Positions 1 to 64,000 of a stretch of DNA of 64,000 bases are shown in pieces (position 1 is the stretch's first letter; each line of letters starts with the position of its first letter). The stretch is taken from contig OX485807.1 in NCBI GenBank assembly GCA_950295325.1, positions 50,622,440 through 50,686,439 of the forward strand. The letters run 5' to 3'. Source of the DNA: Polytrichum commune (taxonomy: Eukaryota > Streptophyta > Polytrichopsida > Polytrichales > Polytrichaceae). A program made the translations under genes and the position numbers. The notes under the pieces are model-generated. The model had not been told where the DNA came from. It saw only the letters and a program-made list of their open reading frames with translations, and searched no databases.

Positions 1-1467
1 TTTGCCATGAACCTCTCCATGTTTACAAGAAATCTATGCGTCCACATCATTGAGCCATGACATTCCCAATATGACGTCATACTAACTTCCTATCCAAACT
101 TCAAAATTTGCAATGGTTTGTGTTCCTTGCAATACCACAGGGACGTCCAACAATCGACACTGAATTGGGTTTGATTCACCATTAGGTAAAAAAACCTTAC
201 AAGGTTGGGTTTTAGACATTGGCAGTCCTAACTTTGATGCAAACTTAGACGTCATCAAGTTATGGGTTGAACCTAAATCAATCAACATAGAAGTTGATTG
301 ATTACCAATGAACCCTTGAACATGTGGAACTCAAGGTTCGCTCGCTACCCATTCCTCACAAACAACAACCGACACACGAACTATTTCTTTGCTTTTCAAC
401 ACTACTAGAGTTTCCACTTTCATTGCCAACGCTGCAAACTGCTTTGGCCGTGTTCCCGCCGGTCGCAAACAATCCTTAGCCAAATGTCATGGCTCATGAC
501 TGTTGTAGCACAACCCTTTCTTTTGGTGCTATTCTTGGTCTTTGTACTTGAGTTTGTTGCTTTGTCGGATGTGGCCTTGTCCCTCCGGACGTGAAACTTT
601 TGGGACTTCCTTCCACATCCCGTTTTTTTTTTCCACTGCTATTATCCTTACAAGAGACATCAAACGAAAACTTCTCTGGCTGGTTCAACATTCTTAGCCT
701 CCAATGTTAAAGCCATACGATACGTTTTTCCAAGTAAATAAGGCTTCAAAGCTTTAACATCACATTTGATTGAACTCTGAAGTCCGTAACAAAGAATGTT
801 TGTTTGTCTTTGTCATATAAGTTTGGAAAATATTGAACCAACTCGTCGAACTTATCTTTGTACTCTCAAATTGACAATGCCCCCTCTCTCAAATCTTTCA
901 ACCGCTCTTTCATATTTTGGATATGATCACGTGGTAAAAAATATTCTAAAAATAATTTCCTGAACTTAGACCATGTCTCCACATGACCCTTGTTGGCCTC
1001 CTCTCTATCAGCCTTAACATGAGCTCAACAAAAATTTGCTCATTCTCTCAACAAAAAAGAAATTGCCCTCACTTTATCTTTATCTAAAAGCTCTCCCTCG
1101 AACAAGTTTTCTACCGTTCCTAAAAATGATAGAATTGCCTTAGGTTTGAGATTAACTCCACCATAGAAGATTGGTGATTGCACGCTCTTACGGATGTCGT
1201 GCAAAATATTATTTTTACCTATATCTTTCTTTCTCTTTTTATTCTCTTCATGTCCTTCCATTTCTTGTTTTGATGAAGAGGAAAAAGTTTTTGAGGAAAA
1301 AGAAGGAGATCTAGCTTTCCTTTTTTTTCCCAATAACATGACCGTTTCTCCATAGCCACAATGACTGCTTGGGAGATTGCATTGAGAATTGGTTTAGGCA
1401 ATGGCTCAAGGTTGGGATCCCCGCCACTTTGGGTTTTCTCAAGCAGAGCACTACCAAATGAAACCAT
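1..1467 (-). pseudogene. Decayed Ty3/gypsy-type retrotransposon gag-protease remnant
   Basis: Read on the minus strand from about 1467 down to the window edge, the translation shows a gag region, a zinc-knuckle region and the start of an aspartic protease. The gag stretch has a recognisable block around 960-780 (RKLFLEYFLPRDHIQNMKER, then DELVQYFPNLYDKDKQ) interrupted by an in-frame TGA. The knuckle near 480-513 reads C-Y-N-S-H-E-P-stop-H-L-A-K-D-C: one Cys is Ser and a codon is a stop. The protease block at 82-288 has LIDLGSTHN, where the active-site D-S/T-G motif has become D-L-G. The open pieces lie in different frames, so frameshifts are also present. The element is incomplete because reverse transcriptase and integrase would lie left of the window. 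It is a dead copy. Confidence 0.8.
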
Positions 1468-1545
1468 GATGCTCCGGAAAAAGAATCACAACACTATAAG
1501 AAAAACACGAGCACAACTTAACACAGTCTAATTCAACAAAACGAC

Positions 1546-1900
1546 GCTTTGATACCAAATTTGTAACGTACTTCGTTAAACTGTTCATAAACAATAAACA
1601 AACATTTATTGACAAGAGGCTCACCTCCCAACCTGGAGCCACACACAAAACATAACATGTGTTTTCCTTACCCCGAGCCTTATTTATACATAGTATCCAT
1701 AAGATACTTTTAAAAGACTCAAGTCGTTCTATAAATAGATTGAAGTCTCCTTATTTATATGTGTATATCACTTTCACTCTACTTTACATAGATAAGAATC
1801 ATCAAAGTGCTCGTCCCTCGACTTCCCATCCATTCACGATTCTTAGTCTTGGACATTTATCCTTACGATTTATTTCCATCCTCAACAATACATTTCCAAA
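1546..1900 (-). mobile_element. Primer-binding site and 5' LTR of the gypsy-like remnant
   Basis: On the minus strand, just upstream of the gag remnant, positions 1557-1546 read TGGTATCAAAGC, close to the primer-binding site complementary to initiator Met-tRNA (usual form TGGTATCAGAGC). Four bases farther upstream a block ends in GTTACA (plus strand TGTAAC at 1562), as expected for an LTR terminus. Within it the minus strand has a TATAAATA box at 1688-1681 and an AATAAA near 1605-1610, in the order promoter then polyadenylation signal. The outer LTR boundary is not visible to me; 1900 is approximate. Confidence 0.6.
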
Positions 1901-4900
1901 TTAGTCCATTACACCGAGAAGGCAATAGATTGGGAACAACCGAGAAATTCGGACTCTTGAATGAATTAGATTGTGAAACTGAGAGTAAACATTATTCTTA
2001 TGAGTAATCGTCTTGTGGCGTCTAGAGTGGATGTTTGATTGCAGGTGGTTGCAATTAAAAGTGAATGAGAGAATTGGCATGCGTGAGAGTAGTGGCTATA
2101 TGCATGCGTTTGAGCAATCTAATTATTAAGAGCATGAATAGGTAGATTAAAAATTGCATAAAGAGTCAGAGTAAATGTAAAATAACAAGTTTTTGACAAT
2201 AACATGGTGAGATAAGGCTTGTAGAGAAAGAAGCTAAGTTTGATTGAAGATATGATTGAGGGTATGAACATGAGAAAGATAGCTTGAGAGCAATGAAATT
2301 GTGAGTAAATGGAAGATGACAATGAGATTGAGTGTAAGTGAACATAGTTGTTGGCCAAGGAACATAAGGAATGAGAGACAATGTTAGTAAGAAGATATAG
2401 AGAACTTGATCAAGGCCGTGGTTAAGAATGAGAATTCAAAGTGTAATGTTTTGATAAGTTATTGTAGGTTGGTGAGAAGATGAAAGGTTGTGAGAGTTAA
2501 AGTTAAACATGTGTGTATGTGTGTTATTGAGGTAGTAGCCTTTGAGAGGTAATGTGAGCGGGTTGAACCGCCGAAGAGTAGTGATCATTGGAGCATGAGA
2601 GAGGCAATAGTCACAAAAATGAGAGATTATTCCAAACTTAGAGTAATTTAAACAAGTCTCTTCATAATGCAATTAAGTGAGGGATTAAGTTCGACAAATA
2701 GATAATGAGGGATGATAATCGCAACCCAAGAAAGAGGGAGGGAGTAAAAGTCGATGGCTTGTGAAAACCTATGAAAGGCAATATAATGGAGATTAATTGC
2801 CAGGTGACGGGCGATAGCATTAGGCAATGCATAAGAGTGAAGTCCCTATTTAAGGCTAGAGAATCATTGAAGTAGAGTGAAGGACAATGACCTTAGGAAG
2901 ATAGAGTAATGGCATGACCGAAGTTAGGTCAAGTTTACCTCATTGGAGTAAGTTTCTATCCAATAAAAATTATTTGAGCATCTAAGATAGATCAAAGCAT
3001 ATGATGAAGGTTATAGCCTATTTTGTTGATGTGTTGTTAATGCATTAACCTATATGGATGATTCTTGAGACAAGTTGCCAAGTCCACCAAAGACGAAGGT
3101 TGTGATTATAGTTGTAAAGATTTGCATTATGGTTGTGAGTTGACTAAGAGAACTTAATTTTGAGATTATTCCAAACACAATTCATGATAATTAAAGACTA
3201 TGCGGTTACTCAAAAAACATTACCTTGGACAATGTCCTAATTACGAGCCATGATAGGAATCCACACACATAAGACATAATTTAATCCAATGTGATGTTAA
3301 TCCTTATAGACACTAGCTCAGTCGTCCATGATACCTTGTATTTTGGGTTGTTTTCCTTGGGTTAGTTTAAGTGATAGGCAAAACCTAACTACACATGTGC
3401 TCGTACAACCAACACCCAAAATATGAGATTGGACATGTATACCAAGCGCCCACAAAATTATTCCACTTGTTATTGAGGTCACACGTATACATACATGGAG
3501 TTCTATTATAAGAGAGTGAAAGATAATAAATTATCTCCATGTGTCAATCTTTGTATTACAATCCTACAATGGTAGTAAACTCTCTACACCTTTGAAGACT
3601 CCATCACTCGTGTAGTATAGACTCCAATTGTAGCATGTACTTTGTTTCAACAACTATTTGGATGCATCTTATCATGTGCGTGGATTTACTCTATGAATTT
3701 CTCTAATGTAAATGTAAATGGCATGCCCTAACCCTAAATTTTTAAACTTACCCTTTTGTTACCCGAGACTCTTCCTTCTTACATGTGTAGGTGGCGGCAT
3801 GGCAACCTATCATGTGCAAGTATGGGCCCTTGCCTTTATCACGTAAGGCCTTCCCGTCACACTGCACTAGACCATGGGTAATTATTCCTCTTATAAATAA
3901 TTGAGGAATTTTATCTTTCATGCTCTTGAAAGCATGGTATTATATAAACTTCTTGGTTGGTCCACGTATATGAATATTCATATATCTAGTACACACACAC
4001 ATGTGTTGGCGTGAATGAGGGACACTTCACCTTGATCATACTATGAGTTCATATGTGAACCCATAGTTCAACCCATAATATATAACATCAAGGGTCTATG
4101 TTGTGGGCTATAGTGATTTTATTGAAAGGAGAGTAATGTGCTTAAGAGATGTCCAACAAAAAAAAGATCCAACTCAAATGCATCCTATTGGATGATTTTG
4201 AATCTAAGATTTTAGTATTTAATTTATTCTCAATAAGAGATTTCATCAAAATTAAGGAGTATCATTGTGCCAACAATCCATTTGTTAGGTGTTGTTTGTA
4301 AAAATAAATAAAAACTAGTGAATTGTGGAGAGATTAATGCAAAAACAATCCCCTCAAGTGTAAGGTTTTGTACAATTTGCATGCATGATAGTGTATATTG
4401 TGGACAATACTATAGTGCAATGATAGGTAGGTAAGTTTGTGAGCCGAAATTTTGGCCAATTAGTTTAACTATGGGCAGATAGTTAAGCTCATATGAGACT
4501 TCATTCGAGTAGATGAAAATAGTTGAACTATAGGCTAGGAGGGTAGTGATAGTCGTGAGCATAGGGCGCCCATAGTTGGTAACAACAACTATCGTCTCAG
4601 CCAAGCCAAAGGGGTTGGTAGCGGGGAGGAGAGTAGACATTCACCGAACATTGTTGAGCGTAGAGTAAAACGTATAGGCTTGTCTCCCTCATCACAAAGT
4701 TGTGTGAGGTCCATTGTTAAACTATCTTATGAGTAAATTCAATCAATTGTTCAGCCGAGTGTGACTATAGTGAAAGTAAAAACTATAGGCTGATGGGAGT
4801 AAAATTTGATAAGTTAATTTAATGATGAGAACCCAGTCAATTGTATGTGATGAGAAATTAATTGTGATCAGTTGATTAACGGTGGAATTGAGAAGTTAAG

Positions 4901-5620
4901 AGGGATTATATGAATCTAAGTTAGGAGTAACTTTGGATTATCAAAGAGATTTAGACATAAGTTATCCTAGACTTAAAGGAGAGTTTTAAATTGATACATA
5001 GTCTAGAATATTTGATATTCGAGTATAAGTGCATATTAATGAGGTCAACTATTGTCTTTTGTGTTACCCTAGTTGTTGTTGATGGAGGTTGTGCAGGGCA
5101 ATCAAAACTATAGCTTGACCCTGATAATCCTTGTTAGTTGCATAAGTTGTGAGTAATAATTAAATCTTGGAATTAAGGAATAAACAATATGTTTTGTATT
5201 GGAACTAACATTCATCGATTAATGAAGAAAATGTTGTGATTTGAAGATGCATTGGCCAATGGTTACCAAAGACAATTGTGATACTCAAAGATTATTGTTC
5301 TCAAAAGACTATTGTTATACAATCTCATGACGAGATGGATACTTACCGTGATTGACACACATACCCCACTAAATGAGGAAGAGTGAGAGGAAACCTTGAG
5401 AGAAAGGAGAGTAAAAGATGGATAAGTGATGTTTCAGAGTGAAGATAGTAACCTTGTTGTCTAATTAATGAACTATAATGTGACAAATGCATGTAATAAA
5501 CACTAGTAAAGCCTTCCTTGACAGTATGTACCTTGGGTTTTGGTTATTTGAGTCATAGCAAAAACCTAACTACAAAGTCATAGTATAAATATGCCAATAT
5601 TTTTTTACCATAAATAACAT
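1900..5620. other. Intergenic, no recognisable gene or element
   Basis: AT-rich sequence with only short open frames in all six frames. I see no splice-like coding pieces, no terminal inverted repeats and no RNA gene. It may be old transposon sequence that has lost its landmarks. Confidence 0.5.
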
Positions 5621-5629
5621 AGTACAATG

Positions 5630-6152
5630 TTTACGGTATTTAGTGTCACGTACACAATCTGTGAAGGGCCTAAACCAAATGCCTAGAGGTCTCAGAGTGC
5701 CACATTCACTTATTACCAATATAAAAATATTTATCAATTCAATAAACTGTATAAATGAAAATTTATTCAGATTATGACATTTAGCATAACAAATTGGGAT
5801 ACATTAAATGATAGTTATGCATTCTAGTATGCAATGGGAAGATATTATTGAGCATACTAATGGCAAGTGCCATATGTTTATAATTTAATATATGCAAGAG
5901 GAATATATTCTCAAGCATACTAAGTTCAAGTGTCATTTTATGTACACTTAAGTCAACTTGTGGAACTTTTATACATAGCCATACACCTCATAACACTATC
6001 AACATACTCATGCCAAGATAATAGTAAGCTCAATTGAATACCAAGTGTCATGAGGTGGCTCTAATGGTGAAGTTGATTGTTATTGTAACCTATAATATGT
6101 CTCAAAATAGGGTAAGTGACACTAATATGCATGTGACACTAAATGCCATAAG
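5630..6152. mobile_element. MITE-like element, long TATTTAGTGTCAC family, copy 1
   Basis: The left end reads cGGTATTTAGTGTCACGT and the right end GTGACACTAAATGCCat, which are inverted repeats. The interior has repeated motifs (attctagtatgcaa; gagcatactaa; caagtgtcat) that recur in the same order at 47,829-48,345. No coding potential. The terminal sequence resembles that of the shorter ACACTAAATAT elements in this window, so the families may be related. Confidence 0.6.
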
Positions 6153-6688
6153 CAATAGAGTTGCATGTATTTCATATTTGTTGTTAATTGTTTTCTAGTT
6201 GTATGTCATTTCCACATAAGAAACTATACACTTACAAACACTGACCACAAAGTAATACCATCTTGCCATGGATACTACAATGTTCATGTCTAACAACAAA
6301 ATGCACATGCCTTGCAAGACTACACCCATACATTATATATATTCAAAGTGTACCACATGAACAACCTAGATCATATACACCAACTCCCCACCTAGCCATC
6401 CAAATGATATAACTCACATTCACACATGACATATACACATACCAAGCCATTGAGACTTAAAGAGATAAAAACAACCCTCTCATATAAGCAATCAAAACAC
6501 AATAGCAAGTCAACCCTCTTATAATCATTATTGTTGCAATATGAGATTCTATTCACACAAGAAAGCTTTGAAGTACTAGAAAGCTTACACATCCCCCCCC
6601 CCCCAAACATCATCAAGAAATCAATAAAAGTCATTCACTATATTGCAATAAAATACCTCACCGTGCCCTGTATTCAATAAAAGGAAAC

Positions 6689-7053
6689 TACATTGAATAT
6701 GATATTTAGTGTCATATAGTATTTTATGTCACTATGGTAACTTTTTGGATGACACCTCTAATGAATAAGTGAACAAATACTGCCATGGATGATGGATGAG
6801 ATCATCCATCGGTAAACCACTGCCTTCTCTTGTCAGCAACTTGTGATGAAATATTGTCATGGATGAATGAAAGTTGGATGAAAAATCACTTGGTAAGTGA
6901 TAGCAATTGCAACACTGTAAATCTATAATCCCCCAAAAAATATACAAGGAATGTTGGGTTAACATTTAGTGTTGATGACACTATACCACGGTTTACATTT
7001 AGTATTGAGCAAGACAATTATAATTGGTGACACTAAATATCATATTTAGTGTA
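6689..7053. mobile_element. MITE, ACACTAAATATGATATTTAGTGT family, long form copy 1
   Basis: Begins TACATTGAATATGATATTT and ends with GACACTAAATATCATATTT followed by AGTGTA. Each terminal repeat is itself almost palindromic. The interior (gtcatggatga, caacttgtgatgaaatattg, ggtaagtg) matches the element at 8,949-9,323 along its length. About 365 bp, no coding capacity. Superfamily not assigned because the palindromic ends hide any target duplication. Confidence 0.75.
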
Positions 7054-8190
7054 GGTAACTAGCACAAGAACCCATACAAATACCCACATAAGAACCACAC
7101 TCCGTAGAAAATATCTAACTATTAAAAGTGAGCCCACCTACGGCAAGGATTGGCAGTGTACCCTACTAATGTGACAAAGGGACTCTTGAACAAAGTAGGA
7201 CCAATGGGCTCAAAGTCACATCGGTGGTAACAGTGATGTTTCTTTTCTCTTTTCTCTTTGCTCCCCCGCCCTTCTCCTTCCTTTTTCTTTGCTTTGGTTG
7301 GCCTCCTTTTCTTTTTGTCCTCCTCCACAACACCTCTATAAGTTATTTAGGTTCTGATTTTCTTTGTTTTTGGTCTAATAGATGTATTGACTACATTGAT
7401 TATTTTAATTAGTGCGTGTTATTATTTGGAGTTACGCAGTGTTATTACTACTTAATGAGAATGTAATGTTCTACAAAGCAAAGTCATTTATGATTTATAA
7501 TGTCCGAACAACTTATTGAACTATCATTAGTAGAAATTGAACTCTTGAATAAGACGTTATTGCTTTGCATAACTATGAATAGTAGCACGCACTAATGAGG
7601 ATTATCAATGTAGTAATTTTGCGTGTATTTTATATTGTTTTTTTGTTTTTTTGGTGGTATGCCTTGATTTTTCTAAGTAACCATGTTAGAACATCATAGC
7701 CATGGTTTTGGAACTTACTAAGCGGAGCCTCAATGAACACAACATATCAAGGAAACGATCAAGGAAGGCATATGAGAGAGAGAGAGAGAGAGAGACGATA
7801 TCTCCATTCAAAGAATCCAACATGCTGCAACAGTACTTCCCAAAGCCTTACAAACTCCTACAAAACACTTCTAAGCATGTGTATACAAATCTCGCAATCG
7901 AACTTGAACATATCACCAATGACATAGCTATGTCTCACGCACTTGTGAGCGCCAAGCTCTATGTATACATGTATTGATGCTTGCATTTTGAGTCTCTACA
8001 TGTTGAAGGTGGTGAGCCGCCGGAACTCGGTGGGATCCTAGCTAAAAATGATCTCGCTACAGGTGAATCCATCTGTCTGCATTCTACTTACACTACTCTG
8101 CAATAGTAATCTAGACAATGTGCAAGCCTTGATGTATGTCAAAAGCACCAAGGTTAATCCAATGCTGCTCGGATTGGACTGCCTTCGACT
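7054..8190. other. Intergenic with a (GA)n microsatellite
   Basis: A run of about ten GA dinucleotides lies near 7771-7794. A plus-strand frame covering 7702-7977 continues after a TGA into an open stretch (about 7981-8106) containing VEGGEPPELGGILAKNDL. That piece looks somewhat protein-like but I cannot assign it, and it could equally be the 3' flank of the minus-strand candidate gene at 8.2-8.7 kb. Confidence 0.4.
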
Positions 8191-8206
8191 GCGCGCATGA
8201 TCTTGC

Positions 8207-8702
8207 TTAATACATTCCGAGAGCCAACCATCTCTTCACGTCTGTATCCTCTTCTTGAAGCCGAGACAACCGATCTGTGCGTTTCCTCTCGTTCTCCTTC
8301 ATCGCTCGCTGCAACCACACATTCTCCCTCTGCTCGTTTTTCAAGCTCATTTTCACTTTTTGGAACTCTTCCGCCGTCTAGTAACTCTCAATTGCACAAC
8401 GGAAAAATGTAGTCGGCACATACAGTACATACACGATGAAGCTCTGAACCCAAACACAGACTACATATACAACTACGAATAATACTACCTAGCTCAGAAA
8501 CGAATCTGTCAAAGAACAGAGCAGGAATCATGAAAAACCATCCCAGAAACAGCGCTCTCCACGACGCCGCAGCAGACCGCAACCCCTCCACCGCAAGAAG
8601 CCGGAAGTTTCCAAATCCGTCGGCTTCCCCGTATCGCAACCCTCGCAGGCCAACAATCTGGCACTGTTCCGCATCCCTGCTGGCATCCACGTCACATGCC
8701 AC
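8207..8702 (-). CDS. Candidate small two-exon gene, product unknown
   Basis: A GC-rich island in AT-rich surroundings. On the minus strand an ATG at 8702 opens a frame to about 8480 that contains a hydrophobic stretch (FLGWFFMIPALFF), a possible membrane segment. Lower down, a segment from about 8372 to a stop at 8207 reads like a charged helix: FQKVKMSLKNEQ, LQRAMKENERKR, LSRLQEEDTDVKRWLALGMY, stop. It is preceded by a possible acceptor (ttactag). Upstream of the ATG, positions 8754-8809 hold three GGCCCA/AGCCCA motifs (minus strand TGGGCC/TGGGCT). These are the site II elements known in plant promoters of mitochondrial and ribosomal protein genes. I do not recognise the product. The intron phase is not settled, another frame is also open in the second segment, and it could be a pseudogene. 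Confidence 0.3.
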
Positions 8703-8753
8703 GTCGACTACCTGCCACCGTGGATAACCAGTAGAAGGTTTCCAGGGCCCTCA

Positions 8754-8809
8754 GGGCCCAACCAGAATTCGAGGCCTGTAAATTTATCCAGCGTGGCCGG
8801 CCCAGCCCA
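8754..8809 (-). promoter_or_regulatory. Cluster of site II (TGGGCC/T) elements
   Basis: Three TGGGCY-type motifs on the minus strand within about 55 bp (plus-strand GGGCCCA at 8754-8760, GGCCCA at 8799-8804, AGCCCA at 8804-8809), immediately upstream of the minus-strand candidate gene. Such clusters are known plant promoter elements. Function here is inferred from position only. Confidence 0.4.
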
Positions 8810-8876
8810 ACACATTACTTTTAATGGGGGAAAAAGGAAGGGAGGAGGCAAGTCAAAATACGCTTAGTGTTATTAG

Positions 8877-8948
8877 GGCCACTTCACACATGAGACTTTT
8901 TTTACTAACCAACTAAATTATATCATATTCTTCAGTGTGCATACTAAC
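8877..8948. mobile_element. Solo terminal repeat of the GGGCCACTTCACAC family
   Basis: TTA followed by GGGCCACTTCACACATGAG matches the ends of the elements at 14,603-15,659 and 62,204-62,586. No partner end is found nearby and the next MITE begins at 8,949, so this is a truncated end. Confidence 0.45.
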
Positions 8949-9323
8949 TACATTAAATGTGATATTCAGTGTCATATGGTATTCATGTCACTATGGTGAG
9001 TTTTTGGATAACATTTCTTATGAATAAGTGAACAAATGTTGTCATGGATGATGAATGAGTTCATCCATTGGCCAAAATGCTACCTTTTCTTGTCAACAAC
9101 TTGTGATGAAATATTGTCATGGATGATTGAAATTTGGATTAAAATTTATTTGGTAAGTGGCAATAATTTCAACATTGGCAATCTATAATCCCAAAAAAAA
9201 TTTACTAGGAATGACAAATAAAGTTGGGTAAACGTTGAGTGTTGGTGACACTACACTCCAATTTACAATTAGTATTGAGCAAAACAATAAGAAATGGTGA
9301 CACTAAATATCATATTTAGTGTA
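8949..9323. mobile_element. MITE, ACACTAAATATGATATTTAGTGT family, long form copy 2
   Basis: Same ends and same interior order as 6,689-7,053 with scattered substitutions. It lies about 1.9 kb from that copy, in the same orientation. Confidence 0.75.
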
Positions 9324-10493
9324 CTTATATTATTTGGGCAAAAAATGATACTCTCGGTAAAAAATTATAGTAATACATAACTCCACATGGTAATCCACAC
9401 CAATTAGACAAAATAATGTAGACTTTGAGGATGATGTTATCTAGAGTTAACAATAGGTAGTTTCATTATTGTATACTACTTTTTCAAAAGAAAAACAATC
9501 TATGAAAGGAGGATTTAAACCTAAGCGATCTAGTTAATCTTGAGGTCAAGTTAACTTTGAGTGTGGCCATGGCCCATGATACTATTCGTCAATTATAGAT
9601 AACCCTAACTTCCCAATCTTGTGAAAAATTTGTTTTGAGAGCATTTCACTCATGGACAAGTTTTGAGGTTAAATTGAGATTTATACATAGGATCTTGAAA
9701 TATGGTAGATGAGCTATTTCAAGGGCAAAAATGGCCATGAACAATCTCTTGGATTTTTAGATTAAAACAGTTGAAGGAAGAGATGTACAAGACAAATGTC
9801 GTATTTTATCCCCCAAAATGGACCTTTGACCAATCAAAGTCACATTGAAAATGAGGATAATCCTTGTGTGATCCGATAGTTGGGAAGAACTCCATAGTTG
9901 AGCACCTCCATAGATTCTCACGCCAAAATATGCAAACCACAACAAGCTAGCCACCTTGCATTTGGAGTATGAACATTGTCTAATGTTTCTTACTACATAT
10001 ATGCAAAGAATTCCTCATAAATCAAAGAGTGTCCAAAAGTAAAGTTGAATAGTCAATGTGACCATTTTTTTTTTAATTTTTTACATGAACATCAACAAAT
10101 ACTCCACTTTTACCCAAATAAAATCATTGACGTGCATGCAAAGTTTGAATCATAGTGAAAGCCGTTGATTGGAGTCAACACCGTCGCATGAGCTCCCAAC
10201 ACAACTAGAAACACGACCACTTCCCACTTTGACATTTTCTCACACATTCATCTCCAAATTTGCGAGACTCGTGTGTCTATGGGTAGATATGCATGTCAAC
10301 TTGATTCTTACAGTTTATTTTGATCGCATATGAATAGTTAAGTGGGGTTGACGTAGGGAAGAAATCATCCATCAACCTATAAATGGTTGCTTGAGAAGCT
10401 AGGGGTTAAGTTAAGTGGATGATTGATACTCCCATAGAATACTTACTTGTGTTGATTCCTCCACAACAATCGTTAACATCTATTAAAGTTAAC
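9324..10493. other. Intergenic, nothing recognised
   Basis: AT-rich sequence without a supported gene, inverted repeat or tandem array on either strand. Confidence 0.5.
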
Positions 10494-10713
10494 TACACCA
10501 AATATGATATTTAATGTGACTTACTATTTGGATTTACATGGTGTTATATCTTTTTACCATTGAAATTTTTTTTACCAAGTAAAGTTGTCAATGTTCTATA
10601 ATGTCCAAAATATGTATTTAACATCTGTTGGTAAAATATGAGATGTACAGTAAATAGATATAGCATTGCGTAATTTCAAATAGTAAGTCACACTAAATAT
10701 CATATTTAGTGTA
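10494..10713. mobile_element. MITE, ACACTAAATATGATATTTAGTGT family, short form copy 1
   Basis: Left end TACACCAAATATGATATTTA, right end CACTAAATATCATATTTAG then TGTA. The 220-bp interior (gttatatc, taccaagtaaagt, gttctataatgtcc, gatgtacagtaaatag) matches 47,114-47,334 but not the long form. A degraded relative follows at about 10,914-11,160. Confidence 0.7.
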
Positions 10714-10913
10714 GCAGTTGACCGTGCCCTTAGGAAACCATTAATGAATACGGAGTTGTTTGTTGATGATGTGCTTGTTGGCATAAAAATTGACTGCCAT
10801 AGTTGTGCTCTAATTTTGCTCTCCATCGACAAAGCGGAGGAGCAAGGCAAGTCCATCCTAAGTTGTAGGATGTTGTTCTCAACGAATTCAATGAAACTGC
10901 GAGGGCATGTAAG

Positions 10914-11160
10914 TACGCTAAATATTGTATTCAGTGTTGAATGGTATTTTATGTCACCGTGCTCGTGCTACCTTGCTTTTACTTCATCCACTTTTAGTTT
11001 GGTAGATTTTGCATCCTAACATTTATGTAATGCAATATTATTAGGGACGATTCAGATTTGGATGGAAAACCACTTAGAAAGTGACAGTCTTTGCAACATT
11101 GTAAGCTATAATGCCTCAACTTTTTAACATTGTATACAATGCTTAGTGCAGTGAATGCAA
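10914..11160. mobile_element. Degraded MITE of the same terminal family
   Basis: Left end tacgctaaatattgtattcagtg and right end atacaatgcttagtgca are eroded inverted repeats. The middle shares short words (gatggaaaaccactta, gcaacattgtaa) with the long-form copies. Confidence 0.45.
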
Positions 11161-11169
11161 CACATGTAC

Positions 11170-11500
11170 TAGAGTAGAGGCACCCATATTGACCACTTTA
11201 AGATATTGTGCGCCAAATCTTGAGAAGTATAAAGCAGTGCAATTTTTTCATGTGTAGGAAGATAGAAATAAGGAGGACTGCAATTTTTCCGGTAATTTTA
11301 TTCCTTAAATTCAAAATACTATGAAATTCAAAAACCAATAGTTGACTCGAACATATTACCAATGTTTGGAGTTCGCCACAACCACTCATTCTTTCTCACT
11401 CAAAACCAAGACATGTGTCATGGAACTATTGGTTCCGTCCTTATCAAAATTCAATCCCAACTCAATCGAAATTCCGGTACCCTATGTATTGCCAATGGGG
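11170..11500. repeat. Segment duplicated at 14,893-15,450
   Basis: From agagtagaggc through atagaaataaggagga, ttccttaaattcaaa, acatgtgtcatgg to the region around tcaaaattcaatccc, this stretch aligns with 14,893-15,200 and 15,395-15,450. The second copy is interrupted by a hairpin (15,222-15,333). Its origin is unknown; it sits inside a PIF/Harbinger-like element in the second copy. Confidence 0.55.
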
Positions 11501-11551
11501 TCTTGATCAGGAATAGACACATCTACTACAACTGATCTATGTGTCAAATTA

Positions 11552-12030
11552 GGGTTGTTTCACACTATGGTTGTCCAAGTCGAGAGGCCGTGGGATTGAA
11601 TGGCCAAACTTTGTTGAGAGTCCAAAGAAATGGGCTGAAAATAGCCAATTAAATATAGGAAACGGAGCCTTCGGCCAGGCATAGTGTGAAGCCTCCAAAG
11701 GCCAAGCCCAAAGTCGAAAGGAAGAAAGAGCATCTCTCTGCCCAAAACAACCCCTCCAATCTAACGCCCAAGATCTTGTCAATGATTGATTTTCTTTATG
11801 ACAAAAAACCGATGGACTCTCGACCAAAGTTTGAGTCTTCATTCTTGTCCAACCCAAACTTCCTTCGAGAGTCCGTCACCTTTGTAAAAAAGTAGGCATT
11901 TTAAATTACGACAACCTCTGGACTTTGGCCTGTAGTGTGAAGGGTCGAGAGACCAAATTCCTGGTTTCTTGCAACCCGATTGGTGGGAATCGACGACCTC
12001 TCGACCTTCGGCCATAGTGTGAAGCAGCCC
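11552..12030. mobile_element. PIF/Harbinger-like MITE, GGGTTGCTTCACAC family, copy 1
   Basis: Flanked on both sides by TTA (11,549-11,551 and 12,031-12,033). It starts GGGTTGTTTCACACTATGG and ends CCATAGTGTGAAGCAGCCC, which are inverted repeats. A 3-bp TTA/TAA duplication and GGG...CCC ends are typical of PIF/Harbinger elements. The interior from about 11,570 to 11,790 recurs inverted at about 20,740-20,985. No transposase is present. Confidence 0.75.
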
Positions 12031-12033
12031 TTA

Positions 12034-13660
12034 GTTTCAGTTTCATTTCCAGTCACTGGAGTCAGCTTCAGAGCTACAATAAAGGGGGAGAATTGACCCG
12101 CTAGTTGCAGATGAACATGTTGAGTTTAAGAAATAACCGGTTGAAGTTCAAGACTTCAAAAAAATTAACGATGATTTTAGAGGATACAATGAAATGTACC
12201 TCAACACGTTAGTAAAGAAAAACCGAAAGATCACAACATATAACCACTTGGACTTGGAAACATTAGGGTCTTGACCGATTATGTCCAAAAATCTCACTGG
12301 ACACTTCAAAGATATTAAACCAAAGCATGGTCTGGCCGTTTCATCTCTGTCACCACACGTGTAAGTTAACTAAGCTTACTTAAAATGGGGCAAAGTTATG
12401 GAGGGGTGGAGCACTGCCCGGGAAGTTTTGGGGCATAGGCAGGCAAGATCCTAGTGATTCTAAATCTTGCCAGTTACATGTTGACGTCTTCCGGGTTTGC
12501 TTGCATTCATTTGAGGTATATTCTTCCATAGATTCCTCTAAATGATGGGTGATTCTCCTTAAGTCTCGAACTTCAACCAGTTATTTTTCAAACTCAACCG
12601 GTTTATTTGTAACTAACCTCCGGTTCTTTCCGAGCAGTGGGGTGGAGAACAATTCAATTTTTTGCAAATGAAAATTTTGAATGTCCTATGTTGAGGTTAT
12701 GTTGGAACTGTGCAGGTTAAGAGTTTCTGTTTGAAATTATGAAGGTTTACAACGCCTTCCCTCAAGGGACATGAACAATGCCTTTTTTAAAATAAAAAAT
12801 TGTTTCTTTAATCTTAAAGGAGCCCACCTTCCGAGAGGAGGGAAATACCCTCACCGTGACGCTTGGTTGAGCATGACCGTGGTATAGAAAAATAGGCTCC
12901 CGTTCACGTTGGTGTATAAACCAAACCCTGATGATACTTTTATTTATTTATTTTGTTTACTCAAAACTTATGGCACTTATGTAAATTGATCAATTTTTCT
13001 TTCTTTCAAGTTATATGGTCATGCATTTATGCATTTCGTTTTATGTTTCAAAAGAATTCAATTTGTATATGAAGCCCATACATGATGTAAGGTAGTTGAC
13101 CCATTCCTGACCACCACCCACCCCATTTTGCAACTTAGGCCAACCTATTTCTGTGCATCACAACATCATTCTATGTTCAATGTTGACATGTCATGGTCAA
13201 AATCCAGCTCAGTCAAATGCTAGTGATTATGTTGACAACTGGGTTAATATTGCAAGCATATTTAAGTCTCGTAGTTATTGATTGCGGGAATCAAGCATTC
13301 TTGGTTCTCTAACGATCGGTGATGGGGAAGAAGGTCGCCTTTATCATAAATATGATCCGAAGAGAATATGCACTAATTTTTTTACATTTATTTGATTATT
13401 GCCAAAAAAAATCATGAAGAAATATGAATTGCTTCTTGTTTCTATTCCTCTACATGGAAGTAAATTTCTCTAATCATACCTAAACCACATATATGCTAAG
13501 TTGCTTAAGTGGTCAAGGAATGGGTCGGCTACCTCACACGGTCCATCATATGTTCATCTCAATACTAATAATTGCTTCTCAAGGAAAATACGTTAAAATT
13601 TTTGAAAGGCGAACTATGGTAAGGCATTTATAAGAAGAAGAGGTTGAGAAAAGTTGACAT
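12034..13660. other. Intergenic, nothing recognised
   Basis: No supported gene. Short CAACCGGTT-like words near 12,130 and 12,590 echo the minisatellite at 21,300-21,850, without forming an array. Confidence 0.45.
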
Positions 13661-13666
13661 GTATTA

Positions 13667-14002
13667 AAGTTATCCTTTAATTCAACCGGAGTTTTGATTG
13701 GGGGTTTTGTTGTTTTGCATACAAACTTTCCATGTCCACAAAGTTTTTGGTATATGCTTGGAGTCAATGTAGAGGAGTGAATGAAGAACATCATATTTTG
13801 GTTCGTTAGGGACCAAACTCATTTTAGCTCCTCTTTGGCATGCCGAAATGTGTCTACCCCTAGATGAACAAATTTAAGATGTTCTTCATTCAGACCTCCA
13901 CAACAACTCCAAGCACGCACCCAAAAACTTACTGGGGATGAAAAGTTTGTATGCAAGAAAACAATCTACCGATCGAAACTCCGGTTGAATTAAAATATAA
14001 CT
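13667..14002. mobile_element. Palindromic foldback MITE, AGTTATCCTTTAATTCAAC family, copy 1
   Basis: The left end AGTTATCCTTTAATTCAACC is inverted at the right end (GGTTGAATTAAAATATAACT). The inverted similarity runs almost to the centre: gtatatgcttggagtcaatg against ctccaagcacgca, and gaatgaagaacatc against gatgttcttcattc. Four more copies lie in introns of the kinase-like gene at 58.9-63.8 kb. Confidence 0.75.
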
Positions 14003-14602
14003 CTCTCGTCTTGGAAAATTGGCAACAAGGATGTTTGACATGCATGACAATCAATACGAGCTTTCAGTGGGGATGAAATATCATCCACCACGTTTTGAAG
14101 TCGAATCGATCACACCAGCTTTCACACATCACCCATAGTTCAGTGATATGAGAAAGTGACCTAAATCATAAGTCTTGTTATATATGTACATGAATTGGTC
14201 TCTTAATCCTCGGCATTAGCACAAGATAATCTCCATCGATGATCTACCATATTCACAAATCCCCTGAAACTTCTCCTTATACACATACACAAAATTAACT
14301 CCTAGTTCTCTTCAATCACCTTCAACTTTATAACAACTTTGCAACCAACAAAGCCAAGTTGTCCAGTCGACTCTCCTCCTGAGTCACAACCTTGCATTAT
14401 TATAAAAAAACCATAAAAAAATAAAAAACAATGTATTGTTGTTTGCAATAAAATCACACATGTGGGGCGCTGAATCGGTGGTGGTCAAATGCCCGGAGCC
14501 GCTGAAATTTATGGCTAGAAATGAATGTAAGATCAGAATCCCCGACATGCTGGGTGCCGATCTCATGGAGAATTTTCTAACTATGGGCCGTGCTAGATAT
14601 TA

Positions 14603-15659
14603 GGGCCACGTCACACACGAGACCGAGTGCCCGTGACCATCGCACTTCAAGCACTCTCATTGGTGGAAAAGGCGGAGCCGGTCCAAGTTCGCTACTTCAC
14701 GCTACGCTTGAGGGACCAACGGAGTATGTGGATGCAAGGTGGAGGTTAAGTCCACATGGTTTCTTGCGTGGCATCGAATGGATCATGTTGCGTGGTCACG
14801 GGGATTGTTTTCAAAAACCACCTCTTGGAGGTAGGTTTGACACAAAACCGGGAGACCGTGGCACTCCGAACGCTCACAACTGTTGAGTAGTTATATTAGG
14901 GTAGAGGCGTCCATAACTGAATACTTAAGAGATCATACGCCAAATCTGGAGAAGTAGAAGGCGGTGTAAATTTTCCCCGTGTAAAAAGATAGAAATCAGG
15001 AGGATTATAAAGTCGTTGGTGATTTTCTTTCTTAAATTGAAATCAAAGTGAAAATTTGAAGTTGAAAGTTGGCCTAATCACGTGAACAATGTCTAGAGTT
15101 TGCCATAACCGCTCAATTTGAGATGAATTCCTCTTCACTTTAGCACTCATAACCTGGGACATGTGTCATGGCACTATCGATCCTTTAGCGATACCGTAAT
15201 TGAAGTTGGAGACTTGGCGTTAGTTTCCATATAAGCCGCTTCGCTCACCAAATTCTAATGGAAATGTAGATTCCACCTGGTAGCATCTACATTTCCACTA
15301 GAATTTGGTGGGTGAGCAACCTATATGGAAACTGATTCTTAGAAACCGTGAAGTGTGGAGAGCTATTTTAACCACCCATGGCCAAAATATTTATATTGAA
15401 ATCAATCCTAGCACGATCAAAATTACGGCACCCTATAGAATCCCGGTCATGAATATATCATGTGGGAGGACCCCACATGATAGAGATTCATTGAGATAGC
15501 GTATGGTTGAGGGCTCAATCACATATGACTTTACACTATGCTTGAGGGCCCATGACCACACTACATGATTTTGGAAGTGTCTTGGGACGGCCTTTCGACG
15601 CTTCTTTTGGTCTTTCACAATTTCATAGTCAGACTCTTGGATCATGTGTGAAATGGCCC
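14603..15659. mobile_element. PIF/Harbinger-like element, GGGCCACTTCACAC family, 1.06 kb
   Basis: Starts GGGCCACGTCACACACGAG after TTA. It ends GTGTGAAATGGCCC followed by TTG, so the terminal repeats are inverted and the 3-bp flank differs by one base. The interior contains the segment shared with 11,170-11,500 and a hairpin at 15,222-15,333. The open frame at 14,590-14,886 crosses the left terminus and resembles no protein I know, so I do not call it a gene. Confidence 0.55.
15222..15333. repeat. 112-bp hairpin with arms of about 50 bp
   Basis: The left arm (agtttccatata ... caccaaattct ... ggaaatgtagat) is complementary to the right arm (atctacatttcc ... agaatttggtg ... tatatggaaact), with a short loop near 15,273-15,285. 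It interrupts a sequence that is continuous at 11.4 kb, so it looks inserted. It could be a tiny foldback MITE or a small-RNA precursor. Confidence 0.7.
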
Positions 15660-15664
15660 TTGGA

Positions 15665-16043
15665 TGGGGCATGGTGCCTTAAATCCGAGGCCTTAACCCA
15701 GACCCCATGGAAAGTTTGAGGTTGAGCCACGTAAGGTTAGAATAATACTCGGATGGGTAACCTTCCTGGCACTTCATATGTGATGCACCTTACCGGCTAC
15801 GATTCACCCAATTATTATGGGGATAATCCAAGTGAGCACAATATTTTAAACCAACTGTATGGGAGCCTAGGGGCTTGCCCTTAGGGGAGATAGGTGTCAA
15901 CATGCTTGCCTATGCCCATTCAAAGTGTTCATCTTTCAAAGAAGACAATAGTCTTAGGGCCCCCTCTAATTCTTGTAATGTGTGTTTTGGGATTGCATAT
16001 AGAGTTAGACCAACTCGAAAATGAAGCAACACCATACTTCATG
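15665..16043 (+). mobile_element. 5S-rRNA-derived SINE-like copy 1
   Basis: The head (about 15,690-15,790) reads ACCCCATGGAAAG, GTTGAGCCACGTAAGG, then AATAATACTCGGATGGGTAACC. In spacing and sequence this follows the 3' half of plant 5S rRNA (ATCCCATCAGAAC, GTTAAGCGTGC, AGTAGTACTAGGATGGGTGACC), including the internal promoter region. A non-5S body of about 250 bp follows, ending accaactcgaaaatgaagca. That head-and-body structure is what 5S-headed SINEs (SINE3 type) have. It is not an intact 5S gene. Confidence 0.6.
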
Positions 16044-16352
16044 CCGCTAGAATAGTACTTGGATGGGTGACCTTCATAGCACTTGATATTCAATGCACCA
16101 TACCAACTACAATCCACCCATTCACAACGGGGGTTTCAACCAACCATCTGGGAAAACTAGGGGCTTGCCCTCATGAGAAAATAGGTGCTAGTCGGCTTGT
16201 CTGTGCAAGTTCAAGATGTCCACCTTCAAAAAGAGGCAAGAGTCTTGGACCCCCGCTAATTCTTGTAATGCATGGTTTGAGATTTACATACAAACTTAGA
16301 CCAACTCGAAAATGAAGCAACACCATAATTCAAGTCAGTGGCAACATATTGG
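16044..16352 (+). mobile_element. 5S-rRNA-derived SINE-like copy 2
   Basis: Directly after copy 1. It begins inside the 5S-like head (AGAATAGTACTTGGATGGG then TGACCTTC) and repeats the same body (ggggcttgccct, cttgtaatg, accaactcgaaaatgaagca) ending near ataattcaagtcagtggcaa. The same body occurs in reverse orientation three times in homoserine kinase intron 1. Confidence 0.6.
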
Positions 16353-16494
16353 CAATATTGGAGTCATTATTCGTTCTAATGTGGGGTCCTCACTCCCACC
16401 GAATGCGTAGATGCTTTAGCCGTGGGGGTAGTGATTATTCATCACATGCGAAAATCTAGACCAACACCTGAAAATCAAATTGTCAAGGGTAGAA

Positions 16495-16895
16495 TTAACC
16501 CTTAAACGACAGAGCAAGCCCGAGGGGCTTGATTTCTACATAATCTTCTCTGTAGCTCTTCCGGTACTCAACTTTTCACTTATTTTTTGATATCATTCTA
16601 ATCACCTTCTTATGATACATTCACAAAGTGAACTTTTACAATTGAAATCACAATTTGTATGAGTGATTTGTGCTTTGAAAGGATTGTGGTAGGTAGGTTG
16701 GGGTTGCACACAACCTTGTAGGAGGTTGCAAGCTCATCATTGATTGGCTCATTCATGATGCCCAAGTTCAAAAAGTGCACTATTCATGATGCCCAAGTTC
16801 AAAAAGTGCACTATTCATGATGCCCAAGCATAAAAGATGCCGTGATCCAATTTGGGGTTGCCCGCCCAAGCCATGAATTGTCGTTTAAGGGTTAA
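16495..16895. mobile_element. TIR element with perfect 17-bp ends and internal 31-bp tandem repeat
   Basis: TTAACCCTTAAACGACA at 16,495-16,511 is perfectly inverted at 16,879-16,895. Inside, a 31-bp unit (ttcatgatgcccaagttcaa plus 11 more bases) is repeated about 2.5 times at 16,752-16,830. No open frame of note. Superfamily uncertain, because the terminal TTA/TAA could be part of the repeat or a target duplication. Confidence 0.7.
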
Positions 16896-16905
16896 GTAAC
16901 ATAAA

Positions 16906-17054
16906 CATTATTCATGTCCATAACAATGTTTTGTGGGATTGATAGTATTCCATGGAATATTCTTGGATATTTCCCACATCCAATATGGAAATATCCAAGA
17001 ATATTATGTGGAGTACTATCATTCCCACAAAACATTGTTATGGATCTGAATATT
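16906..17054. repeat. Long hairpin, arms about 60-70 bp
   Basis: The left arm (tccataacaatgttttgtggg ... ggaatattcttggatattt) is largely complementary to the right arm (aaatatccaagaatatt ... cccacaaaacattgttatgga), separated by a loop of roughly 12 bases near 16,975-16,986. The stem has few mismatches. Lengths suit either a foldback MITE or a microRNA-type precursor; the sequence alone does not decide. Confidence 0.75.
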
Positions 17055-17396
17055 GTTATGAAGGCATTGCTAAGTGCCCATTTGATTACATATTAATACA
17101 TTGGAGTTACTTGTAATATAAATAAGATGGAACATAGGTTTAGTCTTGAACCCTGAGATTATGAGAATTAACATAAAGTTACCCAAGTTTTCCCTAATGC
17201 TTAAATTATCTTACACAAAGAGTGGTGTTGGGCTATCAAAAACTGGCTTTCTAGCTTGTCCTACTAGGATGGGTGGGTCAAGCCAATCTTGCATAGGGTG
17301 ATCCATGATTTAGGACAACGGGTCCCATGCACATACGCTATTTTAGATCTTACTATTATTTCAAAGTTTTAAAGGTAGGGAGGAGGCACTACTAGG

Positions 17397-18582
17397 AAAG
17401 GGGGTCCTTTCACACACAAAAACAACACAAAATTAACACTTTTCAAGGACCATGACACATGTCGTGGGTAGTTGCAGCCACTGTGCAGAAGGTGTCATCT
17501 TGGACCAGTCCTAATTTTTAACACATGAGATGTCGGAATCGTGTCGTGGTTTTAATTAGCAAGTATAGACTTTGACCTCGATCAGCGGTAATTTTTTATT
17601 ATGAATAATTTATGTAAAGTTTAATTAGTGCATATCACATTAAAAATGATTTTGTAAGGTAGGTGCCTACCACTGAAGCCCTAACCGGGCCACTTATAAC
17701 CTAACCCACCTTCCCTAGGGGGTTACAAACCACCTACAAATCCAAGTATAGGGCGCGGAAGGCCAAGGGATTCTAACCATGCACCTCATGGTTCCCACTT
17801 GGAGGCCTTAGCCACTATTGTCTATTATTTATAATTTACTACCTATGGTTTATTATTTACAGTCTACTATTTATTATTTACTTCATACTATTTATGATCT
17901 ACTATCTATTTTTAATTTTTAATAGTATATTATTTAATTTTAATGTACTATTATTTATTTTACTATTTTACTATTTACTATTTACGGTCTTTTATTATTA
18001 TTTATTTATTATAGTATATTGTTTATTATTTACGGCATGTTATAATTATTTACTGTTTATAGTATAATATATACTATTTACGGCATGTTATTATTATTTA
18101 CTCTTTATTGTATATTAGTTACTATTTATGGCATGTTAGTATTATTGTCTGTTTATATTATATTATTAAATATTTATGCCATGGTCTTATTATTTACTGT
18201 TTATAGTATATTGGTTACTATATACCCTGAAATATTTCATGTTTATTATTTACTAAGTACTATTACAATGCTTTGATGTCGGATGAATGAAAAATACACT
18301 TGTATGCGGTAATTGCCTCTCTCTTATCTTAGTAATTAATGAAGTAGGTGACTTATATCTAGGTCTAAATCTAGCTAGAAGATCTATAAAACGCATTAAT
18401 TATAGAACATTCCTTCATGGACTTTTTGTATGACACAAAAGTGACACAACTCCCACACATGTAAAAAATGTGTCGCGGAGCTCAAAATTTGAGCCCCAAA
18501 TTCGAGTGTATGCAAATATCCCACACAGGGGGCCCTCCGTATCATAGGGGTATGTTAGAAAGGACCCCCATTCCTTCTAGTG
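17397..18582. mobile_element. Non-autonomous CACTA (En/Spm-type) element
   Basis: Begins CACTACTAGGAAAGGGGGTC and ends, read inverted, CACTAGAAGGAATGGGGGTC. It is flanked on both sides by AGG (17,394-17,396 and 18,583-18,585), a 3-bp target duplication. CACTA termini with a 3-bp duplication are diagnostic of this superfamily. At 1,186 bp it has no transposase frame. The interior (about 17,815-18,270) is a degenerate TATTATTTACTATTTA-type AT-rich repeat. Confidence 0.85.
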
Positions 18583-18585
18583 AGG

Positions 18586-19660
18586 TCCCAAAACTTTTTC
18601 CCAACTTTCAAAATAGGTTCCAATACAGATAGGTTCCAATACACGACTAGCTAACAAACTCTTAATAGAAAGTTTTCTCAAAGAAGGATCAAACTTATTG
18701 TGTCACATCAACCCCATTACGAGTGCAAGCAACTGTTGGCGGTGGCCTTCTATTGTTGGTGAGATTGATGAAAATGACGGGTGCATAGAATGATACTTAG
18801 ATTTACTTGGGAATTTTTTGGACGAGTCATGATCCGAACCAATGTTGGGTGGGTATTTAATTTTGTTACTAACCTCTAGTTTTAATTTTTGAACACAAAT
18901 TAGAAGCAAACAACCTTTAATTACAAAGTTTTGGGAGTTCTTACAATAAAAGAACATTTGGTCCCAATTATTCAAATATTCAAAAATCCCACAATTTCCA
19001 TGATAGAATTGGTAAAGAACCATCGATTTTTTGGATTTTTATTTGGTTTATTTGGTTTAACTTTAATTTTAATTTAGAACCACGGTTATGAATCAAGAAT
19101 TTTTTTAAAATTTGAGAACCATGGTTAAAAATGTAAAGAACCGCCTTGATAACTAGCAGGGGTTTGTGCCAATTTTAATACCCGCCCAACATTCATCCAA
19201 ACACATTCAAGGCTACCATGGCTTGCATCTCCCTATCCTTGTGGCCTTTCTTCCTTGTGTGCTCCAAGAATAGTGCACTAAGAAAGTGGAACTATGTTCT
19301 TGTAAATGTTGAAGTTTAAGCTACACTTACAAATGAAGGTATAAACAAGTGAAATGCGAGAGATTTTCTAGAATCAAGAGAGATAGTAATCCAAAGCTTT
19401 TAGAGTTACAAAATTCCCAATGATAAAGTTTATATTTGGATTTTGGAGCTAGGACTGTCCATAGTACAACCACATGCCTTAAATATCCATTCAACTTTTT
19501 TGCTTGTAACCAATACGCATAGGAGAGGCATTGTCATTGGATTTGATTATTGCACTTCTAATTGGAGGGATCTGACACGTTGCTTGTGAGTGGACCTTAG
19601 GGTGATGCCCGAGTCTTGTAAAGGCAACAAAACGATGGCCACTCATATGGAGAGGTGATT
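18586..19660. other. Intergenic, nothing recognised
   Basis: No supported gene or element boundary on either strand; open frames are short and do not resemble known proteins. Confidence 0.45.
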
Positions 19661-19670
19661 GAGAGCATGG

Positions 19671-20079
19671 CACGGGGGGTGCACTTCATTGTCAAGTTGA
19701 ACACCACGTGCGATAAAACAAAATCTACTTTTTACATAAAGCATCACCAAAATGGTTCAAAAGTTTATGATTTTTTTTTCATGAGTAGATATACATAGTA
19801 TCTATTACATAGTAAAAATTGGTAACCAAATTTGATGATTTGTTTTTTTTATAAAACATACCGTTTCTAACTAGAATGACGCAACATTGAACTAAACAAA
19901 TTACTACAAAAATGAAGATGACTAAAAATTTCAAAAAAATATACAAAAGATATTATCAATGGTTATGTGTATGTAGAAAAAATATCATAATTTTAAAAAT
20001 TATCTATGGCATGTAATATAGGGTAGCAAACTTTTATCGCACGTGGTTATGAAATGTAAGGGGGTGTGATCCCCCCGTG
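19671..20079. mobile_element. hAT-like MITE with 8-bp target duplication
   Basis: CACGGGGGG at 19,671-19,679 is inverted as CCCCCCGTG at 20,071-20,079. A second inverted block (ccacgtgcgataaaa against ttttatcgcacgtgg) lies further in. Both flanks carry GAGCATGG (19,663-19,670 and 20,080-20,087). A perfect 8-bp duplication fits the hAT superfamily. 409 bp, non-coding. Confidence 0.8.
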
Positions 20080-20484
20080 GAGCATGGGTGGTGCTATAGA
20101 GCTGCTAAGGGACCACAACACTAAGCTTCGTGAAGGCTAAGTGTAGGGGTGGCCTTGAAAGAGGAGCCTCATGCTACCTCTTAGAGGCGCTATCACCATA
20201 TCTCTTATTGGAGATCTTATCAATCTTTTATTTTCCGGTGCTTCTTTTTTGGGATTGCTCTAAGAACATATATTTTCTTTTTTTTAAACTTTGCAAAACT
20301 GACATTGAGATTCAAGAAACTTCAAGACATTTTTCTGGTGATTTAGTTGAAATATATTTGGTGTTTTCCCATGCATGTGGTAATTACCGACTTGAAGAGT
20401 CTAGTAAATATAAATATCTTTAGATTCAGAATTGTTCTTATCATGTAGAAGGCAAGAGGCCATGAATAGAAATGCGAGTCTTAA

Positions 20485-20995
20485 GGGTTGCTTCACACTA
20501 TGGCTGGAGGTCGAGAGGCCATCGATTTCCATCAATCAATTTGCAAGAAATCCAAAATTCGGCCTCTCAACTCCTCACACTAGAGGCCAAAGTCCAAAGG
20601 CCATTGCTTTCCAAAATGTCTACATGGCAATATTTTTTGACCAAGGCGAGGGACTCTCGAAGGAAGTTTGGGTCAGACATAATTGGAAACCCAAACTATG
20701 ATCAAGAGGCCGTCGGTTTTTTTTTAAATAAAAATAAAAATTGACAAGATCTTGGCTGTTAGATTGGAGGGGTTGTTTTGGGCAAGGAATAAAGTGGGAT
20801 GTTCCTTCTTCCTCTCTCTCTCTCTCTCTTGAACTTTGGACTTGGCCTTTGGAGGCTTCACACTATACCCGCCCGAAGGCTCCAATTCTTATATTTTATT
20901 GGCTATTTGCAACCCATTTCTTTGGACTCTCAACAAAGTTTGGCCCTTCAATCCCACGGCCTCTCAACTTGGATGACCGTAGTGTGAAGCGACCC
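20485..20995. mobile_element. PIF/Harbinger-like MITE, GGGTTGCTTCACAC family, copy 2
   Basis: Starts GGGTTGCTTCACACTATGG and ends GTAGTGTGAAGCGACCC, with flanks TAA and CAA. The right half is the reverse complement of the left half of the copy at 11,552-12,030 (shared words include gattggaggggttgttttgg and ctttggaggcttcacacta). A (CT)n run lies near 20,812-20,830. Confidence 0.7.
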
Positions 20996-21178
20996 CAAGG
21001 AATTATTGTCATGCATGAGGCAATGCAAGATAGGAGAGCTAGAGGCGGGAGGTATGGAAACTTAATTGGAAAAGAAAAGAAAAGAAAAACACACACACAC
21101 AAATGTCATCGGAGCCCATACAATGTGGGACCCTTAGACTCTAAACAACACTGACACCCCCCAATTATCTGACCCTTA

Positions 21179-22031
21179 GAGCAAGCCCAATCATTCCTGG
21201 ATCTGCATCTGCATCCAAGAATGAAAAGTGGCCTCCCTCCAGGATGCATATGCAGACCCAGGCAAAACTGCCACTCATCCTGCATTCTTTACTTTTGGAT
21301 TTCCGACAAAGAGTAAACATGAATTGGTTACTTCTCAAACTCAACCGGATCATCTGTAGATATGTGTTGCTGTGCACCTTAAGCATCAACCGGTTGCTTC
21401 TCAAACTCACACAAATCTTCTGTAAATTTGTTTTTACTGTGCACCCTAAGCATCAACTGGTTGCTTCTCAAACTCAGCCGGTTACTTCTCAAACTCAACC
21501 GGATCATCTGTAGATCTGTGTTACTGTGCACCCTAAGCATCAACCGGTTGCTTCTCAAACTCAGCCGATTACTTAACCGGAACCAATAATTTCTCAAGCC
21601 CAACTAGTTATTTCATAAACTCAACCGGCTCATCTGCGATATGTGATTTTTCTGAAGTCATCTTCAACCGGTTCATTTGTAAAGGGTAATTTTCCCGAAT
21701 CCCCAAACCTCAACCAGTAATTTCTCAAACCCAAGCAGTTCATGTGTACGTGTTGCTTAACCTCAACCGGTAATTTCTCAAACCCAAGCAGTTCATGTGT
21801 ACGTAATTTCTCAAACTCAGTTGTTCCATCAACAAAGTTCTCTATCCTTTAGCTGATAGCAGGCTCCCTGCATATCTCGCCGAAATGCAAGGAGTTATGC
21901 ACTTCCTATATTACTTTACATCCAAGTTTAGGGTATAGTAGGGTGACCGGGCCAATATCCTACATCTGCATTTGCATCGCAGATGAGAAAGCGCAAATGC
22001 AGATGCAGGTGCAGGGTCACCGGGCTTGCCC
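21179..22031. mobile_element. PIF/Harbinger-like element carrying a CAACCGG minisatellite
   Basis: TTA flanks both ends (21,176-21,178 and 22,032-22,034). The termini GAGCAAGCCC and GGGCTTGCCC are inverted with one mismatch, followed inward by inverted ATCTGCATCTGCAT-type sequence. From about 21,310 to 21,850 the interior is a degenerate tandem repeat built on ggttgcttctcaaactcaac and catcaaccgg, in units of about 60-110 bp. The open frames here come from the repeat, not from genes. Confidence 0.65.
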
Positions 22032-22624
22032 TTAGACACTACACCGTTGGGGGACGTTTAGTGTCTTGCGTATATGAATACTTTACTTCATTAAACAATG
22101 AAGTTTTTACGTGAACAAAACATTATTATGTATATGCACGTTTCATAAAACGTCAAGGTCGTGAACTTCAAGGAAAGATGAGGTAGGATTCCATGTCGGA
22201 TTGACCGGAACCCAACATCTTTGCAACTTAGTTCCTTGTTCTTTTGAACATGCTTTTTTTGCAACAACTTTGAAAAAAACAACATCATTCAATTAATTTC
22301 TAATGATATCTGATACACAACTCCTCTGCATTGAGATATTACCAAGCCACACTCAATAACATTGTGCACAAATGTTAAAGGAAAAACTAATTTGAATATT
22401 GGGTTGTCTTAGGCGTCATATTCGCGTGTCTTGTGCTGCAATAACTTCCATTCCGTAGGCCTCGTCAAAAAGATTTTTGAGAAATTCTTGTCTTACTCCA
22501 AATTGCACTATAAAATGAAAACAAAACTCCATAACTTGTGACTCGGACCTTTTGACTGAGAGGAAATTGTTGCATATGATTGACCTCTCATTCATGGAAT
22601 GAATACACCTTGAAATATAGTGTG

Positions 22625-22936
22625 TAAGTTTGATACACAAAATACGATCGCATACACTAAATATCACTAACCATGTGAAAGTAAGTAACATGAAATGGAA
22701 ACTCAAATACTAAATATCAACTATGGTAATATGTGGAAGTTACATGCACGAATTCATTGTTAGTAAGAATGTGAAAAGAAATTAACAATGATAAAAGGAG
22801 AAGGGAGGTGGCGGTAGGGAAGATAGCGGCACATTTATGTCTAACACTAGTTATCAAAGAATTGAAAATTAGTGTTGAGCATGATAGGGTGGTAACAACA
22901 CTAAATATAATCAAACACTAAATATCATATTTAGTG
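22625..22936. mobile_element. Degraded MITE, CACTAAATATCATATTTAGTG type
   Basis: Left part contains catacactaaatatcactaa, right end reads aacactaaatatcatatttag then tgg. The terminal family is the same as at 6.7, 8.9 and 10.5 kb but the interior is not recognisably shared. Confidence 0.45.
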
Positions 22937-23210
22937 GAGTGCTAGTAGGAACTGTTCACTCGTGGCCTACACTTACTAGTAAGTGTGGGTGGGCTATGAT
23001 GCTCATATGTGCAACAATTTCCTTTTGCCCACCTTTTGTAACAAGAAGGTAAGAATTCAAGAAGAAAGGGTTAAGTAGGTAAATCTACTTGTGTAGACAC
23101 CTAGTGCGAAGAATTAGTTGTTGCGCGAGATCCTCCGACAAATTCAAGTGCCAAACTTGACTTAAAATATATATTCCCTCAAAAGCTTCCCTTTCTGTTG
23201 TCACCTCTGC

Positions 23211-23226
23211 TAGGGTTTAGGGTTTA
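23211..23226 (+). promoter_or_regulatory. Telo-box-like motif upstream of homoserine kinase
   Basis: TAGGGTTTAGGGTTTA, two telomere-type repeats, lies about 105 bp before the start codon. Telo-boxes (AAACCCTA) are known plant promoter elements of growth-related genes. Their action here is inferred from position. Confidence 0.45.
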
Positions 23227-23332
23227 AGGAATCTCTCTTTCACAGTCCACTCTCTCCACGATTGCAACCGGTCGACTTAACTTGACTTAGAGTACAGATT
23301 CAAGGTTTTGTGCAAGGAGGATTCTTCTAGCC

Positions 23333-26300
23333 ATGGCGGCATTGCAGGCAGTGGCCACAGGGTCGGGGCTGGGATCTCACCGCGAGTGGGTGGGGTTAAC
23401 TCCGGTCGACAGCAATGCACAATCCAGAAGCTCGCCGATGCAGAGATGGTGTTCAAGGAGGGGCATTGTGCACATGAATCCCTCGGTGGACAACAAGAAG
23501 CAGAAGCAGTTTGTGAGCACGGTAGGTTTTGCATTGCATTTTGGGCAAGGTTTATGGTTTTTTGAGCATTCTGAGGTTTTGGTGTTTTAGAGACGATGTG
23601 GGGTTATTGGTGTGTAAGTAGGAAAGGAGAGATGATCTCGATGTCGCCATTGGCGTGAATTGTGGTGTTGTTGATGCTTCATCTTACATTGAGTTGGTCT
23701 AAGTCTACATGTAATTCCAAATCCCGAAACAGGCATTAGAGGCCCCAAGACTAGTGTACACCTTGATACGGGCAGACACAGACAAGCATGCATGTGCCCA
23801 ATCTTCTCCCAGGCCAAGCCCCTGGTTGAAAATATCCGGTTCGTGGGCACGGTAAGCACTGCATTCATTTTGAGCGAGGATTTTTGGGAGTTGAGCAGAG
23901 GTTTTGGGTTTTAGAGATGATATGGGGTTCGTGGTGTAAAACAAGGAAAGAAAGAAAGACGACTTCCAATGTTGCCACCGGGTGTGCATTATGATGGTGT
24001 TGGTGTTGATACTTCATCTTCGAGTTGGTCTAAGTCTGAAATGGAATCCCCAAATGCGCATCACGAGAATTAGAGGGCCCTAAAGACGACTGCCTCCTTG
24101 TAAAGATGAACACCTTGAACTTGCGTGGAGAAGGTGGCCTGCAACCTGTCTACCCCAAGGGCAAGCTTCTAGGTTCCCACATGGTTGGTTGAAAATATGG
24201 GGTTCACTTGGATACCCACTATGATTGGGGTGCACCAGAAAATCAAGTGTTCGGACTGTCATCCATTTTGTCTTACAAGACAAAAGACAGAGAGAGTGCC
24301 TTTCTGAAAAAAAATGGACTGTGATGTTGCCACCAATGTGAATTATGTTGTTGGTTGATCTTTGAGTTGGTCTAACTCTATATGTAATCTTGAAATGTGC
24401 ATCATCCCCAAAGACTACTGCCTCTCCTTTCAAAAGTGAACACTCAAACAAGCACTGACTAATTGGCGGGCACCTACCTCCCTCAAGGGCAAGCCCCTAG
24501 GATCCCACTTGGTTGATTGAAAATATTCAATTCACTTGGATTACCCCACTATGATTGGGTGGATCTCAAGTGTTAGGGGTCACTGGAAATCAAGCTATTG
24601 GTCTAAATCTCTGATGCAAGAAATGGGTGAATGCAAATGCAGGTGCGGTGCAAGAAGAGCACAACCGTGTTAACGCCGCCCATCACACAGCTCACTTTGT
24701 CGGAGCCAAGTCCAGTTCATAAGTATGTGAAGGCCTTTGCACCGGCTACGGTTGCGAATTTGGGGCCAGGTTTTGATTTTCTGGGTTGTGCTGTGGATGG
24801 CTTGGGAGACTATGTCACTGCTGAGGTACACATGTATGTCTTATTTCTCTCTCTTAGGAATTAGTCATTGTGCCTCCTCCACAAATTGGGAGCAGTGCCC
24901 ATTTTGTTGAATCACATGACACTCTGCTTATTAAATTGTTGAATCTATCATCAGGTAACCTTGTGGAGAGCTGTAAGAAAGTCAAGGTTAGCCTTTAGTA
25001 GATGTATCGTTGAATTAGATAGGGGTGCTATGTTTGCCAGAGCAGAAACTCCAGGTGAGTTGTGGTAGTGACTTAAGGGAGATGAATTTAGAATTAAGAT
25101 CTGGAGGTACTCAGCTTATTGTGGAGGTGGTATAATATCCATTGATGATATTGATGTGCAGGTGAGTGATGCAGTGCCAGCAGGGAACATTCAAATTCAG
25201 AGCATCACAGGTGATAATGGGCGGCTCTCATGTGTCCCAGAAAATAATTGTGCAGGCATTGCAGGGAAGGCAACACTGGAGTTACTTGGGGTGCAGTCAG
25301 TGGGCATTGTCCTCAATCTCCATAAGGGATTGCCTCTTGGAAGTGGGCTAGGATCCAGTGCTGCCAGTGCTGCAGCTGCAGCTGCTGCGGTGATTTTTGC
25401 CCTTTCCTCTTACAAAAAGTGAAACAAATGCTAATTTTCTTGATAGGCGATCAATCAGATGTGACCAGTACCTCAGTTTTGAGTTTTGTTCATGTATTCT
25501 ACTTCCCTGCATTTCTCTATTTCCTCCAAAAAATGTGAAACGTATGCAAATTTTCTTATTAGGAGATCAATCAGATGTGGCAAGCACCTCAGTTTTGAGC
25601 CATGTGTTTGTATTCTACTTCTTTGCATTGACAAATTTGTCATGCATTTGAGAGTGTAGGACCAAGTAATGTTGCAGTTTTAGTTGAGTGGAGTCAAAAG
25701 TAATCAAAAACAAACTTCATGACTGCAGGTTAATGGATTGTTTGGGAGCCCTCTAAGTAAGGCGCAGCTTGTCCAAGCAGGCTTGGAGTCAGAGGCGACT
25801 GTTAGTGGTTATCATGCTGATAATGTTGCTCCCTCACTCATGGGAGGGTTTGTCCTAGTGCGCAGCTACAGCCCCCTCCATCTTATACCACTCAGTTTCC
25901 CAGAAAAGAAGAGTCTCTACTTTGTTCTTGTGATTCCGGACTTTGAAGCACCTACAAAGGAAATGCGGGCTGTCTTACCATCAGAGGTAAGACTTTGTCA
26001 AAATCACTTTGTACACAAGAATATGACTTTTCATCAGAGTCCAAGAGTAAACCTTGTGAGCCGAAAACAATTACAAAAAAAGCGAGGCTTTGGCCTCTTA
26101 TCCCTTTATCATAAATTTCTAATAAAAAATTCAGACAACTGCAGAGAGTAAGTTTAGGCAGATGATTAGATTTGTACCTGAGACAGGGATACTATGAAGT
26201 ATAACTTGGAAGTATTTGAAACCCTATTGCGTTTTTATATCGCCCATTTAAAAATCATCCTCTCATGGAGCTACTTTGGGATTTCCTACACCATATTGAG

Positions 26301-27022
26301 GCGTTAGTTCTACTTCTTAAAAAGATTAGAGTCCAACAGATCCTGAAACATGGGTACACCATTCTCAAAATTGGGAAAGTCATCGATCATTAGTTTCTTC
26401 AGCAGCCTCTCAGTGGAGTTATAAAATCACATGACATTAATAAACAAAACTTACAGTCAAATATTTGCATGCAGATATCTATGAAGATGCATATTGCCAA
26501 CTGCAGCCAGGCATCTGCTTTGGTGACAGCTATTTTACAGGGGGACGCGTCTCTGCTTGGTGCTGCTCTTTGTAAGCCTCACAAAAACCTCTATTGAGAT
26601 AGCATAATATAGGCTTCCGGGTTTGTATTCACTAATTGAGCCTGTGATGATTCTTCATGCTTTTTGCCCACTTGTATAAAAATCTGTATTGTATTCCTCT
26701 GAATCTATGCTCTCTACTATCTACCTGCTTATCCATAAATTTGTTGTCTAATGCAGCATCGGATTCTATAGTGGAGCCTCAAAGGAGTCCTCTTATTCCT
26801 GGAATGGCTGCAGTCATTGCAGCATCCAAGAAGGCAGGTGCATATGGATGTACAATTAGTGGGGCAGGACCAACAGCAGTAGCCATAACAGACACAGAAG
26901 AAAAAGGAAAAGCAGTTGCGGCAGCCATGGTGGATGCTTTCCAGGCGCATGGAGGTCTGAAGGCAGTGTCTCATGTAAACAGACTAGATAGAGAAGGTGC
27001 AAGGCTCATCGATTTCCACTGA
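23333..27022 (+). CDS. HSK: Homoserine kinase, plastid precursor (6 exons)
   Basis: Phosphorylates L-homoserine with ATP to O-phosphohomoserine, the branch metabolite for threonine and methionine, in the plastid stroma. Exons: 23333-23521, 24643-24825, 25162-25389, 25729-25986, 26475-26571, 26757-27022; all junctions are GT-AG and join in phase to 406 aa, against about 370 in Arabidopsis. Exon 2 carries the substrate-side N-terminal motif FAPATVANLGPGFDFLGCAV. The GHMP-kinase ATP loop LPLGSGLGSSAAS is near residues 181-193. Later come SGYHADN, PDFEAPTKEMR and, near the C-terminus, GCTISGAGPTAVA. Start: the first ATG after the 5' flank, in good context (agccATGG). Exon 1 is homologous to exon 1 of the next gene and supplies the transit peptide. 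An in-frame ATG just before exon 2 (24631) could give a leaderless form from an alternative promoter. Identity is certain; exon 1 usage is inferred. Confidence 0.93.
23509..24600. repeat. Tandem ~330-340-bp units in homoserine kinase intron 1
   Basis: The landmark gagttggtct recurs at 23,691, 24,022 and 24,364. The unit starting at the exon 1 donor (ttgtgagcacggtaggt) is repeated 330 bp on as tcgtgggcacggtaagc, so the donor site itself is duplicated. Each unit contains the 5S-SINE-like body in reverse orientation (ggcaagcccctagg, ggttggttgaaaat). The third unit is the most degenerate. Confidence 0.65.
25414..25629 (+). repeat. Tandem ~115-bp duplication in homoserine kinase intron 3
   Basis: aaattttctt, gcgatcaatcagatgtg, acctcagttttgag and tattctacttc occur in the same order twice, about 115 bp apart. 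Confidence 0.7.
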
Positions 27023-27251
27023 CAACTATGTTCTGGGAGTTGTTTGCAAGTTGCACATTCACCAAGTAGTTGTCCTTTATAAAACTCATCTCTCCAATTA
27101 GATTCTTTCCTTGATGGATTACCTCCATCAGCGAATCAAGTCCAGGAGAGCAGGAAATGGTTTGTATTGTGACCAACTTCAACAAAGGTTGTTTGTGATA
27201 CAACCTTACCATGAGTCACATTCGTGAAGGATTTCAGTTACCTTGCACAAA

Positions 27252-27257
27252 AATAAA
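27252..27257 (+). terminator. Candidate polyadenylation signal of homoserine kinase
   Basis: AATAAA 230 bp after the stop codon, a plausible plant 3' end position. Not otherwise supported. Confidence 0.35.
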
Positions 27258-27659
27258 GGTTACCGGCAGTGAAGGCATGTGTGACCCCAAGTCTCACAAG
27301 AAGAGTTTCATGGTTTTTTATTGATTTGTTTAGGGAATTTTGTACAATTATTCAATTTTGCAGCATGACGATAATACAGGTCAGCTCTGGTCATGAGGTT
27401 TGAAGGGGTGGGTCATTGCTAACCTTTTCTTGGCTTTTAACATTTTGGACATTGAAATTGGAGCTTTGGGTTGTAAATGATTGCAGAAAGCAATGCACAA
27501 AGGGAGAGTAAAGACATACAACAGATTATAAAATTACAGTGCTGGAATGTTCATAAGTATGCAATACAAAATTGGCAAGCACTGAGAAGGTGCTTGAATG
27601 ATAGGTCTACTTCACTTGGAATTGTGCAGGGGCATATATAATTAAAATCACCATACTGA

Positions 27660-28030
27660 AACTACTTGCTCTTTCACCTTAGTGTTTCAAAACACTTCTC
27701 CTAGGATATGTAACATGTGATTAGTACAAGATGGTTTGCAAATCCAAATTGAGACTGTAGCCACCTTCCTCATAATTTTCGGAGCTCATATGAATATCGT
27801 GTTCATTATCAAAGTGAGGATTTTTGTGCTCATCAAATGGTCATATAGGTTCCCCCAATTATGTTGACTATTGAATCTAAATTGGTTATCATATTATGAG
27901 CATGCAATTTAATCTCTTTTAAACACTTGCCATTTTGGTATCTGTTCTGTAGCCACACCAAACCACATACCACTCATATAAGTTAAAGGTATCCTAATAA
28001 AGAAAGTAACTGAATAAGTTGTTTACCTTA
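27660..28030 (+). repeat. Dispersed CTTCTCCTAGGATATG repeat, intergenic copy
   Basis: Contains in order acttctcctaggatatg, tagccaccttcctcataattt, ggagctcatatgaatatc, tcaaatggtcatatagg, gttgactattgaatc, gagcatgcaatttaatctc, aaagaaagtaactgaa. The same order recurs in introns of the TRAPPC13-like and kinase-like genes. About 370 bp, no coding capacity, no clear terminal repeats. Confidence 0.65.
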
Positions 28031-28079
28031 CATTGACTTAGTGCAATGCAACAACTAACCTACTCAGGATGCTATTACC

Positions 28080-28466
28080 CCGGAACCTCCATCTTGTGTC
28101 GAACGAAGGTTTCTGGTGCTCAGTCAGCGGAAGTCGGAACTGACGTGCCATTCAAGCGGTTCGAGCCTGCGATGTCAAAAGCTCACATCTGGATGAAAGC
28201 GGATTTCTGCAGATAAGACTCTCCCGACCTCCTGGCCGTCCGTCGTCCAGGATCTTCCATCCAACGGCACCCGTTCATCTCCCTCCAACAGGCGTAACCC
28301 AGTTTCTGCTTCTCCTTCCCAGGACTTTGCATTTCGTTCTCGCAGCTTATCCCAGGACGACAGTCCACCAAATCTCTCTCTCGAGAATTCCTGTCCCACC
28401 GCAAACCGAGATTTCTCCACAGAACTTCTCGGTAGTCGGTGCACAGGAATTCTTGTTGCATCAGCT
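28080..28466 (+). promoter_or_regulatory. Promoter and 5' leader of the aminomutase gene
   Basis: GC-rich stretch directly upstream of the start. It holds an ACGT-core motif (TGACGTGCC at 28141) and an I-box-type GATAAG at 28212-28217, both known in light-regulated plant promoters, which suits a chlorophyll-pathway gene. The last 25 or so bases before the ATG resemble the corresponding bases before homoserine kinase. No clear TATA box. Confidence 0.4.
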
Positions 28467-31400
28467 ATGGCGGCATTGCAGGCAGTCGCCGCAGGGTCAG
28501 GCCTGGGAGCCCACCGCGAGTGGGTGGGCTTGAAAGCTTCCTCCGACACCAAAGTGACATCTCGGAGCTCCATCCACAAATGCTGCTCAAAGAAGAACGC
28601 AGTGCAAATGGCTCTCTCGGTGGAGAAGAAGCAGTTCGTTACCAAGAAGTCCGAAGAGACTTTCACCGCTGCCAAGGTACGATTCGGGGTCTCGCAATTT
28701 GAGTGGTGGGAGTAGGGGGGATCTCTTGTGGCTTGGAGGAATTTAGGCTGTGCTGGTTTTGTGTCTATGGCGGTGTCGTGACGAATTTTTGAGTGTCGAT
28801 TGAGGTGGTTGGTTTCATTGCTTTGTCATGGTTTTGGTGAATTCTCTTCGAGGTTCAGGGTTTAGGTAGGACCCGCATTGTAGCTTGTTTTTCTTCTATG
28901 CCACTCTATAGTGGAACTGTACCCACTTGTAAGGCAGGTACTAGAGGTTGCTGTAGGAAAAAAATGTTTTGTCAAAAAGTTGAATGTGTTTTACAATAGA
29001 ATGTGCTTTGTGGTTTTTTTTGGGGCTTCTGGGTTTGGGTAGGACCCTGACTGTAGCTGGTTCATTGTCTATACCATGTGATTCGTTTGGTGGCAAGTAG
29101 AGAATAGAACTTAATCCACTTGTAAGGCTGCTACTAGAGGTAATTGCTGAGGAATTTAGTCAGTCAACCTCGTTGAATGTGGTTCACTGAAGGTATGAAT
29201 TGAATGCGTTTTGGGTGTTCTCTTGGGCTTCAGGGTTTAGATAGGGACCCCCATTTCGAGCTTGGTTTTCTTCTGTGCCACGGTAGACCGAAGCTCTACG
29301 CACTCATAAGGAAGCTACCAGAGGTTGCTGCAGAAATACTTGTTCTGTCAACCTCTTTGAATGTGGTGGATTAAAGACATCAATCGAATGTTGTTGAATG
29401 TCTTTTGCAAATTTCTCGGCTTCAGGGTTTAGGTGTGACCGCCACTCTAGCTGGGTACACCCATTAGTATACATTGGGTGACAAGCTGGGACGAAGAATT
29501 AAACCCACTTGGAAAGGCGATGAGATTGCTGCGGATATGTCTATGTAATTGCTGCGGATTTATCCATGTAATTGCTGGTTTGTCAACCTTGTTGAATGTG
29601 ATCGAGTAAAGCCATCGATGTACTTGTATTGGTTGCTGCTGGTTTCCAGGATTTGATGCCAGGAGGTGTGAACTCTCCCGTGAGGGCATTCAAGTCTGTG
29701 GGTGGACAGCCAATTGTCTTCGACAGAGTGAAAGGCAGCAAGGCCTGGGACGTGGACGGCAATCAGTATGTCGATTACGTCGGCTCATGGGGTCCTGCCA
29801 TCATCGGCCACTGTGACGATCAGGTACGGTGGGGTCTTTCTAATCAATGTGCAATTTCATATTCAATTTCAGATCATTTGTTGGAAGTTCCTCTTTTCTC
29901 AACGCTCAGGTAATGAAATCCTATTAGTAGAACTAGAGGTCTTCTCTCTAAATTTGGTACTCATTTGGAAACCCTTGCATTTAGAGTATTCCAAACAATT
30001 ATCAAGGCTTTGGACGATTCCTAAGAGGGGAGCTTGTGAAAGCCTATTGGAAAAAACAGGGTGTTTTGTCCAAAAACCTGAGCTTTTGGCTTTTGTTTTT
30101 CCTATCTCTCTTGGTTTCCTTTTGCTAAAATTGAGGTCTGAGGACACACGCTATGCAACAATAAGCTTGAGTCTTCCCCTTATCTCTGAAGATTAGTAGC
30201 AGAAACTCAAACAAGGATCCACTGTCGGGAACTGATGACGTCAGTGGGGATGTTGTGGAAAGCAGCTTCTTTCATGAAGATTGTTCTGGATGGCTTTTGG
30301 TCATATGACTATTGCCACATGTGTGATCTGTTTTGTACTTCATTCTATATCTCTGGCTACTTCCTTTTGATTGCTCTGTATAGCGTATGTAACTCTTAAA
30401 GCTTCGGGTCAATTATCTCTCTTGAGTCTAATTACTTGGTTTACTGGTTACCTTTATCCAGAAGTGTTGCTTGAGCATCGATACTTACAAGAAGATTTCA
30501 GAATCACGAACGTCATCTGGTATCATAATTTCTCTCATTAACAAACACCACAAACATCTCACCTGTGTTTCTTGATCAGGTGAATGCTGAGCTCATTGAA
30601 ACTCTGAAGAAGGGTACCAGCTTCGGAGCACCGTGCGCATTGGAAAATGTGCTGGCTCAGATGGTCATTGACGCAGTACCCAGCATCGAGATGGTGCGGT
30701 TCGTGAACTCCGGCACTGAGGCTTGCATGGGCATGCTTCGTCTCTGCAGAGCATACACCGGGCGTGAGAAGGTTCTCAAATTTGAGGGCTGTTACCACGG
30801 CCACGCTGATTCCTTCTTGGTGAAGGCTGGCAGCGGTGTTGCAACCCTAGGACTCCCCGACTCACCCGGAGTCCCTGCCTCGTCCACAGCGACCACTCTC
30901 ACTGCCCCATACAACAACTTAGAGGCCGTAAAGGAGATTTTCGCTGCAAACAAGGGTGAAATTGCATGTGTTGTCTTGGAGCCAGTGGTTGGTAACTCGG
31001 GTTTCATCATCCCTCACAAGGAATTTCTGCAAGGGTTGAGGGAGATCACGGAGGAGGATGGAGCTCTCCTTGTTTTCGACGAGGTTATGACCGGGTTCCG
31101 TATCGCTTACGGAGGCGCCCAAGAGCACTTTGGAATTACCCCGGATGTTACCACTTTGGGGAAGATCATTGGAGGCGGATTGCCAGTGGGCGCATATGGA
31201 GGCAAGAGGAAGATCATGGAGATGGTTGCACCCGCTGGGCCAATGTACCAGGCTGGCACTTTGAGTGGTAATCCTTTGGCCATGACAGCAGGAATTCACA
31301 CACTCCGCCGGCTGCAACAAGAGGGATCATATGCTCACCTTGACAAGGTGACTGGAAAGCTCATCCAAGGCATATTGCAAGCGGCGCGCGATGCTGGCCA

Positions 31401-32976
31401 TGAGGTCTGTGGTGGCCACATTAGCGGCATGTTCGGATTCTTCTTTTGTGCAGGCCCAGTGAACAATTTCGATGATGCCAAGAAGAGCGACACTGCCAAG
31501 TTTGCCAAGTTCCACAGGTACTGGATTTTTTATTGGACTCTCACATGGTATTGTTGCTCCCAAGTTAATCTGCATTTGCTTAAACGTATTTGACTAATTT
31601 GGGCCCCTGCTGTCCTGTTGAATTGCATTCGTGCATGTGCATCAATGGCCCAGGCCATCCTGCACTGTCTGCCCAACATGCTGTTGTCGACATTGTAGAA
31701 CTTTGGAATGGCAATTGCTGTCCTTGCCGTCCTAAAGTTTCTACGACATTCTAGTCTGTGATTGCTCTGAATTCTTAACTTAATCTGCAATCACTTAAAT
31801 GGGCGCTTGCTGTCCTATCACACTGCGCTCGTGCTTCTGAATCAGTGGCCTAGGTCATCCCGCACCATCCACTCAACGTGCCGCTGTTGACGACCAACCA
31901 TTGTAGAACTTTGGAAGGCAATTGTGTCAATGTCTTTGCCATCTCAAGGTTTCTATGTCATTCTAGCCTGTAAATGCCCTGTAAATGCCCTATAAATTCT
32001 ATGAACTTAATCTGCAATTGCTTAAACGGGCCCCTTGCTGTCCTGTCACATTGCACTTGTGCATTCGAGTCAATGCCCCAGGTCAGCCCGCACCGTCCGC
32101 TCGACATGCTGCTGTTGACAGCTGGCCTTTGTAGAACTTTGGATGGCAACTGCGTTAACATCCTTGCCATCTCAAAGTTTCTATTTTATTCTTAGTCTTT
32201 GATTGCTCTGGATTCTTAAATGTGTGGTTTTCTCATGGTTTTTAGAATTGTATTCAGTTTAGTTTTCAATAATGTAAATGGTGTTTAAAACAATAATGGC
32301 ACATCCAGTAAAAATAATGGTACATGTATAGGAGGTATCAGCTTCAAGTGTTGTCCAAACCAGTGTTGGTTTGGTATCATCTTTTTTGAAATACCACTTG
32401 GGAATCTTTAATGAGGATTTCACATTTTTTGAGACCAGTAGAGTGTGGGTATTTGAGGGTGTTTTTGTTTTGATACCATTCAGATCTATATACCATGCAA
32501 GAACCTGCACACCTAGGCAAAATCATCATAGTATCAATATGGTTTAGGATGGTGTTGAGCTAAATCATAACTTGGGGTTGACAGAGGTTTTTTCACCTCG
32601 ACACACATCGAATATCAATATTTGATTTGTATTACGATTTTGGTACCCATGTGTAGGTTCTTTGACACCATTATCAATGTTGATTATTGATACCACGCAT
32701 TCGTCACCTACAGTATATATTGGTCAAGCATTAGTCTAAACCTCAATACTTTCAAGGATCTATTGAAGTTCATAGGTGTGGAACTGTTGTGTTTTCTTCT
32801 TATTAGTAACTAATAGCTGTAAACCTGTGTGTTTCCCATGTTCCAGGGGAATGCTGGAGAGAGGTGTGTACCTTGCACCTTCACAATATGAAGCTGGCTT
32901 CACAAGTTTGGCACACACTGATGAAGACATCGACTTCACCATAGCTGCAGCCAAGGAGGTGTTGAGTTCATTGTAA
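28467..32976 (+). CDS. GSA: Glutamate-1-semialdehyde 2,1-aminomutase, plastid precursor (4 exons)
   Basis: PLP enzyme of the C5 pathway that converts glutamate-1-semialdehyde to 5-aminolevulinate for chlorophyll and heme in the plastid. Exons: 28467-28676, 29650-29823, 30580-31517, 32847-32976; GT-AG junctions join in phase to 483 aa (family about 470). Residues 1 to about 50 are a Ser/Lys-rich transit peptide. Then come the family N-terminus [21 protein letters not shown] across the first junction, [42 protein letters not shown] (Asp295) and [18 protein letters not shown] with the PLP lysine at 323. The C-terminus is [14 protein letters not shown]. All expected catalytic motifs are intact. 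The gene follows homoserine kinase on the same strand, 1.4 kb downstream. They are separate genes that share a homologous first exon. Confidence 0.96.
28852..29640 (+). repeat. Tandem ~190-bp units in aminomutase intron 1
   Basis: The landmark ggcttcagggtttaggtagg appears with changes at about 28,852, 29,024, 29,226 and 29,419. Each is followed by gtagctggtt-like sequence, cacttgtaaggc, ctagaggttgctg and tcaaccttgttgaatgtg. Units are about 170-200 bp and well diverged. Confidence 0.7.
31561..32218 (+). repeat. Three tandem ~215-bp units in aminomutase intron 3
   Basis: taatctgcaattgcttaaa, ggcccctgctgtcctgt, tgtagaactttggaa and tttctacgtcattctag-type words occur in the same order in units starting near 31,561, 31,779 and 32,001. 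The short open frames on both strands here are produced by the repeat. Confidence 0.8.
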
Positions 32977-34430
32977 GCGAAACGGCAAGGCTGTTAGGAT
33001 TCAAATTTTAGAACTGCAAATTTTGGACGTAGTATTTGTGGGATTTAAGGCAGTCAAGGGAGTCGACTTCTCATCCAAGATCCTCTTCAAAAACTTATGT
33101 AACCCTCATCAGTAGCTGCCTGAGTATAGTATGAGCACAGCTTGAAATCTGGTGGTGCTATGGGAATAGGAGTGGCCAGCTGTGGCTCATTTGCAAACCC
33201 CAACATACTCATTTCTCAGTCTAGAGTCATCTGGAAGGATCTTCGAGGTCTTCATGAGTTTCTCCTTGTGAGGAATAAAGCGCATAAGAATCTCCAGTGA
33301 TGGGTATTTTGAGGCTTGTGTGTCAATGAGGAGATTGATGATATGTTGACATGAATGTTTTAACAGGAGATCACTTTGACCCAAGACAATGGATTGCAAC
33401 ATTAACGTGTCTCTTCATATGCCAACAACTTGGAGTAGGACTAATAATCTTTATTATTCAATATCTAGTTGCTAGAACTCAAGATTGCTGAATAGGTCCT
33501 CGAGGCCTGTTAATTAAGCCGAGGCCTGTTACTTAATTAGCCCCCCTGAGCCTGGCCTGTTACACTTAATTACATTTAATTGCACTTAATTAGTTTGGCT
33601 ACGCATGAATACTTTGTGAAAGTAAAAGATATTAACTAAAATATTACAAAATAAACATACTAAAATAAAACACTAAGGCCCCCCTCCACCTGACTGTAGC
33701 TAAGCCTAAAAGTTGGTTCTAAAAACATGGCCTTCACACCATCGACATTATCTAGTACCAAGCCTGGTTGGCAAGTGATGTGGCATGGTTTAGAAGTGGA
33801 GGTTTTAAGCCTCAAGCACCGACCCTTCCATCGGTACCTAGATATGAGGCAAGAATGTAGGACCTTTAAAAGTGTTGCCTCCTGCCCTTGTGATCGGTTG
33901 CTTTTAGTCTTAGCTATGAGGGCACGAGAAGCTACATTAACAAAAACCGATGGTAAGATAGATGAGTAGTGAGGCATTTGGGGATGGACAAAAACAATCC
34001 AACATTTCATTGCTTGGTAGATAAAATAATGAACATGTGTGAAAGCTACTTAACTAAACCTACTTGAAAATCTCCGGAGCAAGTTCTTGTAGGTGCATTG
34101 GGAGAGCCAGATGCCTCCGCTATAACCGAGGGAGCCTTACCCATGTTTTAGGAAAAACTTTGGTTATTTGGTAAAGTTAGGTGGGGATGGGGCATAATTT
34201 TAGTTTTATTTTAGAATGACATAGACCCTTTAAATGGTAAGTCACAAAAATTATAGCCTCAGTGCTAATGAAGGTTTTGTAATGTTTATGCCTTCCAAGT
34301 TAATTACATGCTTTATTGATGGTTTCACTTCGAAAAGGAAATCCCATTCAGTTGCTTATTTACTCTATGAAAGTGAACATATATATTGGATTTTGAACCT
34401 TGAAATTGAAGTGCACATGGTTTGCTAAAA
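32977..34430. other. 3' flank of the aminomutase gene and intergenic sequence
   Basis: Presumed 3' UTR at the start, then a short run of ttaattaa/cacttaattac words near 33,507-33,595. Open frames around 33,660-34,010 exist on both strands but I cannot link them to a protein family. Confidence 0.45.
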
Positions 34431-34435
34431 TCTAT

Positions 34436-34671
34436 GTTAGATCTACCTCTTGGAGATGGACCTGATACAAATTCTAGCAGACCATGAAACATTATCCATA
34501 GTCTACCATATAAGAATGCATGTAAAAATTTTCATCCATGATAATTATTTGGGCCCTTAGAATTTCGCCTACTAGTGTGAAGTGAACTTGGACGATCTCG
34601 GCCTTTTCGACCAATGAGAGATCTTAGGATGCAATGGTCACGGGCCTTCAGTCTCGTGTATGAAGTGGCCC
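34436..34671. mobile_element. Truncated PIF/Harbinger-like fragment, right half
   Basis: Ends GTGTATGAAGTGGCCC followed by TTA, the terminus of the GGGCCACTTCACAC family. The preceding acctcttggagatggacctg and catgaaacattatccat match the element at 62,204-62,586. No left terminus was found. Confidence 0.5.
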
Positions 34672-35103
34672 TTAGAACCTGCTAGGATGTTCACTGGGGG
34701 TTGAATCCTTAAATTATGGAATCTACCTATTATCTGGCAGAAATCTACTATCCAACAAGATATCCTCGCCTTTCTTCTCTTTCTCTCTCGTCTCTTGTCT
34801 GAAGCCATTTGTGCTTCGGCAACACTCTCGCAAAAGAAAGAATTAAGCAAACCAAGTCATCGCCATCATCGCTCGTTGGAAGCAATCAAGTGGTCAGAAT
34901 CCACCACACCGGGTACAACAACCTTGGCTATTCTGCTTATAAATTTCCTCCATATTTTTCCATCCTTCACTTGCACTCTTTGGGGCAGAATGATGTTGAA
35001 GCCCTAATAAATTAAGTGGCCGAGCTTACAAAAACCGAGGGCATCACCTGTTTTGTGAATTCCACTCAGGTTTGAGTAGAAGGAGAAGAGAGGGAAAATC
35101 AAA

Positions 35104-38100
35104 ATGAGTTCCGGAGTGGGCGGAACAGGCCACTCTCTGGCATTTCGAGTCATGCGACTGTGTCGTCCTGCTTTGCAAGTGGATCTGGGGCTGAAGTTTG
35201 ACCCGATGGATCTCATCCAAGGCGAAGACGCGTATGATAACGAGGGACATCAATCCAGCATCGAGGCAAGGGAGATGGAGGGGGCGTACTGGAGGAGGAG
35301 CGAATTGGAGAAGCCAATTGACGCCCTTGGACTTTCCGGCCTCTTGGTCTTGCCACAGACTTTCGGGTAAGTTAAGCCTTTTCCTCTGGCATTACCACAT
35401 TTATCTACTTGCATTGTCAGGGTTTTAGCTTCTGATTTCGAGAGCTTAGTAGTCCCGGATGAAGCTGAGGAAACCCTAGCTATAAGGCAATGTAAGCGGG
35501 CCTTAAGTGGACGCTTTTCGCTCTGCACCCACTTCTCGTAGGATATGAAACACGCAAGGTGTGAGATGATTGACAAATCCAATCGAACCCCTAGCCGTTT
35601 TTCCTCGTAATGTTTTGAGCTCATATGAGTATTTTATTTTATTATCAAATTCATAGGTCCCCCTTTTCTCTCTGCATCCACTTCTCCTAGGGTATGAACA
35701 CGAAATTAGTGTGAGATGATTAGCAAATTCAAATCATCGTGCCTGTAGCCATTTTCCTCATAATAGTTTGAGCTCACATGCATATCTTACTTATTATCAA
35801 AGTTATAGGTCCCCCCTTTCTCTCTGCACCCACTTTTCATGTGAGATGATTGACAAATAAAAATCAATGTTCCTGTAGCCATTTTCAACATAATTTTTGG
35901 AGCTCATATGAATATCTTCTTCATCCTCAAAGTGGAGATTCTTGAGCTCATCAAATATTCATATAGGTCTCTCCCTCCCCAAAATATGTTGATTATTGAA
36001 CCTAGAATGGTTAACATGTCTTGAGCATGTAGTCCAATCTCTTTGAAATACTTGATACCTTTTTGGTGTCCATTCTTGGATCCACACCCACGCAACACTC
36101 AAATGTAGGTGTCTAATCAAAGAAAAGTAACTGAGGAAGACCCGCATACCTTAGGTTTTGATCTCAAGAGCTCAGTCCCGGATAAAGTGAAGGAGATCCC
36201 TTTCTATAAGGTAAGACACCTTAAACAGACAGTTTCATCTCTGTACACACCTCTTGTAGGATATGAACATGCAATTCATGAGAGATGAACAACACATTGA
36301 AATTGTGCCTGCAGCCATTTTCCTCATAAATTTTGGAACTCATATGAATATCTTATTGATTATCAAATGTGAAGATTCTTGCGCTCATTAAATGGTCATA
36401 TAGGTCCCCCCAATTTTGGTGACTGTGGAGTCTAGAATGGTGAACTTATTTTAAAGTCTAATCTCATTTAAACCCATGATGACTTTTTGGTGTCTGTTCT
36501 TTAATACACACCTAATCACACACCAGTCAAATATAGGTGTCTGCATTTTGTTCAAGGGTGTTGCGTTAATATTGATATACCTTTAACATCAAGGAAATCA
36601 AAATGCCTTACTTCGTCAGTGAAAGTCATTGACATTTTTCTGTGGTGATGCTTGGCAGGTCCATCTACTTGGGGGAGTCGTTTTGCAGTTACATTAGTGT
36701 TGGCAACCACACCAACCATGATGTTCGAGATGTTGGAATTAAGGCAAGTGCAGCTCTCTGTCATGCTCTGAGGGATTTTTCTGTAAAATGACTGCAAGCA
36801 AGTCCAAATGGTGTACTTGCAGCGTTCGCTTGAAAGAACAGAGAAGTTGTTCAAGCATGTGTTGCTGACCATAAATTTTTGCAGGCTGAGCTACAAACTG
36901 AGCGGCAACGCGTGACTCTAGCCGACAGCACAAAGGCACCCATGGATTACATTCGAGCGGGTGGCCGGCACGATTTCATTATTGAGCATGATATCAAAGA
37001 GCTTGGACCTCACACGTAATATTCTGGACTTGACATTCATGTCACAAATGAAGGTGTTTCTGTCGATAATGTTATTTTAACCTAGTGTATTTGGGTTGCT
37101 GTGTTGTTAGTTGATGAGACTGTACCATCAAATCCACATAAGTAAGTTATCTGGCTCTGTAGGCTAACCTAGATTGCATCTGTGGGGTGCTGTAAAGACC
37201 ATGAATTGGAGAGAGGGTTTTGTTTCCTATTGGTATTCTTACTCAGTTATTATGAATCAGCTTAATAAGGATATTTGTATGAGGAAGAATTTATAGTGGA
37301 GCTGAAGAGCTGTGGTGCAAAAGAAGCACATGCAATCTTCAACTTGATAAAGTGGAGTTGGGATTTGTTGGAATGGTTGAGAAATCCAAGAATCTGATAA
37401 GAAACCTGGATTGCTTACAATTCAGGCTGGTATGCATGGCTGTGTACACCGATGCAGACGGGGAGAGAAAATACTTGCCACAGTACTTCAAATTCTTGGC
37501 TTCCAATCCTTTATCAGTTCGGACAAAGGTGCATATGAGAAAATCTCTGACAGATTTTCTCAGTTATTTTTTGTTTGAGATGGCATAGTAGACCTAAGTT
37601 TGGTAGACTCTTGTCTCTGTTCACTTGCATAATGTAGCATCCGACAATCATGACAGCGTTGTGTCTGTTATCTACATGGCTGCTGGTGATACTGAAGAAC
37701 TGGCCACCTTACATGCATGCTTACATATTCAGGATAGTGGTTTGCAGTTTAACACTCTTGATTGAGTTTGAGGAATATGTTTCTCTCTGCTTGGACCTGA
37801 CTGAATTTTTTTGGTTGTATTCTGTAGGTGCGGACAGTGAAGGTATGAAAAGCACAATTTGTGGATGGACAACTGCGTTTGGCCAACTTCATCCTCTTCG
37901 TTTTGTGTTCATAACAGATCTAAGATTCTGTGACTTGTAGGCCATTTGAATCCTACTGAGTTATGCATCCATTTATATTTTACGCAATTTAGTGGTTTCT
38001 GTTACTTCCAACTGAACAATTAAGCTGGCAATAAGGGTAACTTTTGGTGTGTGCTTGAAAAATGTAGGAGACCACATATTTGGAAGCTTGTATTGAGAAC

Positions 38101-40481
38101 AGTACCAAATCCCTTCTTTTTCTGGACCATGTGCGGTTTGATCCACAACCACCTATGACCGTATCAGTTCTGGAAGTGGAGAGCAATGACAAAGATGAGT
38201 CTGAGGGCCCTTTAAGGTGGACAGCTCACCAAGTAATTTGAAAGTCTAGCTTGTTTATGTGTTGCTGTTTCAGTATGGATACAAAATACTGCTTGATACA
38301 GAATGTTTAAGGAGAGATTGTGATGTGGTCAAATGATACCAAATTTTGATAAATGAACGGTTCATCTTGTATCACTCTACCTATTGTCAGATTGCTTTCC
38401 TGGATGGTTTCCAACATGTAACTCACAATCTGCGTAAGAAGTTCCAGCTGTGTGTTTTGTGTTTGATCTGAGATACTTAACAGTTGGTTGTGTCGATTTC
38501 AGTGGGCTTCTGCAGCAGATCAAAGTAGTAAAAGCAAATGGAGGCACCCGTCATTTTCTTTACCAGTTCCATAAACCGGCAGGACCACCTGTGGTAGCTA
38601 AGGCAGATGGTAGTAATACACTAGGGAAGTTAGAAATTATGTGGCGCACTACTCTTGGTGAAGCAGGTCGGCTTCAAACACAACAGATACTGGGAAATGT
38701 AAGTACCTACTTGACATCTATTTCTTGCATCAAGCCAACTGTTTGGCTCTGGGTTTTTTATATGATAATAACATAGGTGACTTAGGGGCATCACAATTCA
38801 GCCGTTAGAATACCTTGGCCTAGACATCAATCTGCATGTCCTTCTCTGGAAGGATTTAATATTTCAAAATCTGTACTTAATATTCATCTAATAGCACCTG
38901 GTTGGCTGCTTGTCTTGCTGTGCATTATTAGATGCAGTTTCATATAATTGTTAGTTTTTGGTACACCTGACAATATACGACCCCTTAAAAATAGCTCCAG
39001 AGATGGCTAAACCCACAATTTCGCGTGATCATTATTGGTGCCAGGAATCCATTTGGACCTTCTTGAGCCTTAGGAAAGGTTAAGCAGCATTGCTATTGTG
39101 TGAATCTGGTGTGGGACTTGAACTTACCTATGAAATCATATGCAGCCAATTCCGCGGAAGGAAGTGAATTTGCGGATTGTGGAACTTCCATCCCGCATCC
39201 TTCTTGAGAGACCTTTTCTGGTATATATCACTTCATCGTTTCCATTCTGAAATATGGTTTTGATGGTTTGAGAGTGGCTTATTGACGCTTCCATCTGAGT
39301 TGTCAGTTTGTAGTGCTTGCATGAGGGTGCCTGCTTGTTGTGTAATAGAGGTATATGGTATTACTAGCAACTTATAATTAGGGGTTCCAGCAGCCAGTAT
39401 TCAATTTGAAGTTGGATGTTCTTCCCTTGACATGCATACATTCATAAATTTGTATGATTCATTTTCTGAGTGTTCCTGGTAAACCCTGTACTGTTGTAGG
39501 TTCGGATGAGTGTCACCAACCAGACTGATAGACATCTTGGACCTCTTCGGATTTCCATGTCACAAGAAGATGCTCAGGGCATCCCTAGAGCAATTGTTGT
39601 AAATGGCCTCTGGAGCATGGTCAGTAATCTCCCTCCTGTGTATCATATCATGCACAACTAATAGCAGCATATCTTGCTAGATGTATAGATAATATACTGG
39701 TCTGACCATGCAATTTGGTCTGTTGCGGTCTATTGTTTTTGTACCCTCTTTCTAGCTGTTTTATAAGGTCTCTTATGTCTAGCATGAATGTCTCATGTGC
39801 AGGTTGTACCTCAATTGGAGCCTCTGGCCTCACCAGACTTCAATATGGTACATCTTTCTGCCTTTCTTTCCACATTGGTGTTCTTTTACTATATTTTGCT
39901 GGTTGCACATAAATCCATTTTTTGGCATTGTGTGCACATGATTTACATTGTTTTTAAGACTCTCTTTGATTATGAGGTTTTTGTCTGATTATATTCATGA
40001 GGCTCTTTCTTTTCAGCATAGAGAGTGATGAGTGTGGCATAATCAGGCGAGTTGTTGCCATCCACTTACAATATGATTTGTCATATGCAGAGTTTAGTAG
40101 CAACAGCTGTTGGTGTGCAAAAAATTACAGGGATTGGGGTGGCTGACACACGAGACGGAAAGCCCTTCGACACACTTGCAGCTACTGAGGTACACTTCAT
40201 CTGTGACCCTCAACTGCTTAATTTGCTATATCCAATATTCGGACTTAGTTTCTCTTTTGAAATCCTTTGAAGTTGTTTGTCTTCCAGTTATGTTGAGCCA
40301 GCATGTTGGGTTTGACCACCCAGCTTATTCAAGCAATGCCTGTATGTATTGGAACACTAAATGTAGCGGTTTGCATCAAGTGTGGATCATAGAGTAGTTC
40401 AGTGGCTGTATGTTGATTCAAGTGGCATCCTGACGGTGGTAGTGTCCTTGTTGTTTGCAGGTGTTTGTGGAGCCTGAATAA
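35104..40481 (+). CDS. TRAPPC13-like trafficking complex subunit (12 exons)
   Basis: Homologue of TRAPPC13, a subunit of the TRAPP tethering complex acting in Golgi-related vesicle traffic. Exons: 35104-35366, 36659-36743, 36885-37015, 37426-37528, 37828-37842, 38068-38216, 38503-38698, 39146-39220, 39500-39619, 39803-39847, 40091-40189, 40461-40481; 433 aa. Family landmarks in order: HSLAFRVMRLCRP, GLLVLPQTFG-SIYLGESFCSYI, AELQTERQRVTLAD, DADGERKYLPQYFKF, NPLSVRTK-VRTVK-ETTYLEACIEN, GEAGRLQTQQILGN, VTNQTDRHLGP and a C-terminal VGVQKITGI. Exon 5 is only 15 nt (VRTVK). Intron 2 uses a GC donor (AAG|GCAAGT). The last exon codes six residues. Every junction keeps phase. The gene is convergent with DRC3 about 0.9 kb away. 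Product identity rests on similarity recalled from plant and animal homologues. Confidence 0.9.
35430..36550 (+). repeat. Array of the CTTCTCCTAGGATATG repeat in TRAPPC13-like intron 1
   Basis: Four head-to-tail, variably truncated copies start near 35,490, 35,665, 35,820 and 36,225. Landmarks are ctctgcacccacttctc, gtgagatgattgacaaat, tagccattttcctcataa and gagctcatatgaatatc. Two units are preceded by a shared lead-in (gagctcagtcccggataaag). They fill most of the 1.29-kb intron. Confidence 0.75.
37828..37842 (+). other. 15-nt micro-exon of the TRAPPC13-like gene
   Basis: GTGCGGACAGTGAAG between tattctgtag and gtatgaaa. It encodes VRTVK and is needed to join NPLSVRTK to ETTYLEACIEN without loss, as homologues have a contiguous VRVVKET-type sequence there. 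Phase 0 at both ends. Confidence 0.8.
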
Positions 40482-41421
40482 AACATTGCATTGAATTTTC
40501 TGTCCACTATTCACTGAGACAAATTTGTTAGGCTCACAGCATCCTTGAAGGGTGCTTTGCCTTGACACCATATGGATATCGGTATGTTCCATATATACAA
40601 TTTTTTATTAGATATTTATATAAGCTTTCATTTACTCCATAAGGAGATCTGAGAGCTAGTGTGTTTATAGACATTACAGGCTGTAAACATCTGTTATGCA
40701 TTGTTTAATGCTAATTTGGTAATCACAGCTGAAAGGTTGGTCAACGTTTATGAGATGCTTCCGAATTTATTTGGGCAGAGGAGAGTGAGCTTTTACTAAA
40801 ATTCTGAGGCCATGTGTTCCACATTTGCAGGTTGTATCAGGAATATGGTTGGTCTTGGCACGGCCCAGTAGCAGAGGGCTTCATCATTGGGAATGAAATA
40901 GGCTATTGAATGTTAGAAGCCATCTGGCATGTAACATCATAGGGAACTTTGTAGTAATGTAGTCTGGATAATGATCAATAAGGTAATGTTACATATCTTT
41001 TGCTTGGGCCCTCATCACCATCTTCTTTGTAGTTGCTCCTGACACATACCTGGAGAAAGTCAGTAATATGACATTGATTTTAAAGTTTGGGAAGCCAGAA
41101 GGCATATGGGACTAGAAGTACATCAAGATGGTGTAAAAATTGCTATTTTCCTAGAGTATAGTGGTTAAAACCAACCTGATGGTTTCAATTGAAAGGAAAA
41201 CTTGAGACTGCCTAGTACTACATTTTGAAATAGGGATAGAAACCTATCTCTCTACTGGAGTTGTAGAGGGGACACTCCAGCACAAAAGTGTGCTTCAGTT
41301 TTTACTAGATTGTAAGAGAAAACGTGGCATTATATGCTATCTCTAGGGATTTCAATGGTGCGTCTATGATTTGAGGCGTGGTAAGAAATGGAGGCCTTCT
41401 GCAACTGTTGATGACATGATT

Positions 41422-44400
41422 TCAAAAGCTTGAAACATCCCCATAAAGTACTTGTTTGAGCACATTGTTGATCTCATCCTGGTACTTCTTAACAATGAAC
41501 CATATCTCCTGTAGTTTCTCCCGATTGCGTTGAATCATGTAAGAAATCCCGTCATTGTAAGTCTTTGACCGTAAGGCTTCCTCTCCCTTCACTTTCACAT
41601 CCTCCTGAACCATGCAGAGTGTTCGCCTTGTGAGTAAATAAAATATCACCCATTTTGAGCCTTTGTGGAAACTGAAACTCTTTGGATTTTAAAACAGGAT
41701 TGATGCCCAGTTCTACTATTACAAAATTGAGTAGAGTTCATGAGCCTGACTTCAGTTTGAATGTCCGTTGATGGTTTTGAAATTTCACTAGGCTTTGAAA
41801 ATGAATATGCGTGTATCCTAGAGAACATAACATATAGGACACCTGTTTGTTGACAACAATATCCTACAAGCTCTATTCTCAAAGTTGACAAGCTATATTC
41901 TTGAATCCCACAAACTTTCAGTCTGAATTTGAGTGGGAGAGATCTAGGTAATAGTCGGTGGCCAAGAAGGGATGAGTGGGAGACGAGCAGGGTTTGACTG
42001 TTTTCAGAAAGAGAATGAAAACTATATAGTGATGTTGTGTAACTTTTAAGTAGACAAACGAATAAGGTGCTACTAAATTACTAATGGAGTGGCTCACCGC
42101 TTGGTCCATAGAAAGGCCATGTGCATCTCTGGATGCTTGGATAGCATTTTGAAACACCTCTTTCTCTTGTAGAAGCTGCACAAATGCTTTTCTTGTTATC
42201 ACTTCACAACTTTTACTTTAACAACAACAACAAATATTATGGTATAAACTAGGGTCATCCTCCAAAAGATGGTTACACTACAAGCATATGAGACTTGGGT
42301 GACACATCATGCGTCGATAAAAAATCTATCACCGTGTTGCTAAATTTCATATGCTTGTATTGCCAATCCTCTAGCAAATTCCAAGAATAAAGGTTGCCTT
42401 TGGTTACTACACCTAATTGTGATCTTTACCCAAAATCAATTCCAACAAATTTTTGGCAACCTTGGGTCAATTTTGGACACACATGTAATCAACATTGCTC
42501 ATAGTTCATGCCTATGCTCAAAAACTACATGCTAAAATGTGTTGAAATTTTATTTCAAATGCAAGCAAGACCTACCAAAGTAGAAGATATCTAAGAATGG
42601 CAATTGTGCTTAGATGCTTAAAAGGTCGATTATAGGTATAATCATCAAAGACATGGAACTATCGTATATGAGCGCACCTCTCATCCACCTAACACCCATA
42701 CTTTACCCCTTTAGGTTTGTTCCTCATTTATCTCAAATGACTTCGACTAAACTGATTCGGGGTCTTTCAAACTAATTCCAGTGTCAAATGACTTTGACTA
42801 GACTGATTTGGGATCTTTCAAGCTAATTCCAGTGTCAAATCTATTAATATTAATAAACTTTGGATTGCATACTATTTCAAGACTTTTATGTTGGATGAAT
42901 GAGAGGTACGTCGCTTGTATGCCGATAATTCCCTCTCTCCGTAATCATCATACTTTGTGAGAGTGGAGCTCATTGCTAATAACAAAAAAGTAGTCAAGGT
43001 AAACATGTGACTCCACATACTGCTATAGCATCGGCGTCGTCCACATCCAATTCACCACTTTCATACTTATCCATTAAGTTCCATGCAGTTGCCGACATCA
43101 CATCCGAGTACCGATTCTCAGCCATCCTCAATGCTCCAAAAGTGATTTCAATTGTCAAGGCCATTGATTGGAACCGGACTTTCATTTAAAAAAAAAAACA
43201 TTTCGATTATGGTTTGAGAATCCTATCTTCAAGCTTGAGTTCAATCATGAGATTGTAAGTAAAGTCCATTACGGGAGTTTTGGACCCCAAGTTTCTTGGA
43301 CTTGAACCTTGATGTAAAACTTACGCTATTTTAAATGATGTCTTATTTATTACAGACATGGGTTGGATATAAGTTGGCAAAGTGGTTCTTGTCTTGGTCA
43401 ATCGTCTCATAAAATGTGTCTTCGAATTCATTCCATAATTTCTACAGCAAAGGAGCCGTGGCACAAAATTAATATAGATGACAAGACCTAGATAGAGCAG
43501 GAACTAGTTGAAACAAATGTTGTTATGTACACTTCAAAGAATTTTTTTGATTAGTGTTAAATTTCCATTTAGAGTTACTAAAGACATATTATTTAAGAGT
43601 ACAATAAGTGTAGATATCGCACATGTTAATTTACAATATACAAAACACTTATTGTGCAATTGAATATCATTTGAAAAGAATTATGGCATTGCGTAATGAA
43701 TTCAGACGGTAAGAATTCCATACTAATCGAAACAAAAGGCTTGGTTTCTTCCATGATGTTCAAAAACCATAGGTAGCTTACATTGACTTCACCATAAGTC
43801 TCCACCTCAATCTCAAACAATGCTTCTTGAAGTCTCTCGGTGTCCTTCAACAACTCTGTCAATTTCGGTTCTGCAGTGGTTCTGTCTGCTTGGCATTCTT
43901 GGAACACCTGCATTGTGACAATGTGCATTTGAGTTTAGTTTGGAGTTGAAATTATTGGAACAACACCAAGAGGGGTAGTTGGCATTCCACTAGAAAATGA
44001 GGTGCAATGAAAAACAGGATCCTATGTAAAGTTTCAAAGAGAATTTATAAAAGTCTTAGGAAATTTCATGCTATTGGAATTTCAAATTGAGAATATAATA
44101 GATATATCTCGAATGTATACATCAAATATGAAAAAATATTCCATGAGTATGCCCTTTACTTCATACTCCCCTTGGAAATACCCTTGTACCTTAGGTGGAT
44201 CATTTCTCCACAAGGGAGTGACCCCTTTTGGAACAACGATGAAACTCAATGGGTATATTCTAGAATTGATGAAGCATATCACGTGGACATCTTTGTCATA
44301 TGTTCTTCTTAGGAACACATGTTAGCTGCATTTGAGAATAAAGTGTGTAGATTTTGCATTGTAACCAGTCACATGACAAACCCTATGTCCATGTGTGCCA

Positions 44401-47400
44401 ACTTGGTTCCGCTTTTGTCAGAGAAAAATGCAATTCCGAAGAAGACTTGAATATGCCCCAAAAACATCATTCATGCATTTTGACTAATGCCACCTCAATG
44501 TGCACTATACTGTCACAAATATAACACCCTCTCACTAGAACTTTGAAATGTCGCAGAGTTGACAAACGAATATGACATTAAATCCACTAGATCCTAGTAG
44601 TGAATGTTAACTTAGTGTGAAAGAAAACGCGACACCTTCTTTTTCTTCTTATGTAGTGCGCGGATGAGGGCTCGTCCTTGGCCATCTCGCCGTGTGAGGA
44701 CCCCGGACACTGCTATTTTGTGAAGCCGTCTCTCTTCCTCTCGTTTGTTGTGGAGCTCGACCACCAACCCCTTCACCTCGTCCGCCACTATGACGAACCG
44801 ATCACGATATCTTCCCAAATTTAGTCAAAGGTGCAAGCGTAGCAAGATACAACATAGTAATTTGTTTTCTTGGTTGTTAATCATGACTACACTCTAAACT
44901 CCGTGATATCAACTCCTTGAATGTTATTCTTTCTCTTATATCTTGAATCCCTAGGGAACGGATGTCCTCAATTCATCTCACTCTTTATTGTCACGTTTCC
45001 CTCCTCATACATCACAAGTTCTGACATTGAAATAAACCACCAAAGAATCCAAGCCGCACACTCGCACACATCACATTGCCATCAGTGTATTGTTATTATT
45101 GCAATGTTGACTTTGCGTTATTCCATGATATCACATTCTACACTAATTCTCTTTTATCACACATCCATGTTAACGCCACATAACTCCTTGATATCACACA
45201 CACTTTGGTTGCCACACGCCTGATGTTACGGAGTTTTGATTGTGTTTGGTTGGGAATCCAGATTCTTGATAAACGCTTTTGGATTCGTGTGATTTGGGTT
45301 TGGTTTTCTGATGCTGAAGCCTAGCCTATTCAACAGACTGTGTAGATGAGTCTCTTTAATGAGGATACTCTGAAAGTGCATCATCGAGAAGTTTCGGAAC
45401 TTTTTCAAGCTTGGGATGCTCAGGATCGCCCTTGAGCATGTCATCCAAGAACTCATCGATGCCCAACAAGTTCGCCACCTGCACTCCGCTAGCAATTAAG
45501 TATGTGGGTCTTATGTGGTCACTCTTCTTAATCGGACATATGTGTTTGAGTGGTTAATTAAGAACGGGTATAAAAAAGGTGCGTGTTATAATGGGATTGG
45601 ATTGCATGCTCATGATCTTCATCAGTCTAGGTTGAGTAATTGACACAATCGGGAGGATGCATGTGATCACTTGGAAGGGAAGAGGCTCCTCATTTTGACC
45701 TTTTATAAAATTTCGTAATTCAACTCTAAATGTGCAACTTGAAATGACAATCTTCATGATTTGCGATTGCTAATCAAATGAGACAATTCTCGGTCCAATC
45801 GAGTGGCCCAAAACTTGTATGTGATGTGTGGCGATCCAATCGATTGGGACTAGAATATCAGAGGTGCATGCAACACCAACACTGAGCCTATGATCGTTTA
45901 CAGGATGGGTTGATCGTTTTCTTGGAACACAAGTCCATGCAATTCAAGGATCACTTATATGGTTCCATTTCTTCATGGAACCTCTTAAAGTTCCACAATT
46001 GACAAAGGGATAGTAGCCCTTGGGAAAAGAAACTCTACATTCACGCTTGTTGCTGCATGAAGCTGGCGTTTCTATCTATTTGGAACCTAGAGTTTCTATA
46101 AGTTTATGTTAGCCTTAAAAATTTGAGATCATGTTTGAAGACCTCGGCGTTGAAATGAAATGCCAAATGCACAAACGTACAGCAAAGAGACGATGTTTTG
46201 CTTGCTTCCGTTTGCGTTCTTTCCATGCAAGCTCTTCCTTGTGTTCCTTATCTTTCAACTCTTGCATTGCATCCTGGTAGACTTCTTTAGCTTGTTTAAC
46301 CTGCCATTATTAGGTCCCTTAGGGAGTTATATAGGATGTGTCCATTATTAATTTTCAGGGAATTATAATTAATACGTATATTATTACAATATTCCACAAA
46401 CTAGATGAATAATTTGAGTATATTCCACGCATATTTTTAAAATGAATTTGTTGGACTCAATTTATTTCTTTTTTTTGTCTTATGATATTAGGTCAAAAGG
46501 TTAAATGGGATCTTATATTTTGTCCCACATGTTTTTCTAATACCTTCCGAGTGACCCCCCCTTACCCTCCTCAAATTAGGTTCACTTCATTTAAGTGTCC
46601 ATACCATTTATTGATTGCCAATCTTTATAATGACAACTATGTAGACTTAGTCGGAATTGCTCTTGACTTGAGACGATATGAGTTTGTGGCCTCTTAGACT
46701 CCATGAACTAGGCTAAAGAGTAGCATTGCCGGACATTATGATTGGGATCCATGGCACCATCCACCACTCCTCCACTGAAAAGGAGATCTCAAGCCTTAAA
46801 GAAACAAAACAAAAGGTGACATCCCTTTTAATAAGTTTATGAATTTTAATGATGTGAAGTAAAATGATGCAAAATCATTTTGATGTGAATTATAAAGCCC
46901 ATGAGGATTTTTCAACATTATAATCTCATAGATGTTGTCATGTGGTCTAAAAATTGATCATCTATAACTTGTAGAAAGGTGAAATGTCTTCTGAAAGAAA
47001 GAAGTCAAATTGTTTAATTAATTTATGAATTGAACATCAAGAACATAAAGGAGAACCAATAGGAGAGGTTTGGGAGGCTACACGATTTCAAAATGATTGT
47101 CTCATATTTTTCACTCCACTAAGTGTTGACTTTAGTGTCACTTACTATTTATAATTATAGAAAGTTATATCATTTTCCTATTAATGTAAATTTTTACAAA
47201 GTAAAAATATTAAAGTTCTATGATGTTCAAGCAATCAATTTGACCTTTGTTGGCAAAAGATGAGATACACAATAAATAGTTATAGCAATTCGTATCTCCG
47301 AATCATAAATGACACTAAATACAATATGTAGAGTAGTCACGTTAGGAGGACCTTATATAGAAAGCCAAACAAACTATCATGGCTTACCTTATATTATCCT

Positions 47401-50400
47401 TAACAAGTTAACTTCAACAAAATCCTAGAACAATAAAGTTGGTTAGATTAAGTCTTGGAGGCCCTTGTTTTCTCTTAGCTAAAATCTAGGCATTACGCAT
47501 TGACTAAGCTTGCATATATGATATGGACCCTACAGCTCAAGCATGGACTCATTACCGTGACCACTTTTACACCGTTTTTTTAAATTGGTGTCTAGACTCT
47601 AAAATGGCGGAGGTGTTTTCTTTAGATATTATATTGAATAAGATCATAAATTACCAAGCTTCCAAAGCAAAGATGGTGGTCGAGATACAACAAGTTCCGC
47701 ATATAAGCTATGGTAAACAATTTGTATTCTGGATCCTGTACAAATAATACACCACGATATGTATTAACTTTCAATGCTTCATACAACATAAAGAAGGGGA
47801 GCCCCCCAATTATCATCCATACATCATTTATGGTATTTAGTGTCACGTGTATTATTGGCAAACGGTCTAAACAAGGTGCCTAAAGGTCTCAAAGTGTTGC
47901 GTTTGTTGATGGTCAACATGATACTCTTCGTTAGCATAAGTAACTTTACGAGTGAAAGTGTGTTTTAGATTATGGAATTTGGCGTAGCACATGGGATACT
48001 TGAGATCATGGTTCTGGAATTTGGATTCAAGTATGCAAGAGGAAGATATTATCGAGCATACTAATGTTGTGTGCTTACATTTTAGTATGTAGGATGATGA
48101 TATTCTTGAGCATACTAATGTTCAAGAGTCATTTGTGTACACTTTTACTCAACTTTTAGATCGTTGTGTAACATAAGCTTACACCTCATAACACTATTGA
48201 GCATACTCATGTCAAGATATTAGTAAGTGCACTTGACTGCCAAGTGTCAAGTGGTGACACAAATGGTGAAGTCGTTGATCATTAGTGTAACGTAACATAC
48301 GCCTCAAGTGAGACTATTACACATGTCACACTAAAATACCATAAATGGTGTACTAGTATCAAAGGATCTGTCCATACACCAACTCCAAAAATGCCTTATG
48401 GATCTTGAAACCCCACTTACCAAAATCTACAAACTCATGGAAACTTTCTCACAAATTTGTCATCGAATACCTAACCTACATCATTCTAAATTGAAGGAAA
48501 CTAGAGAAAAAAAAAACATGCATCCATTTCTCCACATTGGATATACTAACATATCATAAGCTAGTTACCTTACCACACAATCCACCTACCACAAGCAGAC
48601 ATTAAACCAACCCCCATGCCCCCCATGGGTAAGGATTAATGAACAAACATCGCATATCAATTGTAAAAAACAATGACGCTCTTTTTCTTTTTCTTTTTCT
48701 TGAAGTGGAACTTGTATGAGGAAGAATATAATTGAATTAATCTACCTTGCAAAGAGGGTTGCCTTCAAGGCAAAGGAGTCGCAACTCGCGAAACTGTCTG
48801 AGATAACGAACCTGCCATTTTCCAACCACAGTTCACCAAAATCGATTAATAATGTATGAACACGTTTGCTTACCACAGTAATTTTAGTCTCAAGCTCCAA
48901 CAAAAACTTCTCAATTAAGCATTCACCACAGCACATACTCAAGATTGTCGGTAATTACACATCTTGGTTCCAAGTATCCACATCTTTGTAATGTGATCAA
49001 GTTAAGAGTGCTCATCAATGAGCTTGATTTGAAACGTGCTTCTGCCTGGTGCAAGGATGATGATATCGACACAGAGAAATGACTCGAAGAATTGACATCT
49101 TTGAAATATAAAATAACGTGTTGGGAAAAAAACTAGTTGGCATCTGTGGACTTGTGGAGGATTTCCGGACTGTTTCGGGACCAAATCTTCTAATGTTGAG
49201 AACAAGCAAAATCTCAAGTTGAATACGAAATTGAATTATAGGGGAGCTTGACCAAATGCAGAAACCATCAAAAAATCCGCATGTGAAAAGGGGAGGATCC
49301 AGTGCTCTAATTTTTCTCACCTCATACTAGGCATTGAAAACTGGAAAGTGGAACATAGTGGCCTTTAGCTTAGCATGGTTTTGGAGGTGCCATCATGGCT
49401 GTGTAGGATGGAGATCCTTGATTTTGTTGATAAACGTTTTTGCCGCATGTTTCAATTCATGCCATTACAAAGCAGGTGGACATGGCCCTCTTTGTAAGTA
49501 TAGCAAAGTATGAGCTACGGTCTCAAAATTCTCCCAATTTCAATTCGGTTCCAACATAATAGGGGAACATTCCATGGTTATACTTGGTTCCACATAATAA
49601 GAGAGTTTTTCTTTATAATGTTACGTTCACTTGCTTTCTTTAGATGCATGTTTCATTTACAAAACTATTGAATTTTCAGTATGATCTAAGATTATAGACA
49701 TGATCCATACCCGATCCATATGTATATATGGGTGGTCACAACTCTCATTCTGATTCTAATTTGCATATCATCCAAAACACAAGATTACACTATGTCTTCC
49801 ATCACTTTGCAAATAGCTCTATTTTTCTACATTCTAATTTTGTTTTGACCTACAAGAAATAGCGCAAACTTTATTGTGGAGTACAAAGATAATTGGATCA
49901 AAATGCAAGGGATAGTACGTAAATTTGATATATGTGGATTTTTTTGACATACTTTCTCAAGTTCCTTGAGTTGGTTGTTGCCAAGAGACAAGGACTTGAG
50001 GTCCTCGAGGGCATCGAGGCCTTCAAAGACGGTAATCTTGTTGTTGTATAAAGAGAGGTCAACGAGCCTTGTCAATGTGCTCAAATTCTCTATTTTCTCT
50101 ATTTGGTTAAATGAAAGATCTGCGACCATCTCATCAGATCTTTCATCAATCCAATGATCCTCTTTGACCGTTTTCAAACTCCACATCAATGCTCAAGATG
50201 AGTTTAGTTTCAATGCATCTAGCTATACATATGAATCTTTTATTTGTTTGAAAGATTAATTTATCATTAAAAATTTGTAGTCCCATGCTCTTACCAAGCT
50301 CTGTCAAAGTGACAAGATGGGCAAGGTTGTTTATCTTGGAAATGTTGTTGTTGTCCAACTGCAATCTCGTTAAATTGTCAAAACCTACCAAATAGTCGAT

Positions 50401-51935
50401 ATGTTTAATATCTGCAACAAATTTTTTTTTAAATCATTATTATTACCGACGTGAAGTTGAACCCATTGGTTTTATCATGTTCAAGAGTCCCCTTGATATA
50501 GGGTAGGGTATGCTATCTACCTTGGAATGTTTGTAAAATCTATTTCAGAACAATTTTGGATCACATTCAAGCGTAACAAATTTGTAGTCTTCCAAGATAA
50601 AAATAAAATAAAATTTGCCAAAATTTTCAAGGCAATTTGACTTTTTCATGCACTTCTGCAAGTATTGCAATTAGAGTCCAATTTCAAAATGTTGAAAATA
50701 CTTCTCGATCTTTCTTTTTGTGCAATAGTAACTACACCTAGAATTGTCCTTTTGAGAATTTGAGCACAATTTATATTATTAGCTTACCTTGATTTTTGTT
50801 GGATCTTGTTTAGAATTGAATGAGGTTTTCAATGCATTCTAGCATGTAGTTGTTGGATACTGTGTGAATAAACTATATACTTTCCAAGTGTTGGTTATAG
50901 GTATATTTGAAACCGACCCAGTTTCCCATGTTTAAACTATATTCATTTTGGGCAAGAATCTACTGGATCACTTTTGGTTAAGATTCACAACTAGTTGTAT
51001 CTACAAAATACGCATCGTCAATCATCGATTTTGTTGATTGAGAGTATCTCCTATGGTTAGTGCAAACCGACTCTATCAACTACATCCCACCCACAAAACC
51101 CAAATGTCTCTCAAATCCTTACTACCCTTCGAGTTTTTGAGAGAGGGACACCCCTCAACCCCTTCTCGTCGTCAAGAATTGTAGGTCAGAAGAATTCAAA
51201 GGATTATATGTCTCTCAAGGAAAGTAAAGTTTATGATGTTTAAATGGACTTTGTGTGAGATGAGCATGCCGCATTGGCCTAAAAAGCTTTGGAATTTGAT
51301 TATTGAGAGAATCATTTTATAGGGACCATAGGAGTTGCTCTAATATAGGTAAGATGGAGTGTTACCTCGGAAAGAGAATTGGAGCCACAACACCTCCTTC
51401 AAGGGAATAGTTTTGATCCTCATTTCAAATCCTTCACCTGATGTTCCTTCAATCTAAAAAAAATGCAACAACCTACTTTATTACATCAATGAAAGGGATT
51501 CATTACATACAAAAAGGTTTGTAGCAAGGGGCCTCAATGCGTGTTTAAATGCATAACATTACTTAGCGTGCAACTCTCATTCTATAGGCTCTCAAAATAT
51601 AATAATGAGATGCTCGAAAAACTGCACAAGGAGACTCAAATTCAGGTTGAACTCCCAACACCCCACTGTTATATTTTGATGGCCCAAATTATTGAGTAAT
51701 GTTATGTGAATAATATGATTCTTGTAATACCAGAGGCAAGGTAGTCAATCCCATGCCCCATGCCCATGCACTTTTTGAGGATTTCTTGATTTAGTGGTAG
51801 CTTATGATATGTTTTACAGCAAATTGTGTAAATTTTTATTTATTGACAATGCATTCCAAAAGTTTGATAATGTGGATTTAGTCTCACCTTTATTGCTGAT
51901 CTTAGGAGATCAGTCGTGATTGCTTTGCCTTCCAT
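41422..51935 (-). CDS. DRC3: Dynein regulatory complex subunit 3 homologue (LRRC48; 13 exons)
   Basis: Subunit of the nexin-dynein regulatory complex of 9+2 axonemes. In plants it should act only in flagellated sperm. Exons in gene order: 51935-51888, 51453-51366, 50411-50295, 50119-49953, 48811-48746, 47735-47655, 46300-46181, 45478-45369, 44810-44636, about 43907-43782, about 43178-43021, 42175-42098, 41604-41422; near 505 aa (human 523). The N-terminal third is leucine-rich repeats: [81 protein letters not shown], then the LRR cap [17 protein letters not shown]. The rest is charged coiled coil ([32 protein letters not shown]). It ends with [20 protein letters not shown]. The join between the tenth and eleventh exons is out of phase with the obvious donor, so a small exon or an alternative donor (GTGAAG) is needed. 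Otherwise phases agree. Confidence 0.88.
42733..42838. repeat. 51-bp tandem duplication in a DRC3 intron
   Basis: tcaaatgacttcgactaaac ... tttcaaactaattccagtg is followed immediately by tcaaatgactttgactagac ... tttcaagctaattccagtg. Two copies. Confidence 0.85.
47114..47334. mobile_element. MITE, ACACTAAATATGATATTTAGTGT family, short form copy 2
   Basis: In a DRC3 intron. Ends (tccactaagtgttgactttag; gacactaaatacaatatg) and interior (gttatatcattttcctatt, acaaagtaaaaat, gttctatgatgttc, gagatacacaataaatag) match 10,494-10,713, but are more decayed. Confidence 0.6.
47829..48345. mobile_element. MITE-like element, long TATTTAGTGTCAC family, copy 2
   Basis: In a DRC3 intron. Left end tatggtatttagtgtcacgtg, right end cacactaaaataccata. 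The interior matches 5,630-6,152 (gcctaaaggtctcaaagtg, gcaagaggaagatattat, gagcatactaatg, cacctcataacacta). Confidence 0.65.
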
Positions 51936-53311
51936 CTTTTGGACCTCTTGAAGTCAAACCTCAAGGCTGAAGTGTTCTGTAAATTGGTTCGAAAAGGGAA
52001 GCGCATGCACACGTCCCTGCAAGGAGCTTGCTTAGATTGTCAATTATCTTGGATAATAAGAAATGTGAAATTGAGACAGACATGTCCAGGCTTGTTTTGA
52101 CATCAGTTACCTATCCCAAATCCATGAAATTGAAGTTTGCTATATTTGTCCACTGTAACTTCCCCGTTGGCATAATACAACTGCCAAAATGTATAGGGTT
52201 GCTCAGCAAGCACAAAGGAACATAAATTGATCATACATACATGCCATTTTGACAAAATTATTCCATTTGTGGCAGTTTTCTTTAATCTGTGTGTGAAGGG
52301 CCATATAAGATTAGGTAATAGTTTAACCCCTGAAGGCTTTTAAAGTGTTCATAATTATTGTGTATTCTCTCTTTATACTGGATAACATGAAATCTTCACC
52401 AAACTTACTTTGTGCAAGTGTCAATGAGAATAAGCTTGCAAGACAACAAGCTATCACTATCTACCAAAAAGTCACACCACAATCTATAATCACTTTTCAA
52501 TTTCAAATTACTGTATGTATGATAAGTCCAAATTGGGCTCCAAAAGAGTTTAAGGGTTGAGCATATGCACAGCACAAAAATGCTACCCAAGACTACCTTC
52601 ATACCATATGCATGGCAGTTACACCTGCAAGGACTTCACAGGAATTTTTGTTGGTAACATGGCCAGTGTAGTGCCACATGTGATAATCCAAGTGGATAAA
52701 GCCATATGCTTGGGTTTGAAATCTTACAATCTGGTCTCAAGAAGTCTGGAGTGCTAAAAAACTGCACTGTCCCAACATGATTTGGATTAAGGCACGTAAC
52801 CAATAGTGTTGCATATAAAAACATGAAACACAAATATTGTCCCACCACCATTCAATCGAATGAAACCATGTGCAAATCAGAACCGCTTTGAGAACTCAGT
52901 TCACCTTGACATGTGAAAAAACCTTCATTTTTATTGAGGTTAACAACCGGAGAAAGCAGGGAATTCCTTCATTTGGAACATCAATTTGAAATCATGTTCC
53001 ACCACCTTTCATGTAGAAATGTTCTACATAGACAATATAGAACAAATGAGCTTTGCCCACTTGACTTGGACCCTAAGTTAAAAACTTCCAATCACCTCAT
53101 TCCAGCAACATTTCGATGTTGTGTCCGCATGCCCCCCTCATGTGTCCAGAAATGCTCCTCTTTGATCAATTTGTTTTTGTTTCTAGGCCAAGTAGATTGG
53201 TAGACCAAGGTCGTCCTCTGTTCAATTACAAAACAGTCCCAAAAAATAGAATACTGAAAAAATTAATTGTCTCTTTCAATGATGGTGTTTCTGAATATCA
53301 ATAGCATCCAA
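51936..53311. other. Intergenic between two minus-strand genes
   Basis: Should contain the DRC3 promoter and 5' leader and the 3' UTR of the kinase-like gene. I see no other coding signal, repeat or clear regulatory motif. Confidence 0.5.
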
Positions 53312-56300
53312 TCACCAGCCATCCAGCCAAGGTGGGTTTTCTTCATCAGGTTGGAGACCAAACACTTGGTACCCATCATCTACAGGAAGAAAATCAAATG
53401 CCAATTGGACCCGGGACGCAATTTCGGCAGGAACTTCAGAACTTCCCTCTAGAAGTTTATCCCAGTTGATGTCTTGAAACCAAGGATGTTTTTTAATTGC
53501 CATTAACCCCTGGCTATCACAACCAAGTCTCTCACTTGGGTCCACCACAAGCAGCTGTAACAAAAAATTGACTGAAGCTGTTAGTAACAGTAGGTAGGCC
53601 TAAAACAAACACTTTCAGCTCTGCACCCACTTCTCCTAGGATGCTACACACGTGATTAATAAGATGACTAGCAAATCCAACTTGAGGGTGTTCCCATTTC
53701 CCTTGTGATTTTTGGAGCTCATGTAAATATCTTGTTCACTATCAAAGTGAAGATTCTCTTTCTTCTTGAATGATCAATAGGCTCCCCCCTGATTATGTGG
53801 GTCCTGAACCAAATTTAGTTACCAAATTTTGGTGCCCTGAAATTATGGTGTCCGATCAAGATAAGTAATTAAATTAGGCCCGATTACATTAATGTCATTT
53901 TGATACAAAGGAAGATGAACACCTGTCTTGTTACAAAACAAGGATTAGGATATCATTTTATCAGTTTTATAAGCTCTTGCTGGAACCTACCTATGACTAT
54001 GGCTGAATCGATGACTTTCAGCAACAACAATGGACAGAAGGTACCTTATCAATGAGATCCATAGCATCGAAGCTGAAACTAGAAGGAAAAGTCATATGTC
54101 GATTGATAATTTTCCCAAAAATCTCAAGCTCGCTCTCTCGCCAAGATCCAAATGGGAGCTCTCCTTGAAGCATATAATACACAAGTACACCTAATGCCCA
54201 CCTGAATCAAGTGACAATTTGCAAATGCTTAGAACATTGATATCAAATCCATGTATCTTTTAATGAAATGAAATGAAATTGATTTTAAAGTCCGGAAGTC
54301 AAAAGGCTAATGGGACTGTAAACAAGATACCAAAGAGTACTTCCTGCTTTGGCTTTCAAATAATACCAATGCTCGAGATTTTTGTCATGTGGCAGTCTTC
54401 TGTTGCTTCGAGTGCCACTCAAATGAAAGATGGAAATTACAATCGGCATCAAAAACTTTTGAAGGCATGTGACTTGATAGTCAGTGAATACAAAATTCTG
54501 TTGCTGATAACTTCATCTTTATCATTCTATGCCATATTGAGTATTCTAGCCATCCTGTTTACACATGATTGTATTTCTTATTCTCTTTCAAAGTAAGTTG
54601 TACATCAGTTAGTTCCAACCCTTGGCACACAATTTCATTAGAGTATACCTTGCTATTCAATGGTGAGGAATAATTTCAGCACATACAATATGACATAGTG
54701 ACCACAAATTCATATGAAAAGCGTATCTGCTTACTATTTTCTGCGCTTGTGAAACTGGACTACAAGTACCACCCCTAAAGTGCCCATATTTCTAGATTTG
54801 CTCATTTTAGTTTTGAGAAATATGAGAGGGAATTATGAGAGGGAGCACCAGTCAGAAGCCAAGCCATGGCCTTGTCCCAGAATTATCTCAGGTGCCAGAA
54901 AATCAGCCATGCCACAGATTGTGAAGGTGCGCTCATCTGACATTTGCTTTGCGAACCGAAAATCAATTAACTGCAATAATAAAGTAGAAAGCTCGTTAGT
55001 TCAATGTAAAATGGCAGATTTCCTTGAGATGATTTCTCAGAAACTCAGGGCAATTTTCACTGTTAAGCGTCTCAGAGGCCTATTCTTGGCCTCTCCAAGA
55101 TCAAAAAAATGTGTTTGAGGAACATATTTCCACATTTCGCCAATTGTGTCAAAGGTGATCTTATCTAAAATTAACTCATTCTTCAAGTGCACTTTTCAAA
55201 TTTGTCAAACACCTTAATGTAATAGAAGATTTGGGTTCAAGCACAAAGTGTAAGTGCTACTGGATGCAAACACATACTTAGTATTTTGGTCATCACCGTC
55301 ACATATAAGTATGTTTTTATTTTCTCCTTGACATAAGATAATGCATTAAATAAAGCTTCAAATCCACAAATATTTTAAAAATAAATTAAGACTTGGTGAG
55401 GCTTGTAGAAGTTGTGTAGATATGTTAAACATTGGGCCCTTTTGTCCTTTATGGGTTAAATTCACCATTGAAACTGTCTGAATGTACTATAGATGAGGCT
55501 TATATACCTGAATGCGACCTTTTCGGTCAACCATGAGAATATCAGGTGAAATGCCTCTATACACAACACCATCCTGCATTTGTCAGCAAATAGTTTAGTC
55601 ATCACATCCAATTTAGGTGCATTGTTACTGAATATCCAGACATACAAAGGTGAGTAAGAAGAAAAATAATAGACTTATCCTACAGAGGAAGAAAAAATAA
55701 AAAACATTCCCGTGCAATGCAGATGTCAGTGAGAGTCTTAAGAGCAACGTATATTGCAAAATCAATAAGTGTTTAAGGCTAAGCCAGTCTAATTCAATCA
55801 CCAGTCATCATTGCCATTGTTGCAATGTTGGCTTTGCATTATTCCATAATGTAACACACCACTTCCCTATTATCATGCATCCATGTTAACACTACAGACT
55901 TCCTTGATATCACGTGCACTTTCGTTGCCACAGGCGTGATATTGGGAAGGTTGCAGTGTAAATGGACATCTATATTCAAGTGGTGTGGGGTTGGGTGTGG
56001 GTCCAAGAGCAGACACCAAAAAGAAAACACGTGATTATAAGAAATCGGACAATGTGCTCCAAATTTGTTATCTATGCTAGGTTCAATAGTCAACATAATT
56101 CGAAAAGAGAGAGAAGCTTTACTTTGAAAATGCATAAGATATTCATATGAGCTCCAAACATTATGGAAACAATGCCTATGGAATCAATTTGGATTTGCTA
56201 TCATCTCGTACTAATCATGTGTTCAATATCCTAAGAGGATTGGGTGCAGAGCTTTAAATGTCCATTTTAGGACCATTTACCTTAGACCACCTATTAGCTA

Positions 56301-59300
56301 GGTATTTAGTTGGCTATCTGGATACGCCAGATACTAAGATCTCAGAACCTATCTGAAGGCAGCAACACTGAATATATAAGGAAGTGGCCCTTGATCAGAC
56401 ACTTTTTCTCTCTGAGCCTACTTCTTGTAGAATATGAAACAAACAAACAGATAGTGCGACATGATAGGCAGATCCAAAACGTGCCCATACCCATTTTCCT
56501 CATAATTTTCTGACTCATACAAAATTTTGATTCAATATCGAAGTGATGATTCTCATGCTCATTAAATGGTCATAAATGCTCCCCCCTGCCCCCCAAATTA
56601 TGATATTGAAAATTGAGTCTAGAACGGTTTACATTTTTTAGCACATAGTCCAATCTCTTTTAAACACGTGTCTTTATGGTGTTGGTTTTAGATTCATACC
56701 TAACCACACATCTCTCAAATAGGTGTCCAGATTTTTGCTCTGTTTGATTAACAAAGGTCTACCTCATATACAGAAAAACCTTATACACAACCATCAGTAC
56801 CAGAAACGGCAGAGATCGATTAATTACCTTGTGTAGAAGTTCAATGGCAAGGACAATATTGGCAGCTAAAAAGCATGCAGACTTTTCAGCAAGTGATGAG
56901 TGAAGAAGAAGCTCCAAAGGTCCAGATAATACAGAGTTCAATACAAGTGCCACACTATCGTTATCGATAGGGGTAGCCAAAAGATGGGGCACAAATGGAG
57001 ACGGCCTCAATTGCTTGAAAAGAGATCTTTCCAACAGGACTTGATTTTCTCGGCCAAGTCTCTGCACTTTCCGCCGTTGGTATCTCTTCATGCTTACAAT
57101 GTCCCCTGAAAGTGTGAGTCAAGCATAATAGCATTGTCAGGTCAACATCAAAATTGCAGCTTAAGAACAGGAACATAGTCAAGTAACAAGTTGAGAAGGA
57201 AGGTTGCAATTTTGATTAAATAAATCCGTCCACTCGGGACTCATTTTTGAGATGATGATGTGTCTGAAGATGCCAAAAAAAGGCACTATGGCATGTCTTC
57301 ACTAAAACTTATTATTAACACAAATGACAGTTTAACATATACGGTGCACAGGTATGTGACTACTTCTGGTGGTTATGCAAGATCAAAAGGCACATAAAGA
57401 TAAATTTCTCAGGTGGATAATTGTGATGCGAGTACAACAAAAAGAATCATCCAGATAAAATAATAATGAAATTCAGGAAAAACCTAACCTGACTTTTTGC
57501 AGAGTGCAAGGCCAACTTCACAGCAGTCTGTTGTGTAGACAGTTTCTTGCCAATCCTGAGAAGGAGAAAATACAGGTCAAAGTTTTGAATAAATGCTCGG
57601 GCATGTCCCCAAGGTTAGAGAATCTGAAAAACCCACTCAATCCAAGTTCCAGAATTCAAGGTCGGAGCATGTACCAAGTCCTTCAATGATATCCTTTCAA
57701 AGGCATGTTCATCCACTTCTGCCAATTGGATTTTCCGAAGATGTGACATCTTTTCCACATGCCTGTCCACAAACACATCAACCCCATTCAATCAAACGAA
57801 ACTACCCAAAATATACTCATAATCTGCAACATCCACAAAAGGGTAATAATGAACTTGAGGATTACCATGTGCATATTATTGAACTTATCTAAATTAAGTT
57901 ATGATCTGCAACAATTTCATGGCTTGTAGAAGTAACTGCAACCCTTCTAGGAAAGTGGACACCTTTAAACAACCATAAAGGGTAACTGGACTTACACATC
58001 TTGCTCTAAAGAATGAGGTATCCATAGATTCTAGAGGAAGGTACTTGATAAAAGTTCAGTTACACTAATTATGTCTGCTAAAAATCCTAAGTTGTGGGAC
58101 ATGTAGGCCATATAAATCATAATTCCTAATTGCTCACCAAATGTTGAGAGGAAACCCTCTAAAACCCCTACCCACCCTCGAAAATCAAGTGACCAATGAC
58201 TTACTTTGTGTCCTCAAAAATTATGGAGGACAACCGCCCAACAGCATCTTCAAAATTTTGTGGAGAGATAACCCAACATTTGAGATCACTGCTTGCAACT
58301 GCTGTAATAGACTTTGCAGGCTTGTTCAAAAGTAGCCATTCACCAAACGATTTAACTTGAGGCGATCTATTCCCACTACGGTTACCCTGTTCAATGAAAG
58401 CACACTTTTCGCCTGCCCACTCCAAGCTTGCTCTTGGTAATTGAAATTCTTCAACTTCATCCTCCGCATCATGATATTCCACATCCACGTGCCCTTCGCT
58501 GACGATGTAGAAGGCATCAAGTTTGTTATCCTGCATAGCCAAAGTTTTTGGAACAATAAGTTCCAATTGCTTACTACTTGCAACATGGAACCTTATTTTT
58601 AAATGGAGCACCAGTTTCATACATGAACACTCTAATCAATCTACTTTTACTGGGTTAGATAATGAATTACTCTATGCTTAGATAGTGGAATTTCATATCA
58701 AACCTATCATTTACTTTACCCGATATAACTCTTCATGAAGAGTATGAAAAATAATTCTCTCTAACCCTTCATAGATAAAGAATCATTCTTCATAATTCAC
58801 ATGAAACCTATCATTGCCTACTTTTACTGGGTTAGATAAAATACCACTCTTCTTAACAAACCTATTAGTTCTAGCTCACAAATTTATCCTCTTCATGCTC
58901 ATTATAAGCCTAGGAATATTAGAGATTATCCTCTAACTCAACATGATTTTGGGTACGAAGTTGAATTTTTTGCATACAACACCTTCCATGTTTGGTAAGT
59001 TTATGATGCATGCTTGGAGGTAGAGTAGAGGTTTGAACGAAGACCATTCTACATTGGTTCATTGACAGTCAAACTCCTTTTGGCATGCCAAGAGGTGCTT
59101 AAAATGAGTTTGGCCCTCAATGAACCAAAATAGGTTTCTCTTCATTTGAATACACACACTACCTTCAAGCATGCACCATGAGTGGAAAGAGATTATTGAT
59201 ATTGTATGCAAAACAACCAATGGAAAATTGTTGGGGACCACCAACTCCCAACGAAAAGTCTCATTGAGTGAAAGAATCACTCTGTTACTTTCAAACACTT

Positions 59301-62300
59301 TTTCAACTTCTGAGCAGATTTCAGAAGCCATCAATCAATACTCACCTTCTCAACTATAGTGTGACCTGCACAAAATGAGACTTCAGTCAAGGCTTCCGAA
59401 AGGCTATGCAGATGTGACCAGGATAGCTTGGAAAGCATTTCCACAGACCGCAAGGTTTTTAGTGAAGGGTTTGGCTTGTGACTCATGACAAGGATACTTC
59501 GATAAGCTTCACGTTCAAGCACCCAGAGTGCACCATTTGTCACTGCTCGCACTGTTCCCTGTGCCGGTTTATTATACCTGTATAATTTCAACATACACCA
59601 TGTACACAGTCAAAATACCATTGCTGGTGGATCATAGCATTCATAAGTAGCATATTTAGGTTCAAATGAAGATAAAATTATTCTTAGGTCAACCAAATAA
59701 CCTAAGAATGATTCCATTAAGGAAGGCGCACCTCGTCAGATTGGATTTTGGTACATGGAAGAAGGCTTTGTGTTCAAAGATAGGCAACAATGAGGTGTTG
59801 ACCAAGGTAAGCAGGCCTTAAATGGAGACTTTTAGCTCTGTGCCCACTTCTCCTAGGATTTGAAACACACAATTATTACAAGATGATTGCAAGTTCCCAA
59901 TCATGTCCATAGCCATTTGCCTCATGAATTTTGGAGCTCATATGCATATCTTCTTCATTACCAAAGTGAAGATTCTTGAGCTCATTATATGGTCCTATAG
60001 GTCCCCCCCCCCTTTATGTTGACTATTGAGCCTACCTTTGTTAGCAAATTTTAAGCACGTAGTCCAATCTCCTTTAAACACATGTGTTGATTCATATGGA
60101 AAGACCGTGAGGGACCAGCAACACCCAACGAAAAGCCCCATTAAGTTGATATATAACACAATTGGTATAGATGACTTCGTACATAGGAAGTGCTACCCAT
60201 AGCAATATGACTACAACTGCACATATGCAAACACTGGGTCATAAAACATCAGCTTGAGTTGTTTTTTGGTTGACTGTTTACCACACAAGGTTATTAATAA
60301 CAGGACCCCTCAGAATCTCAGAGTTGAAACTTGATCTCAAACCCAAAACGCACGTAAGCCCAGGCCTTCACAGAGCCCAGAAAAAATGCCACCTGAATAA
60401 ATTGCATGCTGGACGCCAGATGGGTATATGGTCTGCCACATTCACAGAACCATCTTACTGCCAGAAAAGCAGGGCCATATAGACCTGATGTGGAACTTTT
60501 ACATTCTAAATGTCTCCTCCTTTCACGTTCTTTGTGATTCCATGGACATGAGACAGACACATCATCATTAGTGGCTCTTAATTTTGAAAGAGTTGAGAAT
60601 TTACATGAGTGCAAGCTCTCCAAAGCAAGGGCTTGACTTTGCATTGTAGTGATGAATCACCGTTCCAAGCTCCTCTGTGGCACTAGCACCATTCTGAGAG
60701 ACAAACCAATTAAAAAATCAATTACAAAGTCAACCCTCAATATGAGCAATAAGCCATAGCTATCAGGGCACGCAGCCCTTCCTATGGTCAATAGTTCTGA
60801 AACTCTTTCTCATGAAAAGTGAATTTAAGTTTATTATTAAAGATATCCTTTTTCTATCCGGAGTTGCTCCTCTATGATTTTCTATTAGTTGTTTTGAATA
60901 CAATACCAAAAACTTATTTCTACTTGTTGTGCATGCTTCGAGGTAGTGTTTAACACTGAATAAACAGCAACCTATTTCAGTTCATTGAGGGCCAAACTCA
61001 TTTTAGCACCTCTTGGCATGCCAAAAAGACTTTGACCCTCAATGAACCAGTATAGAATGTACTTTGTTCAAACCTCCACATTACCTCCAAGGATACACTG
61101 GAAACTTACCGCCTATGGAATGCAAAACAACCAACTCCCACCCAAAAGGTAACTTGAGTTAGGGGATAACTCTAATATTGAGCAATTAATTGTTGAGACA
61201 CAACTAATAATAGACAGGGCAGGCATCTACCTCTTGACATTAAATGAGCTGTCTTAAGAAATTATTTCACCTTGCAGACGGGACACAGATATTAAAGTGT
61301 ATTGCAGACAAGCTGCTTGACGAAAAGTACCTGGGAAACCAGAACTTCAAACTCTCCAGATTCTACTATGTAGAATAGGTCACCCTCAAAACCCTGCAAT
61401 CAGAAACCACCTAGTGAAACCCAAGTCACTCCTGATTAACAGGCACAATATATATATATATATATATATAACACTTATCCTTTAACTCAACATGACTTTT
61501 GGTCAGGAGTTGATTGTTTTGCATGCAAGACCTTCCATGTTCAGTAAGTCTTTGGTTATGCTTGGAAATAGTGTGGAGGTTTGAACAAAGAACATTCTGT
61601 ATCAGTCCATTGAGGGTCAAATTCATTTTGGCATGCCAAGAGGTGCTAAAAGAAGTTCAGCCACCAATGAACTGAAATAGGTTGCTCTTCATTCAAAATC
61701 AAATACTACCTCCAAGCATGCACCACAAGTGGCAAGCAATTAATGACATTGTATGCAAAACAATCAATGGAAATTCAGAGGACCTACTCCTGACAAAAGG
61801 TCCCGTTGAATTAAAGGATAACTCTAGTATATGGAAACCTTGATGAAAATGGAAAGGAAAAGAAAACCATTACATCCCATAAGCTAATTACATGTGCAGA
61901 AGTTTAAGTTTCACCTGCCGGATCACAATATCGCCAGCCTCTACTTCAACCACATACATGCACTCAATAAGCATTTGGCGCTGCTTCTCTGAAAGACTCT
62001 GAAGCAAGAAGCTCCCTTGCAAAGCCTTGGTAATTTCTGCCTGTTGATACAAACTGTGACGGTTAGTTGTGGTTAATATCATTGAAACATATATGAAATT
62101 GCCCTTCACTAGACAATATCAGAAACAGAGGAGGTATAGTTAATAGACCTGCCAGGACAGGACCGCACAATAAATTAACTAATACAGGATGGAACTAACC
62201 CAAGGGCCACTTTACACTATCGCCAAGGCCTGTAGCCGTGAAATTGTGAGGCCCCTTGGAACTCAATCCATGGAATGTTGAAATTAAATTCTGTGTGATT

Positions 62301-64000
62301 ATAAGCCTAAAGTTTAGTGCAAAGACACAAACAACCAAGCTCTCAACTGAATGTGACTTCATCGTCATCCTAGTCATGTGGGCACTTCTATACAGTAAGT
62401 TCTAGTAAATCAAAGGTTGTGAAATTTTGTAAGTGTCATGGTCTCCCAGTTTTATGTTAGACCCACCTCTTTGAGGTGGGCTTGACACAAAATATAGTAG
62501 ACTACGAAACAATATCCATGTAGGTTCTTCATTCATTCCAACTTCCTCAGTCCCTTAGGCACTCAAGCTCTAGTGTAAAGTGCCCCTAAGGTGGTCTCCT
62601 GAAAGAAATGAAAAGTGCATGCATTCATTTCAGTCCTGCCCCATAATCTTCTGATCTTCAGTACAAGCAGATATGAAGCTTACCTATCCAGTACATCTTG
62701 TAATTAAAGTAAGCATGCCTTAAATGCACACTTAAAGCTCTGCACCCACTTATCCTAGGATGCGAAACACGCAATTAGTGCGAGATGATTGAATTCGTGT
62801 CCCGTAGCCATTTGCCTCATAATTTTCGGAGCTCACATGAATATCAAATTCATCAAAGTGAAGATTCTTGAGCTCATTAAATGATCCCATAGGTGCCCCT
62901 AAATATATTGACTATTGAACCTATAACAGTTTACACATATTGAGCATGTAGTCCAATCACCTATAAACACATGTCATTTTTTTTAGTGTCCATTCTTAGA
63001 TCAACACCTAACAACATACCACTTAAACATAGTTGTCCGATGAAATTATATAGGATATAGGGTTTTTGCAAGTACCTCTTCTTCAGGGGATTTCGCATGA
63101 GGCTCAACAGTAGGTATCCAAGGCTCCTCTGCATCCAACAACGCTTCAATAGCACGTGCAGGTGCTCTCAACTGATTATGACTTGGCGGACGAATGCCTT
63201 TAGGAACTTCCACCAGTGCTCGAATAGGTGATTTTAATCCTGGTTTTGTATAATTCACCTGTGCATCATTGTGAAAGGTCTCTGAAGCAATTTCAACCTG
63301 GATCCAGGAACAAACTATAATAAATTTTTCAACTAAGTTTGCTCAATCATTACAAGGCTTATATTCCAGATCAATGTAATGGACACCAACAACCTCAACA
63401 ATTTGACAACATACATAACAAAAAGCGTTTATACGTGTTGAGTTATTCTTTCAACTCAGTGGGAGTTTGTATCAAGAGTTGGTCCCCTATGATACTTCAT
63501 TGGTTGTTTAGCATGCAATATCGATAACTTATATCCACTTGTGATGGTGCGCGCTTGGAGCCAGTGTTTGAATCTGAATGAAGAGCAACCTATTCTGGTT
63601 CATTGAGCGTCAAACACATTTAAGCACCTCTTGGCATGCCACAATGAGTTTAACCCTTAATGGACCAATGTGGAATGTTCTTTGTTCAAACCTCCACACT
63701 ACCTCCCTGCATGCACCACAAACTTACCCAACAAGGAAGATATTCTATGCAAAATAACCAACTTCCAACAAAAATTCATCTTGAGTTAGAAGAGAACTCT
63801 AATAAACCACAAATGAGAGAATCAACAGGTGATATGCAGAAGACAGAATGGAGTATGACAGAGAGGACCAGCACATATGATAAAAGAAATTTACAGATGC
63901 AACAGTGATGAACTTGATAACTATATAGAGTTGGCCATACATTCTGAAGGCTGTCAATGTGCACAATAATAATAGTGATGTCATCAGTGCGGGTTTCGTA
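53312..64000 (-). CDS. PP2C / cyclic-nucleotide-binding / kinase-like fusion protein, C-terminal part
   Basis: Homologue of the plant protein with an N-terminal PP2C phosphatase, two cyclic-nucleotide-binding domains and a C-terminal AGC-kinase-like domain (Arabidopsis At2g20050 type, about 1,090 aa). Exons in gene order: 64000-63941 (partial), 63297-63076, 62040-61915, 61393-61331, 60693-60605, 59577-59346, 58530-58205, 57762-57675, 57555-57489, 57105-56828, 55573-55508, 54970-54849, 54201-54045, 53554-53312; 712 aa, all in phase. The window edge holds the PP2C end (ETRTDDITIIIVHID). The binding cassettes are CFGELALMYNKPAQGTVRA and SFGEWLLLNKPAKSITAVA; neither has the usual Arg. In the kinase part the VAIK-type Lys (SMKRY) and APE motif (APEI) remain. 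However, the catalytic loop is YRGISPDI instead of HRDLKPDN, and DFG is DFR. This suggests a pseudokinase. Regulation by cGMP is known or proposed for the family, not shown here. Confidence 0.92.
53590..53875 (+). repeat. CTTCTCCTAGGATATG repeat, kinase-like gene last intron
   Basis: cagctctgcacccacttctc, ctaggatgctacacacg, ttttggagctcatgtaaat, caaagtgaagattctc. Antisense to the host gene. Same landmark order as the TRAPPC13-like intron copies. Confidence 0.65.
55965..56265 (-). repeat. CTTCTCCTAGGATATG repeat, inverted copy
   Basis: Reads on the minus strand: ctctgcacccaatcctctta, gatatt, atatgagctccaaac (plus-strand view) and, at the far end, gtgtgggtccaagagcagac. It is the only copy here in the opposite orientation, next to the plus-oriented copy at 56,385. 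Confidence 0.55.
56385..56745 (+). repeat. CTTCTCCTAGGATATG repeat, kinase-like gene intron
   Basis: tctctgagcctacttcttg, tagaatatgaaacaaacaa, cccattttcctcataattt, ctcattaaatggtcataaa, agcacatagtccaatctc, tagattcatacctaaccaca. Confidence 0.65.
58924..59283. mobile_element. Palindromic foldback MITE, copy 2
   Basis: gattatcctctaactcaac at the left is inverted near the right end (gagtgaaagaatcactct). The halves mirror each other around ggcatgccaagaggtgc (cttggaggtagagtagagg against actaccttcaagcatgc; ttggttcattga against caatgaaccaaaa). Lies in an intron of the kinase-like gene. Confidence 0.7.
59805..60110 (+). repeat. CTTCTCCTAGGATATG repeat, kinase-like gene intron
   Basis: ttagctctgtgcccacttct, cctaggatttgaaacacac, tagccatttgcctcatgaat, ggagctcatatgcatatc, gttgactattgagcc, acgtagtccaatctc. 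Confidence 0.65.
60843..61175. mobile_element. Palindromic foldback MITE, copy 3
   Basis: gatatcctttttctatccgg at the left, gggataactctaatattg at the right, mirrored around ctcttggcatgcc, with catgcttcgaggtagtg against attacctccaaggata. Intronic. Confidence 0.65.
61448..61470. repeat. (AT)n microsatellite
   Basis: About eleven AT dinucleotides directly abutting the left end of the next foldback element. AT runs are frequent insertion targets, but cause is not shown. Confidence 0.9.
61470..61830. mobile_element. Palindromic foldback MITE, copy 4
   Basis: cttatcctttaactcaaca at the left, ttgaattaaaggataactc at the right. Mirrored around ggcatgccaagaggtgc. Best-preserved palindrome of the family here. 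Intronic. Confidence 0.75.
62204..62586. mobile_element. PIF/Harbinger-like MITE, GGGCCACTTTACAC family, 383 bp
   Basis: Starts GGGCCACTTTACACTATCG and ends AGTGTAAAGTGCCCC, flanked by CAA and TAA. The right third matches 34,436-34,671. Lies in an intron of the kinase-like gene. Confidence 0.65.
62705..63050 (+). repeat. CTTCTCCTAGGATATG repeat, kinase-like gene intron
   Basis: agctctgcacccacttatcc, taggatgcgaaacacgcaat, gtgcgagatgattg, cgtagccatttgcctcata, gagcatgtagtccaatc, agtgtccattcttagatc, ttgtccgatgaaa. Confidence 0.65.
63437..63803. mobile_element. Palindromic foldback MITE, copy 5
   Basis: gttgagttattctttcaact at the left, gttagaagagaactct at the right, mirrored around cacctcttggcatgcc; gcgcttggagccagtg against actacctccctgcatg. 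In the intron next to the PP2C-end exon. Confidence 0.65.

Follow-up and report, generated by a model that had tools for sequence, protein, structure and literature searches.

The two genes at the locus

The window, a 64,000-nucleotide stretch of Polytrichum commune contig OX485807.1, contains a homoserine kinase gene (HSK) and a GSA aminomutase gene (GSA). The two are neighbours on the same strand, with leaders 5.1 kb apart. The features are listed in the table.

Features of the HSK and GSA genes (positions within the window)
Feature	Position	Strand	Remarks
HSK 5' untranslated stretch related to that of GSA	23303..23332	+	local alignment
HSK exon 1	23333..23521	+	leader, probably GSA-derived, 63 codons; modelled end is a phase-0 intron
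Conserved 22-codon head common to HSK and GSA	23333..23398	+	58/66 nt, 20/22 residues
Putative remnant of the mature GSA N-terminus in the HSK leader	23483..23515	+	SVDNKKQKQFV, aligned to 11 residues of GSA
HSK intron 1	23522..24642	+	mostly diverged tandem copies of a ~330-bp unit
HSK exon 2	24643..24825	+	VRCKKSTTVLT..., then start of kinase domain
HSK exon 3	25162..25389	+	
HSK exon 4	25729..25986	+	
HSK exon 5	26475..26571	+	
HSK exon 6, with stop	26757..27022	+	
GSA 5' untranslated stretch related to that of HSK	28437..28466	+	
GSA exon 1	28467..28676	+	70 codons; transit peptide and start of mature enzyme; presumed leader donor
Last 11 codons of GSA exon 1	28644..28676	+	without counterpart in the HSK copy
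GSA exon 2	29650..29823	+	
GSA exon 3	30580..31517	+	
GSA exon 4, with stop	32847..32976	+	

The HSK model encodes a protein of 406 aa. In profile searches it matched NF002288 with 299.6 bits (curated cut-off 194, residues 93-400) and the homoserine kinase profile TIGR00191 with 233.2 bits (curated cut-off 168.25, residues 94-403). Among the seven solved homoserine kinases listed, the alignment to HSK began at residue 83 or later. The GSA protein of 483 aa matched TIGR00713 (hemL) with 598.7 bits (curated cut-off 527.3). When the 408-Mb assembly was searched exon by exon, with only the best candidates being scored, one gene was found for each enzyme. Five distant GSA-like proteins were present in viral contigs (22-37% identity, all matching from query residue 60 or later), and these were not used.

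The first exons of both models end in phase-0 introns with GT/AG borders, at the junctions 23521|24643 (HSK) and 28676|29650 (GSA), as the earlier, sequence-only reading of this DNA had proposed. HSK intron 1 matched itself (23507-24254 against 23837-24577, 64% over 779 columns, E=4e-52), and a second tandem-repeat alignment began at 23509/23839. The ~330-bp unit thus begins within the last 13-15 nt of HSK exon 1, so that the splice donor is duplicated at 23851. Scored with a donor matrix, the donor at 23521 (ACG|GTAGGT) ranked second among the 91 GT sites in 23340-24640, behind its own tandem copy. A weaker in-frame donor at 23512 scored 1.7, compared with 7.84 for 23521; modelled HSK donors scored as low as 3.98, and donor 23512 may be used despite its low score.

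A leader common to HSK and GSA

We observed that the first exons of these two genes are clearly related, although the mature parts of the proteins belong to different families. The identity of the first 22 codons was confirmed at 58 of 66 nt and 20 of 22 residues. The eight nucleotide differences between the two aligned heads fall in seven codons, of which 7, 11, 12, 21 and 22 differ only silently. The five silent changes counted previously are therefore correct for codons but a slight undercount by sites, where six of the eight are silent and two change a residue. Across the whole of exon 1, the same residue was found in 35 of 59 aligned codons. The exon pair gave an alignment score of 118, which none of 1000 dinucleotide shuffles reached (maximum 31). 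With the 22-codon head removed, the score was 37, and the maximum of 1000 dinucleotide shuffles was 29. The similarity reported beyond the head was thus upheld as far as the QFV codons; however, it stops inside GSA exon 1, before the splice site. The HSK copy is an open reading frame, and from ATG to QFV its net length differs from that of GSA by three whole codons in the protein-made alignment, in which single indels are not independently counted.

The similarity begins about 30 nt upstream of the ATG, unlike what the earlier reading implied. Depending on the gap cost, the score of these 30-nt stretches was reached by 2 or 19 of 1000 dinucleotide shuffles, and by 3 of 500 in a separate test. 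Upstream of them nothing convincing was found between HSK and GSA. A longer match was considered, since the alignments run from 23248/28374, yet just the last 30 nt stand out: by gap cost, the region from -100 to -1 was matched by 2 or 128 of 1000 shuffles and that from -120 to -31 by 41 or 145, while the global score of -85 to -31 was reached by 248 of 1000.

A DNA search of the 407.8-Mb assembly (E<=0.001) located the leader at two sites. A protein search of the same assembly at E<=10 gave one extra match (E=1.57), and no third copy was found by either search. In a wider collection of genome contigs, 151 stretches matched a leader pattern and none of them encodes a relative. These results support a common origin of the HSK and GSA leaders.

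Plant HSK is an old plastid enzyme with a transit peptide of its own. The leader now present in the HSK model has 8 K/R against 3 D/E and 12 S/T in 63 residues, with no arginine before residue 17; that of GSA has 9 K/R against 3 D/E. By eye, three prolines are seen in the HSK leader and none in the GSA leader. Transit peptides are described as having an excess of basic over acidic residues, no N-terminal arginines and multiple prolines (PMC8645953), and the composition of the HSK leader would fit this in part.

The two copies had been described as recent. This did not hold, since dS for exon 1 is ~0.55, and in the 15 tail codons with an unchanged residue silent change is near saturation. In the head, dN was 0.043 and dS 0.45. 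Replacement changes in the head differed from silent changes in the head (p=0.004) and from replacement changes in the tail (p=0.00015). In the pair, these values support constraint on the amino acids that the first 22 codons encode. That selection acts on both copies, as had been suggested, is likely; constraint specific to HSK is unproven, because neutral evolution of the HSK copy, with GSA invariant, had a probability of ~0.13 (calculated by hand from substitution counts). Instead of two-sided selection, GSA may thus be fully conserved while the HSK copy drifts.

The head might also be alike because an older shared leader has been homogenized over its first 22 codons by repeated gene conversion, which would account for a head that is 88% identical and a tail that is much less so. 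However, silent divergence was no different in head (6 of 17.7 sites) and tail (10 of 23.5 sites; p=0.54, few sites and low power), and the contrast between them lies in amino acid changes, which selection explains. Gene conversion is thus not needed, and we consider it improbable.

Direction of copying and the exon ends

The shared block includes SV-D/E..KK..F, the start of the mature enzyme in plant GSA. By eye, SVDNKKQKQF of HSK matches this start, and the plant GSA chain 5hdm opens with VDEKKKSF. Further on, the F.T.KS.E.F.AA..LMPGG of GSA is common to the cyanobacterial chain 2gsa. In its D and its longer spacing the HSK copy agrees with 5hdm (SVD.KK), while the present GSA is shortened to SVEKK (again by eye), as expected if the HSK copy derived from an earlier GSA. 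The HSK leader thus holds part of the mature GSA N-terminus, and this gives good support to copying from GSA to HSK, as already put forward in the sequence-only reading. The similarity by itself is symmetric, and the leader could in principle have been HSK's originally, with GSA as the recipient. However, the shared block ends in a mature GSA piece that is present in 5hdm, and in HSK this piece precedes the part matching known homoserine kinases. This reverse direction appears largely refuted, and we give it almost no credence.

The sequence-only reading had also attributed the leader to exon shuffling through matching phase-0 introns, and here the comparison of the exon ends went against it. 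GSA exon 1 extends 10-11 codons beyond the last shared codon, and the HSK intron starts where GSA still codes; the two phase-0 introns are thus at non-homologous positions. The KS.E.F.AA at this exon end is kept in the aligned plant and cyanobacterial chains. In three comparisons, the end of GSA exon 1 and the start of its intron had no detectable counterpart in HSK (p=0.26, 0.47 and 0.66), the simulated power being 0.985, 0.955 and 0.72 at d=0.55, and 0.40, 0.19 and 0.445 at d=0.8. The intron starts of the two genes were no more alike than shuffles. Recombination between introns would suit adjacent genes on the same strand with introns of equal phase. Strong intron turnover could hide homology; introns readily lose sequence, and tandem repeats have reshaped the first intron of each gene. 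The whole first introns were even slightly more alike than expected by chance (score reached by 4 of 100 and 32 of 500 shuffles), but this came from a short T-rich stretch that in GSA lies far from the exon. No one copying mechanism was independently favoured by the promoter and intron flanks.

A tandem duplication running from HSK exons 2-6 to GSA exon 1, followed by loss of the first HSK, would likewise have joined the two genes. This variant would place the GSA promoter and exon 1 before HSK exon 2. However, 10000-23332 gave no plus-strand match to 23333-33400 at E<=0.05 (a search insensitive to very short matches), and thus no sign that the HSK body or the GSA promoter had been duplicated; the duplication was set aside. 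We consider that classical shuffling and this variant together have a rather low chance of being correct.

We also evaluated whether the copy at 23333 belongs to HSK at all. It could serve GSA as an alternative first exon further upstream, or be a GSA fragment in decay, with HSK starting at 24631/24637 (MQMQVRCKK...) or elsewhere. The frame of HSK exon 2 indeed extends upstream without a stop to ATGs at 24631 and 24637, and a phase-0 end would fit GSA exon 2 as well. However, splicing to GSA exon 2 would drop 10 residues that are kept as KS.E.F.AA in GSA chains, and the intact frame with few amino acid changes in the head argues against decay. In 22500-24642, three ATG-initiated frames of >=20 codons with a phase-0 end at GT[AG]AG were found (a narrow pattern that misses the modelled donor itself). 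One has 20 codons, and the other two lie in exon 1 and end at 23512. We regard such an origin of the copy as unlikely. Separately, the ATGs before exon 2 make a leaderless or differently led HSK isoform possible.

Taken with the homology and its limits, these comparisons make it likely, in our view, that the transit peptide of HSK was replaced by an exon-internal 5' fragment of the neighbouring GSA, copied to a same-strand site 5.1 kb upstream. The fragment would have comprised ~30 nt of leader RNA and ~61 codons, i.e. the entire transit peptide and the first residues of mature GSA. Its 3' break would lie inside GSA exon 1, so that the copy would have been joined to HSK via a splice site other than GSA's. 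It would then have become the first exon of HSK and replaced the front of that gene's own transit peptide. We infer replacement, rather than the acquisition proposed earlier, because plant HSK already had a transit peptide and exon 2 still opens with a transit-peptide-like stretch. The VRCKKSTT opening of exon 2 was read from the sequence. The HSK precursor is predicted to be targeted to the plastid by this GSA-type leader, whose N-terminal 22 residues would stay near constant while the remainder drifts. The address label of HSK was thus probably swapped for that of GSA long ago.

Relation to known cases of leader recruitment

Because transit peptides vary so much, their history can seldom be read. 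At this locus, both donor and recipient can be identified; they are adjacent and apparently single-copy. The direction of the swap can be read from the carried piece of mature GSA, and the recipient presumably already had a leader. The locus can be seen as a natural replacement experiment, and it suggests that the first 22 leader residues are kept and the rest is free to drift. The 22-residue head might even be a shared import signal, kept the same in both genes so that a tetrapyrrole and an amino-acid enzyme have the same receptor preference; we consider this doubtful. If true, leader replacement between side-by-side genes for plastid proteins may be a general route of transit-peptide turnover.

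A literature search, judged by titles and the starts of abstracts, found no paper on the HSK/GSA leader pair; the process itself has been described for other genes, and the pair would add a new instance of it. For chl-fus (plastid EF-G), which lies beside hop, an intron by the transit-peptide exon was proposed as a route of leader recruitment (PMC4522979). The likeness to HSK is in an intron adjoining the transit-peptide exon; the chl-fus intron, however, is of phase 1 at a conserved position, and in the cited passages a leader common with hop is not described (PMC4522979). The presequences of rice rps11-1, Arabidopsis sdh3 and carrot rps10 were copied from atp2, hsp70 and hsp22, respectively (PMC2631504, citing Kadowaki et al. 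1996). As proposed for HSK, a targeting signal was gained by copying an existing one; unlike HSK, these are mitochondrial proteins of transferred genes, and the cited text does not state a neighbour relation (PMC2631504).

The nuclear rpl32 of Populus and other Malpighiales uses the transit peptide of SOD1, described as exon shuffling of a duplicated SOD1 (PMC8018952). As in our proposal, the leader that targets a plastid protein was copied from that of a second nuclear-encoded plastid protein (PMC8018952). However, in HSK/GSA the donor adjoins the recipient and the break would lie inside an exon. Moreover, rpl32 was a new arrival from the plastid genome when it gained its leader, whereas HSK was already established as a nuclear enzyme gene and apparently swapped one leader for another.

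The two genes and their genomic setting

The window occupies positions 50622440-50686439 of contig C5 in the P. commune assembly (G000; 407.8 Mb, 64 contigs). Going by the contig numbering, C1-C7 may be seven chromosomes. C8 is probably the plastid, since it carries two PsaA/PsaB family genes; the translation of one of these matched 8htu and 6l35 best among solved structures (the latter and its companion entries being, we presume, photosystem I of the moss Physcomitrium). The homoserine kinase gene (HSK) and the glutamate-1-semialdehyde aminomutase gene (GSA) share a strand, and 1,444 bp separate the HSK stop codon from the GSA start codon. Each protein exceeded the curated cut-off of its own family in the profile search. 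Whole-genome searches gave one exon set each, so both genes seem to be single-copy as far as an exon search can tell. Apart from the exon set, the search for HSK brought up the leader of HSK and, on C4 and C1, two partial matches at 42-43% identity.

Features of the window
Feature	Position	Strand	Structure	Remarks
HSK	23333-27022		six exons	406 residues; GT/AG borders, open frame
GSA	28467-32976		four exons	483 residues; GT/AG borders, open frame
Duplicated splice donor of HSK intron 1	23851		ACG/GTAAGC	tandem copy of exon 1 end
TRAPPC13 middle domain match	38438-38773	+	open stretch	
Leucine-rich repeats (Pfam LRR_4)	49830-50192	-	open stretch	
Protein-kinase-like and cyclic-nucleotide-binding pieces	56762-57118 and 58204-58635	-		below and above Pfam cut-off, respectively; perhaps one kinase gene

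The shared leader and its source

Exon 1 of HSK and of GSA encode a common N-terminal leader. We observed 8 differing positions in the first 66 nt, with 20 of 22 residues equal, which bears out the sequence-only reading (58/66 nt, 20/22 residues); over the whole exon, 35 of 59 aligned codons specify the same residue. The exon 1 DNA alignment scored 118 (shuffle maximum 31, n=1000), and 37 without the head, i.e. the first 22 codons (shuffle maximum 29, n=1000). The DNA alignments stop near 23500/28634, while the protein alignment runs further, to QFV. Similarity also covers about 30 nt upstream of the ATG (with two gap costs, 2 and 19 of 1000 shuffles reached the score; in a separate comparison, 3 of 500 did). 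No third leader copy was found elsewhere in the genome using DNA and protein searches.

The shared block closes with SVDNKKQKQFV in HSK and with SVEKKQFV in GSA, a segment equivalent to the N-terminus of mature GSA. The solved GSA chain 5hdm, labelled 'chloroplastic' and presumably from Arabidopsis, opens with VDEKKKSFSLQKSEEAFNAAKNLMPGG, and chain alignment gave F.T.KS.E.F.AA..LMPGG in common with 2gsa, which we take to be the Synechococcus chain. In the HSK protein the homoserine kinase profile match starts no earlier than residue 93, and alignments to the seven listed solved homoserine kinases start at residues 83 to 95. A piece of mature GSA thus lies in HSK ahead of the kinase profile, which points firmly to GSA as the source of the leader, the direction proposed earlier. 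By eye, the HSK copy retains the SVD.KK form of 5hdm and present-day GSA is shorter there, as expected if the copy was taken from an earlier GSA.

Extent of the copied unit and the first HSK intron

The copy had been read as exon shuffling at phase-0 introns. The equal intron phase is a fact; however, it does not establish the mechanism, as the exon ends differ and the intron starts are alike only at chance level. Past the last shared codon GSA exon 1 runs for 10 or 11 codons more, depending on the alignment, and at that point the HSK intron begins. Shuffles reached the score of the first-intron starts in 438 of 500 cases in the first comparison (int150), and further comparisons were also at chance (p=0.47; 421 and 717 of 1000). 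Whole first introns scored somewhat high (4 of 100 and 32 of 500 shuffles), owing to a T-rich stretch at 23551/29007. In simulations, power at a neutral divergence of 0.55 was ~95% for 200 nt of intron and ~72% for a 33-nt exon end, dropping to 19% and 45% at 0.8. 5' of -30 no convincing similarity was seen (p=0.10, power 0.995; 41 or 145 of 1000 shuffles), nor any duplicated HSK body or GSA promoter in 10000-23332. Taken together, these comparisons suggest that what was copied is an exon-internal piece of ~200 nt, and an intron-bounded shuffle is not clearly supported.

HSK intron 1 consists mostly of diverged tandem copies (unit ~330 bp). As the first unit already takes in the final 13-15 nt of exon 1, the splice donor is duplicated. 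The tandem duplication presumably postdates the leader's arrival, because the repeat unit seems to hold its last codons. The modelled donor and its copy are the top two of 91 GT sites in 23340-24640 by matrix score; the exon 1 end is repeated at 23509-23521 and 23839-23851, the second copy scoring 8.79 against 7.84 for the modelled donor (same matrix). Diverged tandem copies occur in four HSK and GSA introns (23507-24577, 25414-25629, 28779-29657, 31566-32221; periods 116 bp to about 330 bp), and the introns of both genes seem to grow by tandem duplication.

Age, constraint and precedents

Between HSK and GSA, dS was ~0.55 (41.2 sites) and dN 0.25 (135.8 sites) over exon 1, a silent divergence which argues that the copy is not recent, contrary to the sequence-only reading. 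Moss silent rates would put it, very roughly, at some tens of millions of years. The head gave dS 0.45 and dN 0.043, and the tail (the remaining codons) 0.63 and 0.40. Silent change did not differ between them (p=0.54) and amino acid change did (p=0.00015), so gene conversion of the head need not be invoked. Silent change exceeded replacement change in the head (p=0.004), which indicates that it is constrained as protein. This constraint is read from the pair; with two sequences compared, constraint on the HSK copy taken alone, and with it the selection on both copies suggested earlier, is probable.

Plant HSK is a plastidial enzyme. HSK exon 2 opens with VRCKKSTTVLTPP, ahead of the kinase domain; judged against the Arabidopsis HSK N-terminus, this resembles the tail of an older transit peptide. 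We infer, therefore, a leader replacement and not a first acquisition; the earlier proposal was acquisition. Two ATGs in frame with exon 2 lie just intron-side of its acceptor (24631-24642), and would permit a short leaderless start, MQMQVRCKK.

Among the open-licence papers listed, we found no earlier report of this leader pair. Copying of existing targeting leaders is an established process: the SOD1 leader was copied to rpl32 in Malpighiales (PMC8018952), and rps11-1, sdh3 and rps10 obtained presequences from atp2, hsp70 and hsp22, respectively (PMC2631504). Relative to those accounts, the HSK case would add three features: the donor is a neighbouring gene, the recipient was already established, and the break falls inside the exon.
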